A stretch of DNA of 64,000 nt from Bradyrhizobium sp. G127 (GCF_021502575.1 NZ_JAKFGN010000001.1:868001-932000), one strand, 5' to 3'. Numbered from the stretch's first letter, positions 1-64,000 are shown. Translations and numbers: made by a program. Notes: generated from the letters alone by a model not told the origin.

Positions 1-772
1 CGTCATCGTCCTGATCCTGGTCTTGGTCCTGATCGGCATCCGCCTGCGCCTGGTCGTAGGAGCTCTGACGCTGGCTGTCGCCGCCGCTCTTGCCGACGTC
101 ATTGACGCCGGCATCGCGTGCGAGATCGCTGGATGACGAGCCGCTGTCCCACGGGCTCTTGCTCGCGCCCCCATCGGCGGTATTGCCGAAACCCTGCTGA
201 TGCGATCCGCCGCCCATCAGGCCGCGGATGCTGTTCATCAGCATCGATCCGCCGATAACGCCGGCAGCCGTCGCTGCGGCGGTGCCGAGAAACGATCCAC
301 CGCCGGTATTGCCGCCACCGAACAGTCCGCCGCCGGGATTTCCAGACCTGCCATCATTATTAGGCCGAGGATCATTCATGCGCGGATCGTCAGCCGCTCG
401 TGCGTTGCCGAGCGCCTCACCGCTGTTCCAGACCGGCCCACGCTGCGCGCCATAGCCGTCGCCGGGACGGACGCTCGGCACCGAACCACGGCCCTGACCG
501 GGTCCGAGAATCGCATCGCGCATGGAATCGAGAAAGCCGCCGGACGGGCGCGGCTCCTGTTCGCCGCCTTCCAGTTCCTGAATGCGGGCGTTGGCGCGCT
601 TCAAGGCTTCATCCTGCACCAGCACCGTCTGCACCAGCGCGTAGACGGCATTTGGCGCACGGCGCAGCCCCTGCATGATTGCAGTTTCCGCGTCCGGCTC
701 GCGCGGTGACGTCTCGAGCTTGGCGAGACGGTCGAACAGATCGTCAACCAGTTGGCGTTCCTGCGGCGTCAT
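1..772 (-). CDS. DUF2076 family protein (partial, C-terminus outside window)
   Basis: The minus-strand frame from the ATG at 772 stays open to the window edge, so the C-terminus is cut off. The start follows a strong GAGGAGG ribosome site. The N-terminus begins MTPQERQLVDDLFDRL, the hallmark of the DUF2076 family, which is of unknown function and sometimes annotated as a periplasmic ligand-binding sensor. A helical N-terminal region of about 80 residues is followed by a Gly/Pro/Asn-rich linker, a short Ala/Gly hydrophobic stretch, a Ser-rich part and a tail of Asp-Gln dipeptides. Family assignment is by motif; the role is unknown. Confidence 0.8.
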   Translation of the reverse strand, partial: MTPQERQLVDDLFDRLAKLETSPREPDAETAIMQGLRRAPNAVYALVQTVLVQDEALKRANARIQELEGGEQEPRPSGGFLDSMRDAILGPGQGRGSVPSVRPGDGYGAQRGPVWNSGEALGNARAADDPRMNDPRPNNDGRSGNPGGGLFGGGNTGGGSFLGTAAATAAGVIGGSMLMNSIRGLMGGGSHQQGFGNTADGGASKSPWDSGSSSSDLARDAGVNDVGKSGGDSQRQSSYDQAQADADQDQDQDQDDD

Positions 773-915
773 GATTCCCTCCTCAAGCATCCGGCATGCG
801 AATGCGCGTCATGATGTAACGCCGCATTGTGTCGCCAGAAGCCCCGGCGTGGATTAAATTTAGGAAAGCCGCTGTCCGAAGTGCGACAAAACGACTTAGG
901 CGTTGCGTTGAACTT

Positions 916-1767
916 TCAAGCGCGATCGAGCGTGACGTTGTTCGCAGTGAGCAGTTGGGGAAAGTGGTCGCTCGCGAGATAGGCATATTCCCGTTCGCGC
1001 TGATGGGTGACGTTGTCGACGCTGACGAGCGTTTCGTCCACGAAACCGGGATGGCACATCACGAGGCCGCCGCTTGGCAGGCCCTCGAGAAACCCCTGCA
1101 TGGCGAGACCGAACTCGCCGCCGCGGACCATGTCATAGGCGCCAGCAAAGCCGGAATTGAACGCAACGCCTGCGCGCGCGCTTTTGCTGCGGAAGGTATC
1201 GCTCAGCGTATCCAGCAGCAGCGCTTTCGGATTGTTCAGCCGCCGGGCCAGCGGCAAGCTGCGGCCGCACTGGCGCACCCAGGCGCCGGGCGCGGCGTCC
1301 TTCACCGCGGCGAGGAATGCATCACGGATTTGCGGAAACAGTTGGACATGCTGGTGGCCGTCGACGTAATCCGGCGGGCGGCCGAACATTCGCCGGAAGG
1401 CGGCGATCTGCGCCAGCAGTTCGGCCTGAATGATCTCCCGATCGAGTTGCCGCAGCAGGCTCGTGCGCAGCAGTCTGCCGAGCGGCAGGAACTGGCCGCC
1501 GTCGAGCGGCTTGAAATGCATGGTGAGCGGACTGAACGGCGCGGTCAGTGTCGCGTGCAATCCGACCGCGCAGTCGGGATTTGCGGCAACCGCCTGGGTT
1601 AGTGCGTCGATTTCAGCGCGGTCGATCGCCGAGGCCACCACCATCACCGATGTGGCGTTGAGTCTTTTCTTGTCGATGAGGTCGCGGATCGCGCGGTTGA
1701 CGCCGGGGCTCATGCCGTAGTCGTCGGCACACAGCCAGATGCGGCGCGGCGGCGTCTCCACGTTCAT
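916..1767 (-). CDS. hpnK: ChbG/HpnK (YdjC) family carbohydrate deacetylase
   Basis: This 283-residue protein belongs to the YdjC/ChbG family of metal-dependent deacetylases. The N-terminal CADDYGMS motif supplies the metal-binding Asp pair, and DGHQH near residue 140 supplies the histidines. Its start overlaps by 4 bases (ATGA) the stop of the glycosyltransferase gene upstream, so the two are translationally coupled. In hopanoid-producing alphaproteobacteria, HpnK-type deacetylases sit next to GT2 glycosyltransferases and act on glycosylated lipids; that role is inferred from context. A diacetylchitobiose-type deacetylase cannot be excluded. Confidence 0.8.
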   Translation of the reverse strand: MNVETPPRRIWLCADDYGMSPGVNRAIRDLIDKKRLNATSVMVVASAIDRAEIDALTQAVAANPDCAVGLHATLTAPFSPLTMHFKPLDGGQFLPLGRLLRTSLLRQLDREIIQAELLAQIAAFRRMFGRPPDYVDGHQHVQLFPQIRDAFLAAVKDAAPGAWVRQCGRSLPLARRLNNPKALLLDTLSDTFRSKSARAGVAFNSGFAGAYDMVRGGEFGLAMQGFLEGLPSGGLVMCHPGFVDETLVSVDNVTHQREREYAYLASDHFPQLLTANNVTLDRA

Positions 1768-2813
1768 TCAGCCGCGGTCTGTGGCGTCTTGTCGGCGACG
1801 GCGGAGGCGTCGGCGCTTTTCACGCTGTGCTCCGCCACGAAGTAGATCGGGCGCGCCTTGATCTCGGACAGGATCTTGCCGATGTACTCGCCCATCACGC
1901 CGATCATGATGAGCTGTACGCCGCCGATAGTCATCAGGCCGACCACGAGCGACGGATAACCGGGAACGGATTTACCGCTGACGACGGTCTCCCAGAGAAT
2001 GGACAGGCCGAACAGGAAGGCGACTGTGGCGAGCAGCAGGCCGAGCAGGCTCGCCACGCGCAGCGGCGCCACCGAGAACGACGTCAGGCCTTCGATGGAG
2101 AGGCCGAGCAAGTGGCCGGGGCTGAACGTGGTGACGCCATGGGCGCGTGCTTCGGGTTCGTAATCGACGCGGATCTGCCTGAAGCCGATCCAGCTCGCGA
2201 GGCCCTTGAAGAAGCGGTTGCGCTCGGGAAGCTGCCGCAGTGCCGCCGCCGCGCGCGGCGACAGCAGGCGGAAGTCGCCGGCATCCTCGGGAATCTTTTG
2301 CCGTGATCCCCAGTTGATCAGGCTGTAGAACGTGCGAACGCCCATGCGCCGCAGGATGGATTCGTTGTCGCGGTGTGCTTTCGCCGTATAGACGACATCG
2401 TAGCCGTCATCGATCCAGTGGCTGACCAGTTGCTGCACCAGTTCGGGAGCGTGCTGGCCGTCGCCGTCCATGAACAGCACTGCGCCGCGGCGGGCATGAT
2501 CGAGCCCCGCCATCAGCGCCGCTTCCTTGCCGAAATTGCGCGACAGCGACACCACCTGCACGTCGATCGCTTTGGGCGGCAGGCCGCGCGCGATGCTCAG
2601 TGTCGCATCGGCCGATCCGTCGTCCACATAGACCACCTCGCAGGCCAGGCCGTACCTTTGCCGGAGCGTTCCCGCGAGCACGCACAGCCGCTCGTGCAGC
2701 AGCGCCAGACCCGCCGCTTCGTTGTAGGCGGGCACGACAATCGAAAGGCCCGCAGCCGCCGAAGTGTGGCTGCTGCCTCCTGACAGGTTCGAAACATCGG
2801 CGCTCGGCGTCAT
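1764..2813 (-). CDS. Membrane-anchored family 2 glycosyltransferase (DPM1/GtrB type)
   Basis: A 349-residue GT2 enzyme. The GT-A domain opens with IVVPAYNEA, then YVDDGSADAT and a DGDGQ motif that replaces the DXD metal site. About 250 residues in, two hydrophobic segments form a membrane anchor, as in dolichol- or polyprenyl-phosphate sugar transferases (GtrB/ArnC-like). The family transfers a hexose from a nucleotide sugar to a lipid carrier. It is coupled to the deacetylase gene, so the pair probably modifies one glycolipid. The N-terminus has a short disordered Ser/Ala-rich lead. Confidence 0.82.
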   Translation of the reverse strand: MTPSADVSNLSGGSSHTSAAAGLSIVVPAYNEAAGLALLHERLCVLAGTLRQRYGLACEVVYVDDGSADATLSIARGLPPKAIDVQVVSLSRNFGKEAALMAGLDHARRGAVLFMDGDGQHAPELVQQLVSHWIDDGYDVVYTAKAHRDNESILRRMGVRTFYSLINWGSRQKIPEDAGDFRLLSPRAAAALRQLPERNRFFKGLASWIGFRQIRVDYEPEARAHGVTTFSPGHLLGLSIEGLTSFSVAPLRVASLLGLLLATVAFLFGLSILWETVVSGKSVPGYPSLVVGLMTIGGVQLIMIGVMGEYIGKILSEIKARPIYFVAEHSVKSADASAVADKTPQTAAE

Positions 2814-2925
2814 CGGTCAGCTTCCAGTCACAACGTACGCAGCATCATATGGTAATTGCAGCGGCCTGTCGCCAAGGGCAGGTCTGTGGCGGTTGGTTGC
2901 ACCGCCGCAAGCGCGGGCCTTGAAC

Positions 2926-3903
2926 TTACTGCCCAAGGAATGCCTGAAGTTTGGCGAACAGCGGATTCTCGCGATCGAACACGTAGTCCAGCGAGGCGAT
3001 CGAAACGGTTTCTGCGCCGTGGTCGCGCAGGAAACTTCCCAGCGCATAGAGCTGCGCTGGCGGGCAGTGCAGCGTCACCATGCCCGACGAAGTCGGACCA
3101 CCGAACGGCGACACCACGCCGTACTTGTTATGGGCCTCGGCCAGCAGCGCATCGTTGCAGCCCGAGAAGCGTGTGCGGACTTCCTTGTACTTGCGGGCGC
3201 GGGCGCTGGCGGCGATGTGGTCGAGGATGATCCGCGCCGTCTCGCGTGCGCTGTCCGACCAGTCGGCGTCGCGCGAAGCCACCAGGTTGGCATGGCTGCG
3301 CAGCATCACGCCGTCGTCGAGCACCTTCAGCCCGTTGGCGGCGAGGGTTGCGCCGGTGGTGGTGATGTCCACGATCAGTTCGGCCGTGCCTGCGGCGGGT
3401 GCGCCTTCGGTGGCGCCGGCGCTTTCCACGATGCGGTAATCGACGACGCCCTGAGCGGCGAAGAAGTTGCGCGTCAGATTGATGTATTTGGTCGCCACCC
3501 GCATCCGGTGATTGTGCTGGGCGCGGAACGAGGTCGCGACGTCGTCGAGGTCCGCCATGGTGCGGACGTCGATCCACGCCTGCGGCACCGCGACCACGAC
3601 ATTGGCGCTGCCGAAGCCGAGGCTTTCGATCAGCATGACGCGCTTGTCGGCATCGTGGATGCTTTCGCGGATCAGGTCCTCGCCGGTGATGCCGAGGTGA
3701 ACCGCGCCGCGCGCGAGCTGTGCCGCGATCTCGCTGGCCGAGAGATAGGCGATCTCGACATTGTCGAGGCTGGGAATCGTCCCGCGATATTCCCGCGCGC
3801 CGCGCGGCTTGGCGAGGGTCAGGTTGGCCCGCGCGAAGAAGGCTTCCGCGTTTTCCTGCAGGCGTCCCTTCGACGGGACTGCGACGACGAATGGCGGGCT
3901 CAT
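2926..3903 (-). CDS. hisG: ATP phosphoribosyltransferase (HisG)
   Basis: This protein catalyses the first step of histidine synthesis, ATP + PRPP to phosphoribosyl-ATP. Diagnostic segments are VPSKGRLQ at the N-terminus, LGITGEDLI and the PRPP-binding [14 protein letters not shown]. Its start overlaps hisZ by 4 bases, so hisZ-hisG form a coupled operon. At 325 residues it is far longer than the short catalytic-only HisG (about 210-230) usually paired with HisZ; about 100 extra C-terminal residues resemble an additional regulatory-type region. Function is secure; the domain layout is unusual. Confidence 0.93.
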
Positions 3904-5042
3904 GATGCGCTCCCTTGCGAAAGCGCTTCGATCCAGATCGAGAACCCTACCGCTGGAATGGGTTCGCGCGCGCCGAGCCGCGTCAGCAGCCCATCATAGC
4001 GTCCGCCGCCGACCAAGGGCTCCGCGCCGCTGCCCTTGGCGTGCAGTTCGAATTCGAAGCCGGTGTAGTAATCGAGGCCGCGTCCGAACGCCGTGGAAAA
4101 GCGGATAACCTTGGTGTCGATGCCGCGCTTGACCATGAAGTCTGTGCGGCGCTCGAACTGATCGATGGCGGCGCTGAGGTTAAGCTTTGCATCGGAGGCC
4201 AGCGCGCGCAGTTGCCTGGCCGCGCCATCCGGTTCGCCCGCGATGCCGAGAAAGCGTTCGATCAGGTTCAATGCGTCGCGCGGCAGCGCGCCGCCCTTCA
4301 GTGTGGATTGTTCGAGAAAGCGGTCGGCGATTTCGGACACCGTGCGGCCGCCGACATTGCTGGTGCCGGCAATCGACATCAGGTCGGTAACGAGCGCCAG
4401 CGCTGCTTTGCGGTCGGAGCCGGCGAGCGCCGCCAGCACGCCTTCATATTCGTTGCGGGTCTTGCCGGTTTCCAGCGTAAGGCGTTGCAGGTCCTGCGCG
4501 AGGCTGACCTTGCGGTTGAAATCCTTGATGAGCCGCCGCTTCCAGACCGGATAGAGATCGAGCGCGTCGATCAGCGCCGCGAACAGGGCGACATCGCCGG
4601 TGCGAATATCGACGTTCTTGACTCCGAAGGTGGCTGCGGCTTCAAGGCCGAGCGCGAGCATTTCGGCATCGGCCGCGGCGCGATCCTGACGGCCGAAGGA
4701 TTCCACGCCGGCCTGGTTGAATTCACTGGCCTGTCCGCCGCGATAGCGGAAAACCGGACCGAGATAGAAGAATCCCGCTGGTGCGCCTGCTTGTTTCGAG
4801 GCGAGATAGTCGCGCGCCACTGGAATGGTGAGATCCGGCCGCAGGCACAGTTCCTCTCCTGTCGCATCGGTGGTGAGGTAGAGGCTCTTGCGAATGTCTT
4901 CGCCGGACAGATCGAGAAACGGCTCTGCCGGTTGCAGGATCGGCGGTCGCGCATGGGTATAGCCAGCCCGCGCAAATGTTTGCAGCAGGGCGTCCGCCTG
5001 TGCGGCGGACCCGGTCGCGGTTGCGGCACTGGTCTGGCTCAT
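3900..5042 (-). CDS. hisZ: ATP phosphoribosyltransferase regulatory subunit (HisZ)
   Basis: A class II aminoacyl-tRNA-synthetase-like paralogue (380 residues) that activates HisG and senses histidine. The HisS-type fold is seen in the region with [13 protein letters not shown], then [11 protein letters not shown] and, near the C-terminus, [13 protein letters not shown] and VGGGRYDGL. It lacks the anticodon-binding domain of HisRS, as expected for HisZ. I chose the ATG at 5042 (MSQTSA); the longer frame upstream is Arg-rich shadow sequence. The start lacks a clear ribosome site. Confidence 0.9.
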
Positions 5043-5158
5043 TATCGTTGTCCAAAGGGGGGTAAAGGCTTGAATCGGCAGTCCCTTAGCACGGGAATGG
5101 CGGGGTTTCGACGACGATCCGGAAAAGGGCTTAATAGGAGGTCTTCCGGAATGCAACC

Positions 5159-5917
5159 TTAGCGCGCATCCGGTTGTCTCCAATCGCCGAGTGCGGTCTG
5201 GACCACGGCCAGCGCCGCGACCGCTGCGGTATCGGCGCGCAGGATGCGCGGACCGAGCGCGAGCCGCACGATGCGAGGCTGTTTCAGCAACAGGGTGCGC
5301 TCTTCCTCGGCAAATCCACCCTCGGGGCCGATCAGCACGTCGATTCCCGGCGCTGCTGTTCCGGCCTGTGTGAGAGCCTTTGCTGGATCGGCCGTCGGCG
5401 CGTCTTCGTCGCAGAACACCAGCAGACGCTGACCGTCGCGCGACCCAAGCCAGCGCTCCAGCGGTTCCGGATCGCATACGCTGGCGAGGCTGAGAATGCC
5501 GCATTGTTCCGCCGCCTCGATGACATTGGCACGCATGCGCTCGACATTGACCCGGCTGGCCTGTGTGAACCGTGTCGTCACCGGCACCAGCGCTGCGGCG
5601 CCCATTTCAACGGCTTTCTGCACCATGTAGTCGAGCCGCGCATGTTTGAGCGGCGCAAAGACGTAATGCAGATCGGGCAGGTGGTCCTGCTCGCGGGTCC
5701 GGCTTACGATCTCAGCGCGATCCGGGCGCTTGCGGCCAGCGAGCGTGGCCTGCCATTCGCCGTCACGGCCGTTGAACACCAGCACGGTAGCGCCCGCCGC
5801 AAGCCGCAGCACGTTGCCGAGATAATTGGTTTGATCCCGATCGAGCGCGATGCCGGCGCCGGCTGCAAGCGGCGCATCGACGAAAAGGCGGGGGCTGCGG
5901 AAGTCGAGTTTGGGCAT
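5159..5917 (-). CDS. rsmE: 16S rRNA (uracil1498-N3)-methyltransferase RsmE
   Basis: A 252-residue SPOUT-fold methyltransferase that modifies U1498 of 16S rRNA using S-adenosylmethionine. An N-terminal PUA-like region (about 1-75) is followed by the SPOUT domain with LIGPEGGF and, near the C-terminus, LGPRILRADTA, both family signatures of the knotted SAM site. Length is typical. It is read toward hisZ with a 116-base gap. Confidence 0.92.
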   Translation of the reverse strand: MPKLDFRSPRLFVDAPLAAGAGIALDRDQTNYLGNVLRLAAGATVLVFNGRDGEWQATLAGRKRPDRAEIVSRTREQDHLPDLHYVFAPLKHARLDYMVQKAVEMGAAALVPVTTRFTQASRVNVERMRANVIEAAEQCGILSLASVCDPEPLERWLGSRDGQRLLVFCDEDAPTADPAKALTQAGTAAPGIDVLIGPEGGFAEEERTLLLKQPRIVRLALGPRILRADTAAVAALAVVQTALGDWRQPDAR

Positions 5918-6079
5918 TACAGATCCATGGATGTTCCGCGTTCTAGCCTAAAGGTTGCAAATTGGCAGCGATTTGCGTGGTGAACCGCCGCGCTGCCGCC
6001 AAATTCGTCGGGTTGTTAACGGGCGGCGGGAATCGTAGAAGATCACCAGGAACACTGGCGTCCCGCCGGAGGAGAACCT

Positions 6080-6778
6080 GTGACTGCCGCTCGCTTTATC
6101 CTGTCGCTGACTGCCGCAGCGTTCGTCATGCAAGCCGCTGACGTCCGCGCACAAGGCGCATTTCCGGCGCCGCTGCCGGGGCAGACGGCTGCGCCCGCCG
6201 GCTCTTCACCGTTCCCCCCTGTGGGAGCTGCGCCGGCCGCGTCTCCGTTCCCGCCCGTGAACGGCGCAACCGCAGCCCCGGCAAGACCGGCTCCGTCACC
6301 GAGCGCATTCTCGACCGGCGCTCCGCCCGTTGGCGGTGGCGGCTTTGGCGGGGCACCGCAGGCCGGTCCACCGCCCGGTGCTGAAGAGTGTCAGAAGGGT
6401 TTCATGCCGCTGCGCGCGGACGCCGAGGCCAAGGCCAAGGCGATTCAGGCCGCCGGCAAGCGCAAGGCTCCGCCGCAGGAAGCCTGCAAACTGATCGGCA
6501 ATTTCGCGCAGGCCGAAGTCAAGATGATCAAGTTCGTCGAAGCCAATGCGCAAAAGTGCGGCATTCCGGCTCAGGTCGGCGAGCAGATGAAGAAGGGCCA
6601 TGCCAACACCTCTCAGTTGCAGCAGAGGGTTTGCTCCGCCGCGGCACAAGGTCCGGCGGGACCGGCAGGCCCGAGCCTGAGCGAGGCGCTCGGCTCGGCA
6701 TCGCTTCCGGAAGCCAAGCCGTTGAAGAAGGGCGGCAGCACCTTCGACACGCTGAACGGAAATGTCCTCACCCGGTGA
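6080..6778 (+). CDS. Secreted Pro/Ala-rich protein of unknown function
   Basis: A 232-residue protein starting at GTG 6080 behind a good GGAGGAG ribosome site. An N-terminal signal peptide runs to about residue 25 (ADVRAQG cleavage region). A Pro/Ala/Gly-rich low-complexity linker to about residue 100 follows. The C-terminal half is a more ordered, helical part with conserved-looking cysteines (EECQKGF, EACKL, QKCGI, RVCS), which could form two disulphides in the periplasm. The layout is common in Rhizobiales hypothetical proteins; no function is assigned. Confidence 0.75.
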   Translation: MTAARFILSLTAAAFVMQAADVRAQGAFPAPLPGQTAAPAGSSPFPPVGAAPAASPFPPVNGATAAPARPAPSPSAFSTGAPPVGGGGFGGAPQAGPPPGAEECQKGFMPLRADAEAKAKAIQAAGKRKAPPQEACKLIGNFAQAEVKMIKFVEANAQKCGIPAQVGEQMKKGHANTSQLQQRVCSAAAQGPAGPAGPSLSEALGSASLPEAKPLKKGGSTFDTLNGNVLTR

Positions 6779-6873
6779 TTTGCGGAAGGTCGGATTCGGT
6801 TCTGGCTTCTTGACGCGTTTTCCTGACGCGAACCGGTACCCCCGTCGCTCGAAAATGCGATAGAAGGCTTGGC

Positions 6874-7806
6874 ATGAGCAACGCCGCAGCCCCCGTCGCC
6901 GATTCCACCTCGAACTGGGTCGATACCCATGCGCCGCTATGGGCGCGACCCTATCTGCGGCTCTCTCGTTTCGATCGGCCAATTGGCTGGTGGCTCTTGC
7001 TGCTGCCATGCTGGTGGTCGGCGGCATTGGCTTCGGGCATTGCGCACGATGTGCGCAGGTTACCGCTCGTGCTCGCGCTGTTCTTCATCGGCGCGGTGGT
7101 GATGCGCGGCGCAGGATGCACCTGGAACGACATCACGGATCGGAATCTCGACGCGCAGGTGGAGCGCACCCGGTCGCGACCGATCCCGGCGGGTCAGGTC
7201 ACAGTCACGCAGGCGGCGATCTTTCTGGTGGCGCAGGCGCTGGTCGGTCTCGCGGTGCTGCTGCAATTCAACGGTTTCGCGATCCTGACCGGCATCGGCT
7301 CGCTCGCCATCGTCGCCATCTATCCTTTCATGAAGCGCATCACCTACTGGCCGCAGGTGACCTTGGGTCTCGCGTTTTCATGGGGCGCGCTGATGGGGTT
7401 CGCGGTTATACTCGGCCGGATCGATGCAACGGCGATCATACTGTATGCCGGATCGATCTCTTGGGTGATCGCCTACGACACGATCTACGCTCATCAGGAT
7501 ACCGAGGACGACGTGCTGGTCGGCATCAAGTCGACGGCGCTGCTGTTCGGCGAACGGACGCAGCTTGCGCTGACGATTTTCTACAGCCTTGCGGTGGTGC
7601 TGATCGGTGTGGCTCTGGCGCGCGGCGGATCGCAATGGCCGGCGTGGATCGGACTGGCAGCCTTCGCCGCGCAGCTGTTATGGCAGGTGCGGATGATTCA
7701 AATTGATGACTCGGCGCTGTGCCTGCGGTTGTTCAAGTCGAATCGCGATGCGGGGCTGCTGCTGTTCGCGGGGTTGCTCTTGGATGCAGTGCTGCGCAGT
7801 TCCTGA
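6874..7806 (+). CDS. ubiA: 4-hydroxybenzoate polyprenyltransferase (UbiA)
   Basis: A polytopic inner-membrane prenyltransferase of ubiquinone synthesis, 310 residues with about eight to nine hydrophobic segments. The first Asp-rich active-site motif is NDITDRNLDAQVERTRSRP; the second is YDTIYAHQDTEDD followed by KSTALLFG. These bind polyprenyl diphosphate and magnesium. Length and motif spacing are normal for UbiA rather than for haem O synthase. Confidence 0.93.
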   Translation: MSNAAAPVADSTSNWVDTHAPLWARPYLRLSRFDRPIGWWLLLLPCWWSAALASGIAHDVRRLPLVLALFFIGAVVMRGAGCTWNDITDRNLDAQVERTRSRPIPAGQVTVTQAAIFLVAQALVGLAVLLQFNGFAILTGIGSLAIVAIYPFMKRITYWPQVTLGLAFSWGALMGFAVILGRIDATAIILYAGSISWVIAYDTIYAHQDTEDDVLVGIKSTALLFGERTQLALTIFYSLAVVLIGVALARGGSQWPAWIGLAAFAAQLLWQVRMIQIDDSALCLRLFKSNRDAGLLLFAGLLLDAVLRSS

Positions 7807-7809
7807 TGT

Positions 7810-8355
7810 TCAATACCGCGCGATGATCTCGCGCTCGCCGCGATAAATCGGCGGCTCCATTGCAGCTCGACCTGCCTTGCGGCGCACGAGAAATTTCGGA
7901 CGGCGATCCTTGATGACATTGCGGCGGCGCCGGCGCGGAGCGGGTTGACGAGCGTCACCTGCTTCATCCTCGATCTGCGGCAGCGCGAACATATCGCCCC
8001 ACATCTGCCACGCCTGATCGAGCTGCAATTCGTCTGTCGTGACGAGCAGCGGCACCGACAGCGATGGATCGCGGTGAACCAGAATCAGCGCGCGTCCGTC
8101 GTTGGTTTCGCGGCAGGCGATGCCGAGAAATTCGCTGACACGGACATTGATCGCCATGCGGATGCCGCCGACGGCACGGCGCACGGTGACGCGTTCGCGA
8201 TGGATTTCGATATGCCTGACGCCGCCATCGGCGCGGCCATCGCGCGCCTCAAAGCTGACCGGCAAAGAATGGGGGTCGAGCTGCAACATGCAGCTCGACC
8301 CGACGGGTTGCACCCCGCCGACTCCGAATTGACGCCTCAAGATTTTATCTCCCAC
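7810..8355 (-). CDS. DUF6101 family protein
   Basis: A 181-residue soluble protein resembling a conserved Bradyrhizobiaceae hypothetical family (DUF6101). It contains a beta-rich middle section and a basic Arg-rich C-terminal part (PRRRRRNVIKDRRPKFLVRRK), which could bind nucleic acid. It converges with ubiA, with three bases between the stops. No enzymatic motif is visible, and function is unknown. Confidence 0.65.
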   Translation of the reverse strand: MGDKILRRQFGVGGVQPVGSSCMLQLDPHSLPVSFEARDGRADGGVRHIEIHRERVTVRRAVGGIRMAINVRVSEFLGIACRETNDGRALILVHRDPSLSVPLLVTTDELQLDQAWQMWGDMFALPQIEDEAGDARQPAPRRRRRNVIKDRRPKFLVRRKAGRAAMEPPIYRGEREIIARY

Positions 8356-8613
8356 GCCGGAATTATGTTCCCGGTCGATGGGAGGACGATGCCAGAGCCG
8401 TGTCCGAATCCGCTTAAGAAGGCTGGTTAATCGTGTCTCACCGGCATTGCTTCAGTTCTCATGATTGACGAGAGGTTCGTGCGGATGCTTGACGAGACCT
8501 TGCAGGCCCCCGAAATATCTTTGGCTGCGGGCCGCGAAAACGCTTGAAGTCCGCGTAAAACAGGCACATCTCATAATATGTTGCATTCGCCTTCAAGCCT
8601 CGGGAATTTGTTC

Positions 8614-10014
8614 GTGAACTCTTCACCAAACGCGTCATTATCGCCGTCGCAAAAATCAACAACATCCGGGCTTCTCGATCAGACCGCGCTGAGCACGCTG
8701 GCGCAGCGACTGGTGGAAGCGGCGAAGCGCGCGGGCGCGGATGCTGCTGACGCGGTCGCGGTGCGCGGCATCTCGCAAGGCGTCGAGATCCGCGATGGCA
8801 AGGTTGAGGAATCGGAGCGTTCGGAAGGTGACGATGTCGGCCTGCGGGTGCTGGTCGGCAAACGCCAGGCGGTGATCTCCACCAACGACATCAGCGGCGA
8901 CGGTGTTGCCAGGCTCGCCGAGCGCGCGGTGGCGATGGCGAAGGTCGCGCCGGACGATGAGTATGTCGGCCTTGCCGATCCGTCGCTGCTGGCGAAAGAT
9001 TTTCCAGAGCTCGATCTGCTCGATCCGCAGGTGCCGTCGGTGAGCGAACTTGAACGCCGCGCGCAGGCCGCGGAAGCGGCGGCGTTCGCGGTCAAGGGCG
9101 TGACGAAATCGAACGGCGCGACGGCGTCCGCCGGCATCGGTGGCATGGTGCTTGTCACCTCAACCGGCTTTCATGGTTCCTATCTGCGCTCCAGCCACGG
9201 CATCTCGGTGACCGCCATTGCCGGCGAAGGAACCGGCATGGAACGCGATTACGATTTCACCTCGGCGATTCACGTCTCTGATCTGGCGTCGCCTGAGAGT
9301 GTCGGGCGTCTGGCGGGCGAACGCACAGTAGCGCGGCTCAATCCGCGCAAGGTCGCAACCTGCAAGGTGCCGGTGGTGTTCGATCCGCGCGTGGCGGGAT
9401 CGCTGGTTGGTCATCTGATCGGCGCGGTGAACGGCGCATCGATCGCGCGCAAGACCAGTTTTCTGAAAGATCATCTCGGCCAGCAACTGTTCGACAAGAG
9501 CATCCGCATCATCGACGATCCGCTGCGGGTGCGCGGGCTGCGGTCGCAGGCATTCGACGCCGAAGGCGTTGTAACAAAGAAGCAGGCGATCATCGACGAC
9601 GGCGTGCTGACCACGTGGCTGCTGGATTCCGCGACCGCGCGCGAACTCGGCATGGCCACCACGGGACATGCCCATCGCGGCGTTTCGTCATCGCCGTCGC
9701 CGGGACCGTATAATCTGCATCTCGAAGCAGGTAAGGCCACGCCTGCAGAACTGATGTCCGACATCAAGGAAGGCTTCTATGTTACCGACCTGATCGGGTC
9801 CGGCGTCAACGGCGTCACCGGTGATTACAGCCGGGGCGCTGCCGGTTTCTGGATCGAGAACGGCGAACTGACCTATGCCGTAAGCGAGGTTACCATCGCG
9901 GGCCATCTGCTTGAGATCTTCAAATCGATGACTCCGGCCAACGACCTCGTCTTCAAGTACGGCGTCAACGCCCCGACCGTTCGCATCGAGGGACTGACGA
10001 TTGCCGGACGCTGA
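8614..10014 (+). CDS. pmbA: PmbA/TldE metalloprotease-family protein
   Basis: A member of the TldD/PmbA family, in which TldD carries the zinc-protease site and TldE/PmbA is the partner subunit that processes small peptides. The body from about residue 25 has RGISQGVEIRDGKVEESERSEGDDVGLRVLVG, split over the N-domain, and a late TRELG-like ATARELG and GVNGVTGDYSRGAAGFWIENG region (described in parts). The HExxH site of TldD is absent, as expected of PmbA. I prefer GTG 8614 (VNSSPNA); an ATG at 8578 in the same frame has no ribosome site. Confidence 0.85.
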   Translation: MNSSPNASLSPSQKSTTSGLLDQTALSTLAQRLVEAAKRAGADAADAVAVRGISQGVEIRDGKVEESERSEGDDVGLRVLVGKRQAVISTNDISGDGVARLAERAVAMAKVAPDDEYVGLADPSLLAKDFPELDLLDPQVPSVSELERRAQAAEAAAFAVKGVTKSNGATASAGIGGMVLVTSTGFHGSYLRSSHGISVTAIAGEGTGMERDYDFTSAIHVSDLASPESVGRLAGERTVARLNPRKVATCKVPVVFDPRVAGSLVGHLIGAVNGASIARKTSFLKDHLGQQLFDKSIRIIDDPLRVRGLRSQAFDAEGVVTKKQAIIDDGVLTTWLLDSATARELGMATTGHAHRGVSSSPSPGPYNLHLEAGKATPAELMSDIKEGFYVTDLIGSGVNGVTGDYSRGAAGFWIENGELTYAVSEVTIAGHLLEIFKSMTPANDLVFKYGVNAPTVRIEGLTIAGR

Positions 10015-10819
10015 TCTCGATATTATCCGCGGCGAAGCCTTGACGCGCGATGCAGCTTTGCTCGCGGATGTGGTGCGCGAAGCCGGGGCATTGGCGCTGA
10101 GTCTGTTCCGCACCGAGCTGAAAAGCTGGACCAAGGGCAAGTCGTCACCGGTGTCCGAGGCGGACATCGCCGTCAACGATCTGATCGAGACCCGGCTGCG
10201 CGCAGCGACGCCAGAGTATGGATGGCTGTCGGAAGAAAGCGCCGACGATCCCTCGCGCCTCGGAAAACCGCTGACATGGATCGTCGATCCCATCGACGGC
10301 ACCCGGGCCTATCTTGCGCGGCAGGAAGACTGGTCGGTCTCCATCGCGCTGGTTGCCGATGGCCTGCCGGTGCTGGGTGCGGTGTTTGCGCCGGCAAGTG
10401 ACGAGTTCTTTTTTGCAACGCGCGGGCGAGGGACCGCGCTGAACGGCGCACCTGTGGCGCCTGCGCCCGGGGCTGCGATCGATTTTCCGAAAATTGCCGG
10501 GCCGAAGCCGCTGGTCGAGCGCCTCGGCGGTATGCGGGAAGGCGAAAGCCTGCATCCCCGGATCGGATCGCTGGCGTTGCGGCTGGTGCGGGTGGCGGAA
10601 GGGCGGCTTGATGCCGCGTTTGCGGGCGGGCATAGCCGCGATTGGGATCTTGCCGCCGCCGATTTAATCGTGCACGAAGCGGGCGGGGAAATGACCACGC
10701 TGGCCGGCGAACGGATGGTTTACAATCAGACCGACGTTCGTCATGGATTGCTGGTGGCGGCGGGACGTGCGCGCCACGCGCATATCGTCAAGCACTTTCG
10801 GGAAAACCCGATTTTGTAG
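10001..10819 (+). CDS. cysQ: Inositol monophosphatase family / CysQ-like nucleotidase
   Basis: A 272-residue metal-dependent phosphatase overlapping pmbA by 14 bases. Metal-binding motifs are SEESADD (Glu), VDPIDGT (two Asp) and, near the C-terminus, SRDWDLAAADLI. Family members hydrolyse inositol phosphates or 3'-phosphoadenosine 5'-phosphate. Sequence alone does not fix the substrate; the CysQ (PAP phosphatase) reading is the commonest annotation of this gene in the group. Confidence 0.82.
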   Translation: MPDADLDIIRGEALTRDAALLADVVREAGALALSLFRTELKSWTKGKSSPVSEADIAVNDLIETRLRAATPEYGWLSEESADDPSRLGKPLTWIVDPIDGTRAYLARQEDWSVSIALVADGLPVLGAVFAPASDEFFFATRGRGTALNGAPVAPAPGAAIDFPKIAGPKPLVERLGGMREGESLHPRIGSLALRLVRVAEGRLDAAFAGGHSRDWDLAAADLIVHEAGGEMTTLAGERMVYNQTDVRHGLLVAAGRARHAHIVKHFRENPIL

Positions 10820-10833
10820 TGCTTGCATGCCAA

Positions 10834-10899
10834 GGTCCCGTAGTCGACGTTCGTTTCACTTTGCCGCGTCTCCGAACGAACGTCGAATACGAAAGGACC
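10834..10899. repeat. Imperfect inverted repeat downstream of cysQ-like gene
   Basis: Twelve bases at 10844-10855 (TCGACGTTCGTT) are exactly complementary to 10875-10886, with a 19-base loop. Outer GGTCC (10834) and GGACC (ending 10899) extend the stem with a bulge. No T-run follows, so this is not a standard terminator. It may be a decayed palindromic repeat or a transcript-end hairpin. Confidence 0.6.
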
Positions 10900-11037
10900 C
10901 GGGATAATAATAATTCTAGTGATCCTCTGCTCTCACATTCCTAAAGTGTCTGCGAGATATGGTACGAATGTCAGAGCCGGATCACTGGTTTGGTGCTTCA
11001 ATCAGAAGTGCCGGTCATCGCTTTGGGAATGTGATTC

Positions 11038-11286
11038 ATGTCCGAAACTGTGCAACAGCAGTTGCTCCATCTTGTCATTGGCGGCGAACTTCTCGACCTC
11101 GATCATGTGACTTTCAAGGATCTCGACAAGGTCGAGGTCGTAGGCCTCTTTCCGAACTACGCCGCGGCTTATGCGGCCTGGAAGGCGAAGGCGCAGCAGA
11201 GCGTCGATAACGCCCATATGCGTTATTTCATTGTCCATCTCCACCGGCTGCTCGATCCCGGGCAAGATGTGAAGTCCACCCGTTGA
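11038..11286 (+). CDS. DUF4170 domain protein
   Basis: An 82-residue alphaproteobacterial protein of unknown function. Recognisable features are HLVIGGEL near the N-terminus, the central VVGLFPNYAAAYAAWKAKA segment (a helix) and the HMRYFIVHLHRLL C-terminal segment. Its stop overlaps the TTG start of the acyltransferase gene (TTGA), and it leads the LPS block (acyltransferase, waaA, lpxK). This suggests a small accessory role in lipid A/Kdo assembly, which is an inference. Confidence 0.75.
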   Translation: MSETVQQQLLHLVIGGELLDLDHVTFKDLDKVEVVGLFPNYAAAYAAWKAKAQQSVDNAHMRYFIVHLHRLLDPGQDVKSTR

Positions 11287-11996
11287 AGAAACTGCTCCGA
11301 AACCTAGGCCGTTCGAGCTGGCTGCAGCATGCTGTGGGTTACACGGCGGCCGAATTCCTGCGCTTCGTCTGGTTGACCAACCGTTTCACGCTTGATCCGC
11401 CTGAGGTTTACAAGAACGTCGAGCCGGATATGCCGGTCATCATCGCATTCTGGCATGGCCAGCACTTCATGATGCCGTTCCTGAAACTCAAGCAGTATTC
11501 TGCCAAGGTGCTGATCTCGCGCCATCGCGATGGCGAGATCAATGCGATCGCGGCGGAACGCCTCAACGTCGGGACCGTGCGCGGCTCCGGCGATCACGGA
11601 ACGGCGTTTCACCGCAAAGGCGGCGTCGGCGCGTTCAAGATGATGCTGCGGACGCTGGACGAGAAGATCAACATGGCGCTGACTGCGGATGTGCCGAAGG
11701 TCGCGCGCAAGGCTGGCCTCGGCATTATCATGCTGGCGCGCGAGTCGGGCCGGCCGATCCTGCCGGTGGCGATCGCCACCAGCCGGTTTAAGCGTCTCAA
11801 CAACTGGGACCGCTCCGTCATTCACTTGCCGTTCGGGCGCGGAGTCATTGCCGCGGGTGAGATTATCTGGGTGCCGCCGGACGCAGACACAGAGACCATG
11901 CAGACGCTGCGCCTGCAGCTTGAAGAGCGTCTGAACGAGGTCACGCGCCGCGCCTATCAACTGGTCGGACGTACAGACGAGGGACTTCATGCCTAG
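11283..11996 (+). CDS. DUF374 lysophospholipid acyltransferase-family protein
   Basis: A 237-residue protein with a single N-terminal hydrophobic anchor region and the DUF374 acyltransferase-like domain: FWHGQHFMMP carries the HxxxH-like site, then LISRHRDGEI and RGSGDHGT. Members act near lipid A or phospholipid acylation and are found next to Kdo transferase in alphaproteobacteria. It starts at TTG 11283, overlapping the DUF4170 stop, and overlaps waaA by 8 bases, so the operon is tightly coupled. The acyl acceptor is not known. Confidence 0.82.
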   Translation: MKKLLRNLGRSSWLQHAVGYTAAEFLRFVWLTNRFTLDPPEVYKNVEPDMPVIIAFWHGQHFMMPFLKLKQYSAKVLISRHRDGEINAIAAERLNVGTVRGSGDHGTAFHRKGGVGAFKMMLRTLDEKINMALTADVPKVARKAGLGIIMLARESGRPILPVAIATSRFKRLNNWDRSVIHLPFGRGVIAAGEIIWVPPDADTETMQTLRLQLEERLNEVTRRAYQLVGRTDEGLHA

Positions 11997-13293
11997 CGCG
12001 CTACCCGCAACGCTTGCGGCGTATCGGCGGCTGTCCGCCCTTGCTATGCCGCTCGCGGGTCCGCTGATCGCGCGGCGGTTGAAACAGGGCAAGGAAGATC
12101 CCGAGCGGATAGCCGAGCGTCGCGGCATTGCGAGCGCCGAACGTCCGGCGGGCCCGCTGATCTGGATTCATGGTGCGAGCGTCGGCGAGGTGCTGGCGGC
12201 CGCCGGATTGATCGAACGGCTGCGGGCGATGAATATCCGCATCCTGCTGACTTCCGGCACGGTGACATCTGCGGCCATCGTCGCGCGGCGGTTTCCGCCG
12301 GACGTCATTCATCAATACGTGCCGTTCGATTCGCCGCGCTTTGTTTCGGCGTTTCTCGATCACTGGAAGCCGGGCCTCGCGCTTTTCATTGAATCTGACA
12401 TCTGGCCCAACCTGATCCTGTCGAGCGCCGAACGGCGCATTCCGATGGTCATCATCAACGGTCGCATGTCACCGCGCTCGTTCCCGCGTTGGCAGAAATT
12501 GCGCGGTACGATTTCCTCTTTGCTGGAATGTTTCGAGCTTTGCCTGGCGCAGTCTGATCGTGACGGCGAGCGTTTCGCCGCGTTGGGTTGTCCCAATGTC
12601 GTGATATCCGGCAACCTGAAGCTCGACGTGGAAGGTCCGCCCGCAGACGTGAAAAAACTGGAACGCCTCAAGGAGGCCACGCATCGCCGGCTGGTGTTCG
12701 TCGCGGCATCCACGCATCCCGGTGAAGACGAAATCATCCTCGACGCGCACCGTCGTCTGGCGCCGCGGATTCCGCAATTGCTGACCGTGATCGTGCCGCG
12801 TCACCCGGATCGCGGTGCGGCCATCGCGCGGATGTTGGCGGCGGCTGGAATGCAGGTCGGTCTGCGTTCCCAGGATGAAATGCCGGGCCGCGCGACTGAT
12901 ATCTATGTTGCGGATACGATGGGCGAACTGGGATTGTTCTACCGGATCGCGCCGGTGGTGTTCATGGGCGGTTCGCTGGTGGCACACGGCGGACAGAATC
13001 CGATCGAAGGCATCAAGCTCGGCGCTGCGATCCTGCACGGACCGCATGTGTTCAACTTCGACGACATCTACGACGCGCTCGATCAGGCCGGCGGAGCCTT
13101 CCGCGCCGAGACCGGCGAGGATTTTGTCCGCTCGCTCGGACATCTGCTGGTCAATCCGATTGCGCGGCAGCGGTCGGTGGGGGCTGCGGAAATGGTGGTC
13201 GGCAAGCTCGGCGGCGCGCTGGACAAGACCCTCGGCGCGCTGGAGCCCTACCTGTTGCAGTTGAGGCTGGAAGCGGGAGCGCTGGATGCGTGA
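11989..13293 (+). CDS. waaA: 3-deoxy-D-manno-octulosonic acid (Kdo) transferase
   Basis: A 434-residue GT-B glycosyltransferase that adds Kdo to lipid IVA at the inner membrane. The N-domain contains WIHGASVGEVLAA and FIESDIWPN; the C-domain has IVPRHPDRG, ADTMGELGLFYRIA and GGSLVAHGGQNPIE (the nucleotide-sugar site). It overlaps both the acyltransferase gene and lpxK by 8 bases. Confidence 0.93.
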   Translation: MPSALPATLAAYRRLSALAMPLAGPLIARRLKQGKEDPERIAERRGIASAERPAGPLIWIHGASVGEVLAAAGLIERLRAMNIRILLTSGTVTSAAIVARRFPPDVIHQYVPFDSPRFVSAFLDHWKPGLALFIESDIWPNLILSSAERRIPMVIINGRMSPRSFPRWQKLRGTISSLLECFELCLAQSDRDGERFAALGCPNVVISGNLKLDVEGPPADVKKLERLKEATHRRLVFVAASTHPGEDEIILDAHRRLAPRIPQLLTVIVPRHPDRGAAIARMLAAAGMQVGLRSQDEMPGRATDIYVADTMGELGLFYRIAPVVFMGGSLVAHGGQNPIEGIKLGAAILHGPHVFNFDDIYDALDQAGGAFRAETGEDFVRSLGHLLVNPIARQRSVGAAEMVVGKLGGALDKTLGALEPYLLQLRLEAGALDA

Positions 13294-14302
13294 GCCGGCC
13301 TTCTGGTATCGGCCGCCATCGTTCGTTTCGCGGTTGTTGTCGCCGCTCGGCGCGATTTACGGCGCGGTCAGTGCGCGGCGCATGGCGCGCGCCGGCGTGT
13401 CCGCCAGAATTCCTGTGCTTTGCATCGGCAATTATCACGCGGGCGGCGCAGGCAAGACGCCGACCGCCCTCGCGCTGGTGAAAATCCTGCGGAGCATGAG
13501 CGAGGACCCGTTTGTCGTCAGCCGCGGTTACGGCGGAACGATCGAAGGCCCTGTCCGCGTTGACCCAACCTCGCACGGTGCGGCCGATGTCGGCGACGAG
13601 CCCCTAATGATGGCGGTGTCCGTGCCCGTGATCGTCTCGCGCGATCGCGTGACCGGTGCCGCGCTTGCGCGCGCGCAAGGCGCGAGCGTTGTTCTGCTGG
13701 ACGACGGATTCCAGAATCCGGCTTTGACGAAAGATGCGTCGCTGATCGTGATCGATGCGGCGCGCGGCATCGGCAACGGATACGTGTTTCCGGCGGGGCC
13801 GTTGCGCGCGCCGCTGGAGCCGCAGGTCGCGCGGACCGACGCGCTGATCGTGATCGGCGAGGGGCAGGCCGCTGACGGCATCGCCGTTGCGGTGACCGAA
13901 CGCCATGCACCGGTTCTGCGTGCGCGCCTCGTGCCAGATGAAAATTCAGCCGCGGCGCTGCGCGGCCAGCGTGTGCTGGCTTTTTCAGGTATCGGTGATC
14001 CGGCGCGGTTCGTCGCAACGCTGCGCAACAGCGGCGTGAATGTGATCGCGCAGAGAGACTTCCCCGATCATCATCCGTTTACGCCGGATGAAATCGAACA
14101 ATTGAATTCGGATGCGGCGGTGAAATCGCTGATGCTGGTTACGACTGAAAAGGACATGGCCCGCATCCGCAGCGACGCGCGCGTCGCGCACCATGCCGAC
14201 AACGTTTTCGTCTTGCCGGTGACGCTGACGTTCGATGATGAGGCGATGTTGCGGGACTTCATTGCAACGCGGCTGACGATCGCGCGCGAGAAGGCAGGCT
14301 AG
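13286..14302 (+). CDS. lpxK: Tetraacyldisaccharide 4'-kinase (LpxK)
   Basis: A 338-residue inner-membrane-associated kinase that phosphorylates the lipid A precursor. A modified P-loop GNYHAGGAGKTPT lies near residues 48-60, followed by SRGYGG and VGDEPLMMA, then LLDDGFQN. All are LpxK signatures. It is the last gene of the LPS operon. Confidence 0.94.
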   Translation: MREPAFWYRPPSFVSRLLSPLGAIYGAVSARRMARAGVSARIPVLCIGNYHAGGAGKTPTALALVKILRSMSEDPFVVSRGYGGTIEGPVRVDPTSHGAADVGDEPLMMAVSVPVIVSRDRVTGAALARAQGASVVLLDDGFQNPALTKDASLIVIDAARGIGNGYVFPAGPLRAPLEPQVARTDALIVIGEGQAADGIAVAVTERHAPVLRARLVPDENSAAALRGQRVLAFSGIGDPARFVATLRNSGVNVIAQRDFPDHHPFTPDEIEQLNSDAAVKSLMLVTTEKDMARIRSDARVAHHADNVFVLPVTLTFDDEAMLRDFIATRLTIAREKAG

Positions 14303-14308
14303 ATATTT

Positions 14309-14539
14309 TCAAGCCTTTTTCAATTGCGCGGGATAGTGCCGGCTCAGCACGGCCTCCGGCGTCGCATAGGCTTCCTGCCGGTCGACGCTCCAGTATTTCA
14401 GTTCGTCCAGCGGGATATGCTCGCCGGTGATGGCGCAACGGACATAAGAGCCGGGAGATGTCACGCGGAAGTCGCCGTCGAGATATTCGACCTGCGCTTC
14501 GCCCTGGCCGGAAGGCCCGAATTTATTAAGCACGATCAC
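14309..14539 (-). CDS. DUF2093 domain protein
   Basis: About 76 residues beginning at GTG 14539 behind AAGGA; a second GTG at 14533 is equally possible. The core (LNKFGPSGQGEAQVEYLDG, then PGSYVRCAITGEHIPL and LKYWSVDRQEAY) matches DUF2093, a small conserved alphaproteobacterial family. It lies next to xseA with its 5' side in a palindromic repeat. The longer in-frame extension is repeat sequence rather than protein. Confidence 0.75.
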   Translation of the reverse strand: MIVLNKFGPSGQGEAQVEYLDGDFRVTSPGSYVRCAITGEHIPLDELKYWSVDRQEAYATPEAVLSRHYPAQLKKA

Positions 14540-14588
14540 TGTCCTTATGGAGTCCGGCGGAGCTGTCCGGAGAGATTGCTGGAATATA

Positions 14589-14635
14589 GGCACGATCCCG
14601 AAAAGGGGAAACCGGTTTTCGGAATAGATTGTGCC
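14589..14635. repeat. Palindromic intergenic repeat (Rhizobiales type)
   Basis: GGCACGAT at 14589 pairs with ATTGTGCC ending at 14635, enclosing CCGAAAA / TTTTCGG arms. The arrangement is the Bradyrhizobiaceae extragenic palindrome containing an AACCGG core. It lies between the DUF2093 gene and xseA. Confidence 0.65.
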
Positions 14636-14652
14636 CAAATAAGGCCGGCTTT

Positions 14653-16113
14653 TCAGAACAAGTCGCCCTGAACCTTCTTGACGCCGAAATCGGTGGTGCG
14701 CTTTGACGCGGGCTTCGCGGGAGCCGGTTTGGGTTTCTCGGCGGTGACGTCGCTGCCGTCCGCGGTCGCTCCGATGCGCCCATCGGCGAATTCGATGGAA
14801 AGACGCTGGCTGGACCCCACATGGGCCGCCGCATGCAATGGCTGGCCGTGTTCGTCGCGCACCAGCGCGAAGCCTCGCTCCAGCACGCCTTTATAGGACA
14901 GCGCATTGAGCAGTTGGGACACGTAGCGCAGGCGGGTGTCGCGTTGCTGGATATGCAACCCGGCGCAGCGGCGCGCACTTATCGCCAACCGCGTGACTTT
15001 TTCCTTGCCGCGTTCGATCTGCGTGCGCAGCGTGGTGACGGTCAGGCGGCCGCCGATCGCCGACAGGCGGCGCTCGTAGATGTGCGCGTTGGCGCGCAGC
15101 GCGCGCGGCAATTGCGCACTGGCGCGATCGAGGCGCTGGCGCGGAATATCCAGCAATTCATTCGCTTTCGGCAACGCGCGAACCGCTGCGCGCAATTCGC
15201 TGCGGCGGGTTTCCTGGCCGCGCTGCCAGCACAGCATGGCGCGCCGCTCCAGCGACGTGATCTCGACGAACAGTTCGGCGCGCACCGGCACCGCCATCTC
15301 GGCGGCCGCCGTCGGCGTCGGCGCGCGCTTGTCGGCTGCGAAGTCGATCAAGGTCACGTCGGTTTCGTGGCCGACTGCTGAAATCAGCGGGATCATGCTC
15401 TCCGCCGCGGCGCGCACCACGATTTCCTCGTTGAACGACCACAGGTCCTCCAGCGAGCCGCCGCCGCGCGCGACGATCAAGAGATCGGGCCGCGGAATTT
15501 TTCCGCCTTCATCCAGCGCGTTGAAGCCGTGAATCGCGGCGGCGATCTGTTCGGCGGAGCCTTCTCCCTGCACCCGCACCGGCCACACCAGCACGCGGCG
15601 GGGAAAGCGATCTTCCAGCCGGTGCAAAATGTCGCGGATTACCGCACCGGTGGGCGAGGTCACGACGCCAATCACTTCCGGCAGCCATGGCAGAAGCTGC
15701 TTCCGCGCCTCGTCGAACAGTCCTTCGGCGGCGAGCTTCTTCTTGCGCTCTTCCATCAGTGCCATCAGCGCGCCGACGCCGGCGGGCTCGATGGCCTCGA
15801 TCACGATCTGATACTTCGACGAACCGGGATAGGTGGTGAGCTTGCCGGTGGCGATGACCTCAAGGCCTTCCTGCGGCTTGAACCGCATGCGGCCGTGCAC
15901 GCCCTTCCAGATCACCGCCTCGATCTTGGCGCTCTCGTCCTTCAGCGCGAAATAGCAGTGGCCCGAGGAATGCGGCCCGCGGAAGCCGGAAATCTCGCCG
16001 CGCACGCGCACATGCTCGTAGGCGCTCTCCACCGTCCGTTTCAGCGCGGACGACAGTTCCGAGACGGTATATTCCTGTGAATTCGGCAGGATTTCTGCAG
16101 GCGTGGCGGGCAT
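14653..16113 (-). CDS. xseA: Exodeoxyribonuclease VII large subunit
   Basis: A 486-residue protein. The N-terminal OB-fold (about 15-115) holds VRGEISGF and [10 protein letters not shown], and the catalytic part holds [26 protein letters not shown] and SAVGHETD. A long helical C-terminal region and a Lys/Pro-rich tail follow. With XseB it degrades single-stranded DNA. XseB is not in this window. Confidence 0.94.
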
Positions 16114-16221
16114 GTTCAGTCGAATCGGTTGCGGCTGTGAAGCGTCATGATAAACCCTTCTACCATCTCACAAACCCCGGTTCGACCCTCATCCCGGCCT
16201 TGGTCCCAAGAACTTGAACCT

Positions 16222-17493
16222 ATGAATATCCTCCTGATCGGTTCCGGCGGGCGCGAGCACGCGCTGGCGTGGAAAATGGCGGCTTCGCCGTTGCTGACGA
16301 AATTGTGGTGCGCGCCAGGCAATGCGGGCATTGCGCAGGAGGCTGAATGCATCGCATTGGACGTCGCGAACCATGCCGCCGTGATTGATTTCTGCAAGAC
16401 CAACAAGGTCGATCTGGTCGTGGTCGGTCCGGAGGCGCCGCTCGCCGCAGGGATTGTCGACGATCTGGCTGCGGCCGGAATCAAGGCGTTCGGCCCGAGC
16501 AAGGCAGCCTCGCAGCTGGAAAGCTCCAAGGGCTTCACCAAGGACATCTGCAAGGCCAACGACATTCCCACCGCCGCCTATGAACGCTTCAAGGATGCCG
16601 CTGCGGCGAAGGCCTATATCCGCAAGCATAGCGCGCCGATTGTGGTGAAGGCTGACGGTCTTGCGGCGGGCAAGGGCGTGGTCATCGCAATGACATTGGC
16701 CGAAGCCGAGGCCGCCATCGATGCGTTATTCGGTTCGCCGGGTGCGGAAGCCGTGATCGAGGAGTTCATGGAGGGCGAGGAGGCCTCGTTCTTCGTGCTA
16801 TGCGACGGCGACAACGCGCTGCCGCTCGCCGCCGCGCAGGATCACAAGCGGGCCTATGATGGTGACAAGGGACCGAACACGGGCGGCATGGGCGCGTATT
16901 CGCCGGCGCCGGTGTTCACCGACGCCATTCGTGAGCGCACGATGGCCGAAATCATCCTGCCGACGCTACGCGCGATGAGCGCGATGGGCATGCCCTACAA
17001 GGGCGTGCTGTTCGCCGGGCTGATGATCACGAAGGACGGTCCGAAACTGATCGAGTACAATGCGCGGTTCGGCGATCCGGAAACGCAGGTGCTGATGATG
17101 CGCCTGATGTCGGATCTGGTGCCGGCGCTGCTGGCCTCCGCCGACGGCGAACTGAAACATTTCGATCTGCGCTGGCATCCGGAATCAGCGCTCACCGTGG
17201 TGATGGCGGCGAAGGGCTATCCCGGCGACTATGCTAAAGGCACGCGCATCGACGGTCTCGATGACGCCGCCAAGGTCGAGGGCGTCGAGATTTTTCACGC
17301 CGGCACCAAATCCGACGGGGACAGGATTCTCGCCAATGGCGGCCGCGTGCTGAACGTCACCGCGACGGCAAAAACCGTCAGCGAGGCGCAGCGCCGCGCC
17401 TATGAGGCGATCGGCCGGATCAAGTGGCCGGAGGGGTTCTGCCGGCGCGACATCGGCTGGCAGGCGGTGGCAAGGGAGAAGGCTGGGCCTTGA
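16222..17493 (+). CDS. purD: Phosphoribosylamine-glycine ligase
   Basis: A 423-residue ATP-grasp enzyme of purine synthesis. ATG 16222 ([14 protein letters not shown]) is the family-typical start; the longer open frame to 16147 is not. Motifs are [17 protein letters not shown], the ATP-grasp loop [18 protein letters not shown] and ARFGDPETQ. It diverges from xseA. Confidence 0.95.
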
Positions 17494-17512
17494 GGCCTGC
17501 TGCATTGAAGGG

Positions 17513-17634
17513 TTGTCATACGCGGGCTTGACCCGCGTATCCATCCTTCTTGAAAAAATGGATTGCCGGGTAATAGGCAAGCGGAAGCGACGCCGTTCTT
17601 CGAACGGCTATGCCCGGCAACGACAGAGAATGGA
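17513..17634. repeat. Palindromic repeat, copy 1 (GCGGGC-TTGACCCGC type)
   Basis: ACGCGGGCTTGACCCGCGTATCC is followed by a TTCTTGAAAAAATGGAT-type hairpin and then GCCGGGT ... GCCCGGCAACGACA; each part is itself palindromic. It is the Bradyrhizobiaceae extragenic element, here interrupted between GCCGGGT and GCCCGGC. It lies between purD and the dehalogenase-like gene, and a second copy is at 19014-19097. Confidence 0.75.
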
Positions 17635-17644
17635 GAATTAATCC

Positions 17645-18547
17645 ATGTCCGATCTCGCCGATCTCTTTCCCGGTTTCGCCTCCGAATGGATCAGCACGCG
17701 CAATGGCCGCATCTTCGCGCGCGTCGGCGGCAAGGGGCCGCCGCTGCTGCTGCTGCACGGCTATCCGCAGACCCATGTGATGTGGCACCGCGTGGCACCT
17801 GCGCTTGCGGAAAAATTCACCCTCGTGATCGCGGACCTGCCCGGCTACGGCTGGTCGGATGTGCCGAAGACCGATGCGGACCACACGCCGTTCACCAAGC
17901 GCGCGATGGCGCAGGCGATGATCGAGGCGATGGAAAAGCTCGGCCATGTGCATTTTGCTCTGGCAGGCCACGACCGCGGCGGCCGCGTGGCCTATCGGCT
18001 GGCGCTCGACCATCCCGGCCGGCTGTCGCGGCTGGCGACACTGGATATCCTGCCGACCTACGATTACTGGTCGAAGATGGATCGTGGCTTTGCGCTGCGC
18101 GTCTATCACTGGGCGTTTCTGGCGCAGCCCTCGCCGCTGCCGGAAAACCTGATCGCCTCCAATCCCGACGATTACTTCGGCCGCACGTTCAAGAGCTGGG
18201 CCCGGAAAGACGCGCCCAATCCGTTCGATCCGCGCGCGGTCCAACACTATCTGACGGCGCTGCGCGATCCGCTGCGGATTCATGCGGCGTGCGAGGATTA
18301 TCGTGCCGGGGCCTATGCCGACTTCGACCATGACAAGGCCGATCTCGAGGCGGGCAACAAGATCACCGTGCCGCTGCTGGCGCTGTGGGGCGGCGCAGGC
18401 ATCGCGGCGTCGGCGAGCAGCCCGCTTGACGGGTGGCGCAGATTGGCGACCGATGTGCGCGGCCACGCCATCAATGCCGGGCATTTTCTGCCCGAGGAGA
18501 ATCCGGCGGCGACGTGCGACGCATTGTTAAAATTCTTTTCGGAGTGA
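17645..18547 (+). CDS. Fluoroacetate dehalogenase-like alpha/beta hydrolase
   Basis: A 300-residue alpha/beta hydrolase. The nucleophile elbow reads GHDRGGR, giving Asp110, Arg111 and Arg114. Asp134, His155-Trp156 (YHW), Tyr219 and His280 (GHFLPE) fall at the same numbers as the known catalytic triad, carboxylate-binding arginines and halide pocket of the Rhodopseudomonas fluoroacetate dehalogenase. Such enzymes hydrolyse the C-F bond of fluoroacetate to glycolate. Conservation of the complete site makes that activity likely; other haloacetates or epoxides remain possible. Confidence 0.88.
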
Positions 18548-18553
18548 GATGAA

Positions 18554-19000
18554 ATGGCGCTACGCGAAGCGCGGCGGGAGGACATCCGCCGCATCGTCGA
18601 GATGCTGGCGGACGACGAAGTCGCGCGCGGCCGCGAGGACTTCTCCGGCGACATGGCGCCTTATTACACCGCGTTCGACAGCATCGCGGCGGACCCCAAC
18701 AACACGCTTTATGTGTGGGATCAGGACGGCGCGGTGATGGGCTGCCTGCAACTGACGTTCATTCCCGGCATCTCCTATCACGGAAGCTGGATCGCGAAGG
18801 TGGAAGGTGTGCGGGTCGATCGTTCGCTGCGCAGCCTCGGCATCGGCGAACAGATGATGGATGCGATGATTGAGAAGTCACGCGCCCGGGGCTGCAAGCA
18901 GTTGCAGCTCACCACCAACAAGCGGAGGATCGACGCGCAACGCTTCTACCGGCGGCTCGGTTTCGAGGCGTCCCATGAAGGCATGAAGCTGGATTTGTGA
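18554..19000 (+). CDS. GNAT-family N-acetyltransferase
   Basis: A 148-residue single-domain GNAT protein: LREARREDIRRI at the start, the acetyl-CoA loop region RSLGIGEQMMD (Q/RxxGxG/A) near residues 93-103, and QRFYRRLGFE near the end. It is six bases from the upstream hydrolase stop, so it is probably co-transcribed with it. The substrate is unknown. Confidence 0.85.
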   Translation: MALREARREDIRRIVEMLADDEVARGREDFSGDMAPYYTAFDSIAADPNNTLYVWDQDGAVMGCLQLTFIPGISYHGSWIAKVEGVRVDRSLRSLGIGEQMMDAMIEKSRARGCKQLQLTTNKRRIDAQRFYRRLGFEASHEGMKLDL

Positions 19001-19013
19001 TCCATGCCCAGTT

Positions 19014-19097
19014 TGTCATGCGCGGGTTTGACCCGCGCATCCATCTTAAAAAGATTCCTTAGAAGATTTATGGCCGGGTCAAGCCCGGCAATGACGC
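19014..19097. repeat. Palindromic repeat, copy 2
   Basis: GCGCGGGTTTGACCCGCGC and GGCCGGGTCAAGCCCGGC hairpins flank a short A-rich spacer, the same two-part architecture as the copy at about 17.5 kb. It sits between the acetyltransferase gene and tadA. Confidence 0.78.
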
Positions 19098-19122
19098 TTT
19101 AGTCAGTGCGGCGGGTTCGTTG

Positions 19123-19569
19123 CTACCGCCTCGCCCTGAAAAAATTTGTCAGCAGCGCCGCCGCCTCGCTTTCGCCGACGGAGGGATAGATTTCCGGCAC
19201 ATGATGGCAGGTCGGCGAGGCGAAGAACCTGACGCCGCTGTCGACTGCGCCGCCCTTCGGGTCGGTTGCGCCATAATACAGCCTGCGGATGCGCGCGAAG
19301 GAAATCGCGCCAGCGCACATCGTGCAGGGCTCCAGCGTAACGTAGAGGTCGCAATCGGTCAGGCGCTCGCTGCCGATGAGGCGCGCGGCCTCTCGGAGCG
19401 CCACAATCTCGGCATGGGCGGTCGGATCGCGGTCGGAGAGGGTGCGGTTGCCGGCCTGCGCGATCACCGCGCCATCGCGCACGACCACGCAGCCGATCGG
19501 CACTTCGCCGGCCTTTTCGGCTATTTCGGCCTGTTTCAGCGCTAAATCCATGAAAGATCGTGCCGTCAT
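19123..19569 (-). CDS. tadA: tRNA-adenosine deaminase (TadA) family
   Basis: A 148-residue cytidine/deoxycytidylate-deaminase-fold protein. The zinc site is HAE (TAHAEIVALREAA) and PCTMCAGA. TadA converts adenosine 34 of tRNA-Arg(ACG) to inosine. The N-terminal RSFMDLALKQAEIAEKAGEVPIGCVVV is typical of TadA (quoted in part). Confidence 0.9.
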   Translation of the reverse strand: MTARSFMDLALKQAEIAEKAGEVPIGCVVVRDGAVIAQAGNRTLSDRDPTAHAEIVALREAARLIGSERLTDCDLYVTLEPCTMCAGAISFARIRRLYYGATDPKGGAVDSGVRFFASPTCHHVPEIYPSVGESEAAALLTNFFRARR

Positions 19570-19736
19570 GCCTCGTTTCCGGCGATAAACTCTGTTAGTA
19601 GGACGGCTTCAGCAAACGTGAGAGCCGGTTTTGCGTGAGAAGCGCCCTGATCTACAAGGGTGTATGTCCGCCGTCAGCCTGATTTCACGTGATGCGACAG
19701 TCCCCATATTCAGCCCAACGTCCCGAGAGATCATTC

Positions 19737-21854
19737 ATGCCCCGCGATAACGATAAAAACAACGGCCGTCCGCCGCGCCGTGAAGGCGGAGCTGGCGCAG
19801 GTTACAAGGGCGGCGGCAAGGGCCGATCCGGAGGACCGGGCGGGCGCGGCGGTGGCGCTTCGCGGGATGAGCGGTCCGCGCGATCGAGCGGCCCGCGTGG
19901 CGACAAGAAATTCGGTGACCGGACGTTTGGCGACAAGCGACCGGCCGGCGACAAGCGCCCGTTTGCTGCTCGCGCAGGGGCGAAGCCTTACGCTGGCAAG
20001 CGCGATGATTTCCGCAAGGACGGTGATCGTCCAGCGCCGCGCAAGGACTTCGGCTCGCGGGATCGTGGGGACGCACGTCCATTCAAACCACGCGAGGATC
20101 GCGGCGAGGGCCGTTCGTTCAAACCGCGCGAGGATCGCGGCGAAGCACGTTCGTTCAAGCCGCGCGGGGATCGGAGCGAGGGGCGTCCCTTCAAGTCCCG
20201 CGAGGATCGCGGAGAAGGCCGTCCGCCATTCAAGCCCCGGGACCGTGACGACCGTGCGCCGCGTGGCGCGGGCGCCGGCCGTTTCCAGGACAGGAAATTC
20301 GGCGAGAAGCGGCCTTATACGCCACGCGGCGAGGGCGGCGATGCGCGTCCCGCCCGTTTCAACCGGGACGACCGGCCGCAGCGCGACGAACGTCCGCGCT
20401 TCAACCGCGATGACCGGCCCGCGCGCGGCGCGCCGGATCGCGGTCCGCGCAAGGATTTCAACCGCGGCGAGGATCGAGGCGGCGACAAGCCCTGGCAGAA
20501 GCGTGCTCCCGGCCGTGACGACGCCCGGCGCGACAGCCGTCCGCCACGCGACGATGCAAGTCGTTTCGACAAGCCCCGTTTCGACAAACCGCGGGAGGAT
20601 CGCGATTCAAGCCAGCGTCCGCGTTTCTCGCGTCCGCGATTCGACAAGCCACGCGAGGATCGCGTCCCGCGCGGCCGCAGCGACTGGCAGGAGCATCCGC
20701 GCAGCGAAACACGCGACCGTCCGCGCCGCGAGAATGAGGACGACAGCAAGGTCTTCGCCAAGCGTCCGGCTTTCGGCGGGCGTGGCGAATATCGCGAGCG
20801 CAAGCCTGACTTCGACAAGCGCCCGCCGCGCGCGGTGCCTGAGAAAAAGAAGAGCGGCGAGCGCATCGCCAAGATTGTCGCGCGCGCAGGACTTTGCTCG
20901 CGCCGCGACGCCGAGGAATGGATCACGCAGGGCCGGGTCGCGGTGAATGGCCGCGTCATCAACTCGCCGGCTCTGGATATCACCGCGAATGACGTCGTCA
21001 CCATCGACGGCAAGCCGTTGCCGGAGCGCGAACGCACGCGGCTGTTTCTGTATCACAAGCCGCGCGGCCTGATGACGACCCACGACGATCCCGAGGGCCG
21101 TCCCACGGTGTTCGATAATCTGCCGGAAGGTCTGCCCCGCCTTATCAGCATTGGGCGGCTGGATTTCAACACCGAAGGCCTGCTGTTGCTCACCAATGAC
21201 GGCGGTCTCGCCCGCGCGCTGGAATTGCCGGACACCGGCTGGCTGCGGCGCTATCGCGTGCGCGCCCACGGCGAAGTGACTCAGGGACAACTCGACGAGT
21301 TGAAGAAGGGTGTCGAGGTCGACGGCGTCAAGTACGGCTCGATCGACGCAACGCTGGAGCGCGACAAGGCGGCGAACGTCTGGATCGTGTTCGCGATCCG
21401 CGAAGGCAAGAACCGCGAGGTCCGCAACGTCATGGCGCATCTCGGCCTCGAGGTGAATCGCCTGATCCGCATTTCCTACGGTCCGTTCCAGCTGGGCGAA
21501 ATCGAGGAAGGCCAGGTTGAGGAGATCAAGTCACGGGTGTTGCGCGAACAGCTCGGCGACAAGATCGTCGCGATGTCCGGTGCGCAGTTCGACAAGCCGG
21601 TGAAGGACGCGGTTGAAGGCGATGACGCGCCGCGCGCCAAGGAAGGAACGAAGGAACGCATCAAGGGCCGCATCAAGCCTGCCGGTTCGAAAAGCGGGCT
21701 GATCGCCGACCGCAAAGGCCGCCGCATCCTGGTGACGCGCGCGGGCAGCGACGAAGCGCGGGCGCGCAACGAGGAGGAAGCGGGCGGCTACGGTCCGCCC
21801 CGTCGTCCGACGCGGGGCTATAAAGGCAAGCGCGACCTGAAGCCGCGGGATTGA
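19737..21854 (+). CDS. rluB: RluB/RsuA-type pseudouridine synthase with long disordered N-terminus
   Basis: ATG 19737 gives 705 residues. The first ~370 are low complexity, dominated by Arg, Asp, Gly, Lys and Pro with repeated REDRGE / FKPRED / RPRFNRDDRP-type units. An S4 RNA-binding domain (about 373-420, RAGLCSRRDAEEWI) follows, then the RsuA/RluB catalytic domain with GRLDFNTEG, whose Asp is near residue 476. A basic tail ends the protein. The enzymes modify large- or small-subunit rRNA. Ordinary family members are about 240-300 residues. Confidence 0.9.
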   Translation: MPRDNDKNNGRPPRREGGAGAGYKGGGKGRSGGPGGRGGGASRDERSARSSGPRGDKKFGDRTFGDKRPAGDKRPFAARAGAKPYAGKRDDFRKDGDRPAPRKDFGSRDRGDARPFKPREDRGEGRSFKPREDRGEARSFKPRGDRSEGRPFKSREDRGEGRPPFKPRDRDDRAPRGAGAGRFQDRKFGEKRPYTPRGEGGDARPARFNRDDRPQRDERPRFNRDDRPARGAPDRGPRKDFNRGEDRGGDKPWQKRAPGRDDARRDSRPPRDDASRFDKPRFDKPREDRDSSQRPRFSRPRFDKPREDRVPRGRSDWQEHPRSETRDRPRRENEDDSKVFAKRPAFGGRGEYRERKPDFDKRPPRAVPEKKKSGERIAKIVARAGLCSRRDAEEWITQGRVAVNGRVINSPALDITANDVVTIDGKPLPERERTRLFLYHKPRGLMTTHDDPEGRPTVFDNLPEGLPRLISIGRLDFNTEGLLLLTNDGGLARALELPDTGWLRRYRVRAHGEVTQGQLDELKKGVEVDGVKYGSIDATLERDKAANVWIVFAIREGKNREVRNVMAHLGLEVNRLIRISYGPFQLGEIEEGQVEEIKSRVLREQLGDKIVAMSGAQFDKPVKDAVEGDDAPRAKEGTKERIKGRIKPAGSKSGLIADRKGRRILVTRAGSDEARARNEEEAGGYGPPRRPTRGYKGKRDLKPRD

Positions 21855-21887
21855 ATATCGGATGACGGAGGAGGCTGAGCAGGCGAT

Positions 21888-21936
21888 CTGTTCTCCCTCT
21901 GCCCGCTTGCGGGGAGAGGATTGGGGTGAGGGGCGT
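21888..21936. repeat. Palindromic intergenic repeat (CTCCCTC-GGGGAGAG type)
   Basis: The stretch CTCCCTCTGCCCGCTTGCGG, then GGAGAGG and TTGGGGTGAGGGG, matches the common rhizobial/alphaproteobacterial palindrome. It lies six bases before the rsmD start, so it forms part of the rsmD leader. Confidence 0.7.
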
Positions 21937-21941
21937 TTCGG

Positions 21942-22502
21942 ATGCGCGTGATCGGTGGACGTCTGAGAGGCCGCAACATTGCCTCGCCCGCATCGAACGA
22001 CATTCGACCGACGCAGGATCGCCTGCGCGAAGCGCTGTTCAACATCCTGATGCACGGATACGACAACCCGATCGACGGCGCGCGCGTGCTCGACCTTTTT
22101 GCTGGGACCGGAGCGCTCGGTATCGAAGCCGTGTCGCGCGGAGCCGCCTTTACGCTATTCGTGGACAACGGCGCGGAGGCGCGGGCGCTGTTGCGCAACA
22201 ATGTCGAGGCGCTGGGTCTCGGCGGCGTGACCAAGATCTATCGCCGCGACGCGACCAGTCTCGGTCCAGCCTATCCTGTCGAACCATTCTCGCTGGCGTT
22301 TCTCGATCCACCCTACAAACGCGTTCTTGCCGACAAGGCACTCGCTTCGCTGCGCGATGGCAAGTGGTTGACGCCGGGTGCGCTGGTCGTGGTCGAAGAA
22401 TCGAAGGGAGCGTTCGTTGCAGCCGAAGGCTTCGAGGAGCTTGAACGTCGATCGTATGACGAGACAGAATTTGTGTTTTTGAAGGCGAGCGCTCCGGCAT
22501 AG
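21942..22502 (+). CDS. rsmD: 16S rRNA (guanine966-N2)-methyltransferase
   Basis: A 186-residue Rossmann methyltransferase: MRVIGGRLRGR at the start, SAM-binding VLDLFAGTGALGIEAVSRGA (motif I, ends described) and catalytic FLDPPYKR. Length and motifs are standard for RsmD. No ribosome site is evident because the start abuts the repeat. Confidence 0.92.
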   Translation: MRVIGGRLRGRNIASPASNDIRPTQDRLREALFNILMHGYDNPIDGARVLDLFAGTGALGIEAVSRGAAFTLFVDNGAEARALLRNNVEALGLGGVTKIYRRDATSLGPAYPVEPFSLAFLDPPYKRVLADKALASLRDGKWLTPGALVVVEESKGAFVAAEGFEELERRSYDETEFVFLKASAPA

Positions 22503-22673
22503 GGGATGCGTATCCCCGCTGTATGAACCTTCATTCAGACGTAACGAGTCCAGTGAATTCGGCCGCAAAGCGCGCGATGAATCTTAATTCGGCCGGATGC
22601 CACTTTTGCTTCGCCTTTTCGCCTTTTGCAGCGAAGTCCGTCACCATTTCGCCGTGGTGATTTTGCGCGGCAA

Positions 22674-24518
22674 TTATCGCCGCCCGAACAGCTTTTCGAT
22701 GTCCGCGAGTTTCAGCTCAACATAGGTCGGTCGGCCGTGGTTGCACTGGCCGGAGTTTGGCGTCACTTCCATTTCGCGCAAGAGTGCGTTCATTTCCTCA
22801 GGTTTAAGAATGCGGCCTGCGCGCACCGAACCGTGACACGCCATTGTTGCCGCGACATGCATCAGCCGCCGTTCCAGCGGCAGCGCCTCATCCCATTCGG
22901 CCATGTGCTCGGCGAGGTCGCGCAGCAATGACGCTGCATCGGTTTTGCCGAGCAGCGATGGCGTTTCGCGCACCGCGACCGCGCCGGGGCCGAAAGACTC
23001 GATGCTGAGTCCGAATTTCTCCAGCTCGCTCGCGCGTGCCACAAGTTTCTCGACGATGGATTCGTCCATCTCGACTATTTCGGGGATCAGCAAAATCTGC
23101 CGCTGCACGCCGTTGCGTTCGAGCGATGCTTTCAGGCGTTCGTAGACGATGCGCTCGTGGGCGGCGTGCTGATCCACCACCACCAGACCGTCGCGGGTCT
23201 GCGATACGATATAGGTCTCGTGGATCTGTGTGCGCGCAGCGCCAAGTGGCATGTCCAGCAGATCGCCGGCCGGCATGGTGTTGGCGCGTAGATCGGCCGT
23301 CGGGGCGCCGGTGTCGAAAGCTGCCTGCGCCGCTTCGGCAAATACATTCGCCTCGTAAGGTTGTGCGTAGGACGGCACCGTGGCGCCTTCGAAGGCGGTG
23401 GGCGACGCCGGATAATTCGGGGAATGCCGCCAGTCCCAGCCGCCGCGTGGAATGCTGCTTGGAATGTTTCCTGGCCGGAACGCCATGATCGCCGCGCCGT
23501 CGGAGTTCGCCGCCGTGCGCCTGCCTTCGCGGGCGAGCCCTTCTTTCAGTGCATGCACGATCAGCGCGCGCACCAGACCCGCATTGCGGAAGCGCACCTC
23601 GGTTTTGGCGGGATGCACATTGGCGTCCACTTCCTGCGTGTCCAGTGTCACGAACAGCGCCACCACCGGATGCCGGTCGCGCGGCAGGTAGTCGGCATAG
23701 GCCGCACGCACCGCGCCAAGAATCAGTTTGTCGCGCACGGGGCGACCATTGACGAACAGATATTGCCCCAGCGCGTTCGCCCTTGTGAGCGACGGTGCAG
23801 CGGCAAAACCTTCGACGATAACGCCATCGCGCTCGGATCGCACTTCAATGGCGCTGGCACGGAAGTCGGATCCCAGAATATCGCCGAGCCGCGTGAGGCG
23901 TCCCGCCGCGCTGGGCAAGGCCGCAGCCCACGTCACTGGCGCACGTTCTTCGCCGGACAGCGAGAACGCGATGTCGGGCCGCGCCATCGCCAGACGGCGA
24001 ACGACTTCGCGGACCGCTTCGGCCTCGGTGCGGTCGGTCTTGAGGAATTTCAAGCGCGCCGGTGTCGCGTAGAACAGGTCGCTGACCTCCACACGCGTGC
24101 CGCCCGTCAGTGCGGCAGGCACCACATCGGATTTTGCGCCGGCATCGACATTCAGCGTCCACGCGTGAGGCTCGCTGGCGTGGCGCGTGGTGATGTCGAG
24201 TTTCGATACCGCGCCGATGGAAGGCAGCGCCTCGCCGCGAAAGCCAAGCGTGCGGATGCGCAGCAGGTCTTCGTCGTCGAGTTTCGACGTGGCGTGGCGG
24301 TCCACCGACAGCGCGAGATCGTCGCGCGTCATGCCCGCGCCGTCGTCGGTGATGGCGATGCGCCTGCGCCCGCCGCCCTCAGTCAAGATGTCGATGCGGG
24401 ACGCGCCGGCGTCGATGGCGTTCTCCACCAGTTCCTTCACCGCGCTCGCGGGCCGCTCCACCACTTCGCCGGCGGCGATGCGGTTGACGATCTGAATGGG
24501 TAACTGGCGGACGGGCAT
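22674..24518 (-). CDS. mutL: DNA mismatch repair protein MutL
   Basis: A 614-residue GHKL ATPase. The N-domain shows NRIAAGEVVERPASAVKEL (start), DDGAGM and FRGEALPSIG. The C-terminal dimerisation region carries DQHAAHER, the metal-binding endonuclease signature. It couples MutS mismatch recognition to strand cutting. No fused partner is visible. Confidence 0.95.
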   Translation of the reverse strand: MPVRQLPIQIVNRIAAGEVVERPASAVKELVENAIDAGASRIDILTEGGGRRRIAITDDGAGMTRDDLALSVDRHATSKLDDEDLLRIRTLGFRGEALPSIGAVSKLDITTRHASEPHAWTLNVDAGAKSDVVPAALTGGTRVEVSDLFYATPARLKFLKTDRTEAEAVREVVRRLAMARPDIAFSLSGEERAPVTWAAALPSAAGRLTRLGDILGSDFRASAIEVRSERDGVIVEGFAAAPSLTRANALGQYLFVNGRPVRDKLILGAVRAAYADYLPRDRHPVVALFVTLDTQEVDANVHPAKTEVRFRNAGLVRALIVHALKEGLAREGRRTAANSDGAAIMAFRPGNIPSSIPRGGWDWRHSPNYPASPTAFEGATVPSYAQPYEANVFAEAAQAAFDTGAPTADLRANTMPAGDLLDMPLGAARTQIHETYIVSQTRDGLVVVDQHAAHERIVYERLKASLERNGVQRQILLIPEIVEMDESIVEKLVARASELEKFGLSIESFGPGAVAVRETPSLLGKTDAASLLRDLAEHMAEWDEALPLERRLMHVAATMACHGSVRAGRILKPEEMNALLREMEVTPNSGQCNHGRPTYVELKLADIEKLFGRR

Positions 24519-24606
24519 GGCTTTCCGAGGCGATTCGCTTGCGGGTGCATTCTAGCTGCGGATCGAGCCAGGGTGATGAGCAAAGAGGGGTGTTTTACCC
24601 GCTATT

Positions 24607-25026
24607 TCAGTCATCATAGCGGGTTGCGCCGCGCTTTGCCTTGACATCGCTGCGGCGCTTTTTGCCTTCCAGGCGGCGCACTTTCGAGCCCAGGGTGGGT
24701 TTTGTGGCGCGGCGCGGCTTCGGGCGAACGGCGGCTTCCCGCAGCAACTCCAACAGCCGGTCGATGGCGTCGGCGCGGTTGCGCTCCTGGGTGCGGAAGC
24801 GCTGCGCATGAATGACGATGACGCCATCTTTCGTCATGCGCTGGCCAGCCAGCGTATTCAATCGTATCAGCACATCCGGCGCGAGTGCAGCGCCGCTGAC
24901 GTCGAAGCGCAGTTGTGCGGCGGTCGAGAGCTTGTTGACATTCTGTCCGCCCGGCCCGGAGGCGCGGACGAAAGCGATGTCGAGGTCCTTCTCGTCGATT
25001 GTGATGTCGCGCGTCACCCGGATCAT
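24607..25026 (-). CDS. arfB: ArfB/YaeJ-type peptidyl-tRNA hydrolase
   Basis: A 139-residue protein with the release-factor GGQ motif at about 26-28 (ASGPGGQNVNK) and a long basic C-terminal tail that enters the mRNA channel of stalled ribosomes. Such proteins free nascent peptide from non-stop complexes. ATG 25026 (MIRVTRD) is preferred over the in-frame TTG two codons earlier. Confidence 0.9.
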   Translation of the reverse strand: MIRVTRDITIDEKDLDIAFVRASGPGGQNVNKLSTAAQLRFDVSGAALAPDVLIRLNTLAGQRMTKDGVIVIHAQRFRTQERNRADAIDRLLELLREAAVRPKPRRATKPTLGSKVRRLEGKKRRSDVKAKRGATRYDD

Positions 25027-25082
25027 GTGCAACGCCTAGCACGATCCGCGCAGTCCGGCACCGCTTTTCGCACGACGCGGGG

Positions 25083-25853
25083 TCAGTGCGTTCCCGGGAT
25101 CTCGCTGCTGATCTTCATCAACATCTCGCCCGCGAGGTAGAAGCCGAGTAGCAGCATCGCGATCAGAAACCAGCGCCGGAATGTGTCGGCGTCCATGCGC
25201 GAGCGCAGCAGCTGGCCGAGATACATGCCGGCGAAGGCCGCGACCATGGCGACGGCGCCGGGAATGGCAACCGTTGCATTCAGCAGTCCCGCGCCGGTCA
25301 GATTGAACGCCAGCGCCACTGTTGCCGTGGTGAAGAACACCCCGAGCGCCTGAACAAGTTCGTCCTTCTCCATGCCGATGGCTTGCATGAAGGGCATCGA
25401 GGGAATCACCTGCACGCCGGTTGCGGCGGAGATCACGCCCGTGATCACGCCGACGATGCCGCCGATCCACTTCTCGTTTTTGCGGGGCACGCTGAAGCGC
25501 GCTTTGGAGAGGCCGACGATCGCATAGATTACCAGCAGCACGCCCAGCACGATGGTGCCGTAGCGCGCGTAGGGACCGGTCATCAGCCCGGCGCCCGCCC
25601 AGATGCCGAGCGCCGTGCCGACCATCAACGGCCACAGCCTGCGTACAATGTCGCGCAGATAGGGGCCGACAAAAGTCTGCCAGATGTTGGTAACGATGGC
25701 GGGCACGATCACGATGGCGAGCGCATGCGCCGGGGGCATCCGCGTTGCGAGCAGGCCGATCGCCACGGTTGGCAGGCCCATGCCGATGGTGCCTTTGACG
25801 AATCCGGCGAGCAGGAAGACCGCGGCGATGATGAGGAGAATCGGATCTGACAT
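25083..25853 (-). CDS. TauE/SafE (TSUP) family membrane exporter
   Basis: A 256-residue polytopic membrane protein with about seven to eight hydrophobic segments and the internal TSUP duplication. Each half contains a GxGxG/P-type loop (FVKGTIGMGLPTV; ITGVISAATGV). Members move sulphite, sulphoacetate or similar organosulphur anions. I chose ATG 25853 (MSDPILL); the longer frame runs into the divergent regulator. The neighbouring LysR gene probably controls it. Confidence 0.82.
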   Translation of the reverse strand: MSDPILLIIAAVFLLAGFVKGTIGMGLPTVAIGLLATRMPPAHALAIVIVPAIVTNIWQTFVGPYLRDIVRRLWPLMVGTALGIWAGAGLMTGPYARYGTIVLGVLLVIYAIVGLSKARFSVPRKNEKWIGGIVGVITGVISAATGVQVIPSMPFMQAIGMEKDELVQALGVFFTTATVALAFNLTGAGLLNATVAIPGAVAMVAAFAGMYLGQLLRSRMDADTFRRWFLIAMLLLGFYLAGEMLMKISSEIPGTH

Positions 25854-25949
25854 GATGGCGCGCACATTGACCGAGAGCGGCAAACGACACAATCTGCAGG
25901 TTACGGATACAGCCTTCGGATAAGACGAAGTCATGACGGGAGATCGGGC

Positions 25950-26843
25950 ATGCATGTCGATTTGGTGGATCTGCGGCTGTTCGTAGCGATCGCCGAGGCG
26001 CGGAGCATTACCCATGGCGCCGAGCGTTCGGCGCTGGCGCTGGCCTCGGCCAGCGCGCGCATCAAGGGCATGGAGGCAGCGCTAGGCGTGGCGCTGCTGG
26101 AGCGGCAGCGGCGCGGCGTCCGGCTGACGGCCGCGGGCGAAAGCCTGCTCGATCACGCCCGCATCGTGTTGCATCAGGTGGCGACGATGCAGGGCGAACT
26201 TACGGCCTTTGCGCGCGGCCTGAAGGCGCGCATCCACATGCTTGCGAACACATCGGGCGCTACCGAGCATCTTCCGAAAGCGCTGTCGTCGTTTCTTGCG
26301 AAATATCCCGCCATCAGTGTGGATGTCGAGGAACGCGAAAGCGTGGAGATCGCCACCGCGCTGGCTTCCGGCGCGGCCGATATCGGTATCGCCGTCGATG
26401 CGGTGTTGCCGGACAGTCTCGATCGTTTTCCGTTCTGTGAGGATCGCCTGGTGCTGATCGTCCCGCCGCATGATGACATCGGGCACCGCCGTCAGGCCGC
26501 ATTCCGCGATATTGCAGAGCGCGACTTTGTCGGACTGACAGAGGACAGTGCGCTACAGCGACACATCGCTACCCACGCGGCAAAATTGGGCAGGCGTCTG
26601 CGAATGCGGGCGCGGTTGAAGAGTTTCGATGCCATCTGCCAGATGGTTGAGGCCGGGGTGGGTGTTGCTGTGATTCCGGAAGTGGCTGCACGGCGCTACA
26701 GCCGCTCCAGCCGGATCAGGGCCCTCCGGATGACCGATCCATGGAGCAGCCGCAAGCTGTCGATCTGCATGCGAGGCCCATTGTCATTGCCCCGTCCCGT
26801 GCAGCAACTGGCAGATCATCTAAAGACGTTTGCGAAGGTGTAG
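25950..26843 (+). CDS. LysR-family transcriptional regulator
   Basis: A 297-residue LTTR. The N-terminal winged HTH (about 5-65) includes LRLFVAIAEARSITHGAE and LLERQRRGVRLTAAGE; the C-terminal effector domain resembles a periplasmic-binding fold. It diverges from the TSUP gene with about 96 bases between starts. Control of that exporter is inferred from position only. Confidence 0.88.
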   Translation: MHVDLVDLRLFVAIAEARSITHGAERSALALASASARIKGMEAALGVALLERQRRGVRLTAAGESLLDHARIVLHQVATMQGELTAFARGLKARIHMLANTSGATEHLPKALSSFLAKYPAISVDVEERESVEIATALASGAADIGIAVDAVLPDSLDRFPFCEDRLVLIVPPHDDIGHRRQAAFRDIAERDFVGLTEDSALQRHIATHAAKLGRRLRMRARLKSFDAICQMVEAGVGVAVIPEVAARRYSRSSRIRALRMTDPWSSRKLSICMRGPLSLPRPVQQLADHLKTFAKV

Positions 26844-26851
26844 GGCCTCAG

Positions 26852-27634
26852 TTACGGATTGAGCAGCTTCAGCGCGGCGTCGTGAACGCGTTTGTCGCCT
26901 GCTGCGACAATGCGGCCGCCGGATTGCGCAGGCCCGCCTTCCCAGGTGGTCATGATGCCGCCCGCGCCGTTGACGATGGGGATCAGGGCCGCGACGTCGT
27001 AAGGCTTCAACTCGGTTTCGATGACGAGATCGAGGTGGCCCGAGGCCAGCATGCAATAGGCGTAGCAATCACCGCCATAACGCGACAGCTTCACGTCCTG
27101 CTCAACGCGTCTGAACATTGCGCGATCCGGCTCTTTCATCAGCAGAGGACTCGTGGTGAACAGCGTCGCGTCAGCCAGCGACGCGCAGCGCCGCACCGAC
27201 AGCTTTCGTTTTCCGGACTGGCCTTCGTAGCGCGCAGAGCCGCCATCGCCGCTGAAGCGTTCGCCGATATAAGGCTGATGCATCATGCCGAATACGGGGG
27301 TGCCGTTGTGCATGAGGGCGATCAGCGTGCCCCAAATCGGCATTCCCGAGATGAAGGATTTTGTGCCGTCGATCGGATCGAGCACCCAGACATATTCGGC
27401 GTCGGCTCGTTCGGATCCGAACTCCTCGCCGACGATGCCGTGCAGGGGAAAGCTGTCCTTGATCATCCGGCGCATCACGGCTTCGGCCGCGCGATCGGCT
27501 TCGGTCACCGGGTCGAGATCGTGGCCCTTGTTCTTGTTTTCGACGCTGAGCGAGGTGCGGAAAAAGGGAAGGATGGTTTCGCCCGAGGCGGTCGCCAGTC
27601 GTCCGATGAAAGCGGTGAAGTCGATAACCGTCAC
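26852..27634 (-). CDS. hisN: Histidinol-phosphatase, inositol-monophosphatase type (HisN)
   Basis: A 260-residue phosphatase with metal motifs GEEFG, LDPIDGTKSFI and, near the end, ETELKPYDVAALIPIVNGAGG (in part). The SFISGMPIWGTLIAL region and length fit HisN, which carries out the penultimate step of histidine synthesis in many actinobacteria and alphaproteobacteria. Inositol monophosphatase activity cannot be excluded. Confidence 0.85.
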   Translation of the reverse strand: MTVIDFTAFIGRLATASGETILPFFRTSLSVENKNKGHDLDPVTEADRAAEAVMRRMIKDSFPLHGIVGEEFGSERADAEYVWVLDPIDGTKSFISGMPIWGTLIALMHNGTPVFGMMHQPYIGERFSGDGGSARYEGQSGKRKLSVRRCASLADATLFTTSPLLMKEPDRAMFRRVEQDVKLSRYGGDCYAYCMLASGHLDLVIETELKPYDVAALIPIVNGAGGIMTTWEGGPAQSGGRIVAAGDKRVHDAALKLLNP

Positions 27635-28040
27635 GAGGATTCCTTTGAAGCGAGCACGATGCCGGTGGAGCGAAGGTGTAAGGGATATAAATGTGAATCG
27701 ATCACGGCCTTATAAAAGTCCCCGGCCACCGAGCAATCACCCGAAATTTTATGCTCATTACCGGACCGGTTGGGATGTTCATTCCTTCCTCTCTGATTCC
27801 AACGGAGGGCCAAACCGGCAGTATGTTTCTTTAAAAACTGTATCTCGGATTCATTATATGGGCGCGGTTTTATGCTTTTTTGCCACTCTAAAAAATGTTA
27901 ATCACATCTCAAGTGGCTGTAATTAAATGGATTTCCTTGATGGCCGCGCTTGTGGGGCCGCAAGTCTGTTATGCGGTAGAAGCATGACAAATTCTTTAAA
28001 AATACTTGCCTTGGGTGCGCTGCGATTGCATATTGTTGCG
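27635..28040. other. Intergenic, no gene recognised
   Basis: About 400 bases, with an AT-rich part near 27.81-27.92 kb. I see no convincing coding frame or family signature; the short frames here have no ribosome site. The right end carries the likely promoter of the candidate sRNA: CTTGCC at 28005 and CATATT at 28029. Confidence 0.5.
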
Positions 28041-28128
28041 GTGCGATAACGCCTCGCGTTATTGCTGCCCTCCTTGGGCGTTTCCTCCCTAGACTTGGGC
28101 CACTTGCTTTCGCGAGTGGCCCTTTTTT
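28041..28128 (+). ncRNA. Candidate small RNA with CCUCC motifs (alpha-r14-like architecture)
   Basis: Three successive hairpins are visible. The first is GCGATAACGC / GCGTTATTGC (28043-28065). The second is GCCC / GGGC with loop TCCTT (28067-28079). The third is a strong terminator, GGGCCACTTGC / GCGAGTGGCCC then TTTTTT (28097-28128). Between the last two, TTTCCTCCC is single-stranded and complementary to a Shine-Dalgarno sequence; loops 1 and 2 also carry CCTC/CTCC. Small alphaproteobacterial sRNAs with anti-SD loops (alpha-r14 and the cuckoo class) have this plan. The exact family is inference. Confidence 0.58.
28097..28128 (+). terminator. Rho-independent terminator of the candidate sRNA
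   Basis: An 11-bp stem GGGCCACTTGC / GCGAGTGGCCC with a TTTC-type loop is followed by six T. There is no upstream plus-strand protein gene for it to serve, which supports a short independent transcript. Confidence 0.75.
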
Positions 28129-28133
28129 CTTGC

Positions 28134-28200
28134 GCAGATGGTTCCGAAAAAGTGGCACCAGCTTTTCCATTGATCCTGCGCAAAAAAGAGTCGCGATCGG
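28134..28200. repeat. Probable degenerate extragenic repeat
   Basis: GGTTCCGAAAAAGTGG ... CTTTTCC ... TGATCCTGCGCAAAAAA resembles the Bradyrhizobiaceae repeat normally read as CCGAAAAACCGG then GATCATGCGCA. It lies between the sRNA terminator and the amidohydrolase stop. Confidence 0.45.
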
Positions 28201-28207
28201 AAGATGC

Positions 28208-29095
28208 CTATTCCGCGGCCGCCTGAAACGGACCGAGACTATCGAGCGGGATCGCAGCCAGCGTTTCGGCGAGCGCCATGAAATCATCCGCCACCTTGCG
28301 AAATTGCGGGCTGCGTTCGCGCCTCCGCTCATCCATGTAGATCGCGCGGTTGAGCTCGAGTTGGATCGTATGCAGTCCGCTTGCGGGATTGCCGTAGTGT
28401 TCGGTGATGAAGCCGCCTGCATAGGGCTTGTTGCGGCCGACCGAATATCCCAGCGACGAAAGAGTTTCCTCAACGGCATCGGGCAACAGCCCGGAGCAGC
28501 TCGTACCATAGCGGTCACCGATCACGATATCGGGACGCGCGGGCTCGTCGCGCGTGACACCCACCGATGGCATTGAATGACAATCCACCAGAATCACCGT
28601 GCCGAACGCCTGATGCGCCTTGTTGATGAGGCGGCGCAGGGCGCGATGATACGGTTTATAAAGCGCCTCGATTCGGCTGAGCGCATCCTCGACATCGAGC
28701 CGTTCAAAATAAATTTCCTGGCCGTCGCCGACCACGCGGGGGATTGTGCCGAGACCGCCAGCGACCCGCATCGAGCGGGTATTGGCAAAGCTCGGCAGCC
28801 GGCCCGCGAACATGCGCGGATCGAGTTCGTAGGGTTCGCGATTGACGTCGACATAGGAGCGCGGGAAATGCACGCGGACGATGGGAAATCCGCGGCCGGT
28901 GAGGTCCGCGATGATCTCGTCCATGAACGAGTCTTCCGAACGCCGCAGCGTCGTCTCGTCGATGCGGGATGCCGCGAGGAATTCACGCGGATAGACCGAT
29001 CCGGAGTGGGGGGAATTGAAGATGATCGGCGCGCGCCAGATGGCCGGCTCGATAATCTCGAACGGAGGCGACAACTCGTCCTCGAACCGCGTCAT
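28208..29095 (-). CDS. N-formylglutamate amidohydrolase family protein
   Basis: A 295-residue zinc hydrolase of the FGase family. The N-terminal FNSPHSG and the central VDCHSMPS provide predicted metal and active-site residues. In histidine degradation HutG-type members cleave N-formylglutamate; no other hut gene is present here, so the physiological substrate is uncertain. Confidence 0.85.
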   Translation of the reverse strand: MTRFEDELSPPFEIIEPAIWRAPIIFNSPHSGSVYPREFLAASRIDETTLRRSEDSFMDEIIADLTGRGFPIVRVHFPRSYVDVNREPYELDPRMFAGRLPSFANTRSMRVAGGLGTIPRVVGDGQEIYFERLDVEDALSRIEALYKPYHRALRRLINKAHQAFGTVILVDCHSMPSVGVTRDEPARPDIVIGDRYGTSCSGLLPDAVEETLSSLGYSVGRNKPYAGGFITEHYGNPASGLHTIQLELNRAIYMDERRRERSPQFRKVADDFMALAETLAAIPLDSLGPFQAAAE

Positions 29096-29326
29096 TGCCG
29101 CCTCTTTTCCTCGCCATTCTCGCCTGCGGCGTTATGCTCGCCGCTGCCGATATAAATGTCCGGGCAACATCTTTTTGCCGGAAAAACAGGTGCTTTCTTT
29201 AACGTCATTGTCCGCAAACCTAATCGATCTGCCAAGAGGAAGTTCGCCTTCACCCGAAATTTACTACCCTTCTGGCAAATAGAAGGCAGGGGACTTCTCC
29301 ATTCACGGGATTTGACGACCAGCGCC

Positions 29327-29689
29327 ATGCAGCACAAAATTCTCCTTGCCGAAGACGATAACGACATGCGCCGCTTTCTGGTGAAAGCGCTGGAGAATGC
29401 CGGCTTTCAGGTCTCGTCCTACGATAACGGCTTGTCAGCCTATCAGAGGCTGCGCGAAGAGCCTTTTGAAATGCTTCTAACTGACATCGTGATGCCAGAG
29501 ATGGACGGTATCGAGCTCGCCCGCCGGGCTTCGGAACTCGATCCCGACATCAAGATCATGTTCATCACGGGATTTGCCGCCGTGGCGCTGAATTCGGACT
29601 CGGAAGCGCCCAAAAACGCCAAGGTGCTGTCCAAGCCGGTGCACCTGCGCGAATTGGTCAGTGAAGTGAACAAGATGCTGGCGGCCTGA
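29327..29689 (+). CDS. cpdR: CpdR-type single-domain response regulator
   Basis: A 120-residue receiver domain with no output domain. The acidic pair is EDDND near residues 9-13, the phospho-acceptor is Asp53 (LLTDIVMPEMDG), and SKP marks the conserved Lys near residue 104. Length and the opening (MQHKILLAEDDNDMRRFL) match CpdR, which controls ClpXP-dependent protein degradation in the alphaproteobacterial cell cycle. ATG 29327 is preferred over the 57-codon longer frame. Confidence 0.87.
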   Translation: MQHKILLAEDDNDMRRFLVKALENAGFQVSSYDNGLSAYQRLREEPFEMLLTDIVMPEMDGIELARRASELDPDIKIMFITGFAAVALNSDSEAPKNAKVLSKPVHLRELVSEVNKMLAA

Positions 29690-29795
29690 GGCGGCCGGCG
29701 ATTGGGGCCGATTCACCCAGAAAACACCTCTTCCCGTCCTTGCCTGGGGCAGTCCAAGCCGATATAGGGACGCATCCCGGCATCAGTGGTCTTAA

Positions 29796-29870
29796 GGGCG
29801 CGTAGCTCAGCGGGAGAGCACCTCGTTGACATCGAGGGGGTCACAGGTTCGATCCCTGTCGCGCCCACCA
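29796..29870 (+). tRNA. tRNA-Val(GAC)
   Basis: A 75-base cloverleaf with acceptor GGGCGCG pairing CGCGCCC, and a D-arm GCTC...GAGC. The anticodon stem is CCTCG/CGAGG with loop TTGACAT (anticodon GAC); the T-arm carries GGTTCGATCC, and CCA is encoded. It marks the boundary between core genome and the mobile region. Confidence 0.96.
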
Positions 29871-30128
29871 CCCAGTTTCCCCCGAACCGCACTCTTTCGG
29901 TTCGACTGCAAAGAGGCTGTTTTAGCGGGGATTTCCGCTGTTCTCATCTCGCATTTTCGGTCTCTGCGGGTGATTGCGGTCTCTGGGGGCGATTTTGGGC
30001 GTCCGGTCTCTGCATCCGAAAATTCCGTTCCTGGTGGCTCGAGATGGAGCGGGCAGAACGGCCGATTTCAGCACAGGAGTGACCGTGTGCATTCCAATCT
30101 GGAGACAGTTTATGGGGAGTGCCGGGAG

Positions 30129-31733
30129 TTATCGCGGGTTGAGTCCAAGGGCCTCGAACTGTCGGGTCCACTCGGCGGGAGCATCGCGGAGCCGCTCGAC
30201 ACCAATGCCACGTGGCAGCCGGCCTTCGACTGCGGCTTTAACGAGAGCGGGCGCAAGGAAGGCCAGCGAGATCGTCATATTAACCTGACGAACGCTGCAC
30301 TTTTCGCGGGCGGCAATTTCTTCGACCGCCTTGATCTCACCTGACACAACCTCGTTTAGCCAGCGCCGGCCGCGAGCGATGGCAGCCACAAGGCGCGTGC
30401 GCCGTTCGGTGCGGATCGGCCGGACGTCAGCTCTCGATTTATTGTGCGGTAGCAGGATCTCTTTGAATTTTCGAGATGGCGGCTTCTCCCAAGCGATGGT
30501 TAGGCTCTCGTCGTCGCCATCTGGATGCTGCGATTTCAGGGTGAGGATCAGCCGATCAGTGTGCACATCGATGCGCGCAACATGCTCCAAGATGGAGTTA
30601 CGGTCGGCCCTTTGTGCCGGGTCGGAACGAGGCTTCTCGTTTTGCGCAATGAGATGTTCATTCAGTGCGTTGGTGACGGCGTCCTCGACCTGAGTTGCAG
30701 CAATACGAGAGACCGATCCAACTAACGCAATTTTTGACTGCCCATACAAATGAGGCGACGAGACGTAGTAGCGATACCGAATGCCGGCTTTGGTCGCGTG
30801 GGTAGGGATCATGCGGTGGCCGGAACCATCGTATAGCAATCCCGTTAGCAAATAGTCCGACTTGTTGCGCTGGATGGTGCGATGAGATCGTTGGCTCGTC
30901 AGTTTCTGCTGAACCGCTTCAAACAACTCTCGTTCCACAATTGCGGGCTGCTCGCCCGATAGAATCTCATTCTTGTATGTGACCTCACCGATATAAAATC
31001 TGTTGCGCAAAAGATAACAGAGTGAGCCCCGGCCGAAGGGAATTCCCCCACGCGTTTGGCCTGTTGCAAGCAGCTTCGACTTTGTGAAGATCTTTTGATC
31101 ACTGAGGTTCCGCATCAGCGCGTGCACGCCGCCGAGTTCAAGGTATCGTTGGAAGATCGTCCTGACCCGGTCGGCCTCCTCCTCGACGACCGCGATCTTG
31201 CCGTCGTTCATCGCATATCCCAAGGGGAGGGGGCCGCCGACCCATATGCCTTTACGTTTTGAGGCTGCGATTTTGTCGCGAATTCGCTCAGATGTGACTT
31301 CTCGTTCGAACTGGGCAAACGACAACAGCACGTTCAACGTCAGCCGACCCATGGAGGTCGTCGTATTGAACTGCTGGGTGACCGAGACGAACGATACGCC
31401 GTGTGCATCAAACAGTTCCACGAGCTTGGCGAAGTCGGCCAGCGATCGTGTCAACCGATCGACCTTATAGACAACGATGACGTCAATCTTCCGATCACGG
31501 ATGTCGTCCAGCAGCCGTTGCAGGTCAGGACGGTCGGTTGACCCACCGGAGTACCCGCCATCGTCATACCGCGACCGGATCAGCGTCCAGCCGGCATGAG
31601 CCTGACTCTGTATATATGACGACGCTGCATCGTATTGGGCATCCAGCGAGTTGAACTCCTGATCGAGTCCATTGTCGGTCGAGACTCGCGTATAGATGGC
31701 GCAACGTACAGCCTTGATTGAGGTCGTCTTCAC
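30129..31733 (-). CDS. Large serine recombinase
   Basis: A 534-residue site-specific recombinase. The N-terminal resolvase domain (about 8-155) shows YTRVSTDNG with catalytic Ser18 and VVYKVDRLTRSL with the paired arginines. A recombinase domain (about 165-270) and a zinc-ribbon-like/coiled region follow. Its start overlaps the DUF2924 gene by 4 bases. Large serine recombinases integrate and excise mobile elements; this one begins the accessory block after tRNA-Val. The target site is not deducible. Confidence 0.92.
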   Translation of the reverse strand: MKTTSIKAVRCAIYTRVSTDNGLDQEFNSLDAQYDAASSYIQSQAHAGWTLIRSRYDDGGYSGGSTDRPDLQRLLDDIRDRKIDVIVVYKVDRLTRSLADFAKLVELFDAHGVSFVSVTQQFNTTTSMGRLTLNVLLSFAQFEREVTSERIRDKIAASKRKGIWVGGPLPLGYAMNDGKIAVVEEEADRVRTIFQRYLELGGVHALMRNLSDQKIFTKSKLLATGQTRGGIPFGRGSLCYLLRNRFYIGEVTYKNEILSGEQPAIVERELFEAVQQKLTSQRSHRTIQRNKSDYLLTGLLYDGSGHRMIPTHATKAGIRYRYYVSSPHLYGQSKIALVGSVSRIAATQVEDAVTNALNEHLIAQNEKPRSDPAQRADRNSILEHVARIDVHTDRLILTLKSQHPDGDDESLTIAWEKPPSRKFKEILLPHNKSRADVRPIRTERRTRLVAAIARGRRWLNEVVSGEIKAVEEIAAREKCSVRQVNMTISLAFLAPALVKAAVEGRLPRGIGVERLRDAPAEWTRQFEALGLNPR

Positions 31734-32239
31734 GATCGTGCCTCAGTCACCGATTCTTCCTTGTCTCTGAGGCCGAAGAAGCGAGGACCGTTCCATCTGG
31801 TGCCGGTAATTGCGAAGGCAATCTTGGTGAGACTGTCATAAGTTTTGCCATTCCACGCGAACCCATCCGCCGTCACCATCACTCGTTGCGACTTCCGATC
31901 CCATTCCCGCACCAATACTGTTCCGGGCGTAAGTTCAGTCCGTTTCTGATCGGAGCTTGCCAAACGCGCGGATAGCTCAATCCGTGATTCCTTGACTGTG
32001 GTCCGGTCCAGAATTTTTCTCGTCTCGTGATCAAGATCGCTGAGGCGGTCGGCCTGGATCTGATAGGCGAGAATCCTAAACAACAGATGTCGCGGCAAAT
32101 GATCAGGGGCGGGTCTTTGAAACACGCTTTGCCATCGCATGCGGAGGCCCTTGAAGCCGAGACCGCGCAGATGCGCGGTCTCGTCCTCAATGGAAACTTT
32201 GACTGTGTTACGACCGTTTCCGTTTTTCCTATCGCCCAT
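31730..32239 (-). CDS. DUF2924 domain protein
   Basis: About 169 residues from ATG 32239. The core includes LRMRWQSVFQRPAPDHLPRHLLFR (in part), PGTVLVREW and GTRWNGPRFFGL, the DUF2924 signature. It overlaps the recombinase start and lies four bases after the DUF3489 stop, forming a three-gene operon. DUF2924 proteins are regular partners of alphaproteobacterial serine recombinases, perhaps as accessory DNA-binding factors, which is inference. Confidence 0.85.
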   Translation of the reverse strand: MGDRKNGNGRNTVKVSIEDETAHLRGLGFKGLRMRWQSVFQRPAPDHLPRHLLFRILAYQIQADRLSDLDHETRKILDRTTVKESRIELSARLASSDQKRTELTPGTVLVREWDRKSQRVMVTADGFAWNGKTYDSLTKIAFAITGTRWNGPRFFGLRDKEESVTEARS

Positions 32240-32243
32240 CGCA

Positions 32244-32717
32244 TCAGGCCGCCTGTTTCGGCCTGTCGACCGCAACAGGAGAGGCCTTGCGATCCCTGAT
32301 GCGATAAACCCGTCCCTTATCGCTTTCTTCGGAAACAAGATTGAGACCGAGCTTCTTCTTGACGACGCCTGCGAAGAAGCCGCGTACCGAGTGTTGCTGC
32401 CAGCTGGTCGCCTTCATGATGGCGGTAATGGTCGTGCCTTTTGGCTGGCACAGCATCGTGAGCACGGTAGCTTGCTTTGAAGACTCACGTGCGGGCTTTG
32501 CCACTGGAGCTTGGGCGGGAGGCACTTTGGATGGCTTCGAATGTGGAACAGTTTCGAAGGAACGTGCGGAGGACTGTTCAGTGACGCCTTGAACGCGTGA
32601 GCGTGCTGCCTTGGCTAAACGAGTCGTGTTCACTTTCGATGGTTGTCGTGCCTTGGCGGCGGGTTTACGCGCTACACCTCCTTTGCGGGCGGGATCTTTG
32701 GCTTTTTGGATGTTCAT
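32244..32717 (-). CDS. DUF3489 domain protein
   Basis: A 157-residue protein. The first ~85 residues are Lys/Arg/Ala/Pro-rich and probably disordered; the C-terminal ~65 hold the DUF3489 winged-helix-like domain ([20 protein letters not shown], then [16 protein letters not shown]). The layout suggests DNA binding. It is first in the DUF3489-DUF2924-recombinase set. Confidence 0.82.
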
Positions 32718-32820
32718 GGGATCTCCTGTGGGTCAACGGCAACATCGGGTGCTGCCACTGACCCGGCCCGCCGATCTCAATGCGAGGGCGGGGGAGGTCC
32801 CAGTTAGGGAAAGATAGTGA

Positions 32821-33051
32821 TTATGTGGTTTCAGCAAACAGGTTGCGTTTGATCGTCAGCGCTGCCTTGAACAGGTCCCGTGCCTCATGCACCAGACCTT
32901 CAAAGTCCATCAGGATCTGCACGGCACGATCCACGCTGCCATCGCGCGCGCAGCTCTCGGCAGCTTTCGCGATACTTAGAGTTTCTTCCAGCTTGCCGCG
33001 GATTTCCGTTACGAGTGCGGCGACCACGTTATTTGCGGCGACATCGGTCAT
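32821..33051 (-). CDS. Small helical protein of unknown function
   Basis: 76 residues from ATG 33051 behind a good AAGGAG ribosome site; the longer upstream frame is not supported. The sequence is almost wholly predicted helix with heptad-like spacing (VTEIRGKLEETLSIAKAAESC; LMDFEGLVHEARDLFKAALTI), so a coiled coil or helical bundle is likely. It lies about 100 bases before the DUF3489 gene in the same direction. Confidence 0.65.
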   Translation of the reverse strand: MTDVAANNVVAALVTEIRGKLEETLSIAKAAESCARDGSVDRAVQILMDFEGLVHEARDLFKAALTIKRNLFAETT

Positions 33052-33707
33052 CAGGGTGCTCCTTTTTTGCGTACCACCACACACGCTCCGTTCGCCGCTG
33101 AAGTCGAGCGGATTGTGAGTAATCTTGTGGCTTTGTTGGCCGGTAACGGAGCATCCTGTGATCCTGGTTTTCAAGGAATTTCGCCGAGCTGCGCACGCGG
33201 AAATCACAGTGCAATTCGGGGGCGACATGGGTGCTTTTAACCGCTTGGTCGGCGTGGCCAGATACTAGGTGAATAACGCATTGCAACGGGGCTGGCTTAT
33301 TGAGGTACCATCGGCGCGTGTTTCTAATAGGAACTATTTTCTCGGATTTGGCTTAGGTTAGGGCCGTGGATACGTCCGGGGCTTTCGTCCCGCGAGGTTG
33401 ATGTGCGCTTTTTGCGTCATAGTGGCATTAACAAGGGGCTCACCCGTCTCCTGATGCCAATTTTATAAGTAGAGTCAGCTATATAGCGATCTACAAAGTC
33501 TCTTTTTGGCTGCCGCATAGCCCAATCCTGACAATTCGCGATTTTTGGCAAACGCTCGGGACCATGGCCGTATCTGTTACGGACGTTATGGAGACGCATT
33601 AGCGCAGCTCACCATCTCGGGCAGCGCAGGCAGATATCTCTCAAGGCGTGCAATTCGAGCTGTATGCACGTCGTCCGCCGGTGCTCCAAGGTCTAAGGAG
33701 CCCCAAA
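33052..33707. other. Intergenic, divergent control region
   Basis: About 650 bases between the small helical gene and the ParB-like gene. I recognise no coding frame. It holds the TAATAGGAACTATTT palindrome (33325-33339) that resembles one before the MBL gene. The rest is unassigned. Confidence 0.45.
33325..33339. promoter_or_regulatory. Candidate XRE-type operator, copy 1
   Basis: AATAG-GAA-CTATT is an inverted repeat within TAATAGGAACTATTT. A TTGAGG 19 bases upstream of TAATAG could form a weak promoter with it. Similarity to 41248-41263 suggests one regulator binds both. Confidence 0.4.
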
Positions 33708-34184
33708 ATGGTTCAAAAATTGAATACGAAGGTCATCCCTTTTTCCCGCATCCAAGTGTCCCCTTCGCGTTTGCGTCGCAAGAATGTCGCGGCGCTGCGT
33801 GAGGCGATGCAAGTGATCCGCAAATATGGTCAGCCGCGCCCGCTGATCGTCGGTCCGGACTATCAGCTTCTTTCCGACACGACTTCTTATCTGGCACTCA
33901 AAGCGTCGAACTATGAGTTTGTGAAGACGCTTAAGCTGACGACGCCTTCGCCGGCGGCCGTTCGTGCTGTCGGCCGCCTGCTGGTTTGCTTTGAGGTCAT
34001 CAATCGCCAAGCGGAAGTCTTCAATGAGGCGCTGGCATCTCTCGACCGCATCGCGGAGCTTGATGTCCAATATCTTGTGCTCGAACTGCTGCCGGTCATG
34101 ATTACCGGTACTGGTGAGCTGTCGCATTGCGTTTCGCCGGCCTTGGTTTCGGACGCGGGCGACCGCACCCCGCTCGAAATCTAA
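33708..34184 (+). CDS. ParB-like domain protein
   Basis: 158 residues from ATG 33708 after AAGGAG. The first ~75 residues resemble a ParB/sulfiredoxin N-domain (IPFSRIQVSPSRLRRKN, then GQPRPLIVGPDYQLLSD), but the GERR-type motif of true ParB is replaced by SDTTSYLALKA, so CTP hydrolysis may be lost. The C-terminal half is helical. It precedes a ParB-domain methyltransferase fusion by 10 bases, suggesting a partner protein. Confidence 0.7.
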   Translation: MVQKLNTKVIPFSRIQVSPSRLRRKNVAALREAMQVIRKYGQPRPLIVGPDYQLLSDTTSYLALKASNYEFVKTLKLTTPSPAAVRAVGRLLVCFEVINRQAEVFNEALASLDRIAELDVQYLVLELLPVMITGTGELSHCVSPALVSDAGDRTPLEI

Positions 34185-34194
34185 TGGGTGCGAC

Positions 34195-35646
34195 ATGACC
34201 CATAAAAACTCTCTCGAGATTGTCTATCTCAAGGCGACGGCTATCAAGCCGTCGCCCCATGCTGCGCGCCAGCACAGCAGCGCGCAGCGTCGCAAGCTGA
34301 AGGCCATTCTGCGGCAGTTTGGTCAAGTTGTGCCGCTTCCGTTGGACGCGGCGACCGGCACGCTGATTGATGGCCATGCCGTGTTCGATGCTCTGGTCGA
34401 ACTCGGTCACGACGAGATCGCCGTGGTGCAGTTGGAAAACCGCTCTGAGCCGGAGGTTCGTGCCCTCCGGCTTGCCCTGAATCGCGTCGCCCAGGACGCT
34501 GTCTGGGATAACGCCAAGCTGCGCGGCGAGTTCGAATACCTGATCAGCGTTGGTTTCGACCTTGATCTCGGCGGCTTTGAAGCGGTGGAGATCGATATGG
34601 CCTTGTCGATCGATACGCCGGCCGCCAACACCGTTGAGGAAGAAGCGCTCGATGACCTTGCGCCGATGGCTGGTCCGTCGGCCGCAAAGCCTGGCGATGT
34701 TTTCCGCCTCGGTGATCACCTGATCGGTTGTGGCGATGCCCGCGATACGGCTTTCATCCGTGACCTTGTAGGCACCAATACAGTCGCCTGCGTGTTCAGC
34801 GATCCGCCTTACAACGTGCCGATCGATGGCTTCGTGTCTGGTCTCGGCAAGACGCGTCATCGTGAGTTCGCTATGGGTACCGGCGAGATGTCGCGCGACC
34901 AGTTCGTGGCGTTCCTGAGCACGACGGTGGCCGCAATTAAGCCCGTTCTTGCCGACGGCGCGATTCTTTTTCTCTGCATGGATTGGAGGCATGGCAGTGA
35001 ATTGTGCGAGGCTGCGGCGCAAAACCATCTCGAACAAAAGAATCTTTGTGTCTGGACGAAGAGCAATGCGGGCATGGGAAGTTTTTATCGCAGCCAGCAC
35101 GAGCTGATTTACGTGTTCAAGCATGGCGAGGGATCGCATCAGAACAATTTCGGTCTTGGCGCCAGTGGCCGCTCCCGCTCGAACGTCTGGCAGTATCGCG
35201 GCGTCAATGCCTTCGGCAAGGACCGCATGGACCTCCTTGGTATTCATCCGACCGTGAAGCCGGTCGCGATGATCGCCGACGCATTGCGTGACGTCACCCG
35301 TCGCGGTGATCTCGTGCTCGACGTCTTCCTGGGCTCGGGGTCGACGTTGATTGCGGCCGAAGAAACCGGCCGCGTCTGCATCGGCGTCGAGCTTGATCCG
35401 GTCTATGTCGATGCCGCCATCCGGCGCTGGCAAAAGCGAACCGGCAAGAATGCGGTTCATGCCGCCACCGGCGAGACCTTTGACGCGATCGCGGAACGCG
35501 TCGTGTCGCCGGTGACAACGATGGACGTGGCTGTCGCCGAGCTGCCTGCTGGCGCGGCCGCCACCGGCGCCTTGGTCGCCGCAGACCTGCCCATCGCTTC
35601 CACCAACGTGACAGAGGCTAGCGTGACGGAGGCCGGCGATGTCTGA
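34195..35646 (+). CDS. ParB-domain DNA methyltransferase (beta-class N4/N6)
   Basis: 483 residues. An N-terminal ParB-like domain (about 5-130) with IDGHAVFDAL is joined to a DNA methyltransferase domain. Motif IV (SDPPYNVP, near 202) precedes motif I (FLGSGSTLIA, near 377), the beta-class order. HPTVKPVAMI is the motif before motif I. ATG 34195 is chosen over a frame-extending ATG in the upstream gene. Such fusions occur in phage and integrative elements and are usually solitary; no restriction nuclease is adjacent. Confidence 0.85.
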   Translation: MTHKNSLEIVYLKATAIKPSPHAARQHSSAQRRKLKAILRQFGQVVPLPLDAATGTLIDGHAVFDALVELGHDEIAVVQLENRSEPEVRALRLALNRVAQDAVWDNAKLRGEFEYLISVGFDLDLGGFEAVEIDMALSIDTPAANTVEEEALDDLAPMAGPSAAKPGDVFRLGDHLIGCGDARDTAFIRDLVGTNTVACVFSDPPYNVPIDGFVSGLGKTRHREFAMGTGEMSRDQFVAFLSTTVAAIKPVLADGAILFLCMDWRHGSELCEAAAQNHLEQKNLCVWTKSNAGMGSFYRSQHELIYVFKHGEGSHQNNFGLGASGRSRSNVWQYRGVNAFGKDRMDLLGIHPTVKPVAMIADALRDVTRRGDLVLDVFLGSGSTLIAAEETGRVCIGVELDPVYVDAAIRRWQKRTGKNAVHAATGETFDAIAERVVSPVTTMDVAVAELPAGAAATGALVAADLPIASTNVTEASVTEAGDV

Positions 35647-36013
35647 GCAGGAGGATGATAAGGTCGGCTACCGCAAGCCGCCCGCCGGAACCCGTTTCAA
35701 GCCCGGACAGTCCGGCAACCCGAACGGCCGCCCCAAGGGCAGCGTCAATCTGAAGACGGATCTGCGCAGTGAGCTTTCGGAAAAGATCCGGATTCGGGAG
35801 GGCGAGCGCAGCCTCAAGGTCTCCAAGCAGCGCGCCATGCTGAAGGCGCTTGTCGCCAAAGCACTGAAGGGCGACGCTCGCGCGGCCAACGTTGTCTTGA
35901 CGCTGGTCGGTCGGTTGTTCGAGGCTGAAGCTGTGGCAGAGCAGGTGCCGGCGCTGACATCCGACGACCAAGCGATCCTCGAGCGCTTTCTCGCGCGGCG
36001 TCTGGCCGAATAG
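35639..36013 (+). CDS. DUF5681 domain protein (terminase-associated)
   Basis: A 124-residue protein opening with FKPGQSGNPNGRPKGS, the DUF5681 signature, then a helical basic region. It overlaps the methyltransferase gene by 8 bases and precedes the terminase large subunit by 64 bases. DUF5681 proteins often occupy the small-terminase position, so a DNA-recognition role is plausible. Confidence 0.82.
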   Translation: MSEQEDDKVGYRKPPAGTRFKPGQSGNPNGRPKGSVNLKTDLRSELSEKIRIREGERSLKVSKQRAMLKALVAKALKGDARAANVVLTLVGRLFEAEAVAEQVPALTSDDQAILERFLARRLAE

Positions 36014-36077
36014 GAAATGCGGATCATTTCGGCCGGCGCCGATCGGCGCCGGCCGCTCGTTTCTGAAAGTAGGACCT

Positions 36078-37580
36078 ATGCGTTCTGATCTTCAAATCTT
36101 TCGTGCGGTCATGAAGAACGACCTTCAGGCGTTTCTGGAGGGCGCCTTTCCGGTCGTTGATAACCGCTGGGCGCTCGAGGTCGCGCCCTATCTGGAATAT
36201 TTGGTCAACGAACTGACGGGGGTTGCTGAAGGCCGTGACACCCGGCTCATTATCAATCTGCCGCCACGTCACCTGAAGTCCGTGTTGACGTCCATCGTGT
36301 TCGTTGCTTGGCTTCTCGGTCGCAATCCGAAGCTGCGCATTGCGGTGATTTCTCATAGCCAGGCCTTGGCCTCAGATCTGGCATCCAAAACGCTGCAGCT
36401 GATCAACTCGGATTTCTACCAGCGGGTTTTTCCGAGCTTTCAACTCCGTGACAACGGCCGCAAGGCCATGGACTTTGTCACCGTCGAGGGCGGTGGCCGC
36501 TATGCGGCCTCGTTCGAGACCGGCATCACGGGCCGTGGTTTCGACATCATCATTATCGATGACCCGATCTCGGCCCATCACGTCAAGTCGGAAAAGGAAC
36601 GCCAGAACGTCAACGAAAACTTTGACGCGATGATCGCGTCGCGCCTCGACGACCAAATCAGAGGCGCCATGATCGTGGTCGGCCAGCGTATGCATGAGGA
36701 TGATCTGTCCGGCAGTCTGCTTCAGAAGGGCGGCTGGAAGCACGTCTGCCTGGCTCTGGTGGCCGAGGAAGACGCGGTTTATTCCTTCGGCAACTCGACC
36801 TGGGATCGAAAGACCGGCGAGCCGCTGCTGACAAATCAGTGGCCTGCCGAGGTCATCAAGCGGAAGCGGGAAGAGGTTGGCGAGTCGATCTTTGCTGCCC
36901 AGTATCAGCAGAACCCGTCAGCGGCACTAGGTGAGCTGATCCGGCCGGGCCAGATCAAGCATTTTGATGACCTGCCGCCGGACGCGCGGCGGATTACGCT
37001 GAGCTGGGACACGGCCGTCAAAACCGGATCGGACAATAGCTACACGGTGTGTCTCGTGATCGCCCGCGATATCCGGCGTCACTATGTCATCGACGTGCTG
37101 CGCTCACGTCTCGACCCCGTTCAGATGCGCGATGCCGCTCTCGAACTGATTACGGCCTACAAGCCGGCAAAAATCCTGATTGAGGATGCCAGCTCAGGAA
37201 GCGGCCTTTACAGCATGCTGTTCGAGCGTGGTCATCATGCCGAACTTCGCCCGACCGGTGGACGCGGCAAGGAAGAGCGGCTTGAGAGCCAACTCCACGT
37301 TTTCGCGCAACACCGGGTTCTGATCAAAAAGAATCAACCCTGGACGGTTGAACTCGAAAGTGAGCTGATGCGTTTCCCATTCGGAAAGCACAACGATCAG
37401 GTGGACGCGCTGACGCAGTATCTCGCCTGGGTCGCTGAAAGTCCCATGGCCAACCCTGTGGTGATGGGCACCGGCGGGATGGATGCGCGTATCGAGCGCG
37501 CGCTTTCTCGGCGACTTTGGCCCCTCGCAAAGGGCGACAATCCACTCCGTCCACGCGGCAAACCCCTTCGCCGGCGGTAG
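36078..37580 (+). CDS. Phage terminase large subunit
   Basis: A 500-residue packaging ATPase-nuclease. Walker A-like PPRHLKS lies near 62-68, and Walker B IIIIDDP near 155-161. The RNase H-like nuclease region begins with SWDTAVKTGSDNSY near residue 310 and contains LIEDASSGSGLYS and NDQVDALTQYLAW. In phages it packages DNA into proheads. No portal, protease or capsid gene follows, so this is a remnant or a satellite-type module. Confidence 0.9.
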   Translation: MRSDLQIFRAVMKNDLQAFLEGAFPVVDNRWALEVAPYLEYLVNELTGVAEGRDTRLIINLPPRHLKSVLTSIVFVAWLLGRNPKLRIAVISHSQALASDLASKTLQLINSDFYQRVFPSFQLRDNGRKAMDFVTVEGGGRYAASFETGITGRGFDIIIIDDPISAHHVKSEKERQNVNENFDAMIASRLDDQIRGAMIVVGQRMHEDDLSGSLLQKGGWKHVCLALVAEEDAVYSFGNSTWDRKTGEPLLTNQWPAEVIKRKREEVGESIFAAQYQQNPSAALGELIRPGQIKHFDDLPPDARRITLSWDTAVKTGSDNSYTVCLVIARDIRRHYVIDVLRSRLDPVQMRDAALELITAYKPAKILIEDASSGSGLYSMLFERGHHAELRPTGGRGKEERLESQLHVFAQHRVLIKKNQPWTVELESELMRFPFGKHNDQVDALTQYLAWVAESPMANPVVMGTGGMDARIERALSRRLWPLAKGDNPLRPRGKPLRRR

Positions 37581-37642
37581 TGACGATCGGAGGATGCGAC
37601 CGGAAGGTCTCCATACGGACGTCGAAGGCCTCCTGATTGCCG

Positions 37643-38032
37643 TCAGAACGGCAGCATGGGTGCCTCGAGGTAGACTTGCCTTTTTTCGACGTCGGCCCAG
37701 GACATGTTGAAGTACACCGGCTTCCGCCCAAGGTTCGTAAAGACGTCGGCGACGCAAACGCGGTGACGGACTTCGTTGTTATCGTCGAGCAGGTCCTTCC
37801 CAACGACTCCTATTTCGCCGATCTTGAGCAACTTCAGGCCGAGCGCAGCTTGAGGCGCATTCTTGAAGGCATCCTGCAGCATGTCGCGGGTGGTGTTGCT
37901 GTTGCATTCGGGAATGCTGGCTGGGCCACCATAGCCGCCTGTTGCAAGGCGTAGCGTGGCGATGACACCTCCGAACAGAGTTGCGAACGCAATACTGGTC
38001 ATAAGGTTCGATTTTGAAAACGACATTGTCAT
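37643..38032 (-). CDS. Hypothetical protein with N-terminal signal or anchor
   Basis: 129 residues. An N-terminal hydrophobic stretch (about 10-30) could be a signal peptide or single anchor. The body contains two cysteines (IPECNS, HRVCVAD) and a beta-rich pattern ending in YLEAPMLPF. It converges with the terminase gene. No family is recognised. Confidence 0.55.
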   Translation of the reverse strand: MTMSFSKSNLMTSIAFATLFGGVIATLRLATGGYGGPASIPECNSNTTRDMLQDAFKNAPQAALGLKLLKIGEIGVVGKDLLDDNNEVRHRVCVADVFTNLGRKPVYFNMSWADVEKRQVYLEAPMLPF

Positions 38033-38139
38033 GGGTGGCTCTTTCTCTGTGGGAGTTTCGAAACGATCAGGTGATGGGCATGAGGCATCGTTCGCCGCCG
38101 CCGTTGAAAGGCGTGCGTCGAGGCGTCGAAGAGTGAGTA

Positions 38140-38868
38140 TTATTTTTTCAGGTTGAGGTAGGCCGATGACAAGGGCGCAGCGCCGAGGAGTGCCGTCAGT
38201 CGCTGCGCCTGTTCGTACTGATCAATCAACGTGATCTCGAAGGCGGTGACAAAATCGCTGTCGAACATCGGATTGTAGCGATCAATCACAGCGGCGCAGC
38301 GCGCATCCAGCCGGTCGAGCGAAAATGCGGTCGGTGTCGTCGATAAGGGCTGTTCGGAGGCAGAGCCAGTCTCGTCAGCGATGGTCGGATTTGGTGTTAT
38401 GAATTTCGAAGTCAGGCCGATCGTCCTGACCGTGATGGTACGAATGGCCGCATCTGTGCCATTGCACAGATAGACCGGCATGGTCTTCGGGCTGCGGAAG
38501 TCCGGAAAATACAGAGTGAGGCTGGCCGGCGCTTTCTCAGGTGCCGGGGTGACATAGCCGCGCTCCCGCGATGGCTCCGGCGCGAACGCTACCGGAATGC
38601 TTGAAATCCGCGGCGAAAACTCCGACCCGCTGCCGATGGCCTCGGTACGCGCGATCAGCAGGGTGGCGCCGGACTGTTTGCTGTCCTCCATGGCTTGCCG
38701 CAATTGCGGGCGCGCGAAGCCGTCAGTCTCGGGCTCAATGTATTCAGCCTGGACAGCTGCCTGATGGGCTTCGATCCAGGTTTTGACGGCCTCACGTTGT
38801 TCTTGCAGTGCAATATCAGAGTATGCGGGTTCACTCGATCGGATGCGGTAATAGGCAATAACCTTCAT
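38140..38868 (-). CDS. Resolvase-like N-domain fused to unknown C-domain
   Basis: 242 residues. The first ~85 resemble a serine-recombinase N-domain (VIAYYRIRSSEP, then ALQEQREAVKTWI, GFARPQLRQAMEDS and LLIARTEAIGSGSEF). The RLxR arginine pair is absent, so recombination is unlikely. From residue ~90 the sequence is unrelated: a Pro/Ser linker, a beta-rich segment (LTLYFPDFRSPKTMPVYLCN) and a helical end. No known family is recognised for the C-part. Confidence 0.65.
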   Translation of the reverse strand: MKVIAYYRIRSSEPAYSDIALQEQREAVKTWIEAHQAAVQAEYIEPETDGFARPQLRQAMEDSKQSGATLLIARTEAIGSGSEFSPRISSIPVAFAPEPSRERGYVTPAPEKAPASLTLYFPDFRSPKTMPVYLCNGTDAAIRTITVRTIGLTSKFITPNPTIADETGSASEQPLSTTPTAFSLDRLDARCAAVIDRYNPMFDSDFVTAFEITLIDQYEQAQRLTALLGAAPLSSAYLNLKK

Positions 38869-39003
38869 GTAGAATCCCAGATTAAAGGCACGGACAGCCC
38901 GTGCCCCTTAGATTCAAATGAGGCCCCGAGGAATTGCGGGGTTTTGCAAAGAAAGACCGAGTGTCTCCCGAAAGCCGCATTTCAGGGCGCGGGCACTGCG
39001 ACA

Positions 39004-39987
39004 TCAGAAGAATTCACCCGCCGACCGGGTGCTTCCGATCGCTTTGATTTTAAGAGCTGGCTGGTGCTCCCGCAGGCGCTTGGCGTCTCGTTCCCAGCGC
39101 CCATCGCGCTGATCGCCATCGAAACCGAACACAATCAGCCGGGGATCAGGATCAATCTCGGCCTTGACTTGGCCTGAGGCGATGGCGGCGATCAGGGGAT
39201 CAGGTTCGAGTGGCAATCTGCTTGAGGGAAGGGCAGTGCGGGCCGCAGTTTGCATGGTGTGGAGACGGACCAGCGCCTGACAGACAGCGACGTAGCGCTG
39301 TCGCAGTGTTGCATCATGCTGTCTGAGCGTTGCCTGGTAACGCACGATCTGAGCCAAAACGGCAGGCTCACCTTTGGCCCTCAAGGCCGGATTGCTGAAA
39401 TGCTTGGCCTCATGGAAAACGATGAACGGCTTGCCGCCGCGGTTCTCTACGGTGACGACATCCAGCCGGTCCTGAGACCGATCAATCGGCGGGGCGTCCG
39501 CTGAATGGGCATCAGTGTCTGCCAGACTTTCGTCTATGGAAGAGTTTGCCCGCAGCAGCGACAGTTCGACGTCGATCACTTTTGAACTGCCGACGATCAG
39601 CGGATGCAATCCGCTCTTTTCAGCTCCAGCAAGATCGGTGGCCGAGCGGATCATGTCGGAGAGTGTCGATGGGCCAGCGTATTGCGACCAACCGATATCG
39701 GATGGTTGAAAGTGTCCATCGTGATGAAGCTGAGCCAGCACCTGCTGCTGACGGATCAGGTATTTAGTATGGGTCCAGGGAATAAGTCGGCCGTTTCCGC
39801 CATCGTCGATCCGGAAGATCGAGGCACCCCGGTGGTAGACATTGAGTGAGTTTGCTCGCACCGCAATGAACACGTCGTCCCGTAGCAAAACGTCGCGCCA
39901 CCACGATGGCTTCTGAGCGAGATTGTCGAGCGCATCGAGGAACGCCTTACTCACACCGTAGCTTGAGGACGTCTGCTGAATGGTCAT
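39004..39987 (-). CDS. Putative RecB/Cas4-like PD-(D/E)XK nuclease
   Basis: 327 residues from ATG 39987, which overlaps the stop of the MBL gene (ATGA). Nuclease-core residues are spaced as in RecB-type enzymes: Asp176 (DRLDVV), Glu193-x-Lys195 (HEAKHF) and Gln213-x3-Tyr217 (QIVRY). The N-terminal ~130 residues include IFRIDDGG and GRLIPW and show no known domain. Fold is inferred from motifs only. Coupling to the MBL gene suggests that the two proteins act together on nucleic acid. Confidence 0.7.
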   Translation of the reverse strand: MTIQQTSSSYGVSKAFLDALDNLAQKPSWWRDVLLRDDVFIAVRANSLNVYHRGASIFRIDDGGNGRLIPWTHTKYLIRQQQVLAQLHHDGHFQPSDIGWSQYAGPSTLSDMIRSATDLAGAEKSGLHPLIVGSSKVIDVELSLLRANSSIDESLADTDAHSADAPPIDRSQDRLDVVTVENRGGKPFIVFHEAKHFSNPALRAKGEPAVLAQIVRYQATLRQHDATLRQRYVAVCQALVRLHTMQTAARTALPSSRLPLEPDPLIAAIASGQVKAEIDPDPRLIVFGFDGDQRDGRWERDAKRLREHQPALKIKAIGSTRSAGEFF

Positions 39988-41231
39988 GTTGCAACGTCCC
40001 ACCATTCGCCATCATTCTTGAGACTGACAGCCTGGAAATGCGCTGGAAACTGCTCCGGCTCATAGGTATGGATCGGCACCAGCATCTTCGGCTGGATCGC
40101 CTCCGCCAATCGCTTCAGATCGGGGATGCTGGCGTGGCCGGAGGTATGGGCGTGATCGAGCGGGATGCCTCGTGCTTCGAGCTCGGCGAGGAGGGCGAGG
40201 CCGCGCTCCTGTTTGAGATAGCCGTCCCATTGCGACCAGATGGCGCGTGCGCCGGACAGGCAGCCGGCATGATCGAGATCGCGCAGCATAGCCGGTCGAA
40301 AGAGCATCGCCGCCCGAGGAGCCAGGTCCTCAAGTCGCTCCACGAAAACGCGGTTGGTCTTGTGAGGATCGAGCAGGTCAAAGCGGCCGCCGCGCTTGAT
40401 CTGGATGCGCTGATACTGCGGGACGTACACCGCAATATGTGGCCAGTCCGATTGAGGGATACTGGCGTTCTCCGTCGCGCGAAGAATCTCGGCGGCATAG
40501 AGATCGATGATCAGCGTTCTGCCGGTGCGCTTGCAGGCCCGATACAGGCTGACCATGCGATCGATGTTTTGCGCCGAGGCTGCGACCAGCGCTAGGCCGT
40601 CCGTTGCCTCAAACAGGTCAACGAAGCGCTGTTCAACTTCGGCCTCGGCCGGAAAGACGTGATCAGAGCTGAGGCGGCCAAAACTCGATCCTTCCATCAG
40701 CATCACGTCGATGGATCGTGGAGGATGGGTCACAAGGCGCTCGAACAGTGCAGCTTTGCGGCCGTGCGCCCGGATATCGCCAGAATAGAACAGGCGCTTG
40801 CCGTCAGCTTCCACCTCAAGGGCGTAAGCATCATAGGCGGAATGATCGACCAGATGTGGCGTTACCCGGAACGGGCCGAACTGCAGCGCCGTGCCACTTG
40901 AGAACTCGATTGGTCTTACCGGCACGTATGGCTTGGGCACGAACGGGGCTGCGGCCTTCAGAATGCGGTGGGTTGCAGCGCCCAGCGCAACCGGCAGATC
41001 AGCGCCCGCGAGGTGGGCCAGCCCCCAATGATCGACATGACCATGGGACAGAACCAGAGCCAGCAAATCCCCGCCGCCTGCAAGTCCGTCTACTGACGGA
41101 TGGACGCTGACCTCGTCCGCATCGCCGTTCAGAGGCAGTCCTAAATCCAGCAGAATTCGGCCACCCTCGGCGGCCAGTTCGATGCAGGTCCCGCCAATTT
41201 CCTTAGTCCCGCGATGAATGCGAATGCGCAC
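39984..41231 (-). CDS. RNase J/CPSF-like metallo-beta-lactamase-fold protein
   Basis: 415 residues. Zinc ligands are His63-x-His65-x-Asp67-His68 (SHGHVDH), DHSAYDAYAL, SGDIRAHG and the C-terminal SGHASIPDLKRLAE and LVPIHTYEPEQF. This order fits the RNase J / beta-CASP-related hydrolases, but the length is short of the usual ~550. The stop overlaps the nuclease start. A divergent XRE gene shares its promoter. Nucleic-acid cleavage is likely; RNA or DNA substrate is not determined. Confidence 0.85.
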   Translation of the reverse strand: MRIRIHRGTKEIGGTCIELAAEGGRILLDLGLPLNGDADEVSVHPSVDGLAGGGDLLALVLSHGHVDHWGLAHLAGADLPVALGAATHRILKAAAPFVPKPYVPVRPIEFSSGTALQFGPFRVTPHLVDHSAYDAYALEVEADGKRLFYSGDIRAHGRKAALFERLVTHPPRSIDVMLMEGSSFGRLSSDHVFPAEAEVEQRFVDLFEATDGLALVAASAQNIDRMVSLYRACKRTGRTLIIDLYAAEILRATENASIPQSDWPHIAVYVPQYQRIQIKRGGRFDLLDPHKTNRVFVERLEDLAPRAAMLFRPAMLRDLDHAGCLSGARAIWSQWDGYLKQERGLALLAELEARGIPLDHAHTSGHASIPDLKRLAEAIQPKMLVPIHTYEPEQFPAHFQAVSLKNDGEWWDVAT

Positions 41232-41247
41232 AACTGCCCCAAATCAG

Positions 41248-41287
41248 TAATAGGGACATTATAGTGCGTGTTTTAATGGGCCGCCAA
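41248..41287 (-). promoter_or_regulatory. MBL-nuclease promoter with candidate XRE operator
   Basis: Read on the minus strand, TTGGCG (41287-41282) and TATAAT (41263-41258) are 18 bases apart. A TAATAGGGACATTATA palindrome (41248-41263) covers the -10 and start region, so a bound regulator would repress. A similar palindrome occurs at 33325-33339. Confidence 0.55.
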
Positions 41288-41303
41288 GTCGTTTGTTTCG
41301 CTT

Positions 41304-41564
41304 ATGAAAGCGACAGCGCTCGTGGCCTGGAATGTCCGAAAACTGCGGGTTAAGCGCGGCCTGTCGCAGGAAGCGCTGGCGGTCGATGCCGGTGTGGACA
41401 GGTCGTACGTCGGGCGAATTGAGCGTGGGGTCGAGAATCCTACCGCCGAGACATTAGAGAGATTGGCCGCGGCCTTGGACGTCCCTGTCGCTGACCTTCT
41501 GATTGTCCCAAAAGCAAACGAAAAGCCGCCGGCTACGCTTCGGAAGGGGCGGAAGAAGCGATAG
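41304..41564 (+). CDS. XRE-family HTH regulator
   Basis: An 86-residue protein with one HTH_3 domain (about 9-65): LRVKRGLSQEALAVDAGV, then YVGRIERGVENPTAETLERLA. A basic C-terminal tail follows. It diverges from the MBL-nuclease operon with 72 bases between starts and is the natural candidate to bind the operator on that promoter. Confidence 0.87.
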   Translation: MKATALVAWNVRKLRVKRGLSQEALAVDAGVDRSYVGRIERGVENPTAETLERLAAALDVPVADLLIVPKANEKPPATLRKGRKKR

Positions 41565-41757
41565 GTCGGCTTTGTTCTACGATAATAAAGTTCTGCTTGA
41601 ACCCACCGCCGCATCTTCGGAATTGCTGATGCATTCACAGCAGCTCTGTCGAGTTGCCGCGTCCTACCGACGAGGCTTAGGTAATAGTGGGAATGCAGAT
41701 AAGGGTTGCGTAAAAGAAGAAATCGACTCGCGGACCGCGCACTAGGCGCTTGCCTTG

Positions 41758-41835
41758 CCCGAGACGAGTACCTCGTGAATGAGGGGCTCCTAGCGCAAAG
41801 GCGATCTGCTGATCACTGAACTTCGACTTCTTCAT
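41758..41835 (-). pseudogene. IS3-type OrfA fragment
   Basis: Reading minus from 41835 gives MKKSKFSDQQIAFAL, the start of IS3/IS407-group OrfA, then unrelated sequence. Only about 15 codons survive. No partner OrfB or terminal repeat is evident, so this is a truncated insertion sequence. Confidence 0.7.
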
Positions 41836-41949
41836 CGGCCAGGCTCCCTTCGATATTAGACTAACCGGAAAACTCTCATTCAGATCGGTCCAAACTTCTC
41901 AATGCAGACCACTTCGATCAATGGGCATTCGTGATCGACCGACGTCGCG

Positions 41950-42203
41950 GCGTTCACCTGGCAAAACGCATTTGCTGAACGACTGATCGGTTCCATCCGA
42001 CGGGAGTGTCTTGACCATGTGGGTGTGTTCGGCGAGCGCATCTCCGTCATGTGCTGCTGTCGTATATGAATTACTATAATGAAACGCGCACGCACCTTTC
42101 CTTAGATAAGGATACGCCGGTATCGCGCGCCGTCAATCGCGCCGGGCGCATTCTTTGTCGCTCAATCCTCGGCGGACTGCATCACCAATATGTTCGGAGT
42201 TGA
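41950..42203 (+). pseudogene. Frameshifted integrase-core transposase remnant
   Basis: Plus-strand reading gives WQNAFAERLIGSIRRECLDH, then GVFGERI; after a one-base deletion near 42034 the frame continues as YMNYYNETRTHLSLDKD, ILGGLHHQYVRS and a stop at 42201-42203. This is the C-terminal part of an rve-domain IS transposase. Loss of the N-terminal part and the frameshift make it inactive. Confidence 0.82.
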
Positions 42204-42353
42204 TTTACGACAGGCACAGGAAGGAGCCGTGGAAAGTATTGGCGCGCGATGTGTCGAGCGCTCGTCACCCCTGCCGTCAACGAAGATTCTCGCAGGGCAT
42301 AACCGTGCCGCTGTAGGTAAGGGACGCTCAAGTTGATCCAGATTTGTTTATTA

Positions 42354-42382
42354 TTGACATACTTATAATTTTTTACTAATAT
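42354..42382 (+). promoter_or_regulatory. Near-consensus sigma-70 promoter of the P450 operon
   Basis: TTGACA (42354-42359), a 17-base AT-rich spacer and TAATAT (42377-42382) lie 36 bases before the ferredoxin start. The expected transcription start is near 42389. The strength and AT content contrast with the host genome. Confidence 0.75.
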
Positions 42383-42418
42383 ACATTATTAGGCAAGGCA
42401 GCAAGCGAAGGGAATCTC

Positions 42419-42736
42419 ATGTCGAAATTGGTCTTCATATTGCCTGACGGTACAACGCAGACGGTAGCCGCCGTCCCTGACGCAAGTGCAATGAGGCATG
42501 CTGTCGATAACGGGGTTCCTCTCGATGCGGATTGCGGCGGCGAATGCATGTGCGCCACCTGTCATGTCCACGTTGATCCGAGATGGTTCAGCAAGCTTGA
42601 GCCAGCCGAAGAACAGGAAATCGATATGTTGGGTATCGTAGATGACCCGAGCCCAACTTCACGCCTGTCGTGCCGAATCCGAATGACCGAAAGGCTTGAC
42701 GGTCTTGTACTGCATCTGCCTCCGACGCACCGCTGA
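42419..42736 (+). CDS. 2Fe-2S ferredoxin (adrenodoxin type)
   Basis: 105 residues. Cluster cysteines are Cys39, Cys45, Cys48 and Cys85 (CGGECMCATC and SRLSCRI), the C-x5-C-x2-C spacing of adrenodoxin/putidaredoxin ferredoxins. Preceding a P450 and followed by a ferredoxin reductase, it very likely carries electrons to the P450. It is the first gene of a three-gene class I system. Confidence 0.93.
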   Translation: MSKLVFILPDGTTQTVAAVPDASAMRHAVDNGVPLDADCGGECMCATCHVHVDPRWFSKLEPAEEQEIDMLGIVDDPSPTSRLSCRIRMTERLDGLVLHLPPTHR

Positions 42737-42773
42737 CCGCGCCGTCCGACGTCAACTGACGGGGAGATCTTTT

Positions 42774-44045
42774 ATGAGTGTTGTGACCACCGAAGTCGTT
42801 CGTAACTTAGTCGCTGAGCACGAGCGTTTGGCCTATGCAATGCCTATCGAGGACATTGTCGTGGCAGACTCCGCGCTGTTTCAGCAGGGGGTATGGATGC
42901 CGTATTTTCAACGTCTGCGGCACGAGGATCCCGTTCACTTTACGCCCAAGAGCCGCTTTGGCGCGCATTGGTCAATCACGAAATTCAAGGACATCCAAAC
43001 CGTTGACTCAAACTGGCGCGTGTTCTCATCCGATACTGACCGCGGTGGAGTGCATATAGGCGACAAGCCGCCGGAGAAACGCATACGTAGCTTCATCGCG
43101 TCGGATCCGCCGAGGCAAGCAGAGCAGCGGAAAGCCATCCAGCCAATTGTATCCGCCGGTAGCCTTGCAGAGATTGAGACACTCATACGGCAACGAACTG
43201 GAGCTCTTCTTGATCGATTGCCGCGTAATGAGACGTTCGATTGGGTAGCTCGCGCTTCCATCGAGCTAACGTCGATGACTCTCGCAACTATCTTTGATTT
43301 TCCGATCGAGGATCGGCGCCTACTTGCCCATTGGTCGGATGCCTCAATTGTCGATCTGTTGGCTGGTGGCCCTATAGATAGCGAGGAGAAACGAGGTGTA
43401 GAACTCGCAAAATGTTTGGATGCGTTCAAACTGCTTCGGGAGGAAAAACTTAAGCGTCAACCGGAGAACAATCTCATCTCCATGATCGCTCACAGCCCGG
43501 CTTATCAGGGCATTTCTGAGAGGGAATTTCTCGGCAATCTACTGCTGCTCATAATCGGTGGTAATGAGACAACGCGAAACTCTATGAGTGCAAGCGTTTT
43601 GCTCCTTAATGAAAATCCCAACGAGCAATGCAAACTACGTGAAAATCCTGAATTAATTGAGAGCATGGTAAGTGAGGTTATTCGCTTCCAATCACCAATT
43701 CTCGCGTTCCGGCGAACCGCGACTCAGGATACGCAGTTGGCTAATAAAATCATTCGCGAAGGCGAGAGAGTGGTAATGTGGTATATTTCGGGAAATCGGG
43801 ACGAAGACGAGTTCGAAGAGCCTCACCGTTTTCTGTTGGGTCGCGACAACTATCGCAAGCACATCGCATATGGTTTCGGAGTGCACCGTTGCGTTGGGAA
43901 TCGGCTAGCAGAGATGCAGTTGCGCGTACTTTGGGAAGAGATCCTCGCTCGCGACCTCAAGATTGAGGTAGTGGGTCCGCCTAAGCGGCAGTATTCGACC
44001 TTCGTGCATGGCATCATGGAATTGCCAGTGATCATCCGGCCGTAA
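42774..44045 (+). CDS. CYP153-type cytochrome P450
   Basis: 423 residues from ATG 42774 after GGGGAG. The heme ligand is Cys373 (FGVHRCVGNRLAEMQL), the I-helix is IIGGNETTRNS with the acid-alcohol pair at about 265-266, and the ExxR is Glu301-Arg304. LLNENP, MWYISGNRD and the late VVGPPKRQYSTFVHG segment match the CYP153 family, which hydroxylates the terminal carbon of alkanes and fatty acids. Substrate cannot be read from sequence. Codon use is AT-richer than the chromosome. Confidence 0.92.
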   Translation: MSVVTTEVVRNLVAEHERLAYAMPIEDIVVADSALFQQGVWMPYFQRLRHEDPVHFTPKSRFGAHWSITKFKDIQTVDSNWRVFSSDTDRGGVHIGDKPPEKRIRSFIASDPPRQAEQRKAIQPIVSAGSLAEIETLIRQRTGALLDRLPRNETFDWVARASIELTSMTLATIFDFPIEDRRLLAHWSDASIVDLLAGGPIDSEEKRGVELAKCLDAFKLLREEKLKRQPENNLISMIAHSPAYQGISEREFLGNLLLLIIGGNETTRNSMSASVLLLNENPNEQCKLRENPELIESMVSEVIRFQSPILAFRRTATQDTQLANKIIREGERVVMWYISGNRDEDEFEEPHRFLLGRDNYRKHIAYGFGVHRCVGNRLAEMQLRVLWEEILARDLKIEVVGPPKRQYSTFVHGIMELPVIIRP

Positions 44046-44204
44046 GCAGAAAAAATTGCAGCGTTTGCGGACGATCTGTCACGCTGCATCTTGCAGGATA
44101 CCCGCGAGCGCACGCAGTCTTTCGGAAACGTGCAATTCAAGCGGTCGTCACTCAGGCTGCGCAGTTTGCCCTATTAGCTGCATTATCTTTGGGAGCGCGA
44201 TGAC

Positions 44205-45446
44205 TTGGCACTCGATCCTATCGTTATCATCGGCGCCTCTCATGCGGGAGTACAGATGGCAGCTTCGGCTCGTGACGCGGGTTGGGAGAATGAAATCGTT
44301 CTCTTAGCGGAAGATGCGCTCCTACCTTATCATCGCCCACCTCTATCCAAAGGTCTCCTTACGGGAAAAATCTCCGTTGCGGAAATCCCTCTGCGTGGAG
44401 AGTCTTGGTACGAAAAGAACAATATAGTTCGCCTGACCGGACGCCGAGTCACTGCGGTCGATAGACAGCGCCATCGAGTAATTCTTCAAGGTGGCGAGCA
44501 AATTCCATACTCTCGTCTCGGACTTGCAACAGGCGCCCGTGTGCGACGTCTTTCCTTACCGGGAGGTAAACTAGACGGCATATTGTATCTAAGAGATTTC
44601 GCAGACGTCGAGAAATTGAAGTCGCAGCTTAGACATACACACTCGGTTGTTGTTATCGGAGGTGGTTTCATAGGATTAGAGGTGGCATCTAGCCTCTGCA
44701 AAATGGGCAAGAAAGTGACCGTGCTTGAAACGTTTCAGCGCCTTATGCCCCGCGCGGTAAGCTCGGTGATTTCCGGCTGGTTTGGCCGTCGCCATACAGA
44801 ACGAGGCGTCAATCTAATTTTCAATGCACGAGTTGAAATGATTTTGAATGACGGCCGCGGACGCGCGGCGGGAGTGCTCCTCAGTAACGGGCAAAAAATA
44901 GCCGCCGATTTGATCGTCGCGGGGATAGGGGTTACGCCCGCTGTTGAACTTGCCAAGGCGGCGGACCTTACCTGTAGCGATGGGATCGTTGTTGATTCAT
45001 TAACTCGTACAAGTGATCCCTTTATTTTCGCCGCTGGGGATGTAACCAATCATCCGTCTGTATTTTCCGGTGGGCAACTGAGACTCGAGTCGGTCCAGAA
45101 CGCAACCGATCAGGCCAAAGTAGCGGGACAGATGTTGGCCGGAATAGCCTCTATCCCTTATGACGGTGTGCCTTGGTTTTGGTCCGATCAGCACGACGTG
45201 CCATTGCAGATAGTCGGCCTAGCAAGCAGCGCGGACAACTGCGTGGTACGCGGTGATTATGCTGGTGGCAAATTCTCGGTTTTCTCTTTCTCCGGGAGGA
45301 AGTTGGTGTGTATAGAAAGCGTCGATAGCTCCCGCGATCACGTCGCGGGACGCAAGCTTTTGGCTCTAACGAACGCACGATTGACCCCCGAGGAGGCCGC
45401 AGATCCCCAGTTTGATTTACTCGCAGCCGCCCGTGAAAGAAGCTGA
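44205..45446 (+). CDS. FAD-dependent ferredoxin reductase
   Basis: 413 residues starting at TTG 44205, with a possible GGGAGCG site before it. The FAD-binding start IVIIGASHAGVQ, the NAD(P)H-binding VVVIGGGFIGLEVASSL and the AAGDVTN motif are characteristic of putidaredoxin-reductase-type enzymes. It completes the electron chain NADH to ferredoxin to P450. A 159-base gap separates it from the P450 gene. Confidence 0.9.
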   Translation: MALDPIVIIGASHAGVQMAASARDAGWENEIVLLAEDALLPYHRPPLSKGLLTGKISVAEIPLRGESWYEKNNIVRLTGRRVTAVDRQRHRVILQGGEQIPYSRLGLATGARVRRLSLPGGKLDGILYLRDFADVEKLKSQLRHTHSVVVIGGGFIGLEVASSLCKMGKKVTVLETFQRLMPRAVSSVISGWFGRRHTERGVNLIFNARVEMILNDGRGRAAGVLLSNGQKIAADLIVAGIGVTPAVELAKAADLTCSDGIVVDSLTRTSDPFIFAAGDVTNHPSVFSGGQLRLESVQNATDQAKVAGQMLAGIASIPYDGVPWFWSDQHDVPLQIVGLASSADNCVVRGDYAGGKFSVFSFSGRKLVCIESVDSSRDHVAGRKLLALTNARLTPEEAADPQFDLLAAARERS

Positions 45447-45540
45447 ATCTCGGCAGAAGAGGAACATAATCCAGGCGACGATGGCCCAGATTGTCGATAC
45501 CCGCTAGGCAACGGCGGTACTTGAATGCGATCTGCATTGA

Positions 45541-46362
45541 ATGCTAAAATTGCGTCTGGAACTCGTCGATATGATAGATGACGCGCAAATACCCCGTAAA
45601 GGACCTCAACGCTCTGGATCGGCGCGGAGTGTCGATAGCGCTTCGCGCGTTGTCGCTTCAAAAGTGAAATTTACGGGCTTGGGTGCTGATCTGATCAACC
45701 ACGAAGTAGATTATGGACCGGAGCCGGAGCTCAATCTAGCCGATAGCGCCTACCGCGCGATCGAGGAGATGATTTGCACCCTAGAACTGCAGCCAGGAGC
45801 TCGAGTTTCGGAAAGTTCTCTCGCAAAGCGTTTAGGAATCGGGCGCACGCCGGTGCGAGAGGCCTTGCAGCTGCTGTCACGCGATGGCCTTGTTGTTGTC
45901 TTGCGAAGACATGGGGTCCTCGTTAGCGAGATTGATGTCCGCACTCAGCTGCGAATTATCGAGGTTCGGCGGGCTTTAGAATCGCTCATGGTGCGCTTGG
46001 CTGCAGAACGAGCCACTGAGGAAGAAATTGCGCAATTCGCCAAAATCGCTGCCGCTATTTATGCCGCCGTTGATGCTAACGACGATCTTGCCTTCGTTCG
46101 GCTTGATTCGCAGCTAAATGAGCTACTCGCCCGCGCCTGCGGGAACCGTTTTGCTAGTGGCTCAATGAGTTTGATGACCCCGCTTTCGCGGCGTTTCTGG
46201 TATCGGAATTACAAATCTGCCGGTGACATGATGCTGGGTGCTCGTCTCCACGCTGAGATCGCTGACGCGATCGCCCGCAGGAAACCCGATGAAGCGGAGC
46301 AGGCAGTGAAGCGCTTGCTCGATTATATCGAAGATTTCTCTCGCAAAACACTGGATCGCTAG
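45541..46362 (+). CDS. GntR/FCD-family regulator
   Basis: 273 residues. A ~60-residue unstructured lead is followed by the GntR winged HTH (about 65-130, LQPGARVSESSLAKRLGIGRTPVREALQLL, in parts) and a helical FCD ligand domain. The start is uncertain; ATG 45571 (MIDDAQIP) is an alternative. It lies just after the P450 operon, probably as its local regulator, but no paired operator is recognised near 42.35 kb. Confidence 0.85.
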   Translation: MLKLRLELVDMIDDAQIPRKGPQRSGSARSVDSASRVVASKVKFTGLGADLINHEVDYGPEPELNLADSAYRAIEEMICTLELQPGARVSESSLAKRLGIGRTPVREALQLLSRDGLVVVLRRHGVLVSEIDVRTQLRIIEVRRALESLMVRLAAERATEEEIAQFAKIAAAIYAAVDANDDLAFVRLDSQLNELLARACGNRFASGSMSLMTPLSRRFWYRNYKSAGDMMLGARLHAEIADAIARRKPDEAEQAVKRLLDYIEDFSRKTLDR

Positions 46363-46444
46363 GGTTCGGACCCAAAACCGGGTAGCGCGACCGGGATTCC
46401 AAAAGGCTGGCGAGTCGGATTCCGTTCTCCCAAGGAGGACGGCG

Positions 46445-47033
46445 ATGGGAGATTACGTCTGGTTTCCGGATGCGTAGTGGGCTCGGATTGAGCCGCTTTT
46501 GCCGAAGGATGTGCGCGGTAAAATGCGTAAGGATGAACGGCGGATTCCGAGCGGGATTGTCCACGCGCTCAAATGCGGTGGACGGCTGGGCCGACTGCAC
46601 CGATGTCTACGGACCGAGAAGACGCACTACAATCGCTAATTGCTTTGTGCGCTGGTTTGAGCGCGGTATCTGGGGAGACATTTGCAGTACGCTGGCAGAG
46701 GTCGAGGGTGTGCTGGACCGGATATCTATCGACAGTTCCTGCATCAAGGTCCATCGTTGTGCGGGCAGCGGAAAGAGGGCCTTGGCTCATGATATCGGCC
46801 GCACGAAAGGCGGACGCAACACCAAGCTCCAGGCTATCTGCTACGAGAAAAGCCGCCCTTGGGTCCTGCTCCTGACGCTCCGAAACGTTAATGATTGCAA
46901 GGTTGCGCAGCTTTGCATCGCGGCCGCGCCGCCATCTGCCGAACTCGTCGCCAACAAGGGCTATGACAGCCAGGCGTTGTGCGAACGGCTTGAGGCGCGC
47001 CTGCGGCCGACATTGTCGCTCTCGCCGATATAG
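46445..47033 (+). pseudogene. IS5-family transposase, in-frame stop and frameshifts
   Basis: The frame from ATG 46445 begins MGDYVWFPDA then TAG at codon 11 (46475-46477). It continues WARIEPLLPKDVRGK, a frameshift near 46577 (an extra G), and then CFVRWFERGIWGDI, DRISIDSSCIKVHR, AHDIGRTKGGRNTK and LVANKGYDS. These are IS5-type DDE transposase segments. Multiple lesions make it non-functional; it bounds the P450 region on the right. Confidence 0.85.
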
Positions 47034-47112
47034 GCGATACAGAAATCAGACATCGCCGACTCGATCGCGTTCGCGGTACACCTCATAAGTATGTCAGCAC
47101 CGGGAGCATGCC

Positions 47113-47907
47113 TCATACAGCTTGAGGTCGAGGCTGGTAGATCGCAATATGCTGGCAATGGGCGACAGGAGTCCGGCCGTTAGCAACGATGAGGGCGTCC
47201 AATTCCACAAACAAATGGCCCTTCTTTTCGTAGTTGCCCGTGATCCGTGCACGTGCGGTCAGTTGGTCGCTGTCGATAGCGGCTGATATCAGTTGCATGC
47301 GGCTGCCGATATGAATCCATGGCCCGAGAAGGGCATTTTCCATGAGCACCCTATTCATGATCTGTTGCAATACGCCAGGATGGACGAGGCCTTCGCGCGC
47401 ATAGATTGGGTCGGTCTCGCGCACTCCGGCGCGGTATTCTGCACCAGCCTTACCCTGCCAGGAGCGCGGAGCAGTGCCGAGCCATTTGCCGATTCGATAA
47501 GTGTCAGCGTCGATGGGCTTCCGCGTCGCAACCGGTTCGGTCTCCGGAAAATCGGCGAGCGAGAATACCGGCGCTGTTACCGCCAACGAGGCATGTCCTG
47601 TGGCTTTGGCCTCGCCGTGTTCGACGGTTAGCGAGAGTCCTTCGCTGGACTCCTCCGCTTGAACCAGTAGGGCTTCACCATCATAGATCGGCTTAATGAA
47701 CCGCGCCTCGATCAATCCTCGTTCGAGGAATGCTCGACTCCAGTTCGCAACTGGAACGTGGATCATGTAGGCGAGAATATCGATCCCCGGCACCAGACCA
47801 CCTCTGAAACCGTACTTCAGGGCCACGGAATCATCGTGCATCTTATTTTCGGATAGTTTGGCGGTGTTGTAAGCCTCTACACGATACGGTTCGAGCCGCT
47901 CAGTCAT
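47113..47907 (-). CDS. MaoC/hotdog-fold dehydratase-like protein
   Basis: 264 residues with two hotdog-like halves. The first contains NKMHDDSVALKYGFRGGLVPGI (a MaoC-like D...G region) and the second HPGVLQQIMNRVLM, both near the catalytic position of hydratase folds. Members hydrate enoyl-CoA or bind acyl thioesters. It sits beside the catabolic cluster and may hydrate a CoA-activated product; that role is inferred. Confidence 0.68.
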   Translation of the reverse strand: MTERLEPYRVEAYNTAKLSENKMHDDSVALKYGFRGGLVPGIDILAYMIHVPVANWSRAFLERGLIEARFIKPIYDGEALLVQAEESSEGLSLTVEHGEAKATGHASLAVTAPVFSLADFPETEPVATRKPIDADTYRIGKWLGTAPRSWQGKAGAEYRAGVRETDPIYAREGLVHPGVLQQIMNRVLMENALLGPWIHIGSRMQLISAAIDSDQLTARARITGNYEKKGHLFVELDALIVANGRTPVAHCQHIAIYQPRPQAV

Positions 47908-48084
47908 GATCCATCCTTATGATTGCGGGAGACGACGGTGTTGCTTCGCGAATTACCGCAGCCTAAAGTCACGGTCTGGCATTTACCCCACGCAGTGGTC
48001 CATCAACGAAATGGGTTACTCAGTGGTTCCGAAATATTCGGACCCGATGAGTGACATGTACTCCCGCATCAAGCTGGCTGGCTT

Positions 48085-49716
48085 CTAGGGGCACCCGGCG
48101 CCCGGCAAGAACTGCCTTGTCTCATTACCCTCCGTAATCAACTCGGCAGCTTTTTCCGCCATAGCCATGATCGGCAGATTGGTATTTCCACTGATCACTG
48201 TCGGCATGATCGAACCATCGATGACTCTGAGATTGTCGATTCCTCGGACCCGCAACTGACCGTCGACAACAGCGTTGCTGTCTTCGCCCATGCGACAGGT
48301 GCCAACAGGATGGTAGATCGTTTCGGCGCGCTCCCGTATCCATTTTTTGCGGGAGTCCACACTGGTAAACGCATCGATGTCGATCCTTCGTTTCACGAAT
48401 TTACTCAGACCCGGTTGATCGATAATCTCAGACAGTTGTCTGACACCTTCTTGCATGCTGACGAAATCCGAATCATCAGAGAGAAAACGAGGATCGATAG
48501 CGGGAGTGTCAGATGGGTCCGCCGATCGCAATCGCAGTGTTCCACGGCTCTTGGGCCGAAGTTGGCAAACGCGAATCGCGAAACCGTGAGCGATGCGTTC
48601 GTTGGGTGGCGGGTTTCGGAGCGCGACGATGAGATGAGCTTGCCACTCCGGCAGTGACGAATTTTTGTCAGGCCCCCAGAAGGCGCCAGCTTCGACGCCT
48701 TGAGACGTTGCGGGACCCGTGCCTCGGAGAATGTATTGTGCGCCCGCGAGGCCGCCCTTGATCAAGCCGAGATACGGCGTCAGCGTAACTGGCTGAGATG
48801 CCTCTAGGCGAATAGCGCAGTCCAGATGGTCGTGCAGGTTGTCTCCGACGCCAGCGGAATCGAGAACGGGCTTGATGCCAAGCGATTGCAGGTGATCCGC
48901 CGGCCCGATCCCCGACAGCATCAGCAGTTGCGGTGAGCCGATGGCTCCAGATGTCAGCAACACCTCGCGCTCTGCCGAGATGGTTACCTCGCGTCCTCCC
49001 TTCTCTATTACTACGCCGCGCGCGCACGTCCCTTCCATGGCGATCCGGCGAACTCTGCAGTTGGCCATAACGGTGAGATTGCTTCGTCCCTTCGCTCGAT
49101 CAAGATATTTGAAGGCTCCGGATCGCTTCCCTTCCGCGATGGTGAGTTCGTAGAATCCGGCACCAACCTGGGACGGGCCGTTGAAGCCATTGTTCTCCGG
49201 CAAACCTGCTGACACCGCGCTTTCAATGAACGCCTTTGAAATGGGATGCTGCAGGGTGCCATAGGACAGACGAATAGGGCCGGAGTATCCCCTGTCCTGA
49301 TCGCGCTTCCTTGTGACCAGGGTGGCGTCCTCGATTTTTCTGAGGTAAGGGCGCAGGTTTTCATAGCTCCATGACGGGAGGCCCTGGGCGGCCCACGAGT
49401 CGTAGTCCCAAGCGTTGCCTCGAATCGCAATCATTGAGTTAATGGAGGACGATCCACCCACAACCCGGCCACGCGGGATGTAAATCTTTCGATTATTGAG
49501 TTGAGCTTGGGGCTCGGTCCAGAACTGCCAGTTATACTTAGGACTTGTGTAGAGCACGCGAATGCCGGCCGGCATGTGGACGAAGACAGACGCGGAGGGG
49601 GCTCCGGCCTCAAGCAGCAGGACGTTAACATTTGGATCTTCGCTCAGTCGCGAAGCCAGCACGCATCCCGCCGATCCCGCGCCGACGATGATGTAGTCAT
49701 ATCCGGATAGTTTCAT
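48085..49716 (-). CDS. GMC-family FAD oxidoreductase (alcohol or choline dehydrogenase type)
   Basis: 543 residues. The Rossmann start is YIIVGAGSAGCVLASRL, GMC signature 1 is PRGRVVGGSSSINSM, signature 2 is TSGAIGSPQLLMLSGIGP, and the active-site His is in YHPVGTCRMG with a late GNTNLP. Family members oxidise primary alcohols, choline or polyether alcohols to aldehydes. It is the likely first dehydrogenase of the pathway here; substrate is unresolved. Confidence 0.9.
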   Translation of the reverse strand: MKLSGYDYIIVGAGSAGCVLASRLSEDPNVNVLLLEAGAPSASVFVHMPAGIRVLYTSPKYNWQFWTEPQAQLNNRKIYIPRGRVVGGSSSINSMIAIRGNAWDYDSWAAQGLPSWSYENLRPYLRKIEDATLVTRKRDQDRGYSGPIRLSYGTLQHPISKAFIESAVSAGLPENNGFNGPSQVGAGFYELTIAEGKRSGAFKYLDRAKGRSNLTVMANCRVRRIAMEGTCARGVVIEKGGREVTISAEREVLLTSGAIGSPQLLMLSGIGPADHLQSLGIKPVLDSAGVGDNLHDHLDCAIRLEASQPVTLTPYLGLIKGGLAGAQYILRGTGPATSQGVEAGAFWGPDKNSSLPEWQAHLIVALRNPPPNERIAHGFAIRVCQLRPKSRGTLRLRSADPSDTPAIDPRFLSDDSDFVSMQEGVRQLSEIIDQPGLSKFVKRRIDIDAFTSVDSRKKWIRERAETIYHPVGTCRMGEDSNAVVDGQLRVRGIDNLRVIDGSIMPTVISGNTNLPIMAMAEKAAELITEGNETRQFLPGAGCP

Positions 49717-49825
49717 TTTCGAATCCCTCTTGGGAATGCCGGCGGCTAGTTAGCGTGTCTGGTGTAGCATGAAGCGAGTAGCCGCCGGACAAGATCCATT
49801 CCGATACGGGTGTCGTACATCGCCG

Positions 49826-49868
49826 TTGTATTTGAGCCGCTTTGGAATATCATTTTGGTATGTCCAAA
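49826..49868 (+). promoter_or_regulatory. Promoter with TTTGG-N5-CCAAA operator before small ORF
   Basis: TTGTAT (49826-49831), 16 bases and TATCAT (49848-49853) make a promoter. Its start point is covered by TTTGG-TATGT-CCAAA (49854-49868). The same half-sites occur at four further positions in the cluster. It could also influence the divergent GMC gene, which starts at 49716. Confidence 0.6.
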
Positions 49869-49909
49869 TGTATTGGCTGCGGTTCTGGCGTCAACAGAGA
49901 GATGTTTCG

Positions 49910-50059
49910 ATGATCAGTCGCGTGTTGACTGCGGCGCTTGTGGTGTTGGCCTTCGTTGTTCTTCTTTGGGGACCGAAAGGCCCACAGCATTGGGATGCGA
50001 ATATGTCCCCCCAGGAGAGGGCGGTATTTGAAAAGACAGTCTGGGCCCTCGGCCATTAG
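49910..50059 (+). CDS. Small single-pass membrane protein
   Basis: A 49-residue frame from ATG 49910 with a GAGAGA site. It has one hydrophobic segment (ISRVLTAALVVLAFVVLLW) and a short soluble tail ending SPQERAVFEKTVWALGH. The promoter and operator just upstream support expression. No family is recognised. Confidence 0.5.
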   Translation: MISRVLTAALVVLAFVVLLWGPKGPQHWDANMSPQERAVFEKTVWALGH

Positions 50060-50208
50060 TTGAGACGGTATTCGTCAGAGCCCCGCCCGCTACGCATCAG
50101 CAACTCCGTCGTCAGATCTACGGGCAAACGGGAATATCGTCACGGGTGCTGCCACTGTGATTATCTCGGCCGTTCTCACTTCGTGGGTGCGAGTAGTGCA
50201 CCTTGAAC

Positions 50209-51477
50209 TTATTCGAGCCGGCTTGGTGAAGCCCGCCGCGGATGCGTGCCGGTATCGACGACCCGGCTGGCGTTCAGGCGCTGAATCTGCGCCTCGTCAA
50301 ATTTGAGAACAGTCTTGAGGACATATTCGGTGTCCTCGCCCCGTAGCGGCGGGCTCTTCGAGTATTCGATCTTCGTTCGCGAAAACTTGATAGGGTTGCC
50401 GACGAGAGGTGAAATGGCACCGGAGGAATGAGGCAGATTGATCTGCAGCTCTCTATGGATCACCTGCGGATGGGCAAATACTTGGTCCAGCCGGTTGATC
50501 GGCGCGCAAGGAACTCCGACTGGCTCAAGCACTGATATCCACTGGTGCGTCGTTTGCGTTGCTAAATGCACATCCAGAAGTGGAATGAGCAGGTCGCGAT
50601 TGTGAAGCCGATCGGTGTTCGTGAGAAAGCGGATGTCGGCTGCCAATTCCGTCAATCCCGCCGCTGCACAGAATTTCCTGAATTGTTGGTCGTTTCCGAC
50701 AGCCAGCACAAACGAGCCGTCCATTGTCTTGAACACCTGATACGGGACGATATTCGGATGCGCATTACCGGACCGTTTGGGTGGAGTTCCCGTCGTGAGA
50801 TAGTTCATGTTCTGGTTGGCAAGTACCGAAACTTGGACATCGAGCAGTGCCATGTCGATGTGTTGGCCCTCGCCGGTACGCTCGCGATGCAGCAACGCCG
50901 AAATAACGCCCGTCGCGCTGTACATACCGGTGAGAATATCGACGATCGGAACGCCAACTTTCTGCGGGCCGCCACCCGGCATATCGTCGCTTTCGCCCGT
51001 GATGCTCATCAGGCCGCCGATGGCCTGAATAGCCATGTCGTATCCTGCAGCATCCTTCATTGGGCCGGTTTGACCGTAACCCGTGATGGAGCAGTAAATG
51101 GTATCCGGCTTCAGTCTTCGCAGTGACTCGTAGTCCAGCCCGTATCGGGCCATGTCGCCGACTTTGTAATTTTCGATCACGATGTCAGCTTGTTGCGCTA
51201 GTGCGCGCACGATCGCGCTGCCTTCGTCAGTTGCTATGTCGATGCAGATTGAATGTTTGCCGCGGTTAGCGCTGAGAAAATACGCGCTCTCGGTTGTGTC
51301 ATTCGATTCGCCATCTTTCAGGAATGGGGGACCCCATTGTCGTGTGTCGTCGCCGGTGCCGGGGCGTTCGATTTTCCAGACCTCGGCTCCGAGATCGGAA
51401 AGAAGTTGGCCCAACCACGGTCCTGCGAGAATTCTTGAAAGATCGAGTACTCGGTAGCCCACCAGAGGTCCAGCCAT
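50209..51477 (-). CDS. Family III CoA-transferase (CaiB/BaiF)
   Basis: 422 residues. Opening VLDLSRILAGPWLGQLLSDLGAEV (in part) is typical, as are SANRGKHSI and GYGQTGPM, with the conserved Asp near 147 (AGYDMAIQA). These enzymes move CoA between carboxylic acids. It diverges from the ABC transporter operon with a shared 337-base control region that carries an operator. Confidence 0.9.
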   Translation of the reverse strand: MAGPLVGYRVLDLSRILAGPWLGQLLSDLGAEVWKIERPGTGDDTRQWGPPFLKDGESNDTTESAYFLSANRGKHSICIDIATDEGSAIVRALAQQADIVIENYKVGDMARYGLDYESLRRLKPDTIYCSITGYGQTGPMKDAAGYDMAIQAIGGLMSITGESDDMPGGGPQKVGVPIVDILTGMYSATGVISALLHRERTGEGQHIDMALLDVQVSVLANQNMNYLTTGTPPKRSGNAHPNIVPYQVFKTMDGSFVLAVGNDQQFRKFCAAAGLTELAADIRFLTNTDRLHNRDLLIPLLDVHLATQTTHQWISVLEPVGVPCAPINRLDQVFAHPQVIHRELQINLPHSSGAISPLVGNPIKFSRTKIEYSKSPPLRGEDTEYVLKTVLKFDEAQIQRLNASRVVDTGTHPRRASPSRLE

Positions 51478-51537
51478 GACATTTCCTTGCTATTGGCGCG
51501 ATCCGTTCCTGGTAAATCGTACGCCTGTTATAAGCGC

Positions 51538-51572
51538 ACTATAATAGGATAAACCAAATTGGACAAACCAAT
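51538..51572 (-). promoter_or_regulatory. CoA-transferase promoter with three-half-site operator
   Basis: On the minus strand, TTGTCC (51566-51561), 17 bases and TATAGT (51543-51538) form a promoter. The operator ACCAAATTGG-ACAA-ACCAAT (51553-51572) overlaps its -35 and spacer. On the plus strand TATAAT is at 51540-51545. The whole motif also occurs at 59277-59296. Confidence 0.68.
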
Positions 51573-51814
51573 AATAGCTTTTGGTTGATCGTCGAGTTGG
51601 TTTTGAGGCGAGATTCTGGAACGGAGGGTCTTCTCGAAAGTGCTTGTCGGGTTTTGATTCGCGAGCATCGCACTGCGCGAGTTGCTTGACAGCAAGTATA
51701 TGGAGACATACGGTCAGCCAAAATGGTCTATCCAAAACGGATGGCGACTGTGCGGCTTTAAGCTTGATGCATGGTGACAATAGCTAGAGGCAACGCGAAG
51801 CGAGGTTTTGCTGT

Positions 51815-52975
51815 ATGGCGCGAGTAACTCTCCAGAATGTATCGAAATCCTTTGGCGGAGATCGTGGGCCATGGGCAGTGCAGGATTTCTCATTGGATAT
51901 TACCGACGGAGAACTGGTCGTTTTTGTCGGGCCGTCCGGCTGCGGGAAGTCGACCACGTTGCGCATGCTTGCCGGCCTCGATGATGTGACATCGGGCAAG
52001 ATCATGATCGGCGGGCGGGATGTGACCGCACTCCCGCCGAAAGATCGCAATATTGCGATGGTGTTCCAGAACTACGCGCTCTATCCGCAGAAGACCGTAT
52101 ACGACAATATGGCATTTGGTCTTCGCGTGCGCGGAGAACCGAAAGACGAGATTGATCGTCGCGTGCGCAGCGCGGCGTCGAGCCTCGGCCTTGATCCTTT
52201 GCTCGAGCGGAAGCCGCGGCAGCTGTCGGGAGGTCAGATGCAGCGGGTTGCGCTTGGTCGTGCGCTCGTCCGAGACCCCGATGTCTTTCTGCTCGATGAG
52301 CCTCTTTCCAACCTCGACGCCAAGCTGCGCGTGAAGACTCGCGAAGAAATCGCGACGCTGCATGCCCGGCTCGGAGCCACGATGATCTTCGTGACTCACG
52401 ACCAGGTCGAAGCCATGACGCTCGGTGACCGGATTGTCATCATGCGCGATGGCTGGATCCAGCAGGCCGGACGGCCGCTGGATCTTTACGACCGGCCGAT
52501 GAATGTCTTTGTGGCCGCCTTCATCGGTTCGCCCGAGATGAACCTGGTTGAGGGCGATCTGCTCCGTGACGGTGATGGTCTGAAGGTTCGTTCTGGCGAA
52601 CTGCAGCTCGGATTGCCGGACGGCGAGTTTGTCGAGACCGAGAAGAGCGTCACTATCGGCATCAGACCAGAGCATATCATTCGTGCTGAAGCAGCATCCG
52701 ACATCGAGATGATCGTTAGCCTGGTCGAGCAAATCGGCGCCCAGACCTATGTGCTGGGGACGATATTCGGCCATAAATTTCGCGCGGTGTTTGCGCGCGA
52801 CGATGTGCTCGTGGCCGGGGATAAAATCCCCGTCGTTCTGCCCGCGCAGCGGCTGCATCTATTTTCACGTGAGAGTGGAAAGGCGTTGAGGCAATCAAAA
52901 TCAGTAAGTGAAATTAATATAGGGAGGGAAAATCATGACCGTGCGCAAGTCGAACCAATGGAATTCCAAGGGTAA
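51815..52975 (+). CDS. ABC transporter ATPase (MalK/UgpC type)
   Basis: 386 residues. Walker A GPSGCGKST (39-47), Q-loop, LSGGQMQRVALGRAL signature, Walker B DVFLLDEPLSNLDA and H-loop are followed by a TOBE-like C-terminal regulatory region. It energises a sugar-type importer with the following binding protein and two permeases. Its C-terminus runs 41 bases into the binding-protein gene. Confidence 0.93.
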   Translation: MARVTLQNVSKSFGGDRGPWAVQDFSLDITDGELVVFVGPSGCGKSTTLRMLAGLDDVTSGKIMIGGRDVTALPPKDRNIAMVFQNYALYPQKTVYDNMAFGLRVRGEPKDEIDRRVRSAASSLGLDPLLERKPRQLSGGQMQRVALGRALVRDPDVFLLDEPLSNLDAKLRVKTREEIATLHARLGATMIFVTHDQVEAMTLGDRIVIMRDGWIQQAGRPLDLYDRPMNVFVAAFIGSPEMNLVEGDLLRDGDGLKVRSGELQLGLPDGEFVETEKSVTIGIRPEHIIRAEAASDIEMIVSLVEQIGAQTYVLGTIFGHKFRAVFARDDVLVAGDKIPVVLPAQRLHLFSRESGKALRQSKSVSEINIGRENHDRAQVEPMEFQG

Positions 52976-54296
52976 ATCATTCGGCTTTAGCCGACGGGGC
53001 TTCCTCAAAACGTCCGCGGGAGCAGTGGTTGGAGCGACAAGCTCCCTGGCGGCTCCGTACGTGAATGCTCAAGCCGGAGTGACGCTCCGATTTCTGAACA
53101 ATGAAACTGCGGCCGACAGCCAGGCCGTGCTGCGACGCGCATGCGGCGCGTACGAGAGCAAGTTCGGTGTTAAGATCATCGTCGATTCGACGCCGATCAG
53201 CGGCGCATATGCGAAGACGATGGCGGCGATCAATGCCGGCACGCCGTATGACATCTCCACTCAAGGCTATATCGCCCATATTCTGCAGTACGCCCGCGGC
53301 GGTCATCTTCTTCCGATGACCGATCTTGTGAAGCAGCATTCCTGGGGGCAGATGGGCGCCTGGAAGTATCAGGGAGAGAACTGGTTCTATCCTTACGACT
53401 ACAATCTGGTGACCTGTTACTATCGGAAGGATCTGTATGCCGAGAAGGGCCTTAAGATTCCTAATACATGGTCGGAATATCTCGACAACTGCCGGGCGCT
53501 GACTGTCTCAAAGGACGGCAATATCGAACGTGGCGGCTGCGTAATGCCGCTGGCGAGCGACAGTGCGACCAACTGGGCGAGCTTCGGAAACCTGTTTGCG
53601 GAAGCTCCGCAATTCTATGACGACAAATGGAATGTCGTTCTGGATGCACCTGAGAATGCGGATCGGACAGCGCGTTTCCTCGATCTTTACGGCGAACTCT
53701 ACAAGACTATGCCCCCCGGATTGAACACGGTGGGTTATGCCGAGCTCATGAGTCTGTTTGTCACTGGAAAGGTCGCGCATACCCTGTATTCCGGGCGTGT
53801 GGTCGAGGCGCTCGAGGCGCGAAATCCGGATCTCGCGAGCAAGTATGGCATCTTTGCCGCACCAGACAGTGCGGGCAAGCAGAAAGCGCTGCCGTTCTCC
53901 TTCGACGGATTTGTTGCATTCAAGACCAAGCAAAGCGAGGAGACGCTCAAGTTCCTCAAATGGTTTATCGATGAGCACTACGTCGACTGGCTGCATTCGG
54001 CTTGGATGAACTTCCAGCCGGTGCGATTAGACATTTACGAGGATCCGCGCTGGAAGAAGCACCCGATGATTCAGAAGCATTGGGCAACAATGATGCAGAT
54101 GAAGTCGTTCATCGATCCGGACAGCAAGGTGAGGCTCTCGTCGGTCGACTTGATCGGCCCATCGATTGATCTGCTGCCGAGCAAGGTCTTCGATGCGAAC
54201 GTCATGCCTGAGATGTTGCAAAATAAGGTGCTTAAGAACATGTCATCGGCCGATTGCGTGAAAACAGCGGCCAATCGCATCCGGAAGCTTGGTTGA
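52935..54296 (+). CDS. ABC transporter solute-binding protein (family 1, Tat signal)
   Basis: 453 residues. The N-terminus has SRRGFLKTSAGAVVG, a twin-arginine motif, with probable cleavage near AAPYVNAQA. The mature part contains a carbohydrate-type binding fold (TLRFLNNETAADSQAVLRRACGAYESKF in parts; late EETLKFLKWF). It overlaps the ATPase and permease genes, so one transporter operon is clear. The ligand cannot be read from sequence. Confidence 0.9.
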   Translation: MTVRKSNQWNSKGKSFGFSRRGFLKTSAGAVVGATSSLAAPYVNAQAGVTLRFLNNETAADSQAVLRRACGAYESKFGVKIIVDSTPISGAYAKTMAAINAGTPYDISTQGYIAHILQYARGGHLLPMTDLVKQHSWGQMGAWKYQGENWFYPYDYNLVTCYYRKDLYAEKGLKIPNTWSEYLDNCRALTVSKDGNIERGGCVMPLASDSATNWASFGNLFAEAPQFYDDKWNVVLDAPENADRTARFLDLYGELYKTMPPGLNTVGYAELMSLFVTGKVAHTLYSGRVVEALEARNPDLASKYGIFAAPDSAGKQKALPFSFDGFVAFKTKQSEETLKFLKWFIDEHYVDWLHSAWMNFQPVRLDIYEDPRWKKHPMIQKHWATMMQMKSFIDPDSKVRLSSVDLIGPSIDLLPSKVFDANVMPEMLQNKVLKNMSSADCVKTAANRIRKLG

Positions 54297-54324
54297 ATTA
54301 TTCGGACAAGAAGGTAGGTACCTT

Positions 54325-55197
54325 ATGAGGCAGGATTGGCGGATCATCAGCTTGTTCGTTGGCGGCGTTTTGATACTCGGCGCCATCGTTGGCGGGCCAC
54401 TCCTGTACTCTATCAAGCTCTCGTTCTACGCGGCGGAGTCCTTTATCGCTCCGCCGCGATGGGTGGGACTTGGGAATTATCTGGCCGTCCTGGAGGACAG
54501 GAATTTTTGGGACGCGTTGCTAAACGGGATAGTAATTTCTATTTCCGCGATCGTGTTGCAGGTCATGCTCGGCGTGACCATTGCGCTCGTTCTGAATCGT
54601 CAGTTCGTGGGACAAACGGTCGTTCGCGCGCTGTCGATCGTTCCTTATTTTCTTCCGACGGTAGTTGCGTGCCTTATTGCGCAATGGATGCTCGATCCGA
54701 ATTACGGATTGATTAAAAGTATCTTGGCGTCGTTTGGATCCAGCATGTTTGATTGGGGCGCCAACTCGGCAACCGCAAAAGGAACGATTGTTCTCGTTAG
54801 TGTGTGGATATGGACACCATTTGTGGTGACGTGCGTGCTGGCCGGCCTGCAAACAATTCCGGCCCAGCTTTACGAAGCAGCTAGGGTCGACGGCGCCGGT
54901 GCCTGGAAGCAGTTCTGGCACATCACTCTGCCGGGCCTCAGACCTGTACTGATCGTGGTCATTCTGCTGAGAGGCATCTGGATGTTCAACAAGTTTGACG
55001 TGATCTGGTTGTTGACCAAGGGGGGGCCGCTGAATCAGACGGAGACGCTCCCGACGCTTGCTTATCGAAGAGCTTTTCTGGAGTTCGATCTCGGAGGGGG
55101 GGCGGCGGTAGCGACAATCTCGTTTGCGATTCTGGCAACCATTATGCTGATTTATCTGCGGTTTTTCCCGATCGATGAAGCAAAGCAAGGCCGATAA
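54325..55197 (+). CDS. ABC transporter permease (MalF/UgpA type)
   Basis: 290 residues from ATG 54325; a TTG 12 codons earlier in the same frame overlaps the binding-protein gene. It has six hydrophobic segments and the EAARVDGAGAWKQFWHITLPGL coupling loop (in part), which docks the ATPase. The gene is followed directly by the second permease. Confidence 0.9.
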   Translation: MRQDWRIISLFVGGVLILGAIVGGPLLYSIKLSFYAAESFIAPPRWVGLGNYLAVLEDRNFWDALLNGIVISISAIVLQVMLGVTIALVLNRQFVGQTVVRALSIVPYFLPTVVACLIAQWMLDPNYGLIKSILASFGSSMFDWGANSATAKGTIVLVSVWIWTPFVVTCVLAGLQTIPAQLYEAARVDGAGAWKQFWHITLPGLRPVLIVVILLRGIWMFNKFDVIWLLTKGGPLNQTETLPTLAYRRAFLEFDLGGGAAVATISFAILATIMLIYLRFFPIDEAKQGR

Positions 55198-55199
55198 CA

Positions 55200-56180
55200 G
55201 TGACACAACAGAACTCGCACTTTTCCATCGTTGCTGCTGTTGCTGACCCGCGGCAGGAGCGACTCCTTCGCAGCACGTCCCAGTTCGATCGTTTGCCGCA
55301 GGAAGCTTCAACACCTGCATCAGAACAGAAGTTGTTCGGCATTGTGGGCAAGCCAATCAAGCAGATTGCCGGGCGTATCGGTCTCTACGCGGCTGTTCTC
55401 GTGATCTGCATCTACTCGTTCTTTCCAATTTACTGGATGATTGTATCTAGTCTTCGGCCCGCGCAGCGGTTGTTTCTGGACACGTCGTTGGTGTTCTGGC
55501 CGCCAGATCTCGCTTCCTACAGATCCCTACTGGAGCTTACGAATTACACGACCAATTTTTTCAACAGCGCCCTGATGGCGATGGCAACGATCATCGTTGC
55601 TACAACGCTTTCGGCGTTCATTGCCTACGGCGCGACGCGGCTGCGGTTCCGCGGCAAGACAACATTAGTCGCGTCCATGTTGTTTGCCTATATGTTCCCG
55701 CCGTTGATGCTGGTCATTCCAATGTCAGCTTTGTTCCGCATGGTCGGGCTTTCCGACAGCCTGTGGGGTCTGCTGATTGCTCATCTCGCAATATCACTCC
55801 CGTTGGGCGTCTGGCTTCTGTGGGGCTTTTTCAAGTCGGTGCCATTTGACCTGGAAGAAGCAGCAATGGTCGATGGGTGCTCGCAGTTCAGTGCGTTCCT
55901 CAAGGTTGTCTTGCCGCTTTCCGCACCGGGTCTGATTACGGTCGGTATCTTCTCGTTCCTGCTTTCCTGGGCCGACTACGTGTTCGCTCTCATCCTGATC
56001 ATGAGCGATCAGAACAAGACGCTTCCTGTCGCCTTGGCGTCGATGTTGGGGGCACAGGATCTGCGTTGGGGCGAGATCCTTGCCGGCGCATCGCTCATAG
56101 CGCTGCCGCTGTTTGTCATCTTTACGTTCTGCTACCGCTACTTCGTCGCAGGACTTACGGCAGGCGCCCTTAAAGGGTAG
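55200..56180 (+). CDS. ABC transporter permease (MalG/UgpE type)
   Basis: 326 residues from GTG 55200. An unusually long N-terminus of ~60 polar residues precedes six hydrophobic segments; the coupling loop is EEAAMVDGCSQFSAFLKVVLPL (in part). It completes the importer: ATPase, binding protein and two permeases. The N-terminal extension is atypical for MalG-like proteins and a later start near residue 65 is possible. Confidence 0.87.
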   Translation: MTQQNSHFSIVAAVADPRQERLLRSTSQFDRLPQEASTPASEQKLFGIVGKPIKQIAGRIGLYAAVLVICIYSFFPIYWMIVSSLRPAQRLFLDTSLVFWPPDLASYRSLLELTNYTTNFFNSALMAMATIIVATTLSAFIAYGATRLRFRGKTTLVASMLFAYMFPPLMLVIPMSALFRMVGLSDSLWGLLIAHLAISLPLGVWLLWGFFKSVPFDLEEAAMVDGCSQFSAFLKVVLPLSAPGLITVGIFSFLLSWADYVFALILIMSDQNKTLPVALASMLGAQDLRWGEILAGASLIALPLFVIFTFCYRYFVAGLTAGALKG

Positions 56181-56790
56181 GTGGTATTCTAGGCCCAGGA
56201 CACATATATTTTCTCGCGGATTGAAAGGATAACTGGTTCATTAGCGGCGCGCGGAGGCGTTGCAATGACTGTTTTTTGTTGTCGAAGGCGCAGATGCGCA
56301 GGATCCGCAGAAGACGATCTACAACAAGGCGCGAATGCTGGTTATCACTGCGCTAGCAAACAAATAGGCGCGCACGGTGTGAGCATTGTTCGCGCTTAAC
56401 GAAGTTTACCGAGCTCCCGCCGAGGCCGCCGCATAAGCAGCGTCGCAACGCGAGGTTGTCGATGGAGTAAAGGGCGAAGGCAGGTACGGCGCAACAGTCG
56501 ATGAGACGGGATCGGCATAACCCGATAGACTCACCCGGCTTCCAAGCACGCAGCTCTGATATGGAGTCGGTCCGCGAGCTCTCATACGGGCTTGCGGCAT
56601 CTTATGGTCGCATCATGAGGTAGGATAGATGACAGCGCCCGACTAAAGCGCGAATGTCAAAATCCCTATTGTTTCTCCGGGGAGTCCGCAGATGAGCCTA
56701 GATGCCGCCCTGGCAAGGGATCAGTTCTGTATCCGGCCGCGCCACGAAGGATTCGAGCGGTTCGCTCGGATGGGATCTTTTGACGAGAGC
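56181..56790. other. Intergenic between permease and regulator, no gene recognised
   Basis: About 600 bases. A short plus-strand stretch ending at a TAG at 56365-56367 (VEGADAQDPQKTIYNKARM) looks protein-like but lacks a start and has no known family, so it may be a gene remnant. The minus-strand frame at 56406-56600 shows no family signature. The permease and regulator converge here. Confidence 0.4.
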
Positions 56791-57522
56791 CTATCGTCTT
56801 GCGAGTATTTTTGGCTCTCCCAACAGCGTCTCCCAAGTTTCTATGGTCTGGGACAGGTGCTCATTCATTTTCTGTTCTGCCTGACCGACGCGACGCCCCT
56901 CAATGGCATCAAGAATCTTGCAGTGATCTTCATAGGAGCTGCGACCGCGGTTGCGATCGGAAAAATAGATGCGGCGGCGTTGTCTGGATAGTTCATAGAA
57001 TGATTTTACGACGCGGAGCAGGATATCATTTTTGGTGGCGGCAAAGATGGCCAGGTGAAATGCTTCATCTTCAAGCTCGATCGTCTGCTTTCTGGAGAGG
57101 CGCTTCTCGGTGTCGTTCAGAATGGTGCGAAGATCGCAGATGTTGGCAGATGTCCTACGAGTGCAGGCCAATCTGGCGGCCTGCACTTCGAGCATGCGTC
57201 GCACCTCGAAGACATCGGCGATTTCGTTTGACTGGAAAAGAAGGCCTGACTCGGCATAAAGGACGAGAGCCTCGATGCTGCTTTCGTTTGAATTTCGCAG
57301 GTATATGCCAGAGTTTGGCCGTCTCTCGATGACACGCATGGCTTCGAGAGCAGCCAGCGCCTCACGGACAGCGCCGCGACTTGTGTCGAACTTCTCTGCG
57401 AAGTCTCGTTCGGACGGTAGACGTTCAGCGGGCTGATAGTGGCGCTCGCGGATGAACGAGAGGATTTTTCCGATGGTGTTCGAGGGAGGCTCAGGATTGT
57501 TGGTTCGATTTCGTTCTGTCAT
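56791..57522 (-). CDS. FadR-type GntR regulator, candidate regulator of the catabolic cluster
   Basis: 243 residues. A winged HTH (about 15-80, IREAHY-like IRERHYQPAERLPSERDFAEKF then RGAVREALAALEA) is followed by a helical FCD domain. TTGGT-type operators occur on five intergenic regions nearby, one at the gor start. FCD regulators bind ATTGGTnnnACCAAT-type sites, so this is the best candidate repressor. Ligand unknown. Confidence 0.87.
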   Translation of the reverse strand: MTERNRTNNPEPPSNTIGKILSFIRERHYQPAERLPSERDFAEKFDTSRGAVREALAALEAMRVIERRPNSGIYLRNSNESSIEALVLYAESGLLFQSNEIADVFEVRRMLEVQAARLACTRRTSANICDLRTILNDTEKRLSRKQTIELEDEAFHLAIFAATKNDILLRVVKSFYELSRQRRRIYFSDRNRGRSSYEDHCKILDAIEGRRVGQAEQKMNEHLSQTIETWETLLGEPKILARR

Positions 57523-57718
57523 TGCGTTTACTCTTTCTAGCCTGCGTCCAGGGAAGCCCGTCTGCTAAGCCGCCGCGCACCCGGGTGCCTGCAGATAGCC
57601 ACCAATCTGAGTGATGTTCACTCTAGTCGATAGTTGATGATGTTGCAGTTACTTTGCGCGAATCCCGATCCGCAGGATAATAACGCTCTGCTAATTACGT
57701 CTTCGCACGGTCGATCGC

Positions 57719-57758
57719 TTGATTCCGGCGTACTGGTTATATAAGATTGGTATACCAA
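57719..57758 (+). promoter_or_regulatory. gor promoter with perfect TTGGTATACCAA operator
   Basis: TTGATT (57719-57724), 17 bases and TAAGAT (57742-57747) form a promoter. The perfect palindrome TTGGTATACCAA (57747-57758) lies on the transcription start, 32 bases before the gene start. A repressor bound here would block initiation. Confidence 0.75.
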
Positions 57759-57789
57759 ATAGGTACGACCGAAAAGAGCGCGCACTGGT

Positions 57790-59175
57790 ATGTCTGATTT
57801 TGATGTCGATCTGTTTGTGATCGGCGGCGGTTCGGGTGGCGTTCGCGCCGCGCGGATCGCGGCCAGTTACGGTGCCAAGGTTATGCTTGCCGAAGAGTAT
57901 CGCATGGGCGGCACCTGCGTGATCCGCGGTTGCGTGCCGAAGAAGCTGTTCGTCTACGCCTCGCACGTCCGTGAGGAAATCAGCGACGCTGCGGGTTTCG
58001 GATGGAGCATCCCCTCCGCGACGTTCGACTGGCCGGTGCTGGTCGCCAACAAGGATAAGGAAATCGCACGATTGGAGGCCGCCTATACGGCCAATGCCGA
58101 GAAGGCCGGGGCGCGGGTCGTCAAGGCTCGTGCGGTGTTCGAGGATGCGTATACGCTGCGCCTTTCGACCGGCGAAACGGTGCGGGCGAGATACATCCTG
58201 GTCGCCACCGGAAGCGCGCCGAGCCACGGCGCGGCCATTCCGGGCATCGAGCACGTCATCTCGTCGAACGAGGTCTTCCACCTGCCGACATTCCCGAAAC
58301 GCATCGTGATCCAGGGTGGCGGCTACATCGCGCTGGAGTGTGCCTGCATCTTCGCCGGCCTCGGCTCCGACGTGACGCTGGTCTATCGCGGCGACAACAT
58401 TCTGCGGGGGTTCGACGAGGACGTCCGCGCGCATGTGCGCGGAGAGGTCGAGAAGGCGGGTATCACCATTCTCACCGGCTGCACGGTGAGCAAGATCGAG
58501 AAGCACGGCGAGGTCTTCACCGCGTATCTGTCGGAAGGATCGCGCATCGCGGCCGATCAGGTGCTGTTCGCCATCGGCCGTCATCCGAACGTCAAGGGTC
58601 TCGGGCTCGAGAAGGCCGGCGTGGCGCTCGGTCCGACCAATGGCGGCATCGCCGTCGACAGCTTCTCACAAAGCAATGTGTCGCACATCTATGCGGTGGG
58701 CGACGTCACCAACCGGATCAATCTCACGCCGGTTGCGATCCGCGAAGGACATGCCTTCGCCGATACGGTGTTTGGCAAGCGTCCAGTACGCGTCGATCAT
58801 CTCGATATTTCGACTGCGGTGTTCTCACAGCCGCAGGTAGGAACGGTCGGGCTGACCGAAGCCGAGGCGAGGGCGCGGTTCACTCACGTGGACATCTACA
58901 AGACCGATTTCAGGCCGATCAAGGCAACACTGTCGGGTAGCGGAGCTCGCGTCCTGATGAAGCTGATCGTGGATGGAACATCCGATCGCGTTATCGGGTG
59001 TCACATTGTCGGGCCGGAAGCCGCCGAGATCGTTCAGGCTGTTGCCATCGCTGTTAAGATGAAGGCGACCAAGGCTGATTTCGACGCCACCATGGCGCTG
59101 CACCCCACCTCTGCGGAGGAACTCGTGACCATGCGCACGCCGACGCAGCGTCACGTTCGCCAAGCGGCGGAATAG
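57790..59175 (+). CDS. gor: Glutathione reductase-type flavoprotein
   Basis: 461 residues. FAD site GGGSGGVRAAR, redox pair Cys43-Cys48 (GTCVIRGC), NAD(P)H site IQGGGYIALE, ATPV-like AVGDVTN, and the active-site HPTSAEE with His near 438. It matches glutathione-disulphide reductase. Its placement under the cluster operator, not near unrelated core genes, suggests a thiol-linked step in this pathway. Confidence 0.9.
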   Translation: MSDFDVDLFVIGGGSGGVRAARIAASYGAKVMLAEEYRMGGTCVIRGCVPKKLFVYASHVREEISDAAGFGWSIPSATFDWPVLVANKDKEIARLEAAYTANAEKAGARVVKARAVFEDAYTLRLSTGETVRARYILVATGSAPSHGAAIPGIEHVISSNEVFHLPTFPKRIVIQGGGYIALECACIFAGLGSDVTLVYRGDNILRGFDEDVRAHVRGEVEKAGITILTGCTVSKIEKHGEVFTAYLSEGSRIAADQVLFAIGRHPNVKGLGLEKAGVALGPTNGGIAVDSFSQSNVSHIYAVGDVTNRINLTPVAIREGHAFADTVFGKRPVRVDHLDISTAVFSQPQVGTVGLTEAEARARFTHVDIYKTDFRPIKATLSGSGARVLMKLIVDGTSDRVIGCHIVGPEAAEIVQAVAIAVKMKATKADFDATMALHPTSAEELVTMRTPTQRHVRQAAE

Positions 59176-59273
59176 GCAGCTCAGAACTGTCTTTCCGCCC
59201 TGACATACCGGACGTCAGAAATCTGCGGATCGGCGCGGACTTGTCAAATACGGGTTGACAGGACTTAGTTAAA

Positions 59274-59296
59274 TATACCAAATTGGTATTACCAAT
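59274..59296. promoter_or_regulatory. Double palindromic operator before acyl-CoA ligase
   Basis: ATACCAA-A-TTGGTAT (59275-59289) and ATTGGTA-T-TACCAAT (59282-59296) are two perfect 15-base palindromes sharing one half-site. The unit ACCAAATTGG-TATT-ACCAAT matches the CoA-transferase operator except for the 4-base spacer. Confidence 0.75.
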
Positions 59297-59410
59297 ACGG
59301 CGAATAATTTCAATGATGGCGAACGCGCATCCCGCTATGACGAATTTTCATCGCGACGCGGATGCCGGTTGTTGAGTTTCAGCCCTGACCGGGAAGATGG
59401 ATCGGCGAAA

Positions 59411-60952
59411 ATGGATTTGATATCAAACCTGCCGCCCCGCATTCACGAGATACTTGATGAGGGTGCAAGGGGGGACGTTTCTCGCGTTGCGTTTACCGAC
59501 GAACATGGTGTCGTATGGTCTTATCGCCGTCTGATCGACACGGTCGAGCTTGTTGCCATTGAAATGAGCCGGCTCGGTATTCGTCCGGGCGATCGAGTCA
59601 TGATCGTGTGTGAAAATTCAATCGCGGCAATCGTATTGCTGTATGCGTTGAGTCGAATCGACGCATGGGCGGTCGTCACAAACGCGCGGCTCAGTCAGCA
59701 TGAGTTGGACTTGATCGAGAACGACTGCCAACCGCGGCGTGTGTTCTATACTCATGCTATTTCACCTGAGGCAGATGCTCATGCATGTCGCCGGCGTGCC
59801 GATATCGAGTCGTTCATCGGGATAGGTGAGATGAAAATCGGAAGGCTTGATGCAGATTCTGTCGCGGAAAGGGTTCATCGGGATTCCTCACGGCAGGTTG
59901 CCGTTGTTATCTATAAGACGGGCACCACCGGGCGCCCAAAAGGAGTGATGCTTAGTCATCGCAGCCTTGCGTTTGTCGCGTGCCGCGGCAAAAGAACCGA
60001 TACAATTCGTTCGGACGACGTCTCGCTGTGCGTGATGCCGATTTCCCATTCGTATGGGCTTACGCTCTTGCAGGGCATGCTTTTTGCGGGTGCGCATCTG
60101 AGAATCATGCCAAGATTCGCACTTGCGCAGGCGATCGATGCCATCGCCGACGGGGCGCTTACGATTTTTGCCACCGTACCAGCGTTGCTGTCGCGTATCG
60201 TCGCTCACGTCGATCAAGCTGGCCTTCAGCTCACACCGAACAGGCTCCGATATGTTTATAGTGGTACCGCTCCGCTGGACCTTTCATTGCGCCAGAACGT
60301 CGAACGTGTGTTCGGGGTGGTTCTCCACAATGGTTATGGTCTCACCGAAACGTCGCCCACGATCAGCCGGACGCAGTACGCAATGGGCAGAGACGAAGTC
60401 AACATTGGTCCCCCCATCCCAGGAGTCGAGATCAAGATTGTCGGAGCGGACGGTCATGAGGTTGAAGAGGGTTTGCCGGGAGAACTTCTCGTGCGAGGAC
60501 CAAATGTCATGCTTGGCTATTATGGCCAGCCGGAGCTTACCGCAGAGGTTATCGATGAGCAGGGCTATTTGAAGACCGGCGATATTGTCAGCCGCAATAC
60601 GAGCGGCGAATTGATCGTCCAAGGCCGATCAAAGGAATTGATCATTCGCTCGGGGTTCAATGTGTACCCGCCTGAGATCGAAGCGGTTCTCAACACGCAT
60701 CCGACGGTTCTCAACTCTGCCGTCGTTGGACGATCGGTTGAGGGCAATGAGGAGATCATAGCCTTTGTGCAGCCGGTTCCTGGAGGTTCCGTCGAGACCA
60801 ACGACCTGTTCACGTTCATCGAGGGACAGTTGGCCAGATACAAGAAGCCTCAGCAGATCATCGTGATGCAGCAGCTGCCGGTCGCGCCAAACGGCAAGAT
60901 CAGAAAGCATGATTTGAAGAAGTACGCTGAAGCGTCGGCGCTTTCGGTCTAG
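59411..60952 (+). CDS. Class I adenylate-forming acyl-CoA ligase-like enzyme
   Basis: 513 residues from ATG 59411; the 14-codon TTG extension is not preferred. The AMP-binding P-loop is TGTTGRPKG, the adenine loop GYGLTETSP, and the catalytic Lys is in the final GKIRKHDLKK. The family activates a carboxylate as acyl-AMP then acyl-CoA. It probably activates an acid made by the following aldehyde dehydrogenase. Confidence 0.88.
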   Translation: MDLISNLPPRIHEILDEGARGDVSRVAFTDEHGVVWSYRRLIDTVELVAIEMSRLGIRPGDRVMIVCENSIAAIVLLYALSRIDAWAVVTNARLSQHELDLIENDCQPRRVFYTHAISPEADAHACRRRADIESFIGIGEMKIGRLDADSVAERVHRDSSRQVAVVIYKTGTTGRPKGVMLSHRSLAFVACRGKRTDTIRSDDVSLCVMPISHSYGLTLLQGMLFAGAHLRIMPRFALAQAIDAIADGALTIFATVPALLSRIVAHVDQAGLQLTPNRLRYVYSGTAPLDLSLRQNVERVFGVVLHNGYGLTETSPTISRTQYAMGRDEVNIGPPIPGVEIKIVGADGHEVEEGLPGELLVRGPNVMLGYYGQPELTAEVIDEQGYLKTGDIVSRNTSGELIVQGRSKELIIRSGFNVYPPEIEAVLNTHPTVLNSAVVGRSVEGNEEIIAFVQPVPGGSVETNDLFTFIEGQLARYKKPQQIIVMQQLPVAPNGKIRKHDLKKYAEASALSV

Positions 60953-60986
60953 TCATTCCAAATCGTTTAATCCCCATCGAAGGCCA

Positions 60987-62447
60987 ATGGACATCGCCAT
61001 GAAGCAGGAACGGACCTATCCGGACGTCAAAATGTTCATCGACGGGGCCTGGTGCGACGGGTCGCAAGGCAAAACTGGGGCCGTGCTGAATCCAGCGACC
61101 GGGCTTGCGATTGGGTGTGTTCCGCACGCTTCTATTGACGACCTTGATCGCGCGTTGGATGCCGCATCACGCGGCTTCAGTATATGGCGCAAGACGTCGG
61201 CGTTCGACCGCTACAAGCTCATGCGGTCGGCTGCCGAAAAGCTGCGCGAGCGGTCCGGTGAAATCGCTCGCATTCTTACGCTCGAGCAGGGAAAGCCCCT
61301 GGCGGAAGCGAAGCTGGAGGTGCTGCTCGGCGCGGACATCATCGACTGGTTTGCCGAGGAAGCTCGTCGATCCTACGGCCGCGCTATTCCTTCGCGTTCT
61401 GAGGGGGTGCAGCAATTCGTGATCAAGGAGCCGGTCGGGCCGGTGGCGGCGTTCACGCCGTGGAATTTTCCGATCAATCAGGCCGTCCGCAAGATCTCTG
61501 CTGCAATCGCGGCTGGTTGCTCCGTGATTCTCAAGGGGCCAGAGGAGACACCGGCCAGTTGCGCTGCTCTGGTGCAGGCCTACGCCGATGCCGGTCTGCC
61601 ACCCGGCGTGCTCAATCTGGTTTTCGGCGTGCCCGCTGAGGTATCTTCCTATCTGATCGCTCACCCGCTCATTCGCAAGATTTCCTTCACCGGCTCGACC
61701 CAGGTCGGCAAGCAGCTTGCCGCTCTGGCGGGAAGCCATATGAAGCGTGTGACGATGGAATTGGGAGGCCATGCGCCGGCGCTCGTGTTCGGCGATGCGG
61801 ACGTGAAGGAGTCAGCCAGACTGCTGTCTGCAGCGAAGTTCAGGAACGCCGGCCAAGTTTGCGTCTCGCCCACGCGTTTCATCGTGCACAAAAGCGTCTA
61901 CGAGGAGTTCGTCGATCACTTCACGTCGGCTGCGAAGAATCTGGTCGTTGGCGACGGTCTTGATGCAGCGAGCCAGATGGGTCCGCTGGCCAATCATCGC
62001 CGCATAGAGGCGATGGAGGCCTTTATCGCCGACGCTATCTCGCGCGGCGGACGCGTCAGAGCGGGCGGAAAGAGAATCAGAAACGAGGGATTCTTCTTCG
62101 AGCCGACAGTTCTTACGGATGTCTCGCTGAACGCGCGCATCATGAACGAAGAGCCCTTCGGCCCCGTCGCCCCGATCAGCGCCTTCTCTGATCTGGATGA
62201 GGCCATAGCGGAGGCAAATCGTCTTCCATTTGGCCTCGCTGCCTATGCCTACACCAAATCGGCTTCCGTCATTGCTGCCATCAGCACGGGAGTCGAAAGC
62301 GGAATGATGTCGGTGAACCATCATGGCCTTGCGCTACCTGAAACGCCGTTTGGGGGCATCAAGGACTCCGGTTATGGCTCGGAGGGAGGGATCGAAGCCA
62401 TGGAGGCCTACTTGAACACCAAGTTCATAACTCAAATGAACGGTTAG
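60987..62447 (+). CDS. NAD(P)-dependent aldehyde dehydrogenase (succinate-semialdehyde type)
   Basis: 486 residues. Motifs are FTPWNFPINQ, ELGGHAP (active-site Glu) and NAGQVCVSPTRF (nucleophile Cys). They fit the SSADH-like ALDH group. It is 34 bases after the ligase gene, so likely in the same operon. It probably oxidises the aldehyde produced by the GMC enzyme. Confidence 0.92.
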   Translation: MDIAMKQERTYPDVKMFIDGAWCDGSQGKTGAVLNPATGLAIGCVPHASIDDLDRALDAASRGFSIWRKTSAFDRYKLMRSAAEKLRERSGEIARILTLEQGKPLAEAKLEVLLGADIIDWFAEEARRSYGRAIPSRSEGVQQFVIKEPVGPVAAFTPWNFPINQAVRKISAAIAAGCSVILKGPEETPASCAALVQAYADAGLPPGVLNLVFGVPAEVSSYLIAHPLIRKISFTGSTQVGKQLAALAGSHMKRVTMELGGHAPALVFGDADVKESARLLSAAKFRNAGQVCVSPTRFIVHKSVYEEFVDHFTSAAKNLVVGDGLDAASQMGPLANHRRIEAMEAFIADAISRGGRVRAGGKRIRNEGFFFEPTVLTDVSLNARIMNEEPFGPVAPISAFSDLDEAIAEANRLPFGLAAYAYTKSASVIAAISTGVESGMMSVNHHGLALPETPFGGIKDSGYGSEGGIEAMEAYLNTKFITQMNG

Positions 62448-62662
62448 CCTCACGCCGGCAATCGCTTGGCCTCGAAAGAGGCGCGAGATTCCCTCGCGAA
62501 ATCAAACTCTGAAGATGTTCAGAAACCTGAATCTGCGGGCTCGCTTGGCTGTGTCCGCATCAACGAAACGCGGGCCCAGCCACTGCAATGGTGGTCTACG
62601 GCGATGATGAAATCGAGCAGCCATTGAGTATGCGCTTGACAAAAAGCATCGTTTGGGTCTTT

Positions 62663-62675
62663 TTGGTAAGACCAA
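62663..62675. promoter_or_regulatory. TTGGT-AAG-ACCAA operator before FAD oxidase
   Basis: The palindrome TTGGTAAGACCAA is followed by TTTGG, giving a third half-site as in two other operators here. TTGACA lies upstream at 62636-62641. It is about 110 bases before the FAD-oxidase start. Confidence 0.6.
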
Positions 62676-62784
62676 TTTGGAAGGATCGGTAGGCTACCGT
62701 AGGTTTCTTTCCCGAGTGTCGGGAAGATGAATCAGTTCGGGTGGCTTTCTAGTTTAACACGAGCGAGAAGCAAGGAGCGAAGCA

Positions 62785-64000
62785 ATGAATGCACCGATAA
62801 GCGCGCCAAAGGGGCGCAGGAAGTTCTGGAGCTGGGGCTACGAAGGCCAGGATATCCCGCAGTCTGAAGTCGATTCGATGCACGAGCGGGTTGCGAAGCG
62901 CCTCGGGATGACCGACTTCACGATTCTCACAGATCCGACTCTTGACGAAATTGAGCTTCGTGCTCCGCGGATTCAGCCACCCGCCTCTTTGGCGAGTTTT
63001 TGCACAACCGAAAAATGGGATCGCGTTGCTCACACGTACGGCAAGAGCTTCCGCGACCTGGCAATGATCTACAAGCGCAAGTATCCGAATCCGCCGGACA
63101 TCGTGGCGTATCCTCGCGACGAAAAGGATATTGCGGCCGTTCTCGACTGGTGCGGCGAAAATGGGTACGCGGCCGTGCCTTTCGGTGGCGGATCGAGTGT
63201 CACAGGCGGTATCAATCCGCCGGATGACGGTCGCTACAAAGGAATCGTGACGATTGACCTTGAGAATTTTAACCAGGTGCTTGAGGTGGATCCGATTTCA
63301 CGCGCCGCTCGCATTCAAGGCGGCACGTTCGGTCCGTCGCTTGAGGCGCAGTTGAAGCCGCACGGGTTCACGTTACGCCATATTCCCCAATCTTGGGAGT
63401 TTTCGACCCTCGGCGGTTGGATCGCCACGCGCTCCTCCGGGCATTATGCGACCCACCTGACGCACATCGACGATATGGTGGAAAGTCTGCGCGTTGTGAC
63501 GCCGACCGGCACCATTGAGAACCGCCGTTTGCCGGGATCCGGCGCCGGCCCGAATCCTGACCGCGCCTTTATTGGTTCGGAAGGAACCCTCGGTATCATC
63601 ACAGAGGCGTGGATGCGTCTGCAGGGTCGGGTGGTCTTTCGTGCCAATGCTTCTGTCTCCTTCAAGACCTTTTACGAGGGGGCAAAGGCCGTTCGCCAGA
63701 TCACCCAGGCAGGTCTCTATCCTGCAAACTGCAGGTACCTGGATGAGAAGGATGCTTTCTTCTATGGAGCTGGCGATGGCACCGAGTCTATGCTCTTGAT
63801 CGGTTATGAGTCGGCGGATCATCCGGTCGATGCGTGGTTGGAACGGTCTCTAGAGATTTGCCGAGACTTTGGTGGCACGGTGAAGCAAAAGGCCGGATCC
63901 GGTGGCGAGGCCCTCGAAACCAGTCGCTCGGGTGCGCAGGGGAGTTGGCGCAATCAGTTCCGATATCTTCCGTATCTCATGCATGTGCGTGCGGCGATGG
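62785..64000 (+). CDS. FAD-binding oxidase, vanillyl-alcohol-oxidase fold (partial)
   Basis: The frame from ATG 62785 (AAGGAG before it) is open to the window end. It begins MNAPISAPKGRRKFWSWGY and contains the FAD-binding motif VPFGGGSSVTGG, then a second FAD segment with IGSEGTLGIITEAW. The N-terminal part resembles alkyl-dihydroxyacetone-phosphate synthase-like oxidases. Family members oxidise hydroxy-acids or handle alkyl-ether chemistry. The C-terminus is missing. Confidence 0.87.
   Translation, partial: MNAPISAPKGRRKFWSWGYEGQDIPQSEVDSMHERVAKRLGMTDFTILTDPTLDEIELRAPRIQPPASLASFCTTEKWDRVAHTYGKSFRDLAMIYKRKYPNPPDIVAYPRDEKDIAAVLDWCGENGYAAVPFGGGSSVTGGINPPDDGRYKGIVTIDLENFNQVLEVDPISRAARIQGGTFGPSLEAQLKPHGFTLRHIPQSWEFSTLGGWIATRSSGHYATHLTHIDDMVESLRVVTPTGTIENRRLPGSGAGPNPDRAFIGSEGTLGIITEAWMRLQGRVVFRANASVSFKTFYEGAKAVRQITQAGLYPANCRYLDEKDAFFYGAGDGTESMLLIGYESADHPVDAWLERSLEICRDFGGTVKQKAGSGGEALETSRSGAQGSWRNQFRYLPYLMHVRAAM

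Follow-up and report, generated by a model that had tools for sequence, protein, structure and literature searches.

A predicted FCD/GntR regulon marked by conserved TTGG...CCAA sites over a probable glycol-ether catabolic cluster

The promoter regions of a catabolic gene cluster in Bradyrhizobium sp. G127 carry a set of TTGG...CCAA palindromes. They lie in the 64,000-nucleotide stretch analysed here (NZ_JAKFGN010000001.1:868001-932000), referred to as the window. Judged from comparative sequence evidence, the sites are predicted, with a probability of roughly 80%, to be the operators of one local regulon under the FCD/GntR regulator encoded at 56791-57522, and possibly also under its 78%-identical paralogue. 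The tag is retained with the cluster across distant bacteria, so the regulon looks real, and of an ordinary kind. The genes of the cluster are:

48085..49716, minus strand: GMC alcohol oxidoreductase (Pfam), 81% identical to a Sphingopyxis macrogoltabida plasmid protein
49910..50059, plus strand: small ORF (MISRVLTAALVVLAFVVLLW...), 49 aa, one hydrophobic segment, predicted membrane protein
50209..51477, minus strand: Family III (CaiB-like) CoA-transferase (Pfam)
51815..56180, plus strand: ABC transporter operon with ugpC-type ATPase, solute-binding protein and two permeases (Pfam)
56791..57522, minus strand: FadR/GntR regulator with FCD domain (FCD1; Pfam)
57790..59175, plus strand: glutathione-disulfide reductase, gor (NCBIfam TIGR01424, above cut-off)
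59369..60952, plus strand: AMP-forming acyl-CoA ligase, 73% identical to a Sphingopyxis macrogoltabida plasmid enzyme
60987..62447, plus strand: aldehyde dehydrogenase (Pfam)
62785..64000, plus strand: FAD-linked oxidase (Pfam), continuing beyond the window end (544 aa in L076)

ORFs of about 50 aa resembling that at 49910-50059 occur at the equivalent place in the relatives L098-L100, and the ORF is conserved in Afipia. Starting the ORF at 49769 is unlikely to be right, since this would place operator 1 within it. Upstream of the catabolic region, resolvase/recombinase and terminase-like genes (30129-38868) may be remnants of a mobile element or prophage.

The original prediction named five TTGG-type sites, and all five sequences are present where it placed them. 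A pattern search finds TTGG-N5-CCAA exactly at window positions 49855, 51559, 59283 and 62663. The shared arms are thus 5 nt apart in four of the sites, while the fifth, TTGGTATACCAA at 57747, is exact with a 4-nt spacer, so its geometry differs from the others. A longer form had been attributed to two sites, and sites 2 and 4 indeed have ACCAAATTGGNNNNACCAAT in common, letter for letter; the extended form CCAAATTGG-N5-CCAA occurs in sites 2, 4, 5 and 2b. The set of five was incomplete: it lacked the site at 51718-51735 (2b) and several beyond the window end. The operators, together with a promoter-like element at one of them, are:

49855..49867: operator 1, TTGGTATGTCCAA, between the divergent GMC oxidoreductase gene (minus) and the small membrane-protein ORF of about 49 aa (plus)
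51545..51571: operator 2, tandem pair TAGGATAAACCAA-A-TTGGACAAACCAA, in the CoA-transferase/transporter divergent region
51718..51735, plus strand: operator 2b, CCAAAATGGTCTATCCAA, upstream of ugpC and the ABC transporter operon
57719..57747, plus strand: promoter-like TTGATT-N17-TAAGAT of gor, placed by eye, its second hexamer abutting operator 3
57747..57772: operator 3, tandem TTGG-TATA-CCAA-A-TAGGTACGACCGA, a 4-nt-spacer site followed by a 5-nt-spacer site, before gor
59278..59295, plus strand: operator 4, CCAAATTGGTATTACCAA, before the operon of acyl-CoA ligase and aldehyde dehydrogenase, kept in the lineages examined
62663..62680, minus strand: operator 5, CCAAATTGGTCTTACCAA, 21 bp after TTGACA and upstream of the FAD oxidase

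Beyond the window end there are sites in front of a second FAD oxidase and the GST gene that follows it (937601), ahead of an oligopeptide-type ABC transporter (941286-941312) and, with a 4-nt spacer (950428), before another gene for a GMC oxidoreductase in the neighbourhood of the paralogous regulator. One further candidate, TTGGCTCTCCCAA at 56811, was rejected as an operator; it has a GC core, lies within the regulator coding sequence and is probably coincidental.

The sites exceed chance expectation. Over the whole window a spacer of 5 gives five exact TTGG/CCAA matches and every other spacer none to two. The intergenic DNA of the cluster (2,270 bp) holds four TTGG-N5-CCAA sites. Its dinucleotide shuffles average 0.028, and a count of four was not reached in any of 5,000. 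With up to one mismatch, four copies of the 18-mer form of the motif are found in the same DNA and none in 1,000 shuffles. The genome-wide motif scan suggested with the original prediction, run as pattern searches with the reverse complement searched separately, gave a divided answer. The bare 13-bp core is common (52 sites, where the reversed control has 27) and was therefore discarded as a regulon marker, while the 18-mer with at most one mismatch occurs just seven times in 4.76 Mb, six of these within one 22-kb stretch at the locus (G000:C1:919554 to 941312, from the cluster to just beyond the window end). This concentration answers the objection that the motif might be scattered at random density.

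The same confinement is seen across a genus. Among 29 Afipia genomes, 13 contain the exact 18-mer, in 31 copies that all lie at the cluster. The carriers include every one of the 11 genomes whose regulator is at least 76% identical, and each of these 11 has two to six copies. Where the 18-mer shares a contig with the regulator gene, it is never more than 16.2 kb away; the other three copies are on contigs that each hold only part of the cluster (G025:C576, G017:C240 and G018:C82). The remaining 16 genomes lack the exact 18-mer, including G021, which has a 61% regulator homologue. G017 and G018 were considered as cases of motif without regulator and dismissed, both contigs ending inside the cluster. 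Even with these two counted as exceptions, a Fisher test of regulator against motif gives p = 2e-6, a value to be taken as a guide only because the genomes share ancestry. That the sites are chance palindromes in AT-rich intergenic DNA, as the 52 bare 13-mers per genome might suggest, is refuted by this genus-wide confinement; the shuffle test and the conservation at equivalent promoters also speak against it, and its likelihood is negligible.

Sites also stand at equivalent promoters in close relatives (L097-L100, proteins 86–97% identical) and in a version of the cluster at 74–85% identity. The latter is found nearly unchanged in records from Afipia, Bradyrhizobium, Reyranella, Steroidobacteraceae and Hyphomicrobiaceae. 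In both groups the CoA-transferase/ABC pair and the ligase are preceded by sites, and in part of these lineages so are the GMC gene, gor and the FAD oxidase. The position of operator 1 is occupied in L098, L099 and L100; operator 2 is conserved in Afipia lineages, L102, L105, L111, L113 and the plasmids, and operator 2b in L098-L100, L102, L109 and L113. More distant versions, at about 60–75%, reside on plasmids of Xanthobacter dioxanivorans, Aminobacter and Pseudorhizobium flavum, with regulators at 60–64%. All three have sites in front of the FAD oxidase and of the CoA-transferase/ABC pair; on the Aminobacter and Pseudorhizobium flavum plasmids the ligase and the regulator are preceded by sites too. 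Among the most distant relatives (61–65% regulator) the 13-bp core alone survives. The Sphingopyxis macrogoltabida EY-1 plasmid, which has homologous enzymes together with an AraC-family regulator, lacks any exact 13-mer, and no 18-mer is found there even with two mismatches allowed. The motif accompanies the cluster from genus to genus and onto plasmids, and is missing where the homologous enzymes come under another regulator. The original proposal of one FadR/GntR (FCD) regulon over the cluster is supported by this comparison, in so far as sites recur at the same promoters in the relatives examined.

A side observation concerns the 74–85% version (L102-L111), whose identity to the window is nearly constant although its hosts (Bradyrhizobium, Reyranella, Steroidobacteraceae, Hyphomicrobiaceae and Afipia) are distantly related. 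Near-constant identity in such hosts suggests that this version has spread horizontally, and recently.

The architecture of the operators was derived from 51 sites chosen on the 18-mer alone, which are related sequences, some of them overlapping, and hence not independent. Their consensus is TTGGTnnnACCAA. An additional signal that had not been selected for, T(T)GG, appears at -9 to -6; TGG is found at offset -8 in 19 of the 51, at -7 in 9 and at +20 in 13, with other offsets at 0–4. The half-sites thus alternate as TTGG-N5-CCAA-N-TTGG-N5-CCAA with a period of 14 bp. Before gor, the tandem TTGG-N4-CCRA-A-TTGG-N5-CCRA is recognisable, with small variations, in eight lineages, so that the perfect palindrome seen at 57747 is exact as described and is the left half of a conserved pair, rather than the whole operator. 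Spacers of both 4 and 5 nt therefore occur. In the GntR family, additional half-sites are found 7–12 nt from the palindrome centre, and the FadR-subfamily consensus is TKGT-N3-ACMA (PMC4494728). The palindrome TTGGTnnnACCAA fits that consensus, in agreement with the earlier statement that FCD regulators bind such sequences, and both it and the 4-nt-spacer form at gor match TKGT-N2/3-ACMA. The third half-sites noticed earlier likewise correspond to the published FadR-subfamily form; what had been overlooked is that the operators are tandem.

The protein encoded at 56791-57522 has an N-terminal GntR winged helix-turn-helix (PF00392, E 4.4e-14) and a C-terminal FCD domain (PF07729, E 3.6e-26), in which the putative metal ligands Asp-x3-His and two more His are kept in all aligned orthologues. 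It falls below the NCBIfam cut-offs (NanR, the best, 120.8 bits vs 260; LldR 99.6 vs 311), and identification as PdhR, LldR, GlcC, NanR or FadR was rejected on these curated thresholds. With the PdhR/LldR/GlcC-type regulators of the FadR subfamily it shares the GntR winged helix-turn-helix plus FCD, an operator of the TTGGTnnnACCAA type with GT-N3-AC spacing, and weaker half-sites beside the palindrome (PMC4494728); it differs in its predicted regulon, a probable glycol-ether catabolic set, and in the 14-bp-period tandem palindromes.

The paralogue (G000:C1:951133-951855; L077:1133-1864) lies about 25 kb from the regulator. Close to it are 4-nt-spacer sites, a further GMC oxidoreductase, a further acyl-CoA ligase and a fragment resembling gor. 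The helix-turn-helix stretch RLPSERDFAEKFDTSRGAVREAL is identical in FCD1 and the paralogue where they are aligned, and nearly so in 60% orthologues, so the assignment of the sites to one protein is not unique. Since the two genes are also within 26 kb of each other, each with sites nearby, it is possible, though not the favoured reading, that the paralogue is the main reader of the sites, or that both proteins read them, as two inputs to one operator set. Against this, most relatives found have the FCD1 orthologue alone inside the cluster and still keep the sites, and it is FCD1, not the paralogue, that travels with the cluster. A second FCD/GntR regulator (FCD2, 45541-46362) is located beside P450 and ferredoxin reductase genes, followed by a transposase fragment. 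Same family and proximity would make it a candidate, and a very improbable one: its recognition region reads GIGRTPVREAL where FCD1 has DTSRGAVREAL, and it is unmatched in the site-bearing clusters of the relatives examined, apart from DNA that agrees with the window in full. It was rejected as owner of the sites on its helix-turn-helix sequence.

FCD1 thus remains the favoured reader, and its dimer would recognise TTGGTnnnACCAA. Neighbouring half-sites, at the 14-bp period, make up a further palindrome of lesser strength, which would give most operators room for two adjacent dimers. Sitting on or beside promoter elements, the regulator most likely represses the cluster. The functions held down would be ABC transport, the oxidation of alcohol and aldehyde by the GMC and aldehyde dehydrogenase enzymes, CoA activation by ligase and CoA-transferase, glutathione reductase and the step of the AGPS-like FAD oxidase and GST. 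Repression would be lifted when the putative metal-binding FCD domain takes up a carboxylate intermediate of glycol-ether or PEG breakdown, for example alkoxyacetate or glycolate. Binding by the FCD1 protein, repression, the identity of the effector and the exact substrate are all points that we infer.

Of the steps in this scheme, the sign of control is the least secure. The element TTGATT-N17-TAAGAT before gor is conserved in aligned Afipia relatives and is not among the matches of a consensus promoter scan; a second element, TTGTCC-N17-TATAGT, has its -35 inside operator 2. The scan itself found four promoters in the region against 6.3 expected, with no enrichment, so promoter placement is suggestive only. 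Some FadR-family proteins are activators, and the real start sites may be placed differently relative to the operators; an activating or dual role is unlikely, given that the sites overlap or abut these promoter-like elements at operators 2 and 3, elements which are themselves not enriched.

Neither the pathway, of the glycol-ether/PEG type, nor the full extent of the regulon was recognised in the original prediction. The closest comparison is the EY-1 plasmid of Sphingopyxis macrogoltabida, a species known for PEG degradation, whose genes, by their make-up, would be PEG genes. The GMC enzyme (81%), ligase (73%), FAD oxidase (73%) and GST (58% identical) are alike, whereas the aldehyde dehydrogenase is only 34% identical, and EY-1 has an AraC-family regulator and TonB receptor in place of the FCD regulator and ABC transporter found here. 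The cluster thus probably serves the breakdown of glycol ethers such as PEG. The closest solved relatives of the FAD oxidase are alkyldihydroxyacetonephosphate (ether-lipid) synthases. Two FAD oxidases of this ether-lipid-synthase-like kind are present in L076 (L076:785-2419, 7718-9355, 9348-10082), one followed directly by a GST gene; taken with the glutathione reductase in the regulon, they hint at a glutathione-linked ether-cleavage step.

The conjugative plasmid of X. dioxanivorans YN2 has the same enzyme, transporter and regulator families, with operators before CoA-transferase/ugpC and the FAD oxidase. It differs in its regulator (62% identical), its aldehyde dehydrogenases (34–35% identical) and its gene order, which is glcF-glcE-glcD-GST-FADox-ALDH-ligase-gor-ALDH. 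On dioxane, the YN2 genes GE05986 (glcF), GE05987 (glcE), GE05988 (glcD) and the aldehyde dehydrogenase genes GE05991 and GE05994 rise 1.3- to 4.3-fold, and GE05990 is among the most upregulated genes picked for RT-qPCR (PMC8508750). Matched by gene order, GE05986-GE05994 would be the genes of the plasmid cluster, and the Xanthobacter version therefore appears to be induced by 1,4-dioxane. Both aldehyde dehydrogenase genes were termed constitutive and are highly expressed on citrate (PMC8508750); any repression may accordingly be incomplete.

No description of this regulon was found in the literature searched, most subscription journals being outside its reach, and searches there for PEG or diethylene glycol with GntR, and for Afipia with PEG, gave nothing relevant; nor did that literature yield phenotype data for this strain. 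The regulon appears new, under a regulator family that is well known, and the system is not of a new kind. A bolder picture, which we consider doubtful, is that of a portable glycol-ether regulon in which two FCD dimers bind cooperatively to 14-bp-period tandems and two paralogues share the operators. If true, paralogues with the same reading head and different sensor domains would give two chemical inputs to one pathway. The analysis proposes a regulator, an operator and a probable pathway for a cluster present in Afipia, Bradyrhizobium, Reyranella, Hyphomicrobiaceae and several plasmids, one of them from a 1,4-dioxane degrader. The 18-mer provides a simple marker for this cluster, and ether-carboxylate intermediates are what the regulator might sense.
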